NCBI GenBank assembly: GCA_014871385.1
Contig: CM026428.1
Coordinates: 9,964,772-10,028,771, forward strand
Reading direction: 5' to 3'
Source: Ceratodon purpureus
Taxonomy: Eukaryota; Streptophyta; Bryopsida; Pseudoditrichales; Ditrichaceae
DNA length: 64,000 nucleotides
Shown: piece after piece, positions 1 to 64,000 of the stretch
How the letters are laid out: each line of letters opens with the position of its first letter
Numbering within the stretch: position 1 is the stretch's first letter
Notes under the pieces: generated by a model
Database searches by the model: none
What the model was told of the DNA's origin: nothing
Seen by the model: the letters and a program-made list of their open reading frames with translations, nothing else
Made by a program: the position numbers and the translations under genes

Positions 1-36
1 AACCACTTGTCAGATGAGGATAATGTAGGAACTTAC

Positions 37-894
37 TTTTCACGATGTTGTTGAGTGTTGAAGGAGGGTTCTGCCAAAAGCATTGGGTGTTCCTTTGGAT
101 CTATTAATAGCCTATCTCTGTTCAGCACAAAATGCCACTCTCAGAGGCCATGACAATAACTGGTCGTAAATGCATGGCTGACTAAGCTGAATAATTCACA
201 AAATCCATAAAAGACACAAGCCAGATATGACACTTGTGACTCAATAGATGGATCCAACGGTCTTTAACAGAAGTTACAAGGGCCATAGCCTGGGAAAAAG
301 AAAGCAGGAGAAATTTGCAGTCATTTCGGGAATTGCGAGAATACCGTAGTGCATGATCCCAAAGGCTCTCCACGACATCCCAGTCCGCAACTAGGCCATC
401 TTTCATAGCTGGAACAACCTGCAGTACCACACTGAGGAACAGAAAGAAAACCTTCATCTGAAGATGTCTACTAGTTATTTTAGGGTTGCGGCACAGCAAG
501 GCATAAGTTCACATGTTTATACTACAATTTACAATAACAGTGATCAGTCACCACATACTATTGCAGATCTTATGATATTAAGCGACCGAAAGAAGTTCCA
601 AACAGCTTGAAAAAGCGGTGAATGGTATACCTCCATGTGATCTCTGCGGTAGCCAAGAGCTTGCACACCCGCATACAGTTTCCTGGCCTTGGCCTTTTCG
701 GCTTCTCCAGGCTTCGCAGCCTCCATATCAGTGTCCCCTCCTCCATCAGGTACCACTCCTCCGCTCTCTACTGACCCCACTACCGACGGAAATACACTCT
801 TGGGTTGATCTTCACCCGCGTAGCCTGCTTTGCAGGACTGTGAACCAAGGTCCAACACTATCGCCGATACCTCATCTACACAACCAAAGTTCAT
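37..894 (-). CDS. ARP4: Actin-related protein 4 (ARP4), 5' exons, partial
   Basis: ARP4 is a nuclear actin-related subunit of plant SWR1/INO80- and NuA4-type chromatin complexes. Three exons can be read on the minus strand: 894-631 (ATG at 894; MNFGCVDEVSAIVLDLGSQS, then CKAGYAGEDQPKSVFPSVVG and an acidic insert), 418-345 (VVPAMKDGLVADWDVVESLW) and 117-37 (DRLLIDPKEHPMLLAEPSFN). Splice phases match: ATGGAG|gtatac, ctgcag|GTTGTT, CTACG|gtattc, gaacag|AGATAGG and AAAA|gtaagt. The joined peptide follows plant ARP4 closely, including the actin-fold ATP-site strand (LDLGS..CKAGYAGE) and the ARP4 insert before KLYAGVQALGYRRDHMEV. The rest of the gene, about two thirds of the protein, lies left of position 1. 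Nothing seen suggests a pseudogene. The identification is secure; the exact exon edges are inferred. Confidence 0.9.
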
Positions 895-2131
895 GAATCA
901 CATCAGAGCCTCACTACCATAATCACAGCTCCCGAATCCTCTACACCGCAACTGAGACTGCAATCATAACCCCGACACAAGAATACGATAACAGTTGGAT
1001 TTATCCATTGATAGCACGACTCGCCATACGCAACTAACTAAAGAAATCAACATGAAATTTAATCTAACAAAACTTCCAGAGCTTCCAACACATACCCTCA
1101 GTCAGAGAACTATCCTTTGCATTAATACAAAGGATAGTCCTTCGCATGAAGATAAAAAAACGACAACTTCTCGTCTCATGTCCCAGAACATTGAATCATT
1201 TTCCTTTCATCTCGTGAAAATGGTCTAGCTCAGAAACTAGGCTTCCATAAACAGAAACCTGATCATACCGATTAGCCCTAATACTAATACAATGCAGCTA
1301 CGGTTTATTAGATCTCTATTGAAGAAACGCTTCATTATCACCATTCAGCTACTCCGAAAAACCTATTACGCAATTAGAAGAAGAGCATACGATCGCACTC
1401 ACCACCCCCATACATTGCGACCAGCTGAACAAAGACTCCTCAAAGCCCTTCAATCCAGCTCCACAACCACGCACTTCAATGCAACCCTGAAACCAAAAAC
1501 CCACATAGCAACACAAGCAACACAACCACATTACTCATCAAAACCCATCCCATCACATCACATCATCTAGCTCCCAACCCAAAACTTACAACCACCATCT
1601 CCAAGCCCCTTCAATCCACAAACCTGAAACATAACCCTCAACAACCCACAATAACCCACATAACCCACATAACCCACAATAACCCATGAACCCACATGAC
1701 AAAATAATCCAAAAAATTACCTCCAGAATCGCACAACCACCACGTGAACTTCGAAATGACAAAAAATAATAATCCCGACAACCGAGTCTGCAATTTCCGG
1801 CTTCAAACATAACCCTTGTCTGCAAAATTCAGGAAGAAGAACGTTAGGTTTGGATGATAATGATGGTATTTGTCATTCGTATACTGGTTTTCTGTTGATT
1901 TTAGGATGATATCCGTTGGTAAGAGCGTCCGACCAGTGGTCGGGGGGTGTGTCCATTGGTCGGGGAGGAGAAACCCTAGCATTAAACCCTAGAAAACAAC
2001 CTCAGTTTGTATGAGTTTGTGAGTTTTGATCAGTTTTCTGCAGTTTTTTTTGCAGGTTTTGTAGTATTTGTGGTTTTTGTGTTGAGGTGGGAGAATTGGG
2101 TGATTGGAGGGATTGGGGTTTTGGTGAGAAG
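895..2131. promoter_or_regulatory. Divergent intergenic region between ARP4 and the tRNA-binding protein gene
   Basis: This head-to-head spacer must hold both promoters. Two telobox-like AAACCCTA motifs lie near 1971-1992, just upstream of the tRNA-binding protein start. Such motifs are frequent in plant promoters of translation-related genes. A short imperfect repeat of ATAACCCACA lies at about 1627-1697. The small open frames in this interval lack any recognisable domain. Confidence 0.5.
1627..1697. repeat. ATAACCCACA-type short tandem repeat
   Basis: Imperfect direct repeats of about 10 bp (AATAACCCACATAACCCACA and variants). The repeat resembles a degenerate telomere-like motif but does not match the plant telomere unit TTTAGGG. 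Confidence 0.6.
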
Positions 2132-3223
2132 ATGGCGGGTGCGGATCGAGCTGTGAGTCTCGTGAAGGAGTTTTGTGCGAAGCTGGGATGGGATGCAGGA
2201 AGTGTGGGTGATGTGGGGGGTGGGGGATTGGGGGCTGTGTGCAAGGGAGTTGCAGTGAAGGCAGGTGCGAAGGATTTGCTTGGTGAGACGGAGGAGGTGC
2301 AGGGAGAGGTGGCATCATGGTTGGGATTTGCAGATGTGTTAGGTGATGTGAAAGGGGAGGAGGTGGATGTGAAGCTGCAGGAGTTGAATGCGCATTTAGA
2401 GACGCGGTCCGTGGTGGCGGGGAAGGGGTTGGGGATTACGGTTGCGGATTTGGGGATCTTCGCTGCTGTGCATGAGGTTGTGGATGTGAAGAAGTATGAT
2501 CTGGAGAAGGTGGTGCATGTGTTGAGATGGATTGATTATGTGCAGAGTAGGCAGGGGGTGTATCCGGTTGTTTCTGTAAATAAACCGAAGTTCAGTCCGC
2601 CGAAGCCTGTGCAGAGAGCTCCTAAGGCTGTGAAGGAGGACGCTGCGAGTGCTGTGAAGCCAGTGGAGGCGAAGGGGAGGGAGGAGAAGAAGAAGAAGGA
2701 GAAGGCGCCGGCGGTGAAGAAGGAGAGCGATACGAGCTTCAGCGTGCTGGATGTCAGAGTAGGGGTGATCACGAAGGTGTGGAAGCACCCGGGTGCCGAT
2801 GCATTGTACGTCGAGGAGATTGACATCGGTGAGGCTAACCCGAGGCAAATTGTGAGCGGGTTGGCGAAGTTTCTCACGGAGGAGCAGATGTTGAGTCGCA
2901 AGGTGCTTGTGCTGACGAATGTGAAGGCCGGTAAGGTTCGTGATGTTCTGTCTTCAGGTCTGGTGTTGTGTGCGTCCAACAGTGATCACACGCAATGTGA
3001 GCCCGTTGTGCCTCCATCCGAGGCCAAGATCGGCGAGAAGGTGACCGTGGCAGGGTTCGAAGGCGCTCCAGAGGAAGTTCTTAACCCCAAGAAGAAGCAA
3101 TTTGAGAAGATTCAACCGGATTTGACAACTGATGCGAGCGGTGTGGCCTGTTATCAAGGAATTCCATTCATGCTTTCAGGGAAGCCTTGCACTTCTAGTA
3201 TAGTGAATGCAATAGTGAAGTAA
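2132..3223 (+). CDS. EMAPII/Arc1p-type tRNA-binding protein, intronless
   Basis: 363 aa. Start chosen at ATG 2132 (gagaagATGGCGG, good plant context); the frame is open further upstream but only with a GTG. The N-terminal ~140 residues look like the GST-C-like fold seen in Arc1p and AIMP relatives. A Lys/Glu/Ala-rich linker follows (EEKKKKEKAPAVKKE). From about residue 205 comes an OB-fold tRNA-binding domain with the family signature HPGADALYVEEIDIGE..RQIVSGLAKF and a C-terminal EMAPII-like extension (EEVLNPKKKQFEKIQPDL). Relatives bind tRNA in trans and assist aminoacyl-tRNA synthetases, chiefly in the cytosol. No transit peptide is evident. The absence of introns over more than 1 kb is normal for some plant genes and could also reflect an old retrocopy. 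Confident of the family, less so of its partner synthetases. Confidence 0.88.
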   Translation: MAGADRAVSLVKEFCAKLGWDAGSVGDVGGGGLGAVCKGVAVKAGAKDLLGETEEVQGEVASWLGFADVLGDVKGEEVDVKLQELNAHLETRSVVAGKGLGITVADLGIFAAVHEVVDVKKYDLEKVVHVLRWIDYVQSRQGVYPVVSVNKPKFSPPKPVQRAPKAVKEDAASAVKPVEAKGREEKKKKEKAPAVKKESDTSFSVLDVRVGVITKVWKHPGADALYVEEIDIGEANPRQIVSGLAKFLTEEQMLSRKVLVLTNVKAGKVRDVLSSGLVLCASNSDHTQCEPVVPPSEAKIGEKVTVAGFEGAPEEVLNPKKKQFEKIQPDLTTDASGVACYQGIPFMLSGKPCTSSIVNAIVK

Positions 3224-5342
3224 TTTCGAAGCTTGTTTTTCTTTCCACAACAGGATTGTACATTGACATTATTCTGTCATTCAGAGCTTCATATTATTTT
3301 TGATCCTCTTTCCTATTCGCTCCCGCCTCTACTATATGTAATTCACAGGTGTTGCAATGAGGCTACAACTGTCGGTAACTCTGATTGAGATAAACAGAGG
3401 GAAGCTCTCAGGTGGGTGAAATCTTGGATTGCTGTTGCATGAAGTGATTCCATTCCTGTAAGACAAGTTGTGTTGACAATAGTGTTAGCACGGCCAGTCA
3501 CTATTTCTCATGCACAAGAGGCAATTGGAATTGCTCAATGTCATACTCTTGGTTACCTTGATGATATCGATTGTCCAACTCCTGCATTTTTCTCTGAGAG
3601 TTGATAGTAGTGGCCATTTGCCTTCGGAGCTTTTTAGTACGTTAAGTTAGGTGGTGAGCGTGCATGTTATCAGTGAGTACGAGTTGGAGATCAGGATATA
3701 AAAGATGTGACAGCCGTTTACATGACATGTGTGAAAGACGGAGGTTAGAATCCGAAATGCCAGCTTCTCTTTGCATCCCGTTTTGTGTGTAATGCTTGCA
3801 GGCAGATCGCTAAATGAGTTTGCATGCTTAGGAACTGAAGAAACTGCAAGTAGTATTTCAGTGACAGTAACATTGTTAGTGTGTTACTTCAATATTTTCT
3901 GGCCATCGTATGTCCAAGGTTCCTTGGATTTTGTTACAATCACTGAAACAGATAACAACCACTCCCTCCTTCCTCTTCCTACCTATCAAGTTTAGGCACA
4001 ACAAACTCGAACCATGTTCTGATGACCCTTTCAACTTGTAACGATATCTCCTAACCTCCCACCTCCATCCCCGGAAGTTTAGGATTGCAAATCCTAGTTC
4101 TTACTTTCAAGTTTCTGGCACATCTCTCTTGACTAGTGACGAAATTGCAGAAGCTATCGAAATGCTACACGAAACTGTAGTTGTAGCAATGTCATCCAGC
4201 TCTATGTGGGGCTCGTGCTGTAATCTTTTGACAAAGACCCCCTGAGATAAGGCTTCGAGAAGAGCACTATGTTGGTGAGATGTCCGGTACAAATTTGGTC
4301 AGCTTGGTCAAACTCGACGCCCACGCAGGGAATTGAACCTCCAAACCCAGTACATCAAAAGCTGCTTCCAACCTCCCACCTCATCCTCCACACTAGAGGG
4401 TACAGAACGTGCCTCCACATTCATAAAACCTTCACTAACTGTACAACTTTACTCTACGTATAGACAAAGCTCCTCAGTCAGACCCCACTCAAATCAATAC
4501 CAATACCAAAAAATACCAAGAAGTCACCAAAAAAACCAACCAAAAGACCACCAATTTCATTATTTTTAAATGGAAGAAAGTTTGGGCCCTTCCCTTCTGG
4601 TACCCATTCAGGACACAGCAACGGAGCACCTCCACACCCCATTTAAACTTCAGAATAGTGATTTATGAAACCGTTTTTTACAACAAGGATAACTTAACTT
4701 AATCGAACAAGTAACGAATCCATCCAAAAAATCCGCCCACACTATCTTAACCCACACCTACAGTACTATTCCTAGATCCGAATCACATCTTCTTCCACTC
4801 CACAACTTAATCTTCAATTTCATTTCTTCTTCTCACACAAAAAAAAACACCTCACTGCAAACGAAATCACAACAGTGCCACACAACTCAGAAAACTAATC
4901 CAACAAGTGAAATAAAAGCTCCGAAACAAAACCAATCCAACAAAGAGAAATTCCACCGAAAAGTTGCAGGTTGTTATTTTTTCACCATCTATAAATTCAT
5001 AGCATCCTTTGTTCCAAAAAATAAAATAAAAATTCCACCGAAAAGCCAGCGTGGAGAAGGAGGAGGGAGAGCAGGGAATGATGCTAAAAAGGGGGCCACC
5101 GAGAATGAGCACCGAGACGACGGACGCCACCACCGGGACAAACAGGAAAGGGCCTGCAACGGAATCTTCCCAATCCAACGCAATTGGCCCTTCAAACAGG
5201 TTTAGGGTTTAAGAAACCCACCCTCACCAGCTCTGTCTGTGTCTGTTTCCAACGCACACCCTCACTTCTCCTCATTTGCTCCACATTCTCTCCCTTCCTG
5301 CCTCGACCTCTGCAGCCAATTCCGGGCGCTTCTTTTGGGACC
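3224..5342. other. Intergenic region and leader of the adenylosuccinate synthetase gene
   Basis: No supported gene. A reverse telobox (GTTTAGGGTTTAAG) at about 5200-5213 and a pyrimidine-rich leader precede the adenylosuccinate synthetase ATG. The frame of that exon is open upstream to about 5184 without an ATG. Short open frames at 3771-3995 and 4107-4569 have no recognisable features. Confidence 0.5.
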
Positions 5343-8084
<2,742 letters not shown>

Positions 8085-9700
8085 TTCTAGCTTAGTCGTA
8101 GAGGGTGATCAGCTGGTAGATTTGTGGAATAATTTGGGGCTTCCAAGAACTTTTGATCCCTTGACTACCCACATATGATGCTTATTGCCCATTTTGTCTC
8201 TCCAATAAACTTCTTGACTTTCTCCTCTGAATTGTAATTGCCAAACCTTGAACAAGTTTGCTAAGAGCTTCATTACTTCATTATCGTTAGCTTCCAGCTG
8301 CATTGAGTATAGGCCTGTGAGATAAACGAACCTTTGGTGCAGGATTCTTCGATTACAGAGCATCATACCCTAGCCTAGTTTGTCTCCTGCTACTTGTTGA
8401 AACTTTATGTAGATATTAATGTCACAGCTCCCCTAAATTTATATTTTTAGTTCCAAGCTGCCCTAAAGTATGCACTTGGTACTTGCTTTAAGCCATCCCC
8501 TATGATCCAGGGGATGGTTTAAAGCAAGGAGGTCAATTTTGCTTGACTCTCCGAGTCCCAGTTTGAGAGGAGAGATGCTTGACTCCCAGTTTGAGAGAAG
8601 AGATTGTCACTTGGTGTGTTTACACGAAGTGCCAAAGCTGCGGTCTACGTCGAAGTTTGTCCAGGTACTTTTCAAAGCGCTTGTGGTGTTCTAGGATTAT
8701 CCATGTGCATCGGACCGCACGGATTTGTGTTTCACTTGAGTTAGTTTTCTAAAGTCCAAGCGTCACCTGAGCCCTCCCAGTCTTGCACTTGTGTATCCCT
8801 AGCACACTTCACTTCACGGTTACAGCACTGGTCATACGAAACCTCGAATTGTCCAATACAACAATATCAAATTATTCATTCAAGCTAGAGCTTATCTCAC
8901 TAGCCTTCCTTCGTTACTATCTGCGACACTTCGACTTCCACTTCTGAATTGATCTGAACTAAATGATGATCATGTTTTGAAGGAAACCAAATCACTGGCA
9001 CTTCTTTGTAGCCGAGATCCTCACCCTGAGAAAGCAAATGTGCACACACCTGCGAATTCCTATCGCCACCTTCAATATTACAAATTGTAACATGGAACAT
9101 ATATGAAGAGTATCTGAACTCACGCTCCATCCTGTGAACTCCAAGGCCGGCATCTGGTTGTTGCAGTTAGCGTTACAGAAACCAACTTTTCTCAACTACA
9201 ACCAGAAGAGGAATCTTATTTCTCAAAACCATTATTCTAATTAACAATCTCCTTCATATTGGTGTGACTCCGAGACCTGAAACCCGCAACAACCGTGGCA
9301 GCGACAAGTTCACAAAGTCACGCCACTGTTGCCCAGATCGGAGGTTTGCCACGCTCGGACGCGGTGCCTGCTGCAGCGCAACGCAGGTCCGCAACGCACA
9401 CAGTGCCAGACTCCAGTGCCAGTGGCCACACACAATCCTAGATTCCCAGAACGCCTGACTCCGTCGCTCCCGGACTTGCAGTGGGGCTCCGAAGCTCCCA
9501 GTGCGGCCCTAAAACGGAGGACAAACCAGGGCACCTTTGGAACGCCCGCCTCAAGCGGGCCCTGCTCCGCTACCAAGCCGTCCGATGGGCAGCCTGGTCC
9601 CACACTCGCATCCGTGAAGCGGCGACCCCCATAACTCAACAGTGCTCCGATGCTCCGCCTGCTCACCAGTCTGCCGATTTGGCACCTCTCTTATAACACT
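8085..9700. other. Intergenic region with a perfect-type hairpin and a GC-rich stretch
   Basis: No supported gene. It contains the hairpin at 8482-8528 and, just after it, a direct duplication of GACTC...CCCAGTTTGAGAG. From about 9280 to 9680 there is an unusually GC-rich stretch with open frames on both strands (for example 9310-9666 minus) that show no recognisable domain. Confidence 0.4.
8482..8528. repeat. Inverted repeat / stem-loop (20-bp arms, 7-nt loop)
   Basis: Left arm 8482-8501 (CTTGCTTTAAGCCATCCCCT) and right arm 8509-8528 are complementary at 19 of 20 positions, the exception being a G-U wobble in RNA. The loop is ATGATCC. It lies about 400 bp past the adenylosuccinate synthetase stop codon. 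It could be a foldback remnant or a small-RNA precursor; nothing else in the sequence decides this. Confidence 0.7.
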
Positions 9701-10200
9701 TGTGTCTGCCTTCAGCTCATTCCCATTGTCTCCTCTTCCTCTTCTGCTGTGCCGTTCCATTTCGTAGCCTAAGTACATCGGTAAGCTTGACATCCCACAT
9801 AACCTCAACCTCTTCTAGCCTGAGAGAGAGATAGAGATTCATTGTTGTCACCTTCACTCAGTCTCTCTATCGATGCTCATGCTTGTTACACTTGGGTTGT
9901 CTTAAATTCATTACTGTTTTCTTCGCTTCCTCTTATGTTTTGTTGCTCCATTTCTAGGCTAAGTTTTTGGTAAGTTTGGCATTCTAGTTTGGACGAGAGA
10001 GAGATTCATTGTTGGTGATTGATTCTCTTTTTGTCTCGATGCTCATGTTTGTAATGCTTGGGTTGGCTTCAGTTTTTTGTCATTTTTCTTGTTCTGCGTT
10101 GGTGTTGTGAGTGTTTCTAGGCTAAGTCGTTGGTGAGTTTGACATTCCACAGCTTGAAGCGCTTCTAGTTTGGACAGAGAGCGAGAGAGGGGGAGTTTTT
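9700..10200 (+). repeat. Three imperfect ~180-bp tandem repeats upstream of 6PGDH
   Basis: Each copy shares the elements TTTCTAGGCTAAGT..TTGGTAAGTTTG, a CTTCTAGTTTGGAC/GAGAGAGA run and TCGATGCTCATG.TTGTA. The core occurs near 9762, 9950 and 10115. They fill the presumed promoter or leader of the 6-phosphogluconate dehydrogenase gene. Confidence 0.6.
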
Positions 10201-10371
10201 GAGTATGTTGGTGTGTCAAGTTGGCGGTTTTTTCGTGTTTAGAGAGTCTGAGTGGCAATGTTGGAGTGATTTGAGGAGGTTTAGGGTTGGAAGTGGAAGC
10301 GGGAGGATTGATGGAGTGTGTGGGTTGGTGTGGTGATGCAGGGATTGTTGTAGTGAGGACGTTTGAGCACA

Positions 10372-11859
10372 ATGGCGGAGACGGCGATCGGAGTGTCGAG
10401 GATTGGACTGGCCGGGTTGGCCGTCATGGGGCAGAACCTGGCACTCAACATTGCGGAGAAGGGGTTCCCAATCTCGGTGTACAACCGGACGGATGTGAAG
10501 GTGGACGAGACCGTGGAGCGGGCCAAGGAAGAAGGGGACTTGCCTCTGACGGGGTACAAGAATCCCAAGGACTTCGTGCTCTCCATTCAGAAGCCTCGGT
10601 CGATCATCATTCTGGTGAAAGCTGGCGCGCCTGTGGACCAAACGATCCAGACTCTGGCCCAGTACATGGAGCCCGGGGACTGCATCATCGACGGAGGCAA
10701 CGAGTGGTACGAGAATACCGAGAGGAGAGCCAAGCAGGTCGCTGAGAAGGGGCTGCTGTATCTCGGAATGGGCGTCTCAGGAGGCGAGGAGGGAGCTCGT
10801 AATGGACCATCGATGATGCCTGGAGGGACAGAGGAGGCGTACCACTACATCGAAGATGTTGTGAGGAAGGTCGCTGCGCAGGTTGACGATGGCCCATGTG
10901 TGACCTATGTCGGCCGTGGTGGAGCGGGGAACTTCGTGAAGATGGTCCACAATGGGATTGAGTACGGTGACATGCAGCTCATCTCCGAGGCTTATGATGT
11001 GTTGAAGTCAGTCGGGGGATTGACCAACGAGGAATTGCACGAGACGTTCGCAGAGTGGAACGATGGCGAGCTCGAGAGCTTCCTGATCGAGATCACAAGG
11101 GATATCTTCTCCGTCAAGGATGACAAGGGTGAGGGCTTCCTTGTTGATAAAATTCTCGACAAGACGGGCATGAAGGGGACCGGGAAGTGGACCGTACAGC
11201 AGGCTGCGGAGCTGTCAATTGCAGCTCCCACGATTGCCGCGTCTCTGGACTCTCGTTTCCTCTCAGGTTTGAAGGAGGAGAGACTCGAAGCTGCGAGAAT
11301 CTTCAGGGAGGCCGGAGTTGAGGATATCCTCGCTGTGAAGGACCTTGATAAGAAGCAGCTGGTCGATGACGTGAGGAAGGCGCTTTATGCGTCTAAGATT
11401 TGCAGCTACGCGCAAGGGATGAACCTGATCCGCGCCAAGAGCATTGAGCAAGGCTGGAACCTCGACCTGGGTGAGCTTGCTAGAATCTGGAAGGGAGGGT
11501 GCATCATCAGAGCCAAGTTCCTCGACCGGATCAAGCAAGCTTACGACCGCAACCCTGAGCTCGCCTCCCTTCTGATCGACCCCGAATTCACCAAGGAGAT
11601 GGTCGAGAGACAGTCCGCTTGGCGCCGAGTCGTCTCTCTTGCAATTGAGGTCGGAGTTTCCACTCCTGGCATGACTGCTAGCCTTGCATACTTCGACACG
11701 TACCGCAGAGGTCGCCTCCCTGCAAACTTGGTCCAAGCACAACGGGACTACTTCGGTGCCCACACATACGAGCGCGTCGACATGCCTGCATCTTATCACA
11801 CCGAGTGGTTCAAGATTGCCAAGCGGTACGTGAAGGCAAAGACCCCTGTCAAGGTATAA
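10372..11859 (+). CDS. 6-phosphogluconate dehydrogenase (decarboxylating), intronless
   Basis: Third enzyme of the oxidative pentose phosphate pathway: 6-phosphogluconate + NADP+ to ribulose 5-phosphate + CO2 + NADPH. 495 aa from ATG 10372 (acaATGGCG); upstream in-frame codons lack an ATG. The N-terminal Rossmann fold has GLAVMGQNLALNIAEKG (about residues 14-30) and the NADP-selecting VYNRT. The catalytic region holds GVSGGEEGARNGPSMMPGG and GNFVKMVHNGIEYGDMQ, with the catalytic Lys and Glu. The family signature ILDKTGMKGTGKW is intact. The C-terminal domain ends with a tail of usual type (YHTEWFKIAKRYVKAKTPVKV). No obvious transit peptide, so probably cytosolic. A single-exon structure is common in plant 6PGDH genes. 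No defects are visible. Confidence 0.96.
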   Translation: MAETAIGVSRIGLAGLAVMGQNLALNIAEKGFPISVYNRTDVKVDETVERAKEEGDLPLTGYKNPKDFVLSIQKPRSIIILVKAGAPVDQTIQTLAQYMEPGDCIIDGGNEWYENTERRAKQVAEKGLLYLGMGVSGGEEGARNGPSMMPGGTEEAYHYIEDVVRKVAAQVDDGPCVTYVGRGGAGNFVKMVHNGIEYGDMQLISEAYDVLKSVGGLTNEELHETFAEWNDGELESFLIEITRDIFSVKDDKGEGFLVDKILDKTGMKGTGKWTVQQAAELSIAAPTIAASLDSRFLSGLKEERLEAARIFREAGVEDILAVKDLDKKQLVDDVRKALYASKICSYAQGMNLIRAKSIEQGWNLDLGELARIWKGGCIIRAKFLDRIKQAYDRNPELASLLIDPEFTKEMVERQSAWRRVVSLAIEVGVSTPGMTASLAYFDTYRRGRLPANLVQAQRDYFGAHTYERVDMPASYHTEWFKIAKRYVKAKTPVKV

Positions 11860-15587
<3,728 letters not shown>

Positions 15588-16438
15588 GGCTCTGCACAAT
15601 CCAACATGGTGTTTTGATGCTGATCGTTTTTATAAAGATCTGTGACAACCCCAGGGAACATAAGACAAAGATCCTGCAAGTCTAGATTCGGTCAGAAGGA
15701 TAGCGATTAGGGTATGCAGAGGTGAAAAAAATGTACATATAGTGAAGTTAAATTTTAAATAAGTTAACAACAGCAGCTTCAAACTTTCAAAACCAGTAAC
15801 CAGAAATTTTGAAGTATGGGCATAAGAAAGTACCTCGGACCCGCCTGTTGGGAGCAAACTGGCTTCTGGTTGGTCCGGTGAGGTCAGTTTGCTCAACACT
15901 GGACCTCAGTTCTGGTTCGCTTGAAAGAGGAAGAGCGAGACTACAGAATGTAAGCCTTGAGAAATTGCCTTTCCCACTGGCTTGCAAAGGTTACAGTGCA
16001 CTAAAAGAGTGTACCCCCGTGAGTCGATTTCTAGGCACTAAAATAGAATGTGCCTCAGAGAATAAAAGTAACGCTTAAACCAAAAGTGGCTAATTCATAT
16101 CCAAACTACTGGAACTAGAAAATCCACCGAGACATTGATTTTAAACATTCTCGTCAGTCAGTAGAAGCCAGAAGAACCATGCAAAACATGTGCATAGAAC
16201 CAAAAAATCTTCACAGATATCACAAGCCAAGGAACTAAACTCTTAACGAGAAAAAAATTTAAGATGATGACAATCATCGTAAATGCAGAAAAATAGTCGA
16301 GCAAAACACCATGCCATCATAGTATCTTCTGTCATCTGGAAGATAAAATCTGAGAAACATATGGAAAAATACCTCCAGTGAGAACTAACTCACAGGACGG
16401 AGATTCGGTTTATTGCAACACATAAAATAAATGCAACG
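15588..16438. other. Convergent 3' intergenic region
   Basis: Lies between the stop codons of alpha-tubulin (+) and the thiamine pyrophosphate carrier (-). It should hold both 3' UTRs. No further gene or repeat seen. Confidence 0.4.
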
Positions 16439-19246
16439 TCAAGAATGGGACGTCAACCAATGAACAGTGGATTCATAGAGATAGAATGTAATGGCTGCAT
16501 TAGGTGCTGCTTTTACAAGTGAGGGCAATGTGCCTTTATAAAGTCCCCTCCACCCTTCCTCCGCTAATATTCTTCTTATCGCATCCCCCATTCCCTTATA
16601 TGCTTTCTCTTCAATTCTAGCTCCATATCGTAAATCTCGCCTTAATCCTTCTACCTGTAGAAGCGGAATAATTGAATTAGCATCTGACCTTAGAATGCCC
16701 ACCAAAGTCTACAACCTACTTTCATAAATAAACAAACGAATTGAGACCCTCGTTTTAAAGTATAGGCACAAGGTATGACTTAAACTGAATATCCAGGAAG
16801 AGCATCAACCGATTTTGAGACCAATATTCAAATATAAGGGATTTTACCTGATACCGCTTCTTAATGACATCAAGGGGGTGACAACACAATTTAGCAAACA
16901 ATCCAGCTCCAAATCCACAGAAAAAGCTTTGCGTGGAAGACAAAGAATCATGCCCACCGCCTTCCTGACCCTCGTTCAACCGATTTAAAGCCTGGCAAAC
17001 ACAGAATAAGCCAAAGTTGGCAGCCTTTAGTCACTAATGAATGTACACTTCAAAGGATATTCTTCCAACGCGCTTTTGCCGCTACAATCCATGTCCGTAA
17101 GCAACAGGCACCAGGTCGAGTAAGACACAGAAGGCAATCAATGTTCTCACTAAAAGCCTATATAAGAGAAAACAAATTGCAAGTACTCGGGTCAACCAAA
17201 GATAGTACCATCAGAGTAGGACCAATTTTGAGAATAATGAAGCATGATGGGATTACTCACGTGAGCCCAACGCTGTAAAGAGTCGTAGAAGCCAAATTGA
17301 AGCCCAGCATATGGCACAATTTCTATTAGTGAAGGTGTAAGACCAGCAAAAAAACCTCGCACTCCTTTTTGTTGATAAATTCCGAGCATAGCTGACCGCA
17401 AGTTAGGGTAGACCTGCTCCATCAGAACACCACTAAATATCTTACAGTGGAAAATATAGCAAACCAAATCAGGTCTATGCAATCGTATAAATCACAATAC
17501 GTCACATACTTCCTATCCCAATGGATATGAGACGGTATGTACTAGCACCATGTCCGCATATGTTAAGAATGGTTAGCACCGCAAGGAGTTAAAAATCAAA
17601 TCTCCAATAAATTGCCAAGGAAAAGGTTCCAATATTTTCCTAAATATTTTCCAGCTAAAATACAACCACGTAACAACACAAGAAGCTTGGATCGAAAGGA
17701 AAACAAATAACATAACTAGTACAAGGAACCAAATAGAATACCTTCGGCTCTCCTTGACTTGCGAGAATCGTGCGAAGAAGGTCAAAGGGATAGGAACCAA
17801 ATGTAGCAGCAGTTCCCGCCAAAGAACCTCCGACGTATGACATTAACTCCGAGTGTTGCGCTGCTCACACAAAAAGTATAGCCTGTAAATCGAATGAACA
17901 AGGCTATGTGGCAAGAACGGTAACTACAGGGCATCATTACTCCTTCGACCAAAAAAAGCTGAGTTAATTCCATCTTAATCTGCTACAATCTGGGGCTTCA
18001 CATGAATGACTGCAAAAATAATATGCACTAACGAACTGTTTGAGAACTATGTGTGAGGTGTTGTCAAGAACTCTCTAGAGCAGGGGAAGGAGAGATGATT
18101 GGACCTGCCTGTGGTGAACCTGAGACCATGGTCTTAAAGTTCGACATTACGACAAACTGAATAGCAGTGTATGGCATCTGCAACAAAAGTGCCGGAACGT
18201 TTCCTCGCCAAAGACCCTGCCCATTACATCAGTTCCGTACTCAAAATGGGGAAAAGAGAAAGAGAAAAAGGTCGACCAGATCGAAATACATGATACAGCA
18301 ACATACCAGATGCAAAAAGGAGCGGTCGCTTTGTATCAATTTAGGAAGATAAACTGAAAATACATATGAGCTATACTAAAATAAACGAATCCTCTCCTAG
18401 GCGTCCACATACCCGAACTCCTTCCTCTCGCACGATGACTTGTGCAGCTTGCATTACACCAGTGTACTTCGAGACTGGTGGGGGTTTTCCATTGGCGAAC
18501 CGAATCCTTGTGGTCGTCGGCTCCAGCTGCACCTGTGTTTCAGCACACCAAACAGCTGTCTCCAAGTCTTTATTGCAATAGTTGATTCCCAAATAAATTT
18601 CGTTTCCAAACAAGAAACGCAATCGACTAAAAACACTAAGTGGTACTTATATACATCAGCCGCATTATACTATTACACGAGGCGAACAAATTCCCCACAC
18701 ATTTGCAGCTGCATTTCAATTTCGAAGCTGGCTTAAACAAAACCTATAACAGCATACACAAGACACTAAATTCTGACACATTCAACAATTACTCATGAAG
18801 CACTAGGTTAATGAACTATACACTGGGAGCATAATTTCAAAAATTCCACCCTGTCTGAAATATTTTCTTTACTTCACACACACGACTCACATTTCGCTCC
18901 ACAACATAAGAGATGAAATCATCGCAGACCTCTCATCATCATATCCTGATATCAATCGAAAAACTCCATAAAAAAAAACAGAACTATGAGCTAAAGCCAT
19001 TGCTCAATCACGTAAGGTGCTACAGCGAATCAATCATGGCTTTGACGGACAACCTACTCAAAGTCTCAAAACCTCCCGCATTCAATCAATTGAACAGAAT
19101 TCACTCAGGTCTAAGACAGAGAATGAAAAAAAAACCTGAAAACGAATCTTGATGACGTCCAAGGGCGACACCACGGTGCGAGCCACCCCGCCCGCCACAG
19201 CACCGGCCACAGCGTGCACCGTGCTCTCGCCATGGCCTCCCCCCAT
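16439..19246 (-). CDS. Mitochondrial thiamine pyrophosphate carrier (SLC25 family)
   Basis: Inner-membrane carrier that imports thiamine diphosphate into mitochondria. Seven exons on the minus strand: 19246-19136, 18532-18413, 18216-18105, 17860-17742, 17413-17261, 16991-16848 and 16654-16439. Phases agree and the product is 324 aa. The three SLC25 repeats are present, each with the Px[D/E]xx[K/R]x[K/R]-type motif: [24 protein letters not shown] and [11 protein letters not shown]. Plant TPC hallmarks include VQLEPT after the first motif, [39 protein letters not shown] and [20 protein letters not shown]. Exon 4 has a tandem NAGNAG acceptor (gagcag), so products differing by one Ala are possible. 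The substrate is inferred from similarity to Arabidopsis TPC proteins. Confidence 0.92.
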
Positions 19247-20948
19247 CGTGAAACCCTAAACCTCCCTCTCTCCCTCCCTCTCTCTCCTCCCTCACCCCTC
19301 CAATTCCAGCTCCTCCTCGCTGCCTTCCTCCTCAAAACCTCGCCGCTTCACGCCTCCATATCTGCGTCACGCATCCACCTCTCCCTCCTCCGCTTCAAAT
19401 GCGAAACCCTAAACCTCGCTTCCTCTCTTCTCCCTCCAATTCCCTCACAAATTCTCTTCACTCTCCAATTCCCTCTCTCTTCTCCGCATTCGCCTCCTCC
19501 CGGAATCCTTCCTGCTTCACGAGCTTTCTCGGCATTCCATTCCCTCCTCCGCCTCAAACCCTGAACCTCTCTCTCCCTCTTTCCACTCTTCCAAATCCCG
19601 AATTCTTCCTCGCTCTCAGCTCCTCCTTGATGTCATCCCTCTCACAGGCCCTGCCGCTTCACGCATCCATGTCGCCGTGGCCGCAATGCAGATGAAACCC
19701 AGCACCTCGCTCGCTCTCTCCTCTCTCCCAGACCTTCAATTCCCTCCCAGATAAAACCTTCTCCCAGAATTGTCTCCCTCTGGGACATTCAATTGCCGCT
19801 TCATGCATTTCTCGTCTGTCTTTTGCAAGCAAGAATGTTGATGGCTGGAACGGCGAGGGGCGCGCTATCTCGTGAAGGGAGTACAGGGCAGGTGGAGCCC
19901 ACCGGGGTACAGTAGACCGCCCCCCGGTATGTGGTGAATGAAATACAGGTGTGAATGAAATACTGGGACTCCACCCACCTTTCCTACACAGGTTCAAAAC
20001 GTTCAGGAGATGATGATTGTTACCCTGCAAGCTGTGGCGAAGTGTATCACACAAGTATCACCCTAGTATCAACACAGTTTCGACACAGTAACAACAGACT
20101 TCCGGGGACTTGGAATGAACAGGACATCTTCTTAGAACGAATTATCGTCAGAATGCACCAGACGGAACAAAAATGTCTGAAATTAATGATATTTTTTGAC
20201 GGAATGGCTTCCAAATTATGAAAAAGTGAATGGAATTTCAGGATGGAAAGATCTGTGATATTTTTTGTCCAAAATATGGATGAATGTAGAAGTATGTTGT
20301 ACCACAAAAATATTCTATATTATTAATATAAAATTAAAAAAACTATATAATTTTTTTATTAAAAATGGATTGAAATGCCACTCACAATTTGAGTTCTACC
20401 AAGTTTCAGATATTAAAATTGAATATATGTAGTAAAATCAAATTATTTCAAAAATTCTAGAGTGAATGTTTAGTGATTGACCACAATTATCAAAATATCA
20501 TCCAATTATAGGATAATAAAAAAAATCGGGCTTTTCATCCCTATGTGTATTTTAATATAATTTTTAGAAAAAAAATTACTTCATTTATAACCACAAAATT
20601 TATTAAGTACAACACACATAATTCTGAGGTGGCCTAAACCAACCATTTTGTTGTTCATATACAGTGATTTACACAACTAATTCTAACTTCAACCTTGATG
20701 CTAAAGGCTTGCTGAAGACTATAACATATCAAGTTATCAACATCCTCTATAGCTTAAGTACCATAACCCATTTTATAAATATGCTAATTATCAAAGAAAA
20801 ATCACTCACTAAATAACTGGTTTCTACTTCCTATCATTCAAAACAAAGGAATCTAGATTTAATGATAACACAATCATGTGTTCATCATTCTTGTTCCTTC
20901 CAAAGACTGTGTTAGAATTTGAAACCTTGCAGGAAATAAATTCCCATG
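19247..20948. other. Carrier-gene promoter/leader and AT-rich intergenic DNA
   Basis: From 19247 to about 19800 the minus-strand leader of the carrier gene is extremely CT-rich on the plus strand. It contains three diverged ~150-bp repeats, each led by AAACCCT(A/G)AACCTC (near 19251, 19407 and 19555) and followed by CGCTTCACGC-like segments. The rest, 19900-20948, is AT-rich with no gene seen. Confidence 0.45.
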
Positions 20949-22964
20949 TCATCCTAATTTGGCCTCGGAAGGGGTCTTGTCTGTGGACTTGGATGGGGAA
21001 ACTTCTTCACCAGTCTTTTTAATATCTCCTTCATGTTTTTGATGAAGGTGAATATTGGGAAAAAGATTGATATTCTTGCACAGAGAGAAATGGTAAGCCA
21101 AGCCTCCTGCAGCTGCAACCAAAGCGAACAAACCTCCGAACACACCACCGACAACTGCTCCAGTTGCTGATTTCGATTTCTCGGAGGGTGCAGACGGAGA
21201 CGATCCACTTGGTGGTGACCCATTTGGTACTGTTGGTGTTGATCCATCCGGTGAAGCTGGTGTGCCGAGACTTGGACCAGGAGTTCCTACACTTCCATTC
21301 TCGTAGATGTTGACAGTGAACTTCATGCCTTGAATGCAATATTGAGGGGTAGTAGCCACAAAATATTGTATCCCTGCTTTTGTGAATTGGTATGTGTTAC
21401 TCGAGCCGACATACCATGTGTAATCAGTTGATGTACACATTTCGTAGTTTGAGTATGGAACTTCGGCAACATTGTAGGATGAGTCAGAAAACGTAAATGC
21501 TGCATGTACAACAATATTTATGAGTTTTATAGTGGTCGCTAAATATTCTAGTAATTTTCAAGTTTCTTTCTAGTACAATCTTATTCAATTCAAACTAATT
21601 TTTTGCACTTACATATTACATCTCCAACAAGAAATGAAATATTGCTGGCCCAATCTTCATAAAACGTTGCTGAAGCAGGAAGTGTCCAAGTTGCAGATGC
21701 TCCACCAACCTGAATCGAAAACAAATTTTCTGAATACTAATAAAATAAAATATTGCACGAAATGTCACAATATATAAAATGAATGATCAATTCATTTTCC
21801 AACTTCATCTGATATTCATTTTAAAATTGAATTATGTAAGTAAAAAAAAAAAAATTTAAAAAGCAACACTGATGAACAGTTCATACATTTCCGATGGAAA
21901 AATTGTCTAAGATTTTGTGCATTGTTGATCAATGATTTGGGTCCCTGATAATAGGGATGACCAAAATCTAAGACACTGCTTTCCATGCATTACGTAGAAA
22001 TCCAAATGGTCAGAAGTCGGTGTTATCACAAGTTTTTAGTTACCTCGAAGACGCCGGGTTGTCTGTTGGGCGCATTCACGTTGGGTCGTGGGGGGGCTGG
22101 TGGAACAGTGACGGAATTCACTACGGCAGAGAATTTCAAACCTTGGATACATTGAACTGCATCGCCTTGGACGAAGTTATTAGCTATGATCTGGACAAGC
22201 TGGATGTAGAGATCAAAGGTGTTTCCGACATACCAGAAGGACCATATCCCACCGGTTGTAGTACATGCGGCATACTGCGCGTCTGGCACTAGAACAATTG
22301 TCTGTCCAGCAACTCCCCCGACAATACCTGCCAAACGCAGTGAAGAAGTCACTCATCAAATTACTGGAATATAGTTCACTATGATCACTGTCTGAGTTGT
22401 GAATTATTTGATCACTAATCAATATTGCAATACTGGAAAAAATTCTTCTTTAGACGTAGCTGAACAGGCAGAGATTCCAGTGGGAAAATGTCGACGTTGT
22501 GCAGGAATTGTCATAAGACTGTATTTTAAGAGTTATGGTGAAAGTAGAGCATTTCTGGAAGATAATAGGTGGTGACGAGTTAGAATGAATTTCATGCAAT
22601 GTGCAGATGTGGGTGGAGGTGATGTACGTAGCACATCTCCGGGTCGGAAGCTGATGGATGCTGCCCAGCTAGTGAAAAAATCAGGAGTTGCAGGCACAAC
22701 CCATGTGGCGTTTGGTCCACCGACTTGAAAAATTTGAGGTAGTCGGTATGTGGTTGCATGGCTTATAAAGTGCGGTATCTCATCTGGTATGACGAGCTCT
22801 GATGAGTAGTGGTCTGCAGCCGATAAATCTCTCATTTTCGTAACCAGATACCGGGTTCCCAGAACTGCTCCAGTGATAGCCATGAGGAGGATGCATGTCC
22901 GCAGCACGTTCGACCTTTTGCAGCTCCTCCATGTACTTGGTGTTGAAACTCCGAACAATATCAT
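20949..22964 (-). CDS. Tandem phytocyanin-like (ENODL-type) membrane protein
   Basis: Four exons on the minus strand: 22964-22628, 22327-22044, 21709-21613 and 21499-20949. Phases agree and the product is 422 aa. The start at 22964 is the only in-frame ATG of the first exon; an upstream exon cannot be excluded. A hydrophobic segment (RTCILLMAITGAVLGTRYLV) is near the N-terminus. Two phytocyanin-like domains follow: VGGPNATWVVPATPDFFTSW..GDVL with ..QCIQGLKF, then VGGASATWTLPASATFYEDW..GDVISFTF with ..YCIQGMKF. Copper ligands are mostly gone: in domain 2 the first His is Asn, the Cys is Ala and the second His is Tyr, as in early-nodulin-like proteins. A Pro/Ser-rich stretch, a second membrane segment (about 353-376) and a Lys-rich tail complete it. 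Function unknown; probably a cell-surface glycoprotein. Confidence 0.75.
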
Positions 22965-24761
22965 AGGACTTTGCTCTCCTCCGGCTGAAGTATGACCTGG
23001 TATGTCATTACCAATAGTATGAACTCTGTAAGCAGATAGGACTTCTGAACCATACAATGATGACTATTGCAACAAACAGAATCGCAAATCTATCTATCAA
23101 GTACTGCAACATGTTTTTGGCAAAAGTCTGTCTGGGGCCTGGGCCCTGATTACAGAGTCTCAACCCATACAAAACTGATTCGTGAAAGTAGTTTTTCATG
23201 TGAACTCATAAGGCATACTCCGATCAAATCATTCAAGCACTAGAAAGATAAGATATATTTTGGTGCATAAGAATCAGAGTGAGTTATAATAATGATGGCA
23301 CTGCTGAGGTCGGAAGAAAAACACAGAAATCAACCGTTAATCTGCGTAGGCTTCCACACGGTACATGCAGCAGGGTGGTAAACAATCGATTAATAATAAG
23401 ATGATCTGCATTTATGGCACTGTATTAAAATTGACGTCAGAGCAAAACCTCGTCCGGTGGTGGGAAGCATATTGACGTTTGTTTTAAGCAAACGACCCAC
23501 GTCTGAACTGGTCCCCGCAGAATCAACAGCCAATTCTTGTGCCATCGTTTGAAGTTTTGGCATAAGTTATTCGCAGCTCCTTGCTAGATTGAATGATCCC
23601 CTTTAAGTTATAACTTGAGAGAACTCTGACCGAGGATGCCGCTGATCGAGCCCTCCCCAGCTGGTCGATGATAGTCCTGCAAATATCAAGCTCTTCGAAG
23701 TGACCCCGACTCTGTCTGTAATGCTGCACGTTGTGGCTGGCTGCCACATGAGACGTACGATCCCAACTCTATCTCTCTCACGCAGAACGAAGCCAGTCCA
23801 GAAGTGGAGTAAGATGGTGTCAGCGATATGTCAAGCATGGGATTAGTAGCCTAGCATGGCAAGTAAAACCGGTTTTCACCGACTGTTGAGCAACGTCCGT
23901 GAGGGAGTAACCAGAAAAGTATGCCTACCGATGGTTCTGCAAGTGGGACTCTGGATGCACGGCCGGACTGCAGGATACGTCTCTTTAAAAAGGGTAACAC
24001 AGGAGCAGCATATACCGTGTGTGGACACTGTCATGAGGGTCTCTATTGGATTCCAGTATGTGGATTTCCCTCGCAAGGAGCTTTCATGGCAAAGAGCGTA
24101 TAGGAACTGGGAAGACAGAATTTTTTCTAGCATAGCTACTTCCTTTGGTACTCCAGACATCGAAATACAATAAAATGGCACTTGAAGGAAAACGGTCAAG
24201 ATGGGAAACAAAAATAAAATTTTCGTCAAGAAAGCTCCTTGTGATGCCCATCCTTGTCAAGAAAGCCCCTTGTAATGCCCAGTCCATGTGAGTATCAATT
24301 GTCTGCACTGTGCCTCAAAACTAGAGATTTATCCAGAATCACCTGGTAATGGTAACTAACCTGCCTATATAAGCCTTGAAAGTTTGACAACTATTAAGAT
24401 TTGAAGATAAGTGGGAATTGTGACTCACAGGGAATTAATTCTCACAGTTAAACCACTGTGAGATCCCCAATTTGTGTACTTGTATGCATGTATGTGATGG
24501 TAATGGGCCTATGGCGGAATCTCAGAGTCTTTGCCGACAGACTTGCAGCCCATTATGTTTGGTTTTTCGAACACAGAAAGGGGGAACAAATAAAGACTGA
24601 TTCAAACTCAAGCCAGCCTCACCAGGCCTTGCAAAAGAGTAGAACCTTAATCATCCTACTCAGACTCAAATTGCATATCGCATGAATACATCCAAAGCCT
24701 TGTCTAAAGGCCTGGCCACCTCAAGGTTTTCGGCTGCCAGGTAGTCTCTTGCAACCACTAA
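22965..24761. other. Intergenic, no gene recognised
   Basis: Short open frames (for example 23523-23747 minus and 23856-24173 plus) have no recognisable domain. No clear repeat structure was seen before the transposon-rich region that starts near 24760. Confidence 0.35.
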
Positions 24762-25255
24762 CACTACTAGAATCGTAGACTAGGAGCTACGTCTCAGGAG
24801 CTACGTTCCAAGATTTTGCTACGTCCGGCGGGAAATTAGCTACCTTTCAGAATAAGGTCAGTTCTCCCGTAAGGAGCTACCACTACAAGGAAAACAACGC
24901 CCTAGTCAACTGGTACCGAAGAGAACTCTATTGGTACCCCCTGTTGAATCGGACAAGTTGATTCGGACAGGGGGGAGAGCAATCTCTTGATTCCGGTGTG
25001 GTCTGTCCACGTGTGTAGTCCAGCGTGGCAAGTAGGGTGACTGGATGGTACGTGAGCTGGACAGTGGGGCCACCATGCTGACAAGGATTTACACGTCGGA
25101 TTATCGAATGAATGTGGAACGTGTCAATGTAGACGAAAAACGGCTGTTTCGATGAATGAAGTTGTGTACAGCTGGAGGTGTCAGTTACCGTCCCAGCTGG
25201 TTTCGGTTGCCACCGAATTTAATGTCGGAGGTTCCTCTTCCCCGGGGAACCATGA
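24762..25255. mobile_element. Possible CACTA-type transposon end, interrupted by the giant hAT
   Basis: CACTACTAGAA at 24762 and CACTACAAGGAAAAC at 24881 resemble CACTA (En/Spm) terminal sequences. Between them the motif GGAGCTAC occurs three times, like subterminal repeats. The giant hAT element sits 375 bp further right. No matching right terminus was found, so this is a weak call. The En/Spm-like transposase remnant at 39315-41841 could belong to the same element. Confidence 0.3.
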
Positions 25256-25263
25256 CACGTGTT
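25256..25263. other. Left target-site duplication of the giant hAT
   Basis: CACGTGTT, identical to 37714-37721. Eight base pairs is the hallmark duplication length of hAT elements. Confidence 0.88.
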
Positions 25264-25325
25264 CAGGGTTGTTCATGGGACAAAAGGACCTGTCCGTCCG
25301 TCCGGTCCGCTCGTCCGTCCGTTAG
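25264..25325. repeat. Left terminal and subterminal repeat of the giant hAT
   Basis: Begins CAGGGTTGTTCATGGGACAA, followed by clustered GTCCGTCC motifs, candidate transposase-binding sites. Confidence 0.8.
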
Positions 25326-25491
25326 GGGTCAGGGGAGGTCCGTTTGACCAGGACTTACGGTTGACCACCCAAATGGTGAAATGGGAGTTACCTTGGCCAC
25401 CTAGGATGCCACGCGTCCGACATGTCACCAAATATTGTTGACTTGGGGGATGACGTGGCTAAGAGGAAGGGCGCCAACGCCTTGAGTGAGG

Positions 25492-25830
25492 GTGGCGCGA
25501 GCACGTGAGAGGGGGGGCGCGAGCGTCTTGGGAAGGGGGGCGCGAGCGAGGGGGCGCGAGCGACTGGGAGGGGCGCGGGCGCCTGCGAGGGGGGGGGGCG
25601 CGAGCGCCTTTGATGGTGGGGGGGCGCGAGCGCCTGCGATTGCAGGGGGGCGCGAGCAAGGGGTTTGGGGTGGGGGCGCGAGCGCCTGCGAAGGGGGGGC
25701 GCGAGCGCCTGCGAAGGGGGGGCGCGAGCGTCTGCGAAGGGGGGGCGCGAGCGCCTGCGAAGGGGGGGCGCTAGCGCCTGCGAAGGGGGGGCGCGAGCGC
25801 CTGCGAAGGGGGGGGGGGCGAGCTGGGAAC
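25492..25830 (+). repeat. GC-rich minisatellite array 1
   Basis: Units of about 23 bp with core GGGGGGGCGCGAGC and spacer GCCTGCGAA. The distal units (about 25672-25815) are nearly identical, the proximal ones irregular. The G-rich strand is plus. It lies between the left terminus and the 3' end of the transposase gene. All-frame open frames across it are artefacts of composition. Confidence 0.9.
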
Positions 25831-26110
25831 AAGAATCAACCACTGAAGGAAATTAAGACACTACTGAATTTTTCATAGTGACATAAATGAGAGAAGTTTC
25901 AATTCATGTCGAAACAAAATTACATTCAATAGCCTTAGCTAATGTTTTATGGACATTGACTAAGGTTAACATATAAGTATCTACGTATAAAATTTAGATA
26001 TATATATATATATATATTATATTTTTTTGTGTTTTTTTAAAATTATTTTGGAGACATATATATTATACTTTCTCTATATAACTTCTATATGTAATATGCT
26101 AATAGATGTA

Positions 26111-29100
26111 TCACTTTCTTTTGTTTTTTTTGGCGGTGCGCCGCTCTGGATTCCTTCGAGTACCGGGCTTACCCAATGGTACTCTTACAACAATGTCTTC
26201 ATCATCAGGTGCTTCTTCACGGCTATCTTCTGATGAGTAATATCCTTCTGAGGATTTCGACCCCTCGTCATCTCCATCTCCCCCCTGATTAGGCTGATTA
26301 GGCACATACTCCTCCACCGTGGAATGAATGTTGCGAATTTCGTGGTCAACTGTACCATCCACCACTGTGGTCACAATTCTTTTGATCTTCCGTCTTTTGG
26401 TCTTATCGGTGATTCCGTCCACATTCATTACGGGTAATCTACGTTTACCCAGAGCCACAGGTACAGACGGGGTAGTTCCAACAGTATATCCTGAAAAAAA
26501 AGGGCGAACGTTTGTTGGACCTTTCCGTGACCGTATCACTCCATGACGCGTCGTAGAAGGTCCAGCTGGTAGACTTTGTCCAGAAGAAGTGAGTGGAATG
26601 CTTGTATTCGGAGTTGGAGTTAATGAACCATGCCCAGTAGAAGTGTTTGAACGAGGTGGAGGGGGTCGACCCAACCCTGCAAGTACTGCTCCGATTGAAG
26701 GTGTACTCTGGGGCAGGGGTGTTTGAAACAATCGGCCAATAGGAATTTCATCTTCTTCTCCATTTCTGACTGTCTCGGATTGTTCATTTCTTGGAGGGCT
26801 TTCATCCAAACCTCCAGACCTGATTGTTTCCTCAACATTTACTGGCAGAGTGGCCTGGAGTTGTTCAACTTCTTCTCCTCCCTCAACGTCTTCTGGAATT
26901 GGAATTTGCTCTCCCATGTTGTTACCCCCTTCTTCATTGTCATTGTTCGAAACGCTACGAACGGGGTAAATGTCATCATTATTGCCACCATCGTCGCTTT
27001 GATGCTGAGTCATTTCGACTTCAAATTCATCGTCAATATCATCGTCTGCCCGATCGTATGCGACCTCGCCTCTAGCTTGTATTTCATTGACAACGTGGTG
27101 AGGCGAAGTAGCTGCCTCTTCATCAAATCCTGCCCAGTCAAAAACTCCATTCGGCTGGTTAACGGGTTCAGTGCGTGGCATGTCACCATCAACATTGTCC
27201 ACGGGTAACTCTGGATACTCATCATCCATAGTAGCAGGAGTGTAATGAACTCCACCGTCATCACCATCGCCTTCATTAACTTCAAGTCCGTCGTGGAATC
27301 CTTCATCTCCATCATCATCACATACGTCTTCATCGTACATGGCTGGCACTTCTTCATCCGAGTCTTCGGAGAACGGTTGGTTCTCGTACCAAAGAACAGG
27401 ATCCGCTCCACGTCGTTCTCGAAGGAGCTTACTGTTCGTGTAAATGTACACCAAGTCTTCTGCCTTCTTCACGGCCAATCGGTTGCGAACCTTACTGTGA
27501 ACAAAGGAATACATGCTCCAATTTCGCTCACATGATGATGCCGAGCATGTTAACGAAAGGATGCGCTTTGCTATCAACGGTAACGCATCGCCCCCAACCC
27601 GCTGCCACCATTGATGAGGTAGCATCTTAGTCTGTCGAATGTTTGGGGCCTCCAAAGGGCTGAATGGACCGGTGCGTTCCTCAAACTGTGTTAGCTCGAA
27701 CAACACAGTATCGTGGTCCAGTTTAAGGCACTCACTCAAATGAATTAGCACTTGCAGGAGTGCACGCTTCGCAGCACTGTTAGTCAATAGCTCGTGGCTC
27801 TCCGGGAAAATGTAGGGATTCAAAATGGCGCCTGCGTAATGGAGATCTGTCAACATCATCTTCCATCTCTTCGTAAAATGTTTCTCAAAGCGATCTGCTA
27901 TAGCGGGGTCTAGGAAAAAAGGATCACCCCGTAGACGGAACACATGCTTCTTCAAATTATTCATGGCCAACCATGCCCTCCCCATTGCCGGTGTTTGTCC
28001 ATCAAATGTCTTCAAGGTCACAACAGCCGGCTTCATAACATGCACAAGATTCTCACAACGTAACCAAAATGTCTCATCGAGAATGGTACTCCGTACTTGA
28101 CATGCTAAGGTGTGAGCTCGATAACCGTTTGACCGATTGAATAAAGTACCCACATATTCATCCCACTTCGGACTGGCTACCACCTGGATTAGTGCCTCCC
28201 TCAGTTCAAGCAATCGAACAATCATCAAGTACGAGCATCCAAATCTTGTCTCCGCTGGTAACAACAGAGACAACTTCGGGCTGAATTGGCGAAACAAAGC
28301 CATGGTGACATGACGGCGACGTATAAAATTTGGTATGCGTTTTGCCAAGGCAATCAGCTCTTTGAAGGTTGCTTCCTTCCCCCAATCTTCTAGTAAGAGG
28401 TCCATGATGTGAGCTGCACAACCTTGCTTGTAAATGTGAGGATAAGCTTCAACCACCTGGTCCATGGCTCCCAACATCGCACTAGCATTGTCAGAGCAAA
28501 TCTGTACCACATTCTGCGGTCCAACTTCTTTGATGTACTCTTTCAATTTCCCAGCTATGTATGCCTTTGATTTCTTGTACCCCGTTGTATCAATGGAACC
28601 CAGGAATATATCTCCTGCTGGACACACAAGCATGACATTCATCAACGGCCGATGAACAACGTTGTCCCATCCATCCGAGCAAATAGTTGCCCCGTACAAG
28701 CTAATACACTGCTTCGTTTTCTCCTCTATTCTCAACTTGAGAAGCTGCTTTGTTGGCTGGATGTGCTTGGTTCGCATTGCGTTGTATGCTGGTGGACGGT
28801 ACACAAAACCCGCTTTCGATGTTGCCTCCACAGCAGCGATAAAAGATGGATGTCTAACCACATTGAAAGGCACATTCGCTTCATAAAAATAGGACGCCCA
28901 TTTCTCATCCAATTCATTGCGCATCCCAATCTGATAGGCCTCGGTAAAACTTTGTTGCCGCATAGATCTTGGTGTACATGAATCGCCTCTGCTTATAGGC
29001 GGAGTTGACTGAGACGGTTGAACTTGGGAAATCCTCTCCTCTTGGACCTCCTCCGTTCTCTGAGGCACTTCCGTAGATTGCTCAGCAGGCATAGACTGGC

Positions 29101-29404
29101 TAGAACATGGTGCCAAGTGTGCCAAGTGTGCCTCGCCATCACCACCATCAGTGCCGTATATCTCCGCATGTGTCATTCTTTTTGGTATTACATTACCACA
29201 ATTGGCAAAACGCCTAAATACGGCGGCGGGGGCCTTCGTACAATGACTCTTGCTTGAACCTTCACCCCATCCATAGTGCTTGAAAGCTCTTTGTCGTTTA
29301 TAACGAAAGGTGAAATTGCACCACACACATTTCACATGGTCCTTATCAATGAAAGTCCACCACGGAGCCCACTCAGCCGTCGACTGACGCTGTTGACCTG
29401 CCAT
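26111..29404 (-). CDS. hAT-superfamily transposase (BED finger, DUF659, hAT C-terminal) with long C-terminal extension
   Basis: 1097 aa in one exon, ATG at 29404 (AGAATGGCAGG); the frame extends 14 codons further only with a TTG. An N-terminal BED-like zinc finger (CVWC..H..C, about residues 24-56) is followed by a DUF659 region (NVPFNVVRHPSFIAAVEATS). The RNase H-like core has Asp-244 (TICSDGWD), Asp-305 (QICSDNASAM), the CxxH-type segment GCAAHIMDLLLEDW and Glu-626 (SASSCERNWS) in the dimerisation domain (about 594-666). All catalytic positions look intact. Unusually, about 430 residues follow: acidic stretches (EDSDEEVPAMYDEDVCDDDG), Pro/Ser-rich segments, a KTKRRKIKR nuclear-localisation-like motif and a basic end (RRTAKKNKRK). 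It probably cuts and pastes the enclosing element. Confidence 0.9.
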   Translation of the reverse strand: MAGQQRQSTAEWAPWWTFIDKDHVKCVWCNFTFRYKRQRAFKHYGWGEGSSKSHCTKAPAAVFRRFANCGNVIPKRMTHAEIYGTDGGDGEAHLAHLAPCSSQSMPAEQSTEVPQRTEEVQEERISQVQPSQSTPPISRGDSCTPRSMRQQSFTEAYQIGMRNELDEKWASYFYEANVPFNVVRHPSFIAAVEATSKAGFVYRPPAYNAMRTKHIQPTKQLLKLRIEEKTKQCISLYGATICSDGWDNVVHRPLMNVMLVCPAGDIFLGSIDTTGYKKSKAYIAGKLKEYIKEVGPQNVVQICSDNASAMLGAMDQVVEAYPHIYKQGCAAHIMDLLLEDWGKEATFKELIALAKRIPNFIRRRHVTMALFRQFSPKLSLLLPAETRFGCSYLMIVRLLELREALIQVVASPKWDEYVGTLFNRSNGYRAHTLACQVRSTILDETFWLRCENLVHVMKPAVVTLKTFDGQTPAMGRAWLAMNNLKKHVFRLRGDPFFLDPAIADRFEKHFTKRWKMMLTDLHYAGAILNPYIFPESHELLTNSAAKRALLQVLIHLSECLKLDHDTVLFELTQFEERTGPFSPLEAPNIRQTKMLPHQWWQRVGGDALPLIAKRILSLTCSASSCERNWSMYSFVHSKVRNRLAVKKAEDLVYIYTNSKLLRERRGADPVLWYENQPFSEDSDEEVPAMYDEDVCDDDGDEGFHDGLEVNEGDGDDGGVHYTPATMDDEYPELPVDNVDGDMPRTEPVNQPNGVFDWAGFDEEAATSPHHVVNEIQARGEVAYDRADDDIDDEFEVEMTQHQSDDGGNNDDIYPVRSVSNNDNEEGGNNMGEQIPIPEDVEGGEEVEQLQATLPVNVEETIRSGGLDESPPRNEQSETVRNGEEDEIPIGRLFQTPLPQSTPSIGAVLAGLGRPPPPRSNTSTGHGSLTPTPNTSIPLTSSGQSLPAGPSTTRHGVIRSRKGPTNVRPFFSGYTVGTTPSVPVALGKRRLPVMNVDGITDKTKRRKIKRIVTTVVDGTVDHEIRNIHSTVEEYVPNQPNQGGDGDDEGSKSSEGYYSSEDSREEAPDDEDIVVRVPLGKPGTRRNPERRTAKKNKRK

Positions 29405-29602
29405 TCTCCGTGTCTCTGAAAAAGTACAATGATCTCCTCTCTGCAACTGTTAGTATGACACATGTGAGAAAAAAATGGTATGTGTAGACATCAACCACAG
29501 GCCAATGTGATGCACATAGTCTCAAGCAAGGAGCCCACAAGGAGTTCCGGGACTAGAGGCCATGATTTCAAATGATATTGGGCTTGGGCTAAGTTGGTGG
29601 CA

Positions 29603-29608
29603 TTTATA
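29603..29608 (-). promoter_or_regulatory. Candidate TATA box of the hAT transposase gene
   Basis: TATAAA on the minus strand, directly next to array 2 and about 200 bp upstream of the transposase ATG. Confidence 0.5.
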
Positions 29609-29616
29609 CTTGTGGA

Positions 29617-30045
29617 GGGGGGCGCGAGTTTCTCCAGGCGGGGGGGCGCGAGCGTGTGCAGGGGGCGCGAGCTTCTCCAGAGGGGGGGGGCGCGAGCTTC
29701 TCTTTACAGGGGGGGGGCGCGAGCTTTTCCAGGGGGGGGCGCGAGCTTTTCCAGGGGGGGCGCGAGCTTCTCCAGGGGGCGCGAGCTTCTCCAACAGGGG
29801 GGGCGCAAGCTTCTCCGAGGGGGGGGGGCGCGAGCTTCTCCAGGGGGGGGGGGGCGCGAGCTTCTCCAAGGGGGGGGGGGGCGCGAGCTTCTCCAAGGGG
29901 GGGCGCGAGCTTTTTCAAGGGGGGGGCGCAACCTACTGCAAAGGGGGCGCGAGCTTCTCAGAGGGGGGGCGCGACCTTCTGGAAGGGGGGGGCGCGAGCT
30001 TCCAGAGGGGGGGGCGCGAGCGGGTTCAGGGGGGAGGCACCCTTG
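29617..30045 (+). repeat. GC-rich minisatellite array 2
   Basis: About 20 units of 18-23 bp with core GGGGGGGCGCGAGC and spacer TTCTCCA. The last unit carries the spacer GGGTTCA typical of arrays 4 and 5. The G-rich strand is plus. It lies between the kinase 3' end and the transposase promoter. Confidence 0.9.
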
Positions 30046-30253
30046 TACGAGGGGCAGTCCCGGTGAATGGGCCATACAGTTTTTTCATTTTTTTTTAAAA
30101 AACAATTTTTCATTCCATTACAAAACCAACAATACCATTTCATGTTCCACCAAGGCATGTATACGCCGAAAAAACGATTTATTAAAATATTCGAAATGTG
30201 CAAACAAGGCCACATAGGCAATCAAAATGTTCCAAACGTAATTCACTATGGAA

Positions 30254-31834
30254 CTACAATGTGTATCTAAAACAACCATTGGGAGCTTGGAAGTTGTAAG
30301 GGGGGCTCATCAAATCATTCACAACTTTTGCAAGTGAAAGCCTCTTTGTAGGATCTTCGTTAAGCAAGCCATCCAACTTTGATGAGAATACAATCTTTGA
30401 GATTGAATCCTTGAAGAGTTCCGGGCAATCTTCTTCTCTCCATATTGTCTTTGCCAAATGGCCTACCGAAAATGCATCAGATAGCGTCGTACATGGATGC
30501 ATCCTCTTCATGCGCTCCAAATTCCGTTCCTCATCATCTTTTTTGCCATATAAAAAGAACAACTCCGGTGCAACTCCTACCCTCCTCTTCTTTACTTGTA
30601 CAAGTTCATCGGGGTCCATCACACCATAAGGGGAGGCCTTGTTCTCAATGACTCTGCTTGCCACACCCCAATCGCACACACCAATATATACTTTATTCTT
30701 GTCATGAGGTGGAAAGTGGAGTAGAATGTTGGATGGCGTTAAGTCGTTGTGGAGGATTTCAGCCTTATGGACTATGTCCATAACGTAGATGAGACTCCAC
30801 GCCAACATTCCCCGGTTCTTTCGGTAGGCAACAATTCTTTGGCACTCTTCCATGGGCATATCCCTCGACTTCAAAATTTCTTTGTAATCTGTTGCCTCGG
30901 ATGCCTTCTCATTTATCTTGAGGAAGTTGCGGAGGCAATCTCCATTCCACCACAGGGTATAAGCTTCCATGGTCTTAGCGTGAATGGCCCAAAATTTTAT
31001 CACACCCGGATGCTCTACGGGGTTAACCGTGGCCTCAATCGCCCGTTCCTCTCGCTTCTTCACTTCGGTTTTAGCCTTGGAAAGTTTTCCCGCAAATTCT
31101 ATGTGAATTGGAATTTTCTTCATATTGGCTATTCGCACTTTTCGCACTTTGCCATACCCCCCCTCGGCATTGAAGCCAGATAATGGCACAACCTTGGCCG
31201 TAACCGGAATCCATATCAATGCACCATACATGTGTGCTTCCAATGCTGAGTTCAATGCTTGCTCATTCCAAGGCATAGTCTTTGTTTTCCCCTTAGAACA
31301 TCTCTGACATGCCTCCTGAACCGTTGTCAGTTTTTGAATAAAGACTTTGTCTTGGTTGCTCCATTCTTCGCCTTGTGGTTTCTTGACATGTGATTCAAAC
31401 ACATGAATGACATTTGTCGTAGCACTACTCACTTGTTGTGTCAACCACTTCGGGCTGTGAAAATACTTCGTCATGCAATCCATGTACATCTCTGATCCTT
31501 CCAATGCGCTCCAAAATTCCCTTTCCAAATCACGTTGGAGGTTGTAGATACCATCCTCTCCGTGATCAAGGTACATTGCCTTCAACATTCGTATGGTACG
31601 GGCCTTGTAGTACTCGACGGCCACCTTCCTGATGAAATGCGTATACTCCAATGGTGGATAACCGTCATCCTTCTCATGCGCTGGAATACTCTTCTTCTTT
31701 TTACCCTTCGAGCTAGATGAAGGAGTAGAACCACTAGAACCATGAGGTGTTACGCAACTCATAGGGTCCACCGCATCTGGAGCATCCAAGTCCACATACA
31801 TAGGCCGCTTGCCGGAGCCTTGTCTAGAAGACAT
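30254..31834 (-). CDS. Atypical protein kinase-like cargo gene
   Basis: 526 aa in one exon, ATG at 31834. The N-terminal ~200 residues start with a Ser/Gly/Lys-rich low-complexity stretch and have no recognised domain. The kinase fold spans about 215-510: glycine loop FNAEGGYGKV (about 221-230), candidate ATP lysine in EFAGKLSK (Lys-250), catalytic loop LHNDLTPSNILL (HND at 362-364 in place of HRD, Asn-369 kept), metal-binding VCDWGVASR (DWG at 388-390 in place of DFG) and VAPELFF for the APE motif. Catalytic Asp, Asn and metal Asp are all present, so activity is plausible. Substrate unknown. It is flanked by arrays 2 and 3 inside the giant hAT. Whether it acts in transposition, in host signalling or against host silencing cannot be told from sequence. 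Confidence 0.8.
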   Translation of the reverse strand: MSSRQGSGKRPMYVDLDAPDAVDPMSCVTPHGSSGSTPSSSSKGKKKKSIPAHEKDDGYPPLEYTHFIRKVAVEYYKARTIRMLKAMYLDHGEDGIYNLQRDLEREFWSALEGSEMYMDCMTKYFHSPKWLTQQVSSATTNVIHVFESHVKKPQGEEWSNQDKVFIQKLTTVQEACQRCSKGKTKTMPWNEQALNSALEAHMYGALIWIPVTAKVVPLSGFNAEGGYGKVRKVRIANMKKIPIHIEFAGKLSKAKTEVKKREERAIEATVNPVEHPGVIKFWAIHAKTMEAYTLWWNGDCLRNFLKINEKASEATDYKEILKSRDMPMEECQRIVAYRKNRGMLAWSLIYVMDIVHKAEILHNDLTPSNILLHFPPHDKNKVYIGVCDWGVASRVIENKASPYGVMDPDELVQVKKRRVGVAPELFFLYGKKDDEERNLERMKRMHPCTTLSDAFSVGHLAKTIWREEDCPELFKDSISKIVFSSKLDGLLNEDPTKRLSLAKVVNDLMSPPYNFQAPNGCFRYTL

Positions 31835-31990
31835 GGCAAAGTAAATCCCTGAAAAAAAAATTCAACAACTTCCCCCCCCGCCCCAATGAAGACTTCCCAC
31901 ATAAGCAGTTCCAAGCAAGGCGTGTTTTCACACGTCAGGACAAGGAGCCGCAGTGGGAAGGAGTGAGGGGGGCGAGAGCTTCTCCCCACC

Positions 31991-31997
31991 TTATATA
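31991..31997 (-). promoter_or_regulatory. Candidate TATA box of the kinase gene
   Basis: CTATATAAGG on the minus strand, next to array 3 and 157 bp upstream of the kinase ATG. Confidence 0.6.
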
Positions 31998-32007
31998 GTC
32001 CCCACGG

Positions 32008-32208
32008 ACCCGCTCGCGCCCCCCCCCTGAACCCGCTCGCGCCCCCCTGTACCCGCTCGCGCCCCCCCTATACCCGCTCGCGCCCCCCCCGTACCCGCTC
32101 GCGCCCCCCCACCCGCTCGCGCCCCCCCCCTGAACCCGCTCGCGCCCATACCCGTCCGCGCCCCCCCAACCCGTTCGCGCCCCCTCAGGCACGCTCGCGC
32201 CCCCCCCT
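32008..32208 (-). repeat. GC-rich minisatellite array 3
   Basis: About 10 units. On the minus strand the core is GGGGGGGCGCGAGCGGG with spacers ending TA, TTCA or absent. It lies immediately upstream of the kinase TATA box. Confidence 0.9.
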
Positions 32209-32364
32209 TCCATTTCTTTTCTCTCTCATTTTTTATTTTCTATTTCTCTTCTGGAAATAGTGAAATCTCTACACTACTTTCTAAGAGAAAAAAATGAAAT
32301 AAAACAAATTAAAAAATACAGAGTATTGGGATTTTATACTTGCACAACCTCTCATGCAGCTCTA

Positions 32365-33625
32365 GCCTCTCTTCCACTCCATGCTATTGATTTAATTGTA
32401 AAACGTCTATCTCCCAAACCAATTGCGTCGATCCCTTATTTATGATTATTTATAATATGTTAGAGCATTGTAGGATCCATATGTTCAATGCGTTATATTT
32501 TTTATTTTTTTAAACTCTAATCGAACTCTCTTCCACACCATGCTATTCTTTTTTATTTTAATCCCTTTATCTCTTCCACTCCATGCTATTGATTTAATTT
32601 TATTTTTTCCGTTTATATGCCAAACCAATTGCATCGAGCCCTTCTTTATGATTCTTTATATTTTTTATTATATGTTAGAGCATTGTAGGATCCATATGTT
32701 CAATGCATTATATTTTTTATTTTTGTAAACTCTAATCGAACTCTCTTCCACACCATGCTATTCTTTTTTATTTTAATCCCTTTATCTCTTCCACTCCATG
32801 CTATTGATTTAATTTTATTTTTTCCGTTTATATGCCAAACCAATTGCATCGAGCCCTTCTTTATGATTCTTTATATTTTTTATTATATGTTAGAGCATTG
32901 TAGGATCCATATGTTCAATGCATTATATTTTTTATTTTTGTAAACTCTAATCGAACTCTCTTCCACACCATGCTATTCTTTTTTATTTTAATCCCTTTAT
33001 CTCTTCCACTCCATGCTATTGATTTAATTTTATTTTTTCCGTTTATATGCCAAACCAATTGCATCGAGCCCTTCTTTATGATTCTTTATATTTTTTATTA
33101 TATGTTAGAGCATTGTAGGATCCATATGTTCAATGCATTATATTTTTTATTTTTGTAAACTCTAATCGAACTCTCTTCCACACCATGCTATTCTTTTTTA
33201 TTTTAATCCCTTTATCTCTTCCACTCCATGCTATTGATTTAATTTTATTCCGTTTATATGCCAAACCAATTGCATCGAGCCCTTCTTTATGATTCTTTAT
33301 ATTTTTAATTATATGTTAGAGCATTGTAGGATCCATATGTTCAATGCATTATATTTTTTATTTTTGTAAACTCTAATCGAATTCTCTTCCACACCATGCT
33401 ATTCTTTTTATTTTATTCCTTTTATCTCTTCCACTCCATGCTATTGATTTAATTTTATTCCGTTTATATGCCAAACCAATTGCATCGAGCCCTTCTTTAT
33501 GATTCTTTTTTTTTTATTATATGTTAGAGCATTGTAGGATCCATATGTTCAATGCATTATATTTTTTATTTTTGTAAACTCTAATCGAACTCTCTTCCAC
33601 ACCATGCTATTCTTTTTATTTTATT
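32365..33625 (+). repeat. AT-rich 215-bp tandem satellite
   Basis: Units bounded by AAACTCTAATCGAACTCTC recur at about 32512, 32727, 32942, 33157, 33368 and 33578. The first three periods are 215 bp and nearly identical; the last two are about 210 bp with small deletions. A diverged partial unit precedes them (about 32365-32510). Each copy holds the same 62-codon open frame (32540, 32755 and 32970), a consequence of repetition and not a gene. It separates the kinase half from the RING half of the giant hAT. Confidence 0.93.
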
Positions 33626-34002
33626 CTAATATTAATACACTAATTTTCTTGTAGTCAACTTTATATTATTCATGGTGCATTAGATCAGTATTCCGTTATG
33701 GGATATTTCAGTTTCTAACCACCATGACATTTATTCATCTTGATAACTTCTTTCATCCCATGTTATTCATCCCTTTTTATCCCGAGTCCCTTATTATAGT
33801 CATGATTGTTTTTCTATAATTTGATTTCTCATCCCCAAATTATTGAAATCAGTATTCCTTATTTTCATATCCCATTTTAATTTTTAATTTTTAATTTTAT
33901 TTTAGAGAGAAATGGTGAAAAAATCCATTGCATTTGTTTTTATTATTGTCTTCCAACCTTCTTCAATGGTACTCCTAAGGAAATGAGAGTTTGTTTTATG
34001 GG
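33626..34002. other. AT-rich spacer inside the giant hAT
   Basis: No gene or repeat recognised between the 215-bp satellite and array 4. Confidence 0.4.
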
Positions 34003-34300
34003 GGGACCCGCTCGCGCCCCCCCCCCCTGAACCCGCTCGCGCCCCCCCCCCTGAACCCGCTCGCGCCCCCCCCATACCCGCTTGCGCACCTCCCCTGAAC
34101 CCGCTCGCGCCCCCCCCCAATACCCGCTCGCGCCCCCCCATACCCGCTCGCGCCCCCTGCCTCGCTCGCGCCCCCCCCCCCCCCGAGACCCGCTCGCGCC
34201 CCCCCCCCAAACCCGCGCGCGCCCCCCCTTAATCCCGCTCGCGCCCCCCCTCAGCCGCTCGCGCCCCCCCGACCCCGCTCGCGCCCCCCCCCCCCCCCCG
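34003..34300 (-). repeat. GC-rich minisatellite array 4
   Basis: About 13 irregular units. On the minus strand the core is GGGGGGGCGCGAGCGGG, with spacers such as TTCA and TA. The plus strand is C-rich toward the downstream gene. It ends directly at a TATA box. Confidence 0.9.
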
Positions 34301-34302
34301 AC

Positions 34303-34309
34303 TATATAA
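34303..34309 (+). promoter_or_regulatory. Candidate TATA box of the RING gene
   Basis: ACTATATAAG immediately downstream of array 4 and 337 bp before the RING ATG. Confidence 0.6.
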
Positions 34310-34361
34310 GTGAAGGGGGCGCCCTCCCCCCCCCCACTTTTTTTAGCTCCACCTTGGCACT

Positions 34362-34545
34362 CAGGCCTTGAACTACCTCATGGTGGCTTATTGCTGAGTA
34401 CTTGGGTGGGGTCTACAGTATTTTGACAACGCCACGTACCAGCTTTCAGCCTTATTTTGTACGCTCATCCGGGAATTCGGGCCCTAAACTACCTCATGGT
34501 GGCTTATTGCTGAATACTTGGGTGGGCCACAAAGTATAGTTACAA
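34362..34545 (+). repeat. Duplicated leader segment with identical short uORFs
   Basis: A ~60-bp segment (AACTACCTCATGGTGGCTTA and on) occurs twice, about 116 bp apart, between the TATA box and the RING ATG. Each copy contains the same five-codon uORF, MVAYC-stop, at 34380-34397 and 34496-34513. If transcribed unspliced, both would precede the main start. Confidence 0.65.
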
Positions 34546-34645
34546 TACCATAATCAACCACGGAGGAAAATTTTAAAATCAATTGGGGGAAGTTTTGAGG
34601 AGTTGGTGTGTTTTTTAACACACAAAACTTTACCAGTACACCACG

Positions 34646-37024
34646 ATGGAGGGAAACCCAGATCCGGCGGAGGAAAGGCCACTCACCAAGGCCGAGAAGA
34701 AGAAAATCAGAGATCGTGAACGGAAGCGTGGTGGCAAGAAGATGAAGAAGCGGCTCCATGTGCTGAACAACCCCACAAAGTTGGCATTTAGAGGTTGGCA
34801 AGATGAGCCGGAACCGTGGAAATATTCCACATGCGAGGAATTCATTGAGTGGTGCCACATCACAAAAATATTTCCACATGATCGGCACAGAAAACACAGG
34901 ATCTCAGACAAGGCTAACCTCTATTATTGCTTGAATGCGGAGTTTGTTGAACGTTCTATACAAGTTTACCAGCATCTATACAAGCAACGATGTGTTGAAC
35001 GCAATGAAGTACCATTGTTCATTTGCAGAATGGTGTATGCTGAGGTGGTGCTTCACAAAGTGGTGGATTGGTCCACCATCAAATCCACGCCGAGTGTTAG
35101 GGCGCCGACAGAGCGTGACATTCCCAAACAAAGGAAATACGCAGATGGTGGCCTGGGGAAAAAAATGAAGGAAAAAACACAAGTGCGGGAGCCTGATACA
35201 GCAGAGTCTGAACCAGATTCTGATTCCGATGGTCGTCGTGGAGAACGTCCACCACGTAGAATTGCAGCATCAGCAAATATGGCTGTAGAGCCTCCAATGA
35301 ACCATCCAGCGGACGTCATAGAACCTCATGACGATGCGAACAACATCTTCGTGGAAAACGATCCAAATACGGCAGCTAATTTGGACGTGGTCGGAACTGA
35401 ACCTACGATGGTTCTTGGCATGCCGGTTCTAGTTAGAAATGACCAGTCTAACCAGACCGAGGAGGTCGGGGAGTTACAATTACAGCTAATAGAAAAGGAT
35501 GGCTTCATTGCAGAGTTACAAGAGACCATCCGAAAACTACGATTGGAATCAGCAGCAAAAGATGCAGTAATATCAGATTTGCGCAATCAATTGCAAGAAC
35601 GAGAAAGACCTCAGTCTTCTCAAGCCAATGAAATACCTGTAGTTCAAGATCCAATGTTGGTGGATGAATCTTACATCAACAACACGGTTGATGTTGCAAC
35701 GGCCGGTGTGTTGGAGAATATTTCCACTCCAGCAAAACGACGACGAGTTGGAGTGATATTGCCTCCACCAGCCCCATACCCGCGAGCCTATGTGGACATC
35801 GATGGACCATTAAGTCAAGATTCCTTGTCATTTCCACCTGATGCTCTAACGGGAGAAGTGGAGACATTGAAGAGAGCCAATAATGATTTGCGGCTCCTTG
35901 TTTCTAAGTTTGCTAAAGCATACTACGAGTGGAAAGTAGCAACCATTCTCAGCGTTGATCACGGGCGCCAAATTGCATTAGAGTTCAAGAAGATCGACGA
36001 ATCGTACTTGCAACACAACAAACGAAGGAATTTTGGCCTCACTTCATGGACTAACGCAGATGATATGTATCCAGATACCATGGCAAAGCAAGAATCGAAT
36101 CCTGAACTCATAGATTGGGCCAAGTTGAATTTCGATATAAACGCAACTTCGTGCCATGATCTTCAAATGAAGGAAGGAGTTAATAGCAGAAAGCTTTGGC
36201 CAAATCCTCAACCGTGGGTGATGGATGGTTCAAAAGTATGCCCTGTGTGTATAAATCCATTTGGTCCTGAGGGTGGATGGGCAGTTGGATCATGTACCCA
36301 CATGTTCCATCCTATGTGTTTAATTAACATTTTTTTGGTAAGGAGATTTTGCCCGGTGTGCAAATCCCCGTTCCATGAACGCTTGTACGAGGTTTTTGGA
36401 CTCACTCCATACATGCCACCAAGCCATGAGAAAAATCCCGAAAACACACCAGGTGAACAGTACCGCAACATGTGGGGGGAAGACTTGATTTGGAGTTGGC
36501 GGGCCCAGACTCACTCGGTCTTCAAGAGCAATGTAAGTGACGAGTTGGGATGGGAGGATGACCCCAATCAAATTGTGAGGGTGGCAAAGAAGATAATTGG
36601 ATCAAAGAAGGAGGACCAAGGAAAACGAAATTTCTTCTATCAGACTTTGAATGGATACTGGGATCCGAAGCATAGGAAGTTCCAACTTGGTAATCACCCA
36701 AAAGGCCTCATATGGAACAAGGACGGGGAATTGGTTACAGACCTCGAAGGTCAATTCATGTCTTTGACCGCCCGTGATGCAGTCCAAATGTCTCTTTCGG
36801 AGTGGAAGTTAATTTTCAAACATGAGGCTGTTGACTTTCTTCTGGAGGAACACTCTCCACAGACATTGCGTACATTGAGAGAATTGAGGAACTCGCAAAT
36901 TTTGCGTTCTCTCAGTGAAAGTGATGGCCCATTCCGGCGAACACGGACGAGAGCCAGGCGCAGCTTGACGCTGGACGATGGAGCGGGACCAAGTGGCACA
37001 GCGGGAGTAGATGCAGATGAATAG
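34646..37024 (+). CDS. RING-H2 finger cargo protein
   Basis: 792 aa in one exon, ATG at 34646 (ccacgATGGAG). The N-terminal basic cluster (KAEKKKIRDRERKRGGKKMK) looks like a nuclear-localisation signal. A globular region of unknown type follows (STCEEFIEWCHITKIFPHDR, about 61-145), then an acidic segment, a coiled coil at about 273-320 (GELQLQLIEKDGFIAELQET) and a second basic motif, PAKRRRV. The RING-H2 finger spans 532-572: CPVC, x14, C-x-H-x2-H-x2-C, x10, CPVC, with all eight zinc ligands present. RING-H2 proteins are usually E3 ubiquitin ligases; the target is unknown. The C-terminal ~200 residues have no recognised domain. It lies between arrays 4 and 5 within the giant hAT and is read away from the other two genes. 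Confidence 0.85.
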   Translation: MEGNPDPAEERPLTKAEKKKIRDRERKRGGKKMKKRLHVLNNPTKLAFRGWQDEPEPWKYSTCEEFIEWCHITKIFPHDRHRKHRISDKANLYYCLNAEFVERSIQVYQHLYKQRCVERNEVPLFICRMVYAEVVLHKVVDWSTIKSTPSVRAPTERDIPKQRKYADGGLGKKMKEKTQVREPDTAESEPDSDSDGRRGERPPRRIAASANMAVEPPMNHPADVIEPHDDANNIFVENDPNTAANLDVVGTEPTMVLGMPVLVRNDQSNQTEEVGELQLQLIEKDGFIAELQETIRKLRLESAAKDAVISDLRNQLQERERPQSSQANEIPVVQDPMLVDESYINNTVDVATAGVLENISTPAKRRRVGVILPPPAPYPRAYVDIDGPLSQDSLSFPPDALTGEVETLKRANNDLRLLVSKFAKAYYEWKVATILSVDHGRQIALEFKKIDESYLQHNKRRNFGLTSWTNADDMYPDTMAKQESNPELIDWAKLNFDINATSCHDLQMKEGVNSRKLWPNPQPWVMDGSKVCPVCINPFGPEGGWAVGSCTHMFHPMCLINIFLVRRFCPVCKSPFHERLYEVFGLTPYMPPSHEKNPENTPGEQYRNMWGEDLIWSWRAQTHSVFKSNVSDELGWEDDPNQIVRVAKKIIGSKKEDQGKRNFFYQTLNGYWDPKHRKFQLGNHPKGLIWNKDGELVTDLEGQFMSLTARDAVQMSLSEWKLIFKHEAVDFLLEEHSPQTLRTLRELRNSQILRSLSESDGPFRRTRTRARRSLTLDDGAGPSGTAGVDADE

Positions 37025-37275
37025 GAATAGTTACAACTTAGTACTAAGTGACTAGTTTTCATATACTACAGTTTTTGTAATGTTTTGGTTTGAATTGGTA
37101 ATGAAATGCTTTTACTTTCATAAATGTATACAACTTTGCAAAGTCCATGTATTTTGGCTCACGAGTATCTCATTTTTTCTATGCTGAATTTACACTTTTG
37201 TCATTGCGCTTAGCCCCAATATATTATTCTGATGAAAATGTTAGGTTTTTTTGCATTGTCAAAAATTTACTATCT

Positions 37276-37487
37276 ACCTGAACCCCCCTGAACCCGCTCG
37301 CGCCCCCCCCCCCTGAACCCGCTCGCGCCCCCCCTGAACCCGCTCGCGCCCCCCCTGAACCCGCTCGCGCCCCCCCCTGAACCCGCTCGCGCCCCCCCCC
37401 CCTGAACCCGCTCGCGCCCCCCCTGAACCCGCTCGCGCCCCCCCCTGAACCCGCTCGCGCCCCCCTGAACCCGCTCTCGCCCCCTAC
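37276..37487 (-). repeat. GC-rich minisatellite array 5
   Basis: About 9 very regular units of 20-25 bp. On the minus strand: GGGGGGGCGCGAGCGGGTTCA. It lies between the RING gene 3' end and the right terminus, mirroring array 1 on the left. Confidence 0.92.
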
Positions 37488-37619
37488 ACATGCTGGCACC
37501 CCTTTTGCATATGTGGAATTCCCCGTCATCGTTCGTTGTCCATGTCATCAATATGTTTCCCCTATAGGTAAGTTGTAAAAAAAAAAAACTAACTTAGTAA
37601 TTTTCCTCCTCCCCTCAAT

Positions 37620-37713
37620 GTCCGAGTATGTCCGGGGACCGACCGGTCCGTCCGTCCGTCCGTCCGTCTATGTCCGGAAATTTTGCCCATGTCCGTCCGA
37701 ATAGACAACCCTG
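37620..37713. repeat. Right terminal and subterminal repeat of the giant hAT
   Basis: Ends ..AGACAACCCTG, the inverse of the left CAGGGTTGT. It contains several GTCCGTCC and CCGGTCC motifs and the inverse of CATGGGCAAAA. Confidence 0.8.
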
Positions 37714-37721
37714 CACGTGTT
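37714..37721. other. Right target-site duplication of the giant hAT
   Basis: CACGTGTT, identical to 25256-25263. Confidence 0.88.
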
Positions 37722-38674
37722 GATACTATATGACGTCGAGCATATTGCAGCGGTCCAATGCTTTGTAGACAGGTGGCAATGTATTAACCATCTAATTAGG
37801 GTTTGGAATGGGCAGTTTTTATGCTGGACAAAACTATTTAAATTATAATGATGTTGGTGCAAAACGTGATTTTTAATTTTTTAATTTTTAAAATTTTTAA
37901 AATTGTTTAACTGCAATTCAATTACACCTCTGAGCAGCTTCAGATTAGCACATATAAGAATACAAGAACTTTATTAGTGTACTAGATTTTTACTGAAATA
38001 TAGACTGATGCAGCATCAGAAACGCACATTCGAAACGAAGACAACGATATGTGGGAACAAGAAACATAAAACGCAACAGATTATCAATATGTCACAGAGC
38101 ATGAAAAGGTAAGTAAATGGAGAAGAGTCTCAAAATCGTCACGATAATCTGTAGAAAATGACTTTAGAATTCGTATTAGTATTAAGGGATCCAAAATTAA
38201 GGAGGTACGAGTCCAAAATGTACCCTCTTTTAATCTATAAGCTTCACGACATATCCCATGCGTGAAAAGCATGTTCTGAAGGAGTGTACATAACTAGGAT
38301 ACGAGTATTACAAAATTCCAAAACATTTTTAGTTAAAGGATTCAGGGACACTACACAAGGCAACTTGTTCAGGGAGTATAACTACGACAGTGCCGTGTGA
38401 GAGGCCGGCCTAAGTCCTTTGATACTATCCCAATGCAGGATCCGTCGCTGTAGCCTGCATGCTGTAGAGAATTTGGAAGAGCAAAGGTCACCTTCGACGT
38501 CATAATGTCATGTGACTGCAAGTCAAGAAAGTGTGATCCATAAAATTATCACCTCCCTGTTCAAGGGATTGCCGAGATCAGGTCCTGCGTACAGCAAAGG
38601 AAAAAAAAGAACACAAGTTAGTGTTAATCCACATTGAAATCTATAATAGCATTGGCGTACTTCAGATGTACTGT
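37722..38674. other. Intergenic, no gene recognised
   Basis: AT-rich flank right of the giant hAT. No coding signal or repeat seen. Confidence 0.35.
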
Positions 38675-39074
38675 CATTAGGAGAAAAATTAGGTCACAAA
38701 AAGGCCATGTAAGCGGCACGTGAGAGAAAAAAACGAGCGCTGCCCGCGTACTTTTTGACATGGCACCGGCTGTGCCACCGTGGTGCCAGCACCCGCCACA
38801 GGGGCTCGAACCAATGACCTCCGAGCGAGGCGTGTAGAGGGCACATCTACAGTGTCGGGCTGACACAACCTGCCCACTTGGGACCAAAGCCCGAGCCGAG
38901 GCATTCATGTCTCACCTAATATTCCGAGGACCTTTGTTGTGAGTGCGCCACGCAGTTCTGTGCGGGCAGCAACTCTGGTATCCGCTGCCAGCGGCAGAGG
39001 TGCCCAAAGCAGGGAGTTCACCTAGAAAGGGCAGGCTTACACGGCCTTATTTTGAGCTCATTTTTCTCCTAATG
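38675..39074. mobile_element. Foldback/MITE-like element (~400 bp)
   Basis: Terminal inverted repeats of about 40 bp: CATTAGGAGAAAAAT..AAGGCC(A/G)TGTAAGC at 38675-38715 and its inverse at 39034-39074. Inner segments also pair (GCTGCCCGC). The interior contains a tRNA-like B box on the minus strand (GGTTCGAGCC near 38811-38820). No open frame with a domain. A clean target-site duplication was not identified. Confidence 0.6.
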
Positions 39075-39314
39075 GCTGTTGATTGAATAATAATAGGATG
39101 TGGGAGATCAGTTAATAAGGGTATAAGGGGCGATACCTATCAGTCCTTACGGACTCGGGGCTTGTACTTCCGACTGCTTTTCTAGTTGCAGCTGGAGGTA
39201 CCGTGAGATTATCCACGTGATCAGAGGCCAGAGTAGCTGCCTGAGTATTCCGAGTAGACGCATTGATCAGATCAGACAGAGCCAGATTAGGTCCGACATG
39301 CTCATCTTCAAATT

Positions 39315-41841
39315 TCACCAGAAAAGGACAGGTTGGAGGCGCGAGATACTTACCTCCTCCGTGTGAAGGACCTCGGGAGACTGATTACAGAATGTAGAGG
39401 GAACTTCGACGGTAGGCGGACGAGGTTGTACATCAGCGAGGTTTGCATCTTCTCGTCGCCTCATGCTCGCAAGTTGTGCCTCCAGAGTTTTTATCAAAGT
39501 CGCACCATCCTCTGAGGTTCCTGAAGCACTCTAACGAATTTCCAAAATTTGTTTCTCAATGATTGCAGCTAAAGGATTGGGAACCGTACTATTATCTGTG
39601 TGAGGTTGATTCGAAGTACATGCTGGGACGTCATAGCATGCATTCTCTTGATCAACACCGGCTGTGGAGGAATTGTGCTCTCTAACTGATGAGGTTGGAT
39701 GTGCCTCTAAATTACCCCTGTACGGCTTGCCGCTGTCTCCAACTGCTGTATCTGAGGAAACCTGGTCTGGTCTGATTGAAGTTGTCTGCACAGGTAACTT
39801 CGCTTTTGTGGACGATCGTCCACTGTATCCCTTATCTCTGTTCATTTCATCTAAGATCTCATCTGGTGCGGGCGAACGTCCTAGCTTTTGGCGTAATCTC
39901 TCTCGGATTCCCACCTCGCCAAGAGGACCTGTCCTTCCTTTGGTGCGTCTGCATGAGTTTGCAAACCTCATCTGCTCTGATTTAACTTTGAACTTCTCTG
40001 ACCCCTCAAGTTTTACGAGTTTGTGCCATATTTCCTCGCTCACCTACTTCGGCCGCTCCTTCTCAGACTATATCATCTTAATTAATTCATGTCGGTAGGA
40101 TGATAGAGCATTACCAATGCGGGTGCGTAGCCATGCTGAATTGACATCTGCGCTGTACTTGAAATCCTCGTCCAATCTTTTGAATAAAATTTCCATCAGT
40201 TGGAATGGTTGCTGCCAAATGTCGATGTAGGAAGGGTCTAGACTACGCACACACTTTGCAATAGCGTCATTCCAAGTAGTGACCCCATGGCCATATGGCC
40301 TACCTTCTGCACTTATGTGAACATAGTGAGGTTTCCGACCTGATGATTCACGTACTGCTGCTGTATCATCTCGTAGCATCTCTTTGTCTTGACGCTCCCT
40401 CCTCAGTGCACTCTCCTTTTTTAACGTGAATCCGGAGAGCAGCCTGGGAGTCCTTTTCCTAGCGGAGTCATCATCTCCACGAACTGAATAGCTGCGTCCT
40501 TCCTTCTTCACTGATGGAATACCAGGGGTTGAAGCTGGTGTCATGTAGTGACTCACTCCAGATCGCGTAGCTGGGGGAGTGCCCGGAGTCCCCGACTCAC
40601 GGATGTCTACATTGAATGCTCCATCTTCATGCGGGTGTTGAAGTATGCGTCGGCTGCGACGATCTCGTTCTTCTTCTTGTCACGGATGTACACAACACGA
40701 CCGTGAGGGGGACTAGTGCGGTGATGCGGCCGGATTCTGTCTGCAGGTGAACGCCGATAGTGACGACGTCGCCGATCTGGTGACGAAGATGAACGGGAGT
40801 ATCTACGCTCTCGACGTCTATAATGGGAGCGACCTCTCGTCTGTTATTCCAAGACATATAGTGCAATTGACACGATGTATAATGGAGCAAATGTATCAGA
40901 TTAGTCCATAGTGAAAAAAACGTGTTGACATTGAATCATACTGAGAGATGCATATAATTGAGACAACAGGATACGGATATGTAACGCCAACACTGAACAT
41001 CCTTAAATTCAGCATTCGGTGAATCATCTTACCTCTTTGTATTCGTCAGAGTAGGAGGAGAACGACGATTCTGATCGATGTCGCCTCCTCTTCCTCCTTG
41101 ATTTTCGTCTTCGACCCCCGTTGTCTTCGTCTGAAGTCAATAACATGTGAATGTCATTGACATTTTTACAGTTCGATTTCTTAGTGGTGTCATGATTCGG
41201 TGATGATGTTAGCGGGATTCTTCCGTCCTCCGTGTCCAATGCCACCTTCTCTGGGATTTTCGCATTCAATGCAGGACACACATCTTCACTTCCGGCAACA
41301 TCGTAGCCATCCAGAATATCATCAGGATTGGTGGATGGATCTACGACATATTTCGGGGGAATCATGTTAGAGGAGATTTTCATATTATAAATATTTATGT
41401 CACCGGGTTAGCTGCGTTTCAATTAAAATGTCAATAGATTTCGGTGTATAACTATCTCATATGGGCAAAGAAACGGACTCACAGACTGAATAGTTATGGT
41501 GCGAGCTGCCTAACCTATATGGTGACCTTGATCAGGATACCGAAGAATTTTACAAGAACGAAATCCCATACAATGCTTAAACAGTGTTGGTAAGCTATAC
41601 CAGAAAAAAGAAACGATGCCTCACCTGCGAGATGAGGATGACCGGCGTTGCTGGAAGGTTGATTTCGAGAGTGATCAGGTGTATTGAGTCGTGATGTTCT
41701 CTTTTCCGACATAAGCATATGCTCCCTCAGGACCTCAGCGCATGGGTCCGGGCCTGGAGGTAATTTCTTGGGAACTTTGCCCTGTCCTGATCCTGACGAA
41801 GTCGCAGATTTGCCTTTACCATGCGAGTTCAACCTCCCCAA
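39315..41841 (-). pseudogene. Decayed En/Spm (Ptta)-type transposase-associated protein
   Basis: Minus-strand fragments suggest a multi-exon gene: an N-terminal exon near 41841-41610, an acidic/Arg-rich exon at 41383-41036 (GRRRKSRRKRRRHRSESSFS), an Arg/Ser-rich segment at about 40850-40680, then a long frame from about 40680 to 39350. That frame contains YIDIWQQPFQLMEILFKRLD, EEIWHKLVKLEGSEKFKVKS and GIRERLRQKLGRSPAPDEIL, arranged like the plant Ptta/En/Spm transposase domain (WxxL..SEKF..KS..N..R then G..P.P.EI). It is interrupted by three in-frame TAG codons, at 40070-40068, 40046-40044 and 39533-39531, without a frameshift between them. A probable coiled coil lies near the end (IEKQILEIR..IKTLEAQLASM). 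Family assignment is from memory of the domain pattern. Confidence 0.5.
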
Positions 41842-43016
41842 AGACCCTTCCTCGGCCGGAATACTCTGCGCCGTCTCTCGGGATTCACACCGACTCCCGC
41901 CCCGTCAGGCAGCGGTCCATAATTCGGGACCTCGTGTTGGCTTCGAGGCCGGAGCCATAGCCTCCTCTACGTGACGGTCTGATAAACGATGATACTTAAC
42001 AGAAACGGGTAAGACCGAGACCAAACAAATCCAAAAGTCCGATTTAGATGACCACAAAAGATTAATTCTAATTCGAGCGAATGTGTTGGGAAAAATCATA
42101 GCATGACCAACCGCTTAAGACAAGGATTACAATACTCCACATGAAAGGCGAAGTTCATACATGGTAATGAAAAAAAACCTGATCGTTTCTTCTTGAAATA
42201 GACGAAATCTCCAAATGCGCCTGTAGGAGCTGCACACGAAACTCTTAACAACGAAGACAATTTGAGATGATTTGGTGCGTCCGAGATGTGTGGGAAATTT
42301 GGGAAATATGGGAGTACTTCCTACGTCTCGGTAGTCTGCGTGCACAGACGCAAACCTCTTTTCTAATGCTAAGTCCCTACATCGAAGCGCAGACACAAAA
42401 CTATGAAAAGCGCAGCACATTAAACTAGGAAGAACGCAACACCCTGCGACGGCCCTTAGGTTTCGTATGAGTCCCAGACATGGGCGACTGTGAGAAGTCC
42501 GAGAATGAAAGCACGGAGAGAGGTAGCCTAATGTCGTGAAAAAACATCGACAACTGGGTTCATTCTTCAAAGAAGTTTCTGGATAGAGGGAAACTAGCTA
42601 ACGGAAATCAGCGCATTATGTGAAGTTGTAAGCCTCATCGCTTAGGCCTCTCTCCACCTACGTGTACGCATTGGGATTTAGTAGGTTCCATTGATAGCAA
42701 ACATTGAAGGCACTTGAAGACATATAATGATATGCCGTTTAATCCGAATCATAATGCCATATGTGGCATGGTATCACCATGTGAACAGTGCCATGCAGAA
42801 CAGTTATCTCCAGTTCCATCTTAAATGACTCCGCCGCTTCTTTTAGGACTCAGCCATAGAGAGTAATGAAGTTAATGAAGTTTTGTTATCTAACACAGTC
42901 CATTTGTCGATCATGTTTGGTGGGCAAAGTTAATGCACTGGCAACACTATATTGGCATCGTCATCTGCCATGTCACCATCATCGGCAATCTTTGATATTC
43001 CTCGTCTCTGATCTAA
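41842..43016. other. Intergenic, no gene recognised
   Basis: Open frames such as 42127-42570 (-) have no recognisable domain. It may include 5' sequence of the decayed En/Spm-like gene. Confidence 0.35.
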
Positions 43017-43796
43017 GTGAATCCTTAATGCAAACGAAAAAAGAGCCCTCTAAAACTAAATCTATCTTTGGAGTGGCTAAAAATTAGTAATCAAAATTAC
43101 CATCATTAAAAGTGCATTCAAGTAAAGGTGAGATATTTTTTAAGAAAAAAGAATTGTGAAATTAGCACATAGGTGAAATGTTCGATTGAAAATACCACAC
43201 TTTCAAAATTTAAAGAGAGTGCACCAAATTCCCTCTATATTTCTAGAATTCCTTGTATATTTCTAGAATTCCTTGTATATTTCTAGAATTCCCTCTGGAT
43301 TTCTAGAATTCCCTTTGGATTTCTAGAATTTCCTCTGGATTTCTAGAATTCCCTCTGGATTTCTAGAATTCCCTTTGGATTTTTAGAATTCCCTTTGGAT
43401 TTCTAGAATTCCCTCTATATTTCTAGATTTCCCTCTATATTTCTATATTTTCCCTCTATATTTCTATGTTTTCCCTCTATATTTCTAGATTTCCCTCTAT
43501 ATTTCTAGATTTCCCTCTATATTAGATTTCTTTATATATTTAAATTTAGAGGGAGTGTAAGAGAATATTTATATTTTATGCAAAATTTGGTGCACTCCCT
43601 CTATAATTTGAAAACATGGTGTTTTCAATGAGAGATGTCACCAATGTCACCAAGGTCCTAATTTTACTATTTTTTTTTGTTGAGAAATATCTCACGTTTC
43701 TTTACATACGCTTCTAATTTTAATTTTAATTTTAAGGCAGTCCAAAGATAACTTTTCATATAGAGGGCTATTTTGCCGTGTGCATTAAGGATGCCC
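43017..43796. mobile_element. Tourist/PIF-like MITE with long inverted repeats
   Basis: 780 bp flanked by TAA at 43014-43016 and 43797-43799, the 3-bp duplication typical of PIF/Harbinger-related MITEs. The left end GTGAATCCTTAATGC and the right end (inverse GGGCATCCTTAATGC) match. The inverted repeats continue imperfectly for more than 200 bp: AGCCCTCTA, ATCTTTGGA, GTGAGATATTT, TTGAAAA(T/C)ACCA and GAGTGCACCAAATT occur in order on both arms. The centre is an AT-rich minisatellite. No coding sequence, so non-autonomous. Confidence 0.78.
43232..43535 (+). repeat. ~20-bp AT-rich minisatellite inside the MITE
   Basis: About 15 copies of a unit like TTTCTAGAATTCCCTCTGGA with variants TATA for TGGA and GATTT for GAATT. 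It forms the loop region of the MITE. Confidence 0.9.
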
Positions 43797-44109
43797 TAAG
43801 GAGGCTTGGTAGTGAGATAGGATCACCAAAAAAGGAATTGTAACTTATTTGGACTTTTTAATTAATTCAAATGAAGTGGTGAATTTGTTTATAAATAAAT
43901 TCTAAAATTACTTAAATGTTTGCTATTGTGGCTTTGGAAAAGGCAATATGAAGTTCAATGTGGCTAGATACATTTGTTGACCCTTCAAAAGGGCAACATT
44001 TATCAACTCTTGAAAGGAATTGCTCTTGTACCATGTGAATAGCCATTGTACCTTGTTAATAGTTATTGCATAAGCCTCCAAGCAAGTTCCATGTGTAAAA
44101 TGTCATGTC

Positions 44110-44140
44110 TGGATACACACACACACACATAGACACACAA
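44110..44140. repeat. (CA)n microsatellite
   Basis: ATACACACACACACACATAG followed by a further ACACAC run. Confidence 0.8.
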
Positions 44141-44393
44141 AAAACACCCTTCTTCCTTATAATATAGATTTTTTGCATCAAAATATTATTGTCTTTTGAA
44201 GTTTTGAAATGTTGATGAGAAAAAAAGAAAACTAGAACACTCTTTAGTTTGGTTTGCATTGACTTCAATTAAAAGTAAAGTTCAAAGATGAAGTGTATTT
44301 TTTTAGTTTGAATTTGGCTTAATTAAATTCTATATATAATTACATATAATTTACATTTTTTCAAATAACTAATGTTCATATAATTACATGAAA

Positions 44394-45359
44394 TTCTTTG
44401 AATCACGTCTCAGTCTCAGCAGAATGAACCTGTTTGAACATGTTGTCCGGTGAACATGTTGTCCGGTGAACATGTTGTCCGGTCTACGTTTATATTTGTC
44501 AATATATTTAATGGGTTTTTATTTTAATGGGTTTTTTGGTTGAAAAATTATCATTCCGTACTTAGGCTAGCATAATTTTTCTACTATATATTGTTGTGAG
44601 TATGTGAAATAAATGAGGCCTATTCTATGCATTAGTAAAAAATAACTAGTTCAAATAACTAACACTTGCTATATATATGAAAATTGCTAACAAATGAAAA
44701 TTGCTACTCTTTTCATTCACAGGATACTTACAAAATGGGTGCTAATTCGGAATCGTGCAAGTGACAAGGTTCAGGAAAATAGGTGGTTTACAATTGTATC
44801 GACCCAACACTTTAACATACATAATATGTTGGTAGCGGTGTAGCAGTGAATGAGATGTTCACAATTCCAATTGCAGGATTATCCTCTATCACCCTAAGGT
44901 ATAGCGTTGGAAGTGCCCCGTTTCACCATTTCTACAGATTATCTCTAATAAAGAGAAAATCCACCGCTTCCCCCTCCTCCCAAGGGTACAACAAGGGTAC
45001 GTAAGCAACATCCAAGCCTCCCTTTGAAAAGAATAAATTAACCTACGCAAGTTCTGTCCTAGAAAGACCCAACATGCCAATGTGACAAAATTCAGGCTGT
45101 CATTGTTCAATACATGAAGTAACTAATAGAAAAAGGCTCATGAGCAATGTGGGAGATGAACATGATAGCAATGTCGAAGGGACAAGCTAGATCACTGAAA
45201 GTCAAAGTAGGAATATATATATATACAAATCAGTAAGTGAAAAAAAGGAAGGAAGGGACAACAAAGATATTGATCAATGGGCCAAAGCTTCGATTACAAA
45301 ACAGGTTCATTCTGTTGTACAGTTAATAATCTGCTGAGACTGAGACGTGATTCAAAGAA
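44394..45359. mobile_element. Inverted-repeat element next to the dioxygenase gene
   Basis: The ends TTCTTTGAATCACGTCTCAG (44394 on) and the inverse at 45331-45359 match over about 29 bp. After a 19-bp insertion in the right arm, AATGAACCTGTTT also matches. Just inside the left arm is a 17-bp direct repeat, GAACATGTTGTCCGGT, about three times (44435-44482). No open frame with a domain. Family not assigned. Confidence 0.5.
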
Positions 45360-45580
45360 AGAGAGTCAAAGTTTATTTTCAATACCTCTGTATAAAAGTT
45401 TCAGAAAAGTATAACAATAGCCAACAAAATCGCAATCCATTCAATCTACAAGGAGATTGATTGATCACATGGTAGAGTTTTCAAACTAATCAATTACGAG
45501 CTCATAGGCTCTTTGAACATGTCTACCTCTATTTGGAAAGCTAATAACAAAAAACTAAGATAAAAAGTAAGATCAAATAA

Positions 45581-47230
45581 CTAACACTTGCTATATTTTT
45601 CATATGCACTATTGTTGGTAATCCAATGATTCACCAACTTCATCTTTGGTTTAGATACCGGTTTATCACTCTGAATCAACCGCATATCTTCCTGCACAGT
45701 GGGCCACATAGGGAAGAAACAAGCCTGCATGTACACACATAAAGCAAACTGACCCCGTGGGCCATTTGTACGTGTTGCATGTTGCACTAAACTCGCTTTC
45801 AAAAGTATCACATCCCCAGCCTTGGGTATGAAATACTTTTGAAGCTCAGGTAGATGGAAATGCACTCCTTTTCCATCTACTACACTACCTGTGCCAAAGT
45901 ACACCCACAATGCACAATGTGTAAGTCTATGTACAACAGACTATTAAATATTTATGAATTGATGAAATTAATGAAGCACAACAGAATATAAGAGATGATA
46001 TTAGCGTACCATCTCCAAGCCAAACAAAGAAAGAATATGAGAAATCATTGGCATCATTGTGGACGCTACAGTTGTAGTCTCTAGTAATAGAGACACCTGT
46101 GAAAGGGGAACCACCCATGCAGCCTTCCCCTTTGGCCACCCCTTCAACTTCCCTTATTTTGAATAGATGCTGAAAAATGGATTTGAAGCACCTCTCTAAC
46201 CCCGCATAGACAGCAGCCACCAACAATTCAGATCTTGTATAACATTTAGGATTGGGGTGTTTGTACCTGCGCAGCACACGCACCAAATAATTTGCTAAAC
46301 AAGAAACAACAGCGCCAAACTAAAGAAGAAAGTAGAAACCACAGCAAACTAGAAACCATAAAAGCACAGCAAAGTAGAAACCACATCAAAGTGCTTACCA
46401 TGAAATGGTACCGTATTTATAACGGATACCAAAGGAGACCATACGGCTCCCAGACTTGTGCATACCACGTCGAGTTGGTTTGGCATGCTTTTCAAGCCAA
46501 TGAGCTTCCTTAGAAATAAAATCCAACTCCAATGGTGTAAAAACACCATTGGTAAGGTAGACCAACTCACCAGTTGGGTCTACCAAGGATGCAGGAGCGA
46601 AAACCTCATCATGGTGCGCCCCCATCACCTCAGGTACAAAAGCAGACCAAAATTTCTTGGTTTGGATGCTTTGTATAACATGGTGGATTGATGGTTTTAC
46701 ACCGTTGACCCAATATGCTTGGGACGGATTGGGTGGTTCCGAAATTAATGAAATTAGAAACACTGATTTTTTTAAAATGCAGAAAAAATCTTCAATTCTT
46801 GAAAGAGCTTTTTTCCACATTTTTCTTTACAGAACATGACATTCCAACAAAGTCATATCCATAGGCCACATACAAAAATTAAAATAAAATATTTCCAAAT
46901 AATCATAGACATCTTTAATTTTTTTTCTAAAAACACAATTTAAAAAATAATGAATTGATTTATATGTTACTTCTTGTAAACAATTTCAAGAATACAAAAC
47001 CAACATCCTCATGATTTACATGAAGTTGAACAAAATAATTCAATGTGATCCTCAATGTAATTAAGCACCAGTTTGCCATTTTCTCGAAGTTGAGTTTAGT
47101 GCCTTTCTTTGAAACCAATTCTTCCAATTCCTTTAAATAACTCACGAATTGGCGCTCTATGATTGGTGCAGGTAATGCACATATCAAATAGTTTGACACA
47201 TGCTCCAACTCTATTCCCGCAACCTTCTTT
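45581..47230 (-). CDS. 2-oxoglutarate/Fe(II) dioxygenase-like protein, partial model
   Basis: The 3' three exons are clear on the minus strand: about 46763-46399, 46266-46010 and 45888-45581, with matching phases (TTTCATG|gtaagc, gcgcag|GTACAA, GGAGATG|gtacgc, gcacag|GTAGTG). The joined product has a double-stranded beta-helix pattern: the iron motif HND in NCSVHNDANDFSYSFFVWLG, then VHFHLPELQKYFIPKAGDVI and LLKASLVQHATRTNGPRGQF, supplying a distal His and a 2-oxoglutarate-binding Arg. The spacing resembles the TET/JBP-like branch more than plant hormone oxygenases; that is tentative. A further upstream exon is likely at 47230-46960 (ELEHVSNYLICALPAPIIER) but its phase to the next was not resolved, and the start codon is unknown. 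Substrate unknown. Confidence 0.55.
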
Positions 47231-50200
47231 CTAAACACTTAGAAATATATATGTACTAAATATAAAAAAAAAAAAAAAAAATGTATTCAGGACAAGACCT
47301 TCCAAACTCATTAACATCTTCTTACCTCTTTCTCATGTCCCTCCTCCACCAACACATAATACTCCACCATGCCCGTTTTTTTTTACTCCTTTGCACTTTT
47401 CCGCCACAAAAATAAATAACTTTAATAATCTCTTATTATGAGAATACATTTTTGTCATGAAATATCATCAAAAACAATATGCCTATAATAGCATCATCTT
47501 CAATCAAAAGTGTAGAACAGTAAATTTGGCTTAAACATTTCTCAGCAACATTTATAACATAGTTAAAAATAAATTTCACTCAATTTGCATTGCTACTTAA
47601 CTTTGAGGACTTTTTGAATACATAAATGAATTGAAATCCCTCAAGCCTTAAAAGACGCAATTGTAAAGAAACCCACAAGAGGCTCCTCATACTTCAGATG
47701 TTTTAAATTCCCCATAACCACAGAAAAGAACAAAGAAATCCTCATATATTCTTCATAATGATCAAAATCATTGTGAGTGGTAAAAAACCCGTAAATACCC
47801 CAAAATTGTAAGGTGCTGTCTATGCTTCTTTCCACTATTATAGGCACAGAAGTCTCCCATTAAATGTGTAGGTATAGAACCTCTAAAAAGAAAACCAAAT
47901 TGATCTTAAACGAAGACTCCGAACAACCCGATCTCCTTGTTTGGAAAGATTCATCAGCAAGGAGAGGAAACGAGTTTCAATTTCTAAAAGATGCACCTAT
48001 CAAGCTACTTTTACTACGACATTGGCTGAAGGATGTGGCCAGATTTTAGGAGACAACGAAGTACCTGCATGCGACAAAGTTTGGGGATGGCTTACGAAGA
48101 TGCAACAGAACTTGGAATGCAAGAGCTTTGAGGCAATTTTAAGGAGTTGCAAATGCCACTAGGTCATGCACCTTCCAAAGAATAAAAAGAAGCAATTGAC
48201 TTACATGGTAGCTCAGATCAATTCGATCAAGACTCAGTTGATGTAGACACAACCAGCTTCGACAGTCCCAAAACCGAAAGGTAATTCTTTCAGCAAGTAT
48301 CAAGACGCCATCAAAAAAATTGAAAACAACCGCAAAAACAAAACCCCAATGGCTTATATAGGCTAATTTAAGCTCTTGCCTTCCAATTGAAAATTAAACT
48401 TGAGTTGCATGCTTTGTGAAAATGATAGTTTTAATGAACGAATACTATGAATCTGCGTAAAACAATTGCTTGAATGTCCATCATGAGGTTGAAGGTCGAT
48501 CAAGAGATCAATGCACGGAGCTTGAAGGTCGGTAAGAATATTCAGAATACTATCGCAATTAACTTAGGCAACATAAAAAAATTTACCCTTTGCTGGTTTT
48601 TCATTAAATCAATTGATAGGAAGAACCGTTTGATACTGAGTGTTTTTGTGGAACATGTGACTAAGTTCATTTCGTAGAAGACCAGTTGTTTGTTGTAAAT
48701 GAAACAGGCCTAAAACATTGATCTTGTAAGAATCTGCGGTAGAAATAACTGATATGAACCGGGATTAAATAATACCATTATATTATAATGTTCTTGCATG
48801 AATGTTGTTTGCCTTTGAATGTTTGTATGTGTTTTTGAATGTGAATGAGAATTTCTCTTTAAATGTTTGTTTGTGTGTAGAAACTAAAATTAGCTAGATA
48901 GTAGTGAATAATAATTGACGTTCTAGCGTTGATTTGTAAAATCTGAAATTACTTTATCAAAAAACACAAACTAACGCACACCAAATTCAAACAGAATACA
49001 AAAATCAATTAAAAAGCACCGATAATCAGTAACTGGAACAACATGTATCGAAAAGAGGACCAGTTATCCGCGAAACCGGCTTTCCCAGCAATTACGTCTG
49101 ATATTGGACGCGAGGTCCTTTGCCACCGGTGGTAGCGTTGAGACCTCGCATGGCGGAGCCGCGTAGGTCCACATGGCTTGCAGATCTAGATGTGGTTAAA
49201 TAAAGTAATTTGAGGTGATACCTAAGGTTGTCAAACTTTTCCTTTCTATCCTTCCAAAATACGTTGATATAACTACACCATTGAGCATATTCTCCACCTC
49301 TTGCACGTAACTAGCAAAATGTCAGACATCACAGGATATAAAACAACACTTATGACATAATCAACACAATCCTCAATGTCATTTGTTAAAATTATCTCTT
49401 TGATGGACTTAGACCGCTCCTACTGTGAATACTTACACATATAACAATTCATGGTAAGGTTCGACACAAAATCATGTTTTTTGACACAAAGCAAAGTTAC
49501 AAAGGCAACCACATAAATGTGGACGAGTTTGTAACATATGAGGAAGCCTTCTTAGAATGGCAAATATGCTGGAAAGCATCCATGGGATTCTAACTGAACG
49601 CATCAAGAATAATTAACTAGTGACAACAATAACCACAATTTTCATTAGAAAACTTATAACCTACAAACCCACATCGATTATGCCTTTTGTGATATTCAAA
49701 CCAAAATTACACCTCAAAATTATACCACTACTTCTGGAGTTAAAAAGCAAGATCCCATTGATGACATCATCTTCGTTGAAGACCAAATCCCAAGCTGCTC
49801 CTTTCATTTCAACACCATGAATTCAATACTGCACGTCACAATGCAAGTAACGGCTTATTAAAAGTCTTGTTGCCATATCTTTCCAACAAGATTATACACA
49901 AGAATTGACCATAAAATGAACAAAAAATCTTCAAAAAAACGAAATCATGTCAAGGTTGATAGGACTTGGTTCACTACATGGATTAGGTCGACAAAGTGAC
50001 TGTCTCGAGGTATACTGCTACAGAATTGAGGAGATGAGAAGGAACTCGGGAAAAGAAGGAGGTTACGTTGTACTATATATATTTATTATTTTTATTTTTA
50101 TATTTGGATGATACTATAGAAGCATGGAAGTGAGGGGCCTGCTTTAGAGAGTGTATAGCACTCCACTTTTAGTATTATGTTCTTGTAGTATAGGTTCTAG

Positions 50201-53200
50201 GGCATAGCTTTTGTTTCTTTAATGCTTGTCGGAGCGAAAAAATGTGAATAAAACTCGAACAAGCCCTCCGCGATTGAGTAGGTCTAGTTCAACACCGTAC
50301 AAGCAAGCCGACAAAGAGCCCGTGTCTATGTGATTATGTTTGGTAAATGATAATGGTAATCTGAGGATATGTAATTTGCAGTGACTATTAATGTAGGACT
50401 AATGTGGTCTCTACTTGTAAATTTGCATATTCAGCCATGCAAAGGAGGAGGAGTTCGACAGAGCACCAACATATGAGGAGGTGGCATTTGCGAAAAGAAA
50501 AGGAAGACATGCGTTATTTGAGTTTGTTAGGAACATGTACCAAAAGAAAAAGTCGGGGCATATGTTGGCGTAACTGTTAATTTTGTAAAACAGAAGTCGA
50601 AGTCCAAGCGGGTAGAAGTTGGAGGGTCGAGTAATAGTAATGAAGAGAGCTCGAGCACCTCCTCCAAAAATGAGGATGAGGAGGTGAGTTATAAGGACAC
50701 GGTGGATTCCAGCTCTCTAGTGCTTCTGGATAATCTAATTATGATGGTCAGGAAGTGGGCGAAACAGAAGTTAAGGGCGGCAACCAGGGTTTGGAGGATG
50801 AGAAAGACCTACAGGAGGAAGACGGCGGAACGAGTTCTTTTGAAGCTGCAACAAGTGACCATGGTAAATGAATACATGCTTCTTAAATATTCTAGTATAC
50901 CCATGTTAATTACATGTCCTTTTTTGTGAGTAATATTTGCTATCTTTTCCTAGAACTCAATCAGGTATAATGCTTATAGCATTTTATATCTGCATGGACC
51001 AATTAGACATTACCGGAAATGAACATATTATTTGACTTCAATTTCAGCGCATATAAATGGATGACTTATGTACAGAACTTGCTGATTATATTTCATTTAA
51101 TATGTGAAGCCAAGTTGTTTAAACAGTTTGTGCATTAGATTTGAGTATCTGAAGATCTCCTTCATTTCTTTAGTTTTAGTTTTGAAACAGTCTTGTGTTT
51201 TTTCTTAGAAAAATTGTATTCCAAGTCTATAATCTTGCTACAACCATACAGGAAGCAAATAACTGGATGTGAGTCTCATCTTCATCTTTAGAATGTAAGT
51301 AGACGATTATGGTGAGATTCTAGCAATTCTATTGTAGATTTATTTGGAAACATTTTGAACAAGAATATTATGGATTTAAAATTATTAACAAATTAGCTCC
51401 ACGTGGCATGAGCTGATTGACCTATATACGGATATATAAAGAATATCTTGATCCCTTAAAAATTTACGCGTGTCAGTTTTTCTTGGAATTTTTGAAGTTA
51501 AAAGTCCAGTAAATAGTTAAAAGGTAAACTCTATATTTACTAAGGAGTTTTGAAAACTATGTTGAACGGTAATATTTCCACTATGTGGTGTGTTTTAGAA
51601 ATTGTATAGACTTGATTGTGTGAAGGCGAATGAGTTGATTTCATCGATTGTATCGATCAGCTACAAGGGTTGAAACGAGCCAAGCAATTCAATTAGTGAA
51701 GGGGTGAAAATAGGACCTATGAGCTTTTAAACAACTGGATCCAAAGACCAAGAAACTTATCCATGTTCTAAAATAATATGATGTTTAGGTGACACAGTTT
51801 TTGAAGAAAAATTCTGGAATACAGCACCGGACCCCAAGACTTCAAAAGAGCACACCAATTTTGAAATACCAATTTCATCCCTACCCTTCAATTGGTACCG
51901 CGAGTAAACGATAATCTTCGGGGAATATCCTATTGTCTAGCATAACACATCCTTAAACTCTTCACCACATCCACGCCGTTATTGAATTGATTCAAACATA
52001 TCGCACAATGCTTGCCACATCAGAGGGCGATCCCCAAAGTGCAAGCCTGAAGCTTTCATGGTATATTTTTGAAAAGATGGCGGTTGTTGCACCCACATCA
52101 TCGACGAAATTGATGCAGCACTCATTGGTTGGGAAAGTGATGAGATATGCCAAGAGTCCTGGAATACTGAATCAAATTACGACAGCGGCTATGGTGGTCC
52201 TGACAAGCTCTGTGTATACTCTAGATGAACACTCTGGTGAAACTGCTGATCCAGTGGATGCTCCAGCAGGAGCTGGAGAAGGAGCTCATCTAGAGTATTG
52301 GCCAATGGCGACTTGCACGAGTGGCAGCAGTGGGCATTCATGGTGACTAATTGTATGATCATTGGGTATGGGAAGTGCAGCTGGTTGCGACCATGTGAAT
52401 CGGTGAATCGATGCCAGGTCTCAACTGACAGATTCATATGAGTTACTGTTTAATGGAATAGAAATTTATTTTCATAAAAGGGAAAAATCTGAAGAGAAAA
52501 TGGTAGTGCAGAGTGAGACAAGATTCACCGAACTGAATTTATTAAGTTGAGTCACCCGTAAACCAGATTCAGGCCTTGTGTGAAGGTTTTTTGATTCCAA
52601 TGATGACGGTGGACATCGCCATTAGGAGAGTGATCAAGGATGTTTGCAAGTGGATAGTCCGACAACGTTTCGAGTGGACAGGACTACTAGGTTTCAAAAG
52701 CTCTCTGTTCAGAAACTTCGGTTACTTGCAACAAGAGCAGTTACGCTGGTATTCTATCTAGATTCAACTTGTATACTAGTCGTGCTAAGCAAACGCAAGT
52801 CTACATGACATTGTGGGTGGCAAGCGCCGGGGTGATTAGAATATAAGTCTGTGAATACTACTCTAGAAGTTGCCTTGTCGCTACAAATACCATATCTTGG
52901 CTCGATCCAAAGTGCAGTTCATCAAATTTAGTAAAATCCCTGATATCCTGCTCCTGCAGCAGACCTAGTTTTTATTCTACCAAGCACGTGATGACACAGA
53001 GCTCTAACCTTCATTTCAGAGCTTCCCTCTTACAAGAATGAGAACCAAAAGTAGCAAATGGATACACAAAAGTGCGTCACTTCAAACTGCCCGGCCCGCC
53101 TGTGGCCCAAGGCAGTACAATTTACTACGAGGCTCCTTAAACACACATCAGTAGCGATCTATGCTGAAGAAAAGAGCGCATCCTCAGAGCCAGATAACTT

Positions 53201-53492
53201 ACTGGCCTCGACCACAATATATACATGTACATCAGTTCCTATTAAAACAACCTCTGAAACCATTACAAGAATGAGTGCTCACTACTCTTCCCAAAAATCA
53301 TTGCAATCGATATAGACTATTAAACTCACAAAATGTCTCCAGCAAGTCCACAAAGCCTTCCCTTGTTATCATCTCCAACCAGGAGGTTTAACCCTCAAGT
53401 AAGTTACTTCATGTAGCTCAATCACTCAACCATCAGTAAGAGACTAACTTCAATTCGAAGGAGAAAAGTAGTGTTGCAACTACTAAACATAA
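47231..53492. other. Gene-poor AT-rich region
   Basis: No gene could be supported. It contains an A18 tract near 47264-47281 and a small GC-rich patch (about 49080-49190) with the inverted motifs GCGAGGTC/GACCTCGC. A lysine- and glutamate-rich short frame lies at about 50440-50580. An open frame at 51987-52346 has no recognisable domain and contains the inverted repeat CTCTAGATGA/TCATCTAGAG. Confidence 0.4.
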
Positions 53493-54464
53493 TTAAGATG
53501 TCTTTGCCATGATTTTCTTAAAGGAAGGGCGAGAGGAGATGTCTTCCCACCAAGCGTTCAAATGCGGGCGAGCGGCGAATATCGCGCCCTTCTTGCCAAT
53601 GTTCACGAGCAGGTGCGTGCCGGGCAAGTGACCGAGATCGGCGAGGCTGAAGAAGTCTCCGGCCAAGTACTTGTGATTCGTCAGCTGCACTTCATATATG
53701 TCCAGCACCTTCTCCAGTTTCGCCATCTCTGCCGCTACGATTTCCTCGTTCGTTGTCTTGCCCCAAGAAGGCGTCCAGACGACTTGCTCCACGATAGAAA
53801 TCAAAGGGCGATCGTAGTTCTGGGACTCCACCTCCACCCACTGGTTCACCAGCGCCTTCTCCTTCATGCTCTTCCCCAGTAGCGGCGTCCCCTGCCCGTC
53901 GAACTTCTCCGCTAAGTACCTGGTTATGGCGCGTGACTCTGTGCATCAATGGTAGAAAAACATGATCCGTTCAGAACAACACCAAACCTACCCAAAATTG
54001 CGCATCCAAGCCTCACCATGAGCAGAAATTGAATGTAATGGAAAGACATAGGCCATAGCCATGGCGAGCTTACCAAAAAGGGTCAATTCGCCATCCTGAA
54101 GCACAGGCACTTGTCCGAACGGCTGCAGTCAATGAGGCAAAAGGAATTGAATTAGAGAGGAAAGCTCCCTCCATAAACTGAACGCAACGTTTGTGAAACT
54201 ACCTAAAGGTCGGGTCTTATAGCACAACCATATCTATATGGACGACGTGAAGAATATTTTACTTGTTGAGTTCATACCAAGACAAGGAGGAAGTGCAGAG
54301 CAATCTGAACAAAGTACCTGCATCTTGAGAAACTCGGGAGTGCGATGCTCGCCCTGTTTTAAGTTCACTAGCTTCAGCTCATAGTCCACGCCCAGTTCCT
54401 CCAGCTCGATGAGCACTCGCAGCGTGTAGGGCGATAAGTAGGAACCGAGAACGATGATCCCCAT
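53493..54464 (-). CDS. Glutathione S-transferase, phi class (copy 1)
   Basis: Conjugates glutathione to electrophiles or reduces peroxides; cytosolic. Three exons on the minus strand: 54464-54318, 54122-54074 and 53938-53493, phases 0 and 1, giving 213 aa. The thioredoxin-fold half begins MGIIVLGSYLSPYTLRVLIE, with Ser-11 as the candidate catalytic serine. PFGQVPVLQDGELTLFG supplies the cis-Pro glutathione site and ESRAITRYLAEKF the gamma-glutamyl-binding Glu-Ser. The helical half has the phi signature EKALVNQWVEVESQNYD and KYLAGDFFSLADLGHLP. It is the most diverged of the three copies here. All key positions are present. Confidence 0.93.
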
Positions 54465-57220
54465 AGCTGATACAAACGAGCAGCAGAAAACCACTATAAA
54501 GAACGCCCCGAAGACTGATTCTAATACAGAATTGTGGAAGCTGTGGAAGGACTAACTAGTAGTGATTAGCAAACGATTGGACAAAGTGGTGTCGATGAGT
54601 TAATGTGTCGAGACCCCAGAGATGAAGAGCGTCCAACTCTTTCAGACGAGCAATATGGAAGAGCAAGGGAACTGGAAGGATAATTTATAATGCATTGTAA
54701 TTACACAGGAGATGCGTGGACTCTGCAATACATGAGAAGTGCAGGGGGCATACTTGTGAACTTTCGATCCAGGCCATCCATATGTACACAAGTTCATAGG
54801 AAACTGCTTTGAAAAGGTGATGGCGTCACTCTTCGGTAATAATGTTGTCGTAATCGTTGCCTGATTTGCTGTCGTAGAGGGAAAACATCGGATCATTCCG
54901 AAGAAGCTAAGAGCTGATTCCGGATAAGGACTCGGGAGGTCGCTGCTTGAAAGGGCTCGCCGTTCGAAGAGTCTATTAAATTAGTTTAGCAGCGCAGCCC
55001 AGCTGCTGGCTCGGGAATCGGGATCCCAGCAGACCTACGGTAAGCAGAATTTTTCTCCATTTCAAAATTAATTATTTCTTAGTGTTTGTTTGTTTGTTTT
55101 TTAACTTTTTATCTTTTAGGAAATTGATTTCAGAGATCTAGGCAGCGATTGGAAGCAAGTGTATTTTCTGAGGCTATATCTAAGGCTGTTCCATGATCTC
55201 TGAAGCAATGTTGGAGGAGGAGCAAACCTGGAAGTTGGAAGAGCAATTGCCGATTTTCTTTTAAAAGTTATACCAGTATCTAGAAAAACAAAATCTTAAC
55301 TCAGGTAAGAGACTGGAGTCCTTCCCTCCATGTACAGTACAGTAGTCATGGTTGGCTATAAGATGCAGGATGAGCAAATCTGAACCTTCAGTCCACTCTC
55401 GGAGTGGGAACCTTAATACTTAGTGCTGTGGCTCAGTAGATGTCGCCGTTCGCCTGCAGGTGGAGAGATCGAGATTTCAAACTTGGATGCAATGAGTGTA
55501 CTTTGATTCGTGCAAGGAGTTCAGTGGAGAAACTTGGTGGTGTTCGCCATGTTGATGCTAAATTCAACACCCATCAGGTGCGTTCTGATTCTACTCCATT
55601 CTGCAAGTTGGATAGCACTCTAGTTTCTTGTTGTATCACCCTCAGTGTCGTTTAATTTTCAGGCCCACTTTGATGCTTTCTTACAGAAGATGCCTGAATG
55701 ATGGATAATTTGTTCTTGGGACATTAGCATCTATTTCTAGCCACAAATACAAGTTTCTTATCGCTATTCTGCATTGTATTGTTCCCCAGCTTCTCCTGAC
55801 CCCTTCATTAGATCCCGCATTAGGATGCGATTCTCCTCCGGTAATGAACCTATGCAACATGTTGGAATTGTGAATCAGCTTCATCATCCAGGAAGCTGTT
55901 ATGATATTGATCCAAGGTTACTAGCACAAGCATTTCAGAAAGAAGGGGAGCCCTCGTCTCTGAGTTTGCCTTGATACAGAAGAACTTGATACGCGACTGC
56001 ACAGATTCCACTCAAGGTCAGCAGCCTTGAGGTATTTGATAAAGGCCTCCTGTTGTCGGCCAGCCCAGTGTCCAGATGGGTTGAGGCAGCAAAGCACTGC
56101 TCATTAAAAAATCTGGTTATATATTTGAGATAAATCCATATGCGTTCCAGCAGCAGAAATGAGCTAATTTGCTTAAGAGTGACCTAATACGTTTGTCGAC
56201 TCAGATGCAAGCCATGTTCAAGAACGAATACTAACTGGAATGCTTTTGATGAGTGGCATACTCGAACCAAGTCGAATCTGTGGACGCACCTTACCTCAGG
56301 AAGACTGCTTCCGAAATAGACTCTTTACAAAGAAAAGGCAGTACCATCGACTAGGTTGCTGACAAAAGATCACTAGGTTGGTTCACTGGAAGTGAGCTGC
56401 ATTCGGTGGAAGGGACTATCTTGGCCATGGAAGGGCCGGGATCGGACACAATAAGTCATGGCTAACATTTAAGAACCTTTGAGACTTTTCTTTAGTGGGT
56501 AACGGGAGGATATCAGTGGAAAGGGACGCCGATGAAGTTCAAACCAAGTTTGCAGACCCTTCATGAAGGTGTGTTACCAGGGATTCTTAAGAGGTTCGGA
56601 TCTTGAGTTCACAACAGAGTTGGCGCGGCTCGACAGGTCCTGAGGAAACGTTGTTGTCGGGATTTTGGTCAATCGGTAAGATTTGGTGGCAAACGCATTC
56701 TGTCAATCTTGTGCAATTTTTGAAAGCCAAACTCAAGACATGAGTCCAGCCCCCAAATGTGAGACGCGCTCATTATAATCTCTAATTCATCACATCTGCA
56801 GCTTAAATTGCCGCAGAGAATGATTGGTTTTACGAGAGCTGCGAATACAGGTTTAATCGAGTGAGATGTCACATGAATTGATTACGAAAGTTTTCGACGA
56901 AGTAACAGAATGAACCTCAAAAGGAACTCATGTCCTAAATCACATATATTGGAAGCCACAATTAACCGCCTAGAAATCACCATGATCGGCTGGGTCGCTG
57001 ACACAAGACCCCATAAGTCACTGCTTTTGGATATTCATCATTATTTTTACATTCATGGAAATCGTCATTACAGAATCATGGTTCAATGATGTAACAAGCG
57101 ATCATAGAGTGATCCACTTTGGAACTCTTGCAGATCTCGCCTGCCTGGGAGAATGATCCCACAGCTCAAATGCTGCCCGATCGTTGCCTACTTTCGACTA
57201 ATTGGTATCCTAGCTGATCA
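54465..57220. other. Intergenic between GST copies 1 and 2
   Basis: No supported gene. At 55431-55500 there is a tRNA-like A box (TGGCTCAGTAG) followed about 45 nt later by a weak B box (GATTTCAAACT), suggesting a SINE head. The overlapping frame at about 55455-55570 (LGCNECTLIRARSSVEKLGG) faintly resembles a heavy-metal-associated domain. Neither is strong. Confidence 0.35.
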
Positions 57221-58346
57221 CTACTGCTTCGCCATGGCAAGCACCTTCTGAAAGGCGGGCCGCTGGGAGATGGCGTTCCACCACGCGCTGACGTGCGGGC
57301 GCGATGAGATGAGATCGGACTTGCCCGCGGCGTTCACCAGCAAGTTGGTGTAAGGCAAGTGGCTTAGATCCGCGAGGCTGAAGAAGTCGCCGGCCAGGAA
57401 CTTGCTCTTCGCCAGGTGTGCCTCGTAAACGTCCAATGTCTTCTCGAGCTTCGGCGTCTGCGCCGCCACCACCGACTCGTCAGATGGCGCGCCCATCCTT
57501 GGAGCGAACACCTTCTCCCTCACGATCAACGACGCCGCCGGGTTGTAGTTCTGCGACTCAACCTCCAGCCACTGGGACACAAGCGCCTTATCCTTCACGG
57601 TCTTCCCCAGCAGAGGCGTCCCCTGCCCGGCGAACTTCTCGCACAGGTATCGGACAATAGCCCGCGATTCTGCACACCGATCAAAAATCACATGAGCAAT
57701 GTTTACCGGTACAAATCGATTCGTTTCATTCCATATCGCCATGATCAGATCAAACATTGTACTCACACTGTCAAACTCGATTGCTTGATTGTCTAACATG
57801 ATATGACAACCAACAATTTCCTCAACAATGCACCGATCATTATAAACATTGTGCAGGCGATTGTAGAGCTAATTCAAAAAATGGGAGGTCTTACCGAATA
57901 TGGTGATGTCCCCGTCCTGGAGTACCGGAATCTGTCCGAAGGGCTGTACGTCAAAACAGAGGAGTCTTAGGTCAATTCCAGAATCAGAGCAAGTTACATG
58001 ATGTCCAGAATTGATAATCAGAACACAACCAACCGATATTGTACAAAATCCCGGAAAGCCCTAACTCTAACGACAGCAAATAAGAACAGGTGGCCAATAA
58101 ACCCCAGCAATAACGTTTCTAAGCTTGGCAAACTGTGTCAACATTGATGCCCGTCTAGTGAGCAGACAATCATAAGCAGATGCTGCGATTGTATACCTGG
58201 AGCTTCAAGAAATCAGGGCTCTTGTGCACGCCCTTCCTAAGATCCACGAACTCAATCTTATAGTCCTCCACATTGAGCTCCACCAGAGTGGCGAGGATAC
58301 GCTGCGTGCAGGTGGAGTAAGGAGCGCCGTGCACAATGAGCGTCAT
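57221..58346 (-). CDS. Glutathione S-transferase, phi class (copy 2)
   Basis: Three exons on the minus strand: 58346-58197, 57943-57895 and 57669-57221, giving 215 aa with the same phases as the other copies. It starts MTLIVHGAPYSTCTQRILAT with Ser-11 as the likely catalytic residue. PFGQIPVLQDGDITIFG and ESRAIVRYLCEKFAGQGTPL form the glutathione site. ALVSQWLEVESQNYNPAASL and KSKFLAGDFFSLADLSHLPY are phi-class. It is very close to copy 3, differing in the REKVFAPRMGAPSDESVVAA segment, which lines the hydrophobic substrate site region in this class. Intact. Confidence 0.94.
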
Positions 58347-59641
58347 CGTACAGGATTACTAAGTGATAATTAAGCTATCAAGATTCAAGATGTTAACTAT
58401 CACGAGGTTAAACGATCGAGTGATAAGGATACGCAGAAGAAAGAGAGGGATTGCTGCAAATTGTATCCTATGAAGATCGACGCACTGAAGTTATAAGTAC
58501 GAGGTTGCTAGCAATAGTGAAGAGCACAGAGAAGGGTAGCTGATGATGGTTTGTAATCGATACCAGGCGGACCTAATAAATAAGTTGCCCTCAAACTGAC
58601 AAGGCCTGAAAAGCCTGCACTATTCTCCAATGAGTCTGGGGAAGCACTAGCACTGGGGAATATGCGCATTAACAATGCAGGTTCATGCGCTCCTTCCCAA
58701 TGTCTTATCCGGCCCGGACCAAAGTTCAATAGCGCAGCATGAAATCCTTGACATCCCCGGCGCAACCTCAATCGTCTAGAACCTCACACTGTTCTGTCGT
58801 CTACAGTTGCTAGAAGACTATCTCTGTCCAGAAGTTCATCAGCGACAGTACTTCCAACGAACCTTGTTAAGATAATCTTGATTCCAGATGCGTCGATTAG
58901 TCTGCAAGTCCACTTCGTAGTAACGTAACGCTTGCAACAGGTGACCCCATTGTCTTCGTTTCTAGCTTACATCCTAGAACATGGACCCGCAGGAAGAACC
59001 TGGATTAGTATGAATTACTAAGCTTGTTGCTTGTGCAGTGGCTTTACTGATCGAAGGAAGGTGGCATGGTGGTGGAAGAATTAATTTCTAATCTGCATTG
59101 ATATTCAGCAATATGCATGATCATCGAATGGCGATGTCCCGTACGTAGTACGTACCCACTTCTGCCCCGTGAAATTGTTGTAGGCTCGATTGTGTGTTCG
59201 ATGATGGTGCGGTGAGAATCAAGCTTTCTGAACTGTTCCGCTACTTACTTATGTACTTTCATCAGACTTTGTGTTAAACAAAGTGAGCTTGAGTTCTGCC
59301 TGGGAACTGGATAGTAACTTACTTCTGGTAAAAGGAGGCACTCTACGCTGGACTGCAATATTGTACAGTACTGTAGTGTAGTGTATACTTCCTTATATTA
59401 TATTTTATTAAAATCCCTGCAGGTGGCGTTGAAAATTGTAGTGTACAGACACTAGAGTCAACAGACTCCACTCGAGGAGCTGTGTCGTAATTTGTGCTTC
59501 AATCTGCCCTAGTGCTATTCGGCCTTTATTGGTTGGTGACTGAATAAAATATTTATTAAGCGCCAGTCTAGGCCAGGTTCGAATGAAGCTTCCTCACGGC
59601 TTAAATTTTTTTTAATAAAAATTCAAATAACAGACGAGTCT
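58347..59641. other. Intergenic, no gene recognised
   Basis: Upstream DNA of GST copy 2. No further gene or clear repeat. Confidence 0.4.
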
Positions 59642-60513
59642 TTTTAACCCCTAAAGGACAATGTGGCAAAATGGGGCTATTTCGGAGTTTGGGCATGTAC
59701 CCGCGGATGCAATTTAAATTCAAAATTTATGAAAATTTTAATGAAAGTAGGCCTTGGTGAGAGCTTTGTGTCGGTATTTTTTATTCTCAATTCCGATGTC
59801 GGAGTGAAAAGTCATTCACCTCTTAACCGCAAAAGCTCCTCCAAGGCAGTCAATTAGCCAATGAGAATGACAGTGAATGCAGCAAATTCTGCCCAAAACT
59901 GCCCAAAACTGCCCAAAATTACCAAAATCTGCCCAAAGACAGAACTTTGAAATTCCACCAAAAATTGAGATTTTGATATTTTTCAAAAATAAAAATTTCC
60001 GTGTATAGAGAAGGCAGTAGAGCATGTTCCCACCGTTTGGATTTTTAATCCAAATGTTTTTGATATGCTATTTTTATTGTCAAATTACAGCCTTTGTTTG
60101 TGAATTTCTGTATACCCCCTAGCGGAAAATGATTTTTTTGGCAACTTTCCACAACTTTTTTGAATATGATTTTTTTGTTACAATTAGCTAACTTAGTCTT
60201 CTTTGATGTGCATCAAAACCGCCAAAATCCATAATGCAAAAAAATGGTATTTTGGGCCTTCAAAACTCTGTTGTTCCCTTTTTGCGTAGGGAAAAAAAAC
60301 TTGATTTTCAACTTTGAATGTTACGATCTTGCAATTGGTGAGGAATGAGTGTCTAAGATTTGGTGGACATGTAAACATAGAAGTTAGCTACAAGATCTTA
60401 CGGTTAGATGTACTAATTAAGACCCCAACTTAGCAAAATCCACCTTGATTTGAAGAGGGGCTGTTTTCAGGCAGTTTTGATGAAAAATACCCTCAGAACT
60501 TTAGGGGTTAAAA
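59642..60513. mobile_element. Small inverted-repeat element (872 bp)
   Basis: Perfect 15-bp inverted repeats TTTTAACCCCTAAAG at 59642-59656 and its complement at 60499-60513. GAGTCTTT occurs near both outer flanks, which may be a relic of a target duplication. Interior AT-rich, with CTGCCCAAAA tandem repeats at about 59888-59940. No coding signal. Family not assigned. Confidence 0.45.
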
Positions 60514-60835
60514 TTTTACTGAGTCTTTAGGGATATTTCTAAGGCATCCAATAATTAAATTAAATACCATGTCATTCAATAATCTTATTTTCTCATTCTA
60601 AATAGCTAATAGATATGAAAGTACTTAGGGTTGGTTCAAACTGAAGCCCTAACTTTTTCCAAATTTTTTCAATTTTCTTAAAAAATTATGATATTTTCGA
60701 ATACAGGTCTTGGCCCTTGGACTTGGACTCTTAGGCCTCAAATTGTGAGAAGCCAAAGGTTTGAAGTCGACCATTTTCATGTATTTCTAGACCAAAAGTT
60801 AGGACCTCCAACTTAGCTCAGTCTAGATTTCTTAG

Positions 60836-60928
60836 CACTAGTGGAAAAGGTGTACAACTACACCAAAGAAGAACACCAAAATGTGTCCAATTAAACAAAA
60901 AATACACTAATTTTTTGTAGTTGTACAC
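60836..60928. repeat. Short foldback with CACTA-like start
   Basis: CACTAGTGGAAAAGG at 60836 resembles a CACTA terminus. GTGTACAACTACA at 60850-60862 is perfectly complementary to 60916-60928. It may be a small remnant; no opposite terminus was found. Confidence 0.4.
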
Positions 60929-61901
60929 ATGTTCGACTAATGGCTAGACGGCCTCTTGACTTTGCCAGTCTCATCCGGCCTTTAGTAATATTGTTATATT
61001 GGGTGTCTAAAAGCATGATGGTTTCAAAATTAAGAACCTTTTTTCTTTAGTTTTGATACCAAAAGCTCTTAATCCCAAGTATAATGAGATCACTAAGTTC
61101 TAACCATTAAATTTATTAAAGCCACAAAAGTCTTTGATTATCTGGAGTTACGAACATTGATAACACATTAAAGAAAACTCATGGTATCGTATAAAAACTC
61201 TAGATGACTTTAAAGGATAACTCACTTATCTAGAAAAAAGCTTCAATTTCTGACAGACTCCCACATTGTTCACTGAGCCTCCAGTTTTGCCAGAGTCATT
61301 GCCTGGACGACAGGTGCACGCGAAGCTGCTTCGGCCCCATCATCGTGTTACAGTACTACCGACAGGAGCCAGACCGAAGTGCAACCTGATCCACGGTCTT
61401 TCGATCATCGCATTATACGAAACGAATACGGCACATTATTCGCATCAGCCACTGCACAAGCAACTAGGCTACAAGTACCCAACTTGATCAGCTCCAAGTT
61501 CCAACTTCCAAGGCCGTACTAGAATCTTCGATCGATGCTGGGGTCAACTTTTGTTTCGTCGTTTCGTCACTGTTACGACCTGATAACAAAGGAGTGACGC
61601 ATGCAGTCACTGATTATAGCATCGTCTCAACTGAGATCCAAAGTTCTTCATTGAAACTGTACATAACGGATCCGACCAGTAATCGATGAGTTGTTCACTT
61701 ATGCTGTACACAACCAGTGAATGATGAACACTGAAGAGGGTAACTTTTTTCTGCTACAGTTGAACTTGGGGGTAACTAAGGAAGCAGCGCTGGGACCATC
61801 GTCGTGTCATGCTATTCAGGTGTTACTGACATGGGCGCTGCTTCCGGAGAACAGGGCTCCCGAGTCCCGACTCCCCAGAGTTCTGGAGCTGGTGGCTGCA
61901 T

Positions 61902-61908
61902 TATAAAA
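61902..61908 (+). promoter_or_regulatory. TATA box of GST copy 3
   Basis: TTATAAAAGG, 171 bp upstream of the ATG at 62073 and followed by a CT-rich leader. Placement suits a transcription start near 61930-61940. Confidence 0.6.
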
Positions 61909-62072
61909 GGCGCGCTTGATCTGGGCTGAAAACATATCCCCACCCCCGTCATCTAGTAACTTGTCTCTCTCTCAACACGGTCTCTCATTTCATTGCCGTC
62001 TCTTTGCTTTTCAGCTCTCTAGTTCTCTATTATTTTGTTCACCTGTACTCAGCTTTGTAAGCTAGCATCACC

Positions 62073-63297
62073 ATGACGCTCATCGTGCACGGCGCTCCCT
62101 ACTCCACCTGCACTCAGCGGGTCCTCACCACTCTCGCGGAGCTTAATGTGGAGGACTACAAGCTGGAGTTAGTTGACCTCAGCAAGGGTGCGCACAAGGG
62201 TCCCGACTTCGTGAAGCTCCAGGTAGACAATCGATCGCTGCACTACCTACGTACCCGATCATCTGCTCGCAAGACCATGCAATGTCAATGCATATCAAGC
62301 TTAGAAGTTAGTCAGGATTGTTGATCGTGGGGGTTTCCTGGCCATCTTGTGTTCTTATCATCTAAGTGTCATCAGTGCTTGGAGGACCGGGGCTTCGTAG
62401 GACACCGCATTGCATTCGCGATCGGCTGGGTTGAACTATGCTGATCTTCAATTCTTTGGCGTTTAATCCCTCTTGTGATTGTCGGTAATGCTGGAACTGA
62501 CCTAAGACTCTGTTTTCGATGTGCAGCCCTTCGGGCAGATTCCGGTGCTCCAGGACGGGGACATCACCATATTCGGTAAGGCTCAAGCCTGCCTCCCGTT
62601 CCCTGAAAGAGCTTGATCGATATCATCGCGCTGTACAATATAGTTATGTCTATTGATGTGTATTTTGATGTGTATTGAAGTGGTCGATGAAATTGTACAG
62701 AATCCTTATTAGGGTTGTCAAGCAATGAGCTGTGCAAGTACGCCATTTGGTGTGAAAAGCTCTACCCCGCCATGATGACAGAGTTTGAAACTAATCGATG
62801 GATCAATGTAGCCCAGATACTAACTTGTGAATGCTAATCATTGTGCAGAGTCGCGCGCCATTGTGCGATACCTGTGTGAGAAGTTCGCAGGGCACGGGAC
62901 GCCTCTTCTCGGGAAGACCGTGAAGGACAAAGCGCTGGTGTCCCAGTGGCTGGAAGTCGAGTCGCAGAACTACAACCCGGCGACGGCGACGATCGTGTTC
63001 GAGAAGGTATTCGGTCCCATGTTCGGCAAGCCATGCGACGACGCCGTGGTGGCGGCGCAGACTGCGAAGCTCGAGAAGACATTGGACGTTTACGAGGCGC
63101 ACCTGGCCAAGAGCAAGTTCCTGGCCGGCGACTTCTTCAGCCTGGCCGATCTCAGCCACCTGCCTTACACCAACATGCTGGTGTACGCCGCGGGCAAGTC
63201 CGATCTCATCACATCGCGCCCGCACGTCAGCGCGTGGTGGAACGCCATCTCCCAGCGCCCCACCTTCCAGAAGGTCCTCGCCTTGCAGAAGCATTAA
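62073..63297 (+). CDS. Glutathione S-transferase, phi class (copy 3)
   Basis: Three exons: 62073-62222, 62527-62575 and 62849-63297, giving 215 aa; ATG context caccATGACG. It starts MTLIVHGAPYSTCTQRVLTT (candidate catalytic Ser-11). PFGQIPVLQDGDITIFG is identical to copy 2. ESRAIVRYLCEKFAGHGTPL, ALVSQWLEVESQNYNPATAT and KSKFLAGDFFSLADLSHLPY follow, ending KVLALQKH. Exon sizes equal those of copy 2 exactly, so the two are recent duplicates now in opposite orientation. The third exon has open frames on both strands, a shadow effect of its GC-rich third positions. Confidence 0.95.
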
Positions 63298-64000
63298 CTC
63301 TGATTCAAGGTCACTTCGTATATATACCGATCATCGATCGAGAAGCTATGGACGAGTTTTCAGCCAACGTATATTCGAGTGCCGTGATCACCATCTCGGT
63401 GGTCGGTACATAGAAACTGGCTGCTTAGACCCCTAATCTTTCCCGTCGGTTTTTGGTCGTAGAAAAGTGATAATCTTTCAGTATATTTTGGCGAGAGCTG
63501 CTAGTGCCACAGAGATCTCTTAGTGGATTTTACAATGGTGTTGTTTGACAGCGTTATGAATATCAAGCTGTGGTGACGACGTTTTCTATAAATTAATACA
63601 AGCAAGCTTTCTGAAATTTCAATTGAGCATCGCATAACATTAGCCTCGTGTGCATTTTGCTACTCTGGTGTCGGTAGTTTGTGCACCTTTGCTCTTCTGG
63701 AATACTGCTGGAGTTACCACCTCCGGAGTTGCATTCGGAGTCGTTTCCGTGAGACTGTTCGATCGTAATTTGTTCGCAATTTCTTTGTATAGAATTTCAG
63801 AGCATTTAGTTTTGGATACTGTCTAAAAGCAATACTTAATTATTGCTGAACAGAACAGCGATTTAATCTAAACTAAATGCACCGAAAGTGATCTTCAATG
63901 GAGTTAACAAAATCACTAGATTAACTATCCATATTTAACAAATCTTCTATCACTTCGTGTGAAAGAAACTTGATTTTATTCTAATTTAAAGCATAAAATG
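63298..64000. other. 3' flank of GST copy 3
   Basis: The 3' UTR and downstream AT-rich DNA. No further gene recognised before the window end. Confidence 0.4.

Follow-up and report, generated by a model that had tools for sequence, protein, structure and literature searches.

The 64-kb window, that is the whole stretch of Ceratodon purpureus DNA analysed here, carries a unit of exactly 12,450 bp (25264-37713), delimited by its ends and by the duplication that flanks it. The 9-bp left terminal inverted repeat (TIR), CAGGGTTGT (25264..25272, + strand), faces at the right end its reverse complement, which reads ACAACCCTG (37705..37713, - strand), and CAGGGTTGT occurs only once per strand across the window. 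The target-site duplication (TSD) CACGTGTT, to which no strand is assigned, lies immediately outside at 25256..25263 and, as a perfect 8-bp match, at 37714..37721. The preliminary description had reported such a unit with inverted ends and a perfect 8-bp duplication, and both are confirmed at 25256-37721. Next to the TIRs are two subterminal clusters of GTCCG motifs, eight on the left (25292..25419, + strand) and ten on the right (37620..37699, + strand); the terminal 160 bp thus include 8 and 10 GTCCG/CGGAC motifs, respectively, versus a maximum of 3 in 3160 other windows of 160 bp. A perfect 9-bp TIR associated with a perfect 8-bp TSD at a spacing of 0.5-20 kb was obtained 3 times in a set of 60 length-matched Markov-1 sequences, i.e. 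a chance rate of about 0.05 per window, so that the termini by themselves are not overwhelming. However, chance is not a serious explanation for the ends, the CAGGG start, the intact hAT transposase and the GTCCG/CGGAC clusters taken together. The rest of the window contains no further copy of the element and no protein related to those that it encodes, and searching it with Rfam and for tRNAs gave no matches.

The unit carries three genes, all open from ATG to stop with zero internal stops. This agrees with the intact DUF659/hAT transposase and the two other long intronless genes described previously, the genes appearing intronless as judged from these open frames. The transposase gene (26111..29404, - strand) encodes a 1097 aa protein that includes a DUF659 domain (aa 205-357; Pfam E 7.5e-33, 113.8 bits for a cut-off of 34.7) and a dimerisation region (aa 585-657; Dimer_Tnp_hAT, E 1.4e-6, 28.4 bits for a cut-off of 21.4), and that is matched by the Hermes transposase in the PDB (E 2.7e-4). 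The motifs CSDGW at 242, CSDNAS at 303 and CERNWS at 625 are candidates for the catalytic acidic triad of hAT transposases. The protein also harbours an acidic stretch (aa 701-900) and an N-terminus that seems to be Cys/His-rich and BED-like (CVWC at 26). As no zf-BED match was found by Pfam at E values up to 10, in a scan whose HMMER filters drop most matches above about 0.1, this putative DNA-binding finger is proposed from the spacing of the residues. With an 8-bp TSD, a short TIR (those of hAT elements range from 5 to 27 bp, PMC12506042, available in part), a DUF659-type core and a C-terminal dimerisation domain, the 12.45-kb unit is an autonomous-looking, CAGGG-ended hAT transposon.

The second gene (30254..31834, - strand) encodes a 526 aa protein kinase, which belongs to the eukaryotic type according to Pfam (Pkinase, E 6.7e-11, 42.5 bits for a curated cut-off of 31.7). 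K250, D364 within HND, D388 within DWG and an APE motif at 422 are all present and correspond to the presumed catalytic residues. Comparison with solved kinases gave none at E 0.001, the best reaching 0.0019, and the protein therefore appears to be a divergent kinase that probably keeps its catalytic residues. The third gene (34646..37024, + strand) encodes a 792 aa protein with a basic N-terminus and a C3H2C3 RING (C532, C535, C550, H552, H555, C558, C569 and C572, eight residues assumed to be the zinc ligands). The RING of RNF24 matches it at E 8.2e-7, and a weak coiled-coil-like match under the cut-off covers aa 276-330. Since the zf-RING_2 score falls narrowly under the curated cut-off (26.2 bits for 27.3) and the ligase activity is a prediction, the product is called here a RING-H2 protein. 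AlphaFold2 models computed from single sequences had mean pLDDT values too low for use for both the kinase (33.8) and the RING-H2 protein (36.6). A domain common to all three proteins was also considered and dropped, blastp between transposase, kinase and RING-H2 protein giving nothing significant (best E 0.28).

The non-coding parts of the element are occupied by GC-rich arrays sharing the core GCGCGAGC, which is found in 53 exact copies in the element and in none in the remaining 51.5 kb. There are five of these arrays, counted here in units with at most one mismatch to the core: A1 in the left subterminal region (25489..25814, 15 units, 12 exact), A2 upstream of the transposase gene (29617..30021, 17 units, 14 exact), A3 upstream of the kinase gene (32000..32207, 9 units, 8 exact), A4 upstream of the RING gene (34006..34290, 13 units, 11 exact) and A5 in the right subterminal region (37283..37484, 9 units, 8 exact). 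The G-rich strand is the + strand in A1 and A2 and the - strand in A3, A4 and A5; it is the sense strand for the kinase gene and not for the transposase or RING genes. Every gap between genes, or between a gene and an end, contains an array, the spacer between the kinase and RING genes containing two. This spacer also harbours an AT-rich 215-bp satellite (32439..33623, no strand assigned, 5.6 copies, 98% matches). Satellite and arrays account for most of the top 12 distances between 18-mer direct repeats (2-5 copies, 0.3-20 kb apart). The five arrays, which are absent from the preliminary description, are in our opinion the most telling feature of the element.

Within the units, the G-run preceding the core is kept across arrays and the tails differ mostly by array, being GCCTGCGAA-like in A1, TTCTCCA-like in A2 and of GGGT type in A3-A5. 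A constant core and G-run with varying tails is what would be expected if the core and the G-run are the recognised part. The constancy of the 8-bp core over the 63 units is, however, partly built in, as these were picked on a single strand of the array regions, at no more than one mismatch, and more divergent units sit between them. At all three genes, a TATAWAW box follows the upstream array, 13-18 bp from its last core: TATAAAT for the transposase gene (29602..29608, - strand, 13 bp from the last core, a one-mismatch copy), and TATATAA for both the kinase gene (31991..31997, - strand, 14 bp) and the RING gene (34303..34309, + strand, 18 bp), the latter two boxes being included in the common sequence GACTATATAAG. 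At random positions in the same intergenic gaps, a TATAWAW within 20 bp was obtained in 20/788, 60/2750 and 20/2750 cases, in a test devised after the sequence had been seen.

Because one type of array precedes the TATA box at each gene, this arrangement suggests that the kinase and RING genes belong to the element and are regulated jointly with the transposase gene. The previous proposal that they are cargo serving the element gains indirect support in this way, as each has its own array before its TATA box; what they would do for the element belongs to the mechanism proposed below. Codon usage points weakly in the same direction. Full-length correlations are 0.80-0.90 within the element versus 0.24-0.67 with host pieces and, at equal sample size, 0.54-0.59 versus 0.40 on average and 0.53 at most for seven host pieces, one of which (AdSS) also fits the element codon model better; this gives weak support to a long residence in the element.

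The explanation that we favour, and to which we give an even chance of being right, is that of an autonomous-looking hAT in which the kinase and RING-H2 genes are residents, expressed jointly with that of the transposase, with an element-encoded protein binding the arrays and the two additional proteins modifying the transposase or silencing factors. The DNA-binding protein would most likely be the transposase, through its putative N-terminal Cys/His finger and its acidic tail. Bound upstream of the TATA boxes, it would activate all three genes or keep them unsilenced; bound to the arrays near the ends, it would contribute to the assembly of the transposition complex. The transposase or host silencing factors would in turn be modified by the kinase and by the RING-H2 protein in the role of an E3 ligase; the preliminary description had put forward silencing or DNA-repair proteins, or the transposase, as possible targets. 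The element would thus stay active, and host genes devoid of arrays would be unaffected.

Three other explanations have to be weighed against resident, co-regulated genes. Retrocopies have no introns, and the kinase and RING genes could be host genes or retrocopies captured by an ordinary hAT and functionless for it, as in Pack-type elements. Such a passenger capture, which we consider possible although rather doubtful, would be consistent with an element known from one copy, with the capture of host sequences by plant transposons (PMC13317346) and with the precedent of Pack-MULEs (PMC6446971), both sources being available in part. However, Pack-type elements carry gene fragments and have lost the transposase, whereas the present element has a long transposase frame with its two hAT domains, and its kinase and RING frames are long and open, with their catalytic or zinc-ligand residues kept. 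Furthermore, an element-specific array stands before the TATA box of both genes, like that of the transposase gene, and the kinase resembles no solved kinase closely, which would not be expected of a recent copy of a conserved host kinase.

Repeats with G-runs are prone to slippage, and the arrays might be ordinary minisatellites, generated by slippage or recombination, that mark the joints of assembled blocks, bind nothing and lie near TATA boxes by coincidence. The location of an array in each stretch between genes or between a gene and an end is what assembly joints would give, the AT-rich satellite shows that the element contains a repeat without visible role, and 21 of the 31 G4-like stretches of the window are within the arrays. 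We regard this explanation as tentative and somewhat improbable, considering that a single core is shared by five arrays despite different unit tails, that no exact core occurs in the 51.5 kb outside the element and that an array-adjacent TATA box is present at three genes out of three. As it could be true whether the kinase and RING genes are resident or captured, the likelihoods given to these explanations do not sum to one. That the kinase and RING genes were brought by a second mobile element inserted in the hAT is very unlikely. The two directions of transcription and the arrays flanking the kinase-RING block could evoke such a nested structure, but arrays of this type also occur beyond the block, before the transposase gene and close to each end of the hAT, and no related protein is encoded elsewhere in the window. 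Moreover, a scan for 8-bp TSDs associated with CA...TG ends revealed five pairs in the window, only that of the hAT itself lying wholly inside.

The Ac terminus is of the CAGGG type, and the element shares with plant hATs of the Ac/Tam3 type a short TIR of this type, an 8-bp TSD, a C-terminal dimerisation domain and subterminal motif clusters. It differs from them by its size of 12.45 kb, its two further genes, its GC-rich arrays and the 1097 aa of its transposase with a long acidic stretch. Among hAT domains of the zf-BED/Hermes type, the binding preferences generally comprise one for CGG or CGC, and the subterminal regions contain matches to the motifs of the four hAT proteins examined (PMC8097297; examples from vertebrates, insects and fungi). 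Unlike these CGGBP-type domains, the putative finger of the element is without a zf-BED match by Pfam, and its binding is a prediction.

hATs with accessory genes have already been published, the kinase and RING combination differing from those described in the extracts available. The hAT7 of rust fungi, according to such an extract (PMC12730594), carries beside the transposase a TET/JBP gene proposed to counter silencing. It is likewise a hAT with an accessory gene, but it is fungal, has a 7-bp TSD and encodes a TET/JBP dioxygenase, whereas the TSD is of 8 bp here and none of the three proteins has a Tet_JBP match by Pfam; the extracts on hAT7 mention no Pkinase-type kinase or RING (PMC12730594). 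In the same extracts, the TET+ IS3EU elements of rust fungi are DNA transposons that also carry a kinase gene besides the transposase. Theirs is an alpha-kinase gene opposite to the transposase gene, whereas the Pkinase-type gene of our element has the same orientation as the transposase gene and the RING gene is opposite (PMC12730594). An alpha-kinase as in IS3EU was considered for our element and rejected, since Pfam gives Pkinase. ToxhAT/ToxTA is also a DNA transposon of about 14 kb with extra genes that was formerly called a hAT, but its TA duplication and 74-bp TIRs led the authors to move it to Tc1/Mariner, and it is likely non-autonomous (PMC12506042, in part).

Neither the kinase, the RING-H2 protein nor the transposase, whole or in pieces, has a relative among IMG/VR proteins, nor has the kinase one in prokaryote genomes, by single-protein scans that detect close relatives only. 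These collections being viral and prokaryotic, such misses say little about plants. NCBIfam gave nothing over its curated cut-offs, and the exact 22-base pattern of the arrays occurs zero times in IMG/VR. The preliminary remark that no described hAT with such a gene set was known to its author holds among the open-access PubMed Central matches listed, none of which reports a hAT combining kinase and RING genes. If the unit proves to be repeated in the host genome, it would represent a hAT that carries two accessory genes of signalling type together with a visible cis code, a single motif being placed upstream of each of the three genes and close to either end.

A parallel to this organisation comes from VANDAL21/Hiun, Arabidopsis MULEs that are also multi-gene DNA transposons with element-specific arrays, some of them upstream of genes (PMC5735166, PMC10398659, both in part). 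According to the part available of PMC5735166, VANC21 binds short motifs densely arrayed in tandem in the non-coding regions of VANDAL21, some of them upstream of VANA21, and these motifs are arrayed in one orientation. The arrays of our element are likewise dense, located in non-coding parts and, within the window, element-specific. It differs, however, by being a hAT and not a MULE (none of its three proteins has a MULE domain by Pfam scan), by the motif GCGCGAGC in place of YAGTATTAY, by its kinase and RING genes and by two array orientations. The element may work like VANDAL, but is no VANDAL, and that one of its own proteins binds the GCGCGAGC arrays is our inference. A more specific version, which we think unlikely, is that the hAT possesses its own anti-silencing system, in which the arrays would tag genes and ends, an element protein would bind them, and the kinase and the RING E3 would remove or disable host silencing proteins at the tagged DNA only, as an independent counterpart of VANDAL/VANC acting by phosphorylation and ubiquitin. 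Among the literature matches, and as far as their extracts go, sequence-specific anti-silencing by plant DNA transposons is reported for VANDAL MULEs only (PMC5735166, PMC10398659). If true, a second, unrelated case in which a kinase and an E3 ligase take part would indicate that such systems arise repeatedly, and the arrays allow the idea to be tested directly by binding and methylation assays.

The hAT transposon occupies positions 25264-37713 of the window (12,450 bp), and the wider span of the preliminary description (25256-37721) corresponds to this element plus both copies of its 8-bp duplication. The inverted ends, the duplication and the gene frames reported there were all found again in the window sequence. 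The inverted repeat is perfect over 9 bp and 10 of its first 12 bases match. As a perfect 9-bp inverted repeat flanked by a perfect 8-bp duplication arises by chance about 0.05 times per window (3 in 60 Markov-1 sequences), the case is made by their combination with a CAGGG start, an encoded transposase and clusters of subterminal motifs. GTCCG/CGGAC is found in 8 and 10 copies in the terminal 160 bp, the maximum being 3 in 3160 other 160-bp windows.

All three genes are uninterrupted from ATG to stop. The transposase (26111-29404, minus strand, 1097 aa) carries a DUF659 domain (7.5e-33) and a hAT dimerisation domain (1.4e-6), both exceeding the Pfam cut-offs, and matches the Hermes transposase in the PDB (E 2.7e-4). 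It harbors the motifs CSDGW, CSDNAS and CERNWS, which are putatively assigned to the catalytic triad. Its N-terminus bears a Cys/His pattern, presumably similar to the BED finger of plant hATs, and the Pfam scan returned no zf-BED model for this protein with E values of up to 10. A strongly acidic stretch spans residues 701-900 (net -27 and -19 per 100 residues). The kinase (30254-31834, minus strand, 526 aa) displays a Pkinase-type domain (Pfam, 6.7e-11) and, as far as residue roles can be assumed, the residues required for activity. It is far from every solved kinase (none at E 0.001, best 0.0019). The RING protein (34646-37024, plus strand, 792 aa) possesses all eight C3H2C3 ligands and matches the RING of RNF24 (8.2e-7); its zf-RING_2 score is narrowly under the Pfam cut-off. 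The codon usage of the three genes is somewhat apart from that of host pieces, weakly so at equal sample size. No relative was found in IMG/VR or prokaryote scans, collections that say little for a plant-like host.

The three genes of this hAT unit have a common upstream layout, and the motif found there recurs near both ends. Tandem Repeats Finder detected GC-rich arrays at five sites: one upstream of the transposase gene (A2, 29617-30021), one upstream of the kinase gene (A3, 32000-32207), one upstream of the RING gene (A4, 34006-34290) and two between the genes and the element ends (A1, 25489-25814; A5, 37283-37484). Their core, GCGCGAGC, occurs 53 times inside the element, divided 26 to 27 between the two strands, and is absent from the remainder of the window; 51 of these copies are preceded by GGGG. 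Counting only array regions and their G-rich strand, with one mismatch to the core allowed, A1 to A5 contain 15, 17, 9, 13 and 9 units (63 in total), mostly spaced by 18-28 bp. Across these units, the G-run is well conserved and the tails vary mostly by array; the uniformity of the core partly reflects how the units were selected, more divergent units occurring between them. The CpG observed/expected ratio reaches 1.15-1.32 in four of the five arrays, A2 showing 0.76 and the sequences elsewhere 0.67-0.76. Of the 31 G4-like stretches in the window, 21 fall within the arrays. The G-rich strand is the plus strand in A1 and A2 (25489-30021) and the minus strand in A3 to A5 (32000-37484), and therefore array orientation switches once, across the kinase gene.

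The core nearest to each gene ends 13 bp before a TATAWAW box for the transposase gene (here a core with one mismatch), 14 bp for the kinase gene and 18 bp for the RING gene, the last two boxes having GACTATATAAG in common. When array edges were placed at random within the same gaps, a box lay at most 20 bp downstream in 20 of 788, 60 of 2750 and 20 of 2750 placements, in a test framed after the arrangement had been seen. On both strands, the element includes 27 TATAWAW starts, most of them within one AT run (about 25986-26075). Upstream of the RING frame, a stretch of about 45 bp (including AACTACCTCATGGTGGCTTATTGCTGA) occurs in two copies, at 34366-34410 and 34484-34530, about 120 bp apart. 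An AT-rich 215-bp satellite (32439-33623, 5.6 copies, 98% matches) lies inside the element between the divergently oriented kinase and RING genes.

The array motif would be read by a protein encoded by the element. The transposase is the first candidate on two grounds: N-terminal domains of hAT proteins bind motifs in subterminal regions, those tested usually including a CGG or CGC preference (PMC8097297), and the acidic tail of the transposase could act as a transcriptional activator. The second candidate would be the RING protein, whose N-terminus is basic. Another hAT, Herves, binds to a short motif in the subterminal region (PMC3143072). VANDAL21 offers a direct precedent for the array-reading proposed here: its non-coding parts, among them the region upstream of VANA21, contain dense short motifs, and VANC21 binds these motifs and strips DNA methylation from the sites (PMC5735166; PMC10398659). 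The element is classed as a hAT and not as a VANDAL-type system because it encodes a hAT transposase. The kinase and the RING protein may modulate the transposase or inactivate host silencing factors, which is the least supported step of the proposed mechanism.

Accessory genes are already established in DNA transposons, examples being TET/JBP genes in hAT7 elements of rust fungi and, in TET+ IS3EU elements, a gene for an alpha-kinase (PMC12730594). No hAT with both a kinase and a RING gene was found among the literature matches listed. ToxhAT, a large element formerly termed hAT, was reassigned by its authors to Tc1/Mariner because of its TA duplication (PMC12506042).

Elsewhere, the window encodes an adenylosuccinate synthetase, a 6-phosphogluconate dehydrogenase, a tubulin, a plastocyanin-like domain and three glutathione S-transferase pieces (53493-53945 and 57221-57868, minus strand; 62824-63297, plus strand), which form a local cluster in two orientations within 10 kb. 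This gene content is in keeping with a eukaryotic host and has a plant-like character. A multi-exon TET/JBP dioxygenase-like gene, unusual for a plant-like genome, is located at 45702-46319, perhaps from 46826, on the minus strand. It includes an HND motif and is under the Pfam cut-off: one exon piece gives E 0.0015, the next alone 0.12, and both joined at an assumed splice point 2.8e-7 (30.4 bits versus a cut-off of 34.9). About 2 kb away from the hAT insertion lies a fragment similar to Ptta/En/Spm plant transposases (39531-40043, minus strand; Transposase_24, E 0.00081, under cut-off), and a 20-bp tandem repeat, AATTCCCTCTATATTTCTAG, extends over 14.8 copies at 43227-43523.
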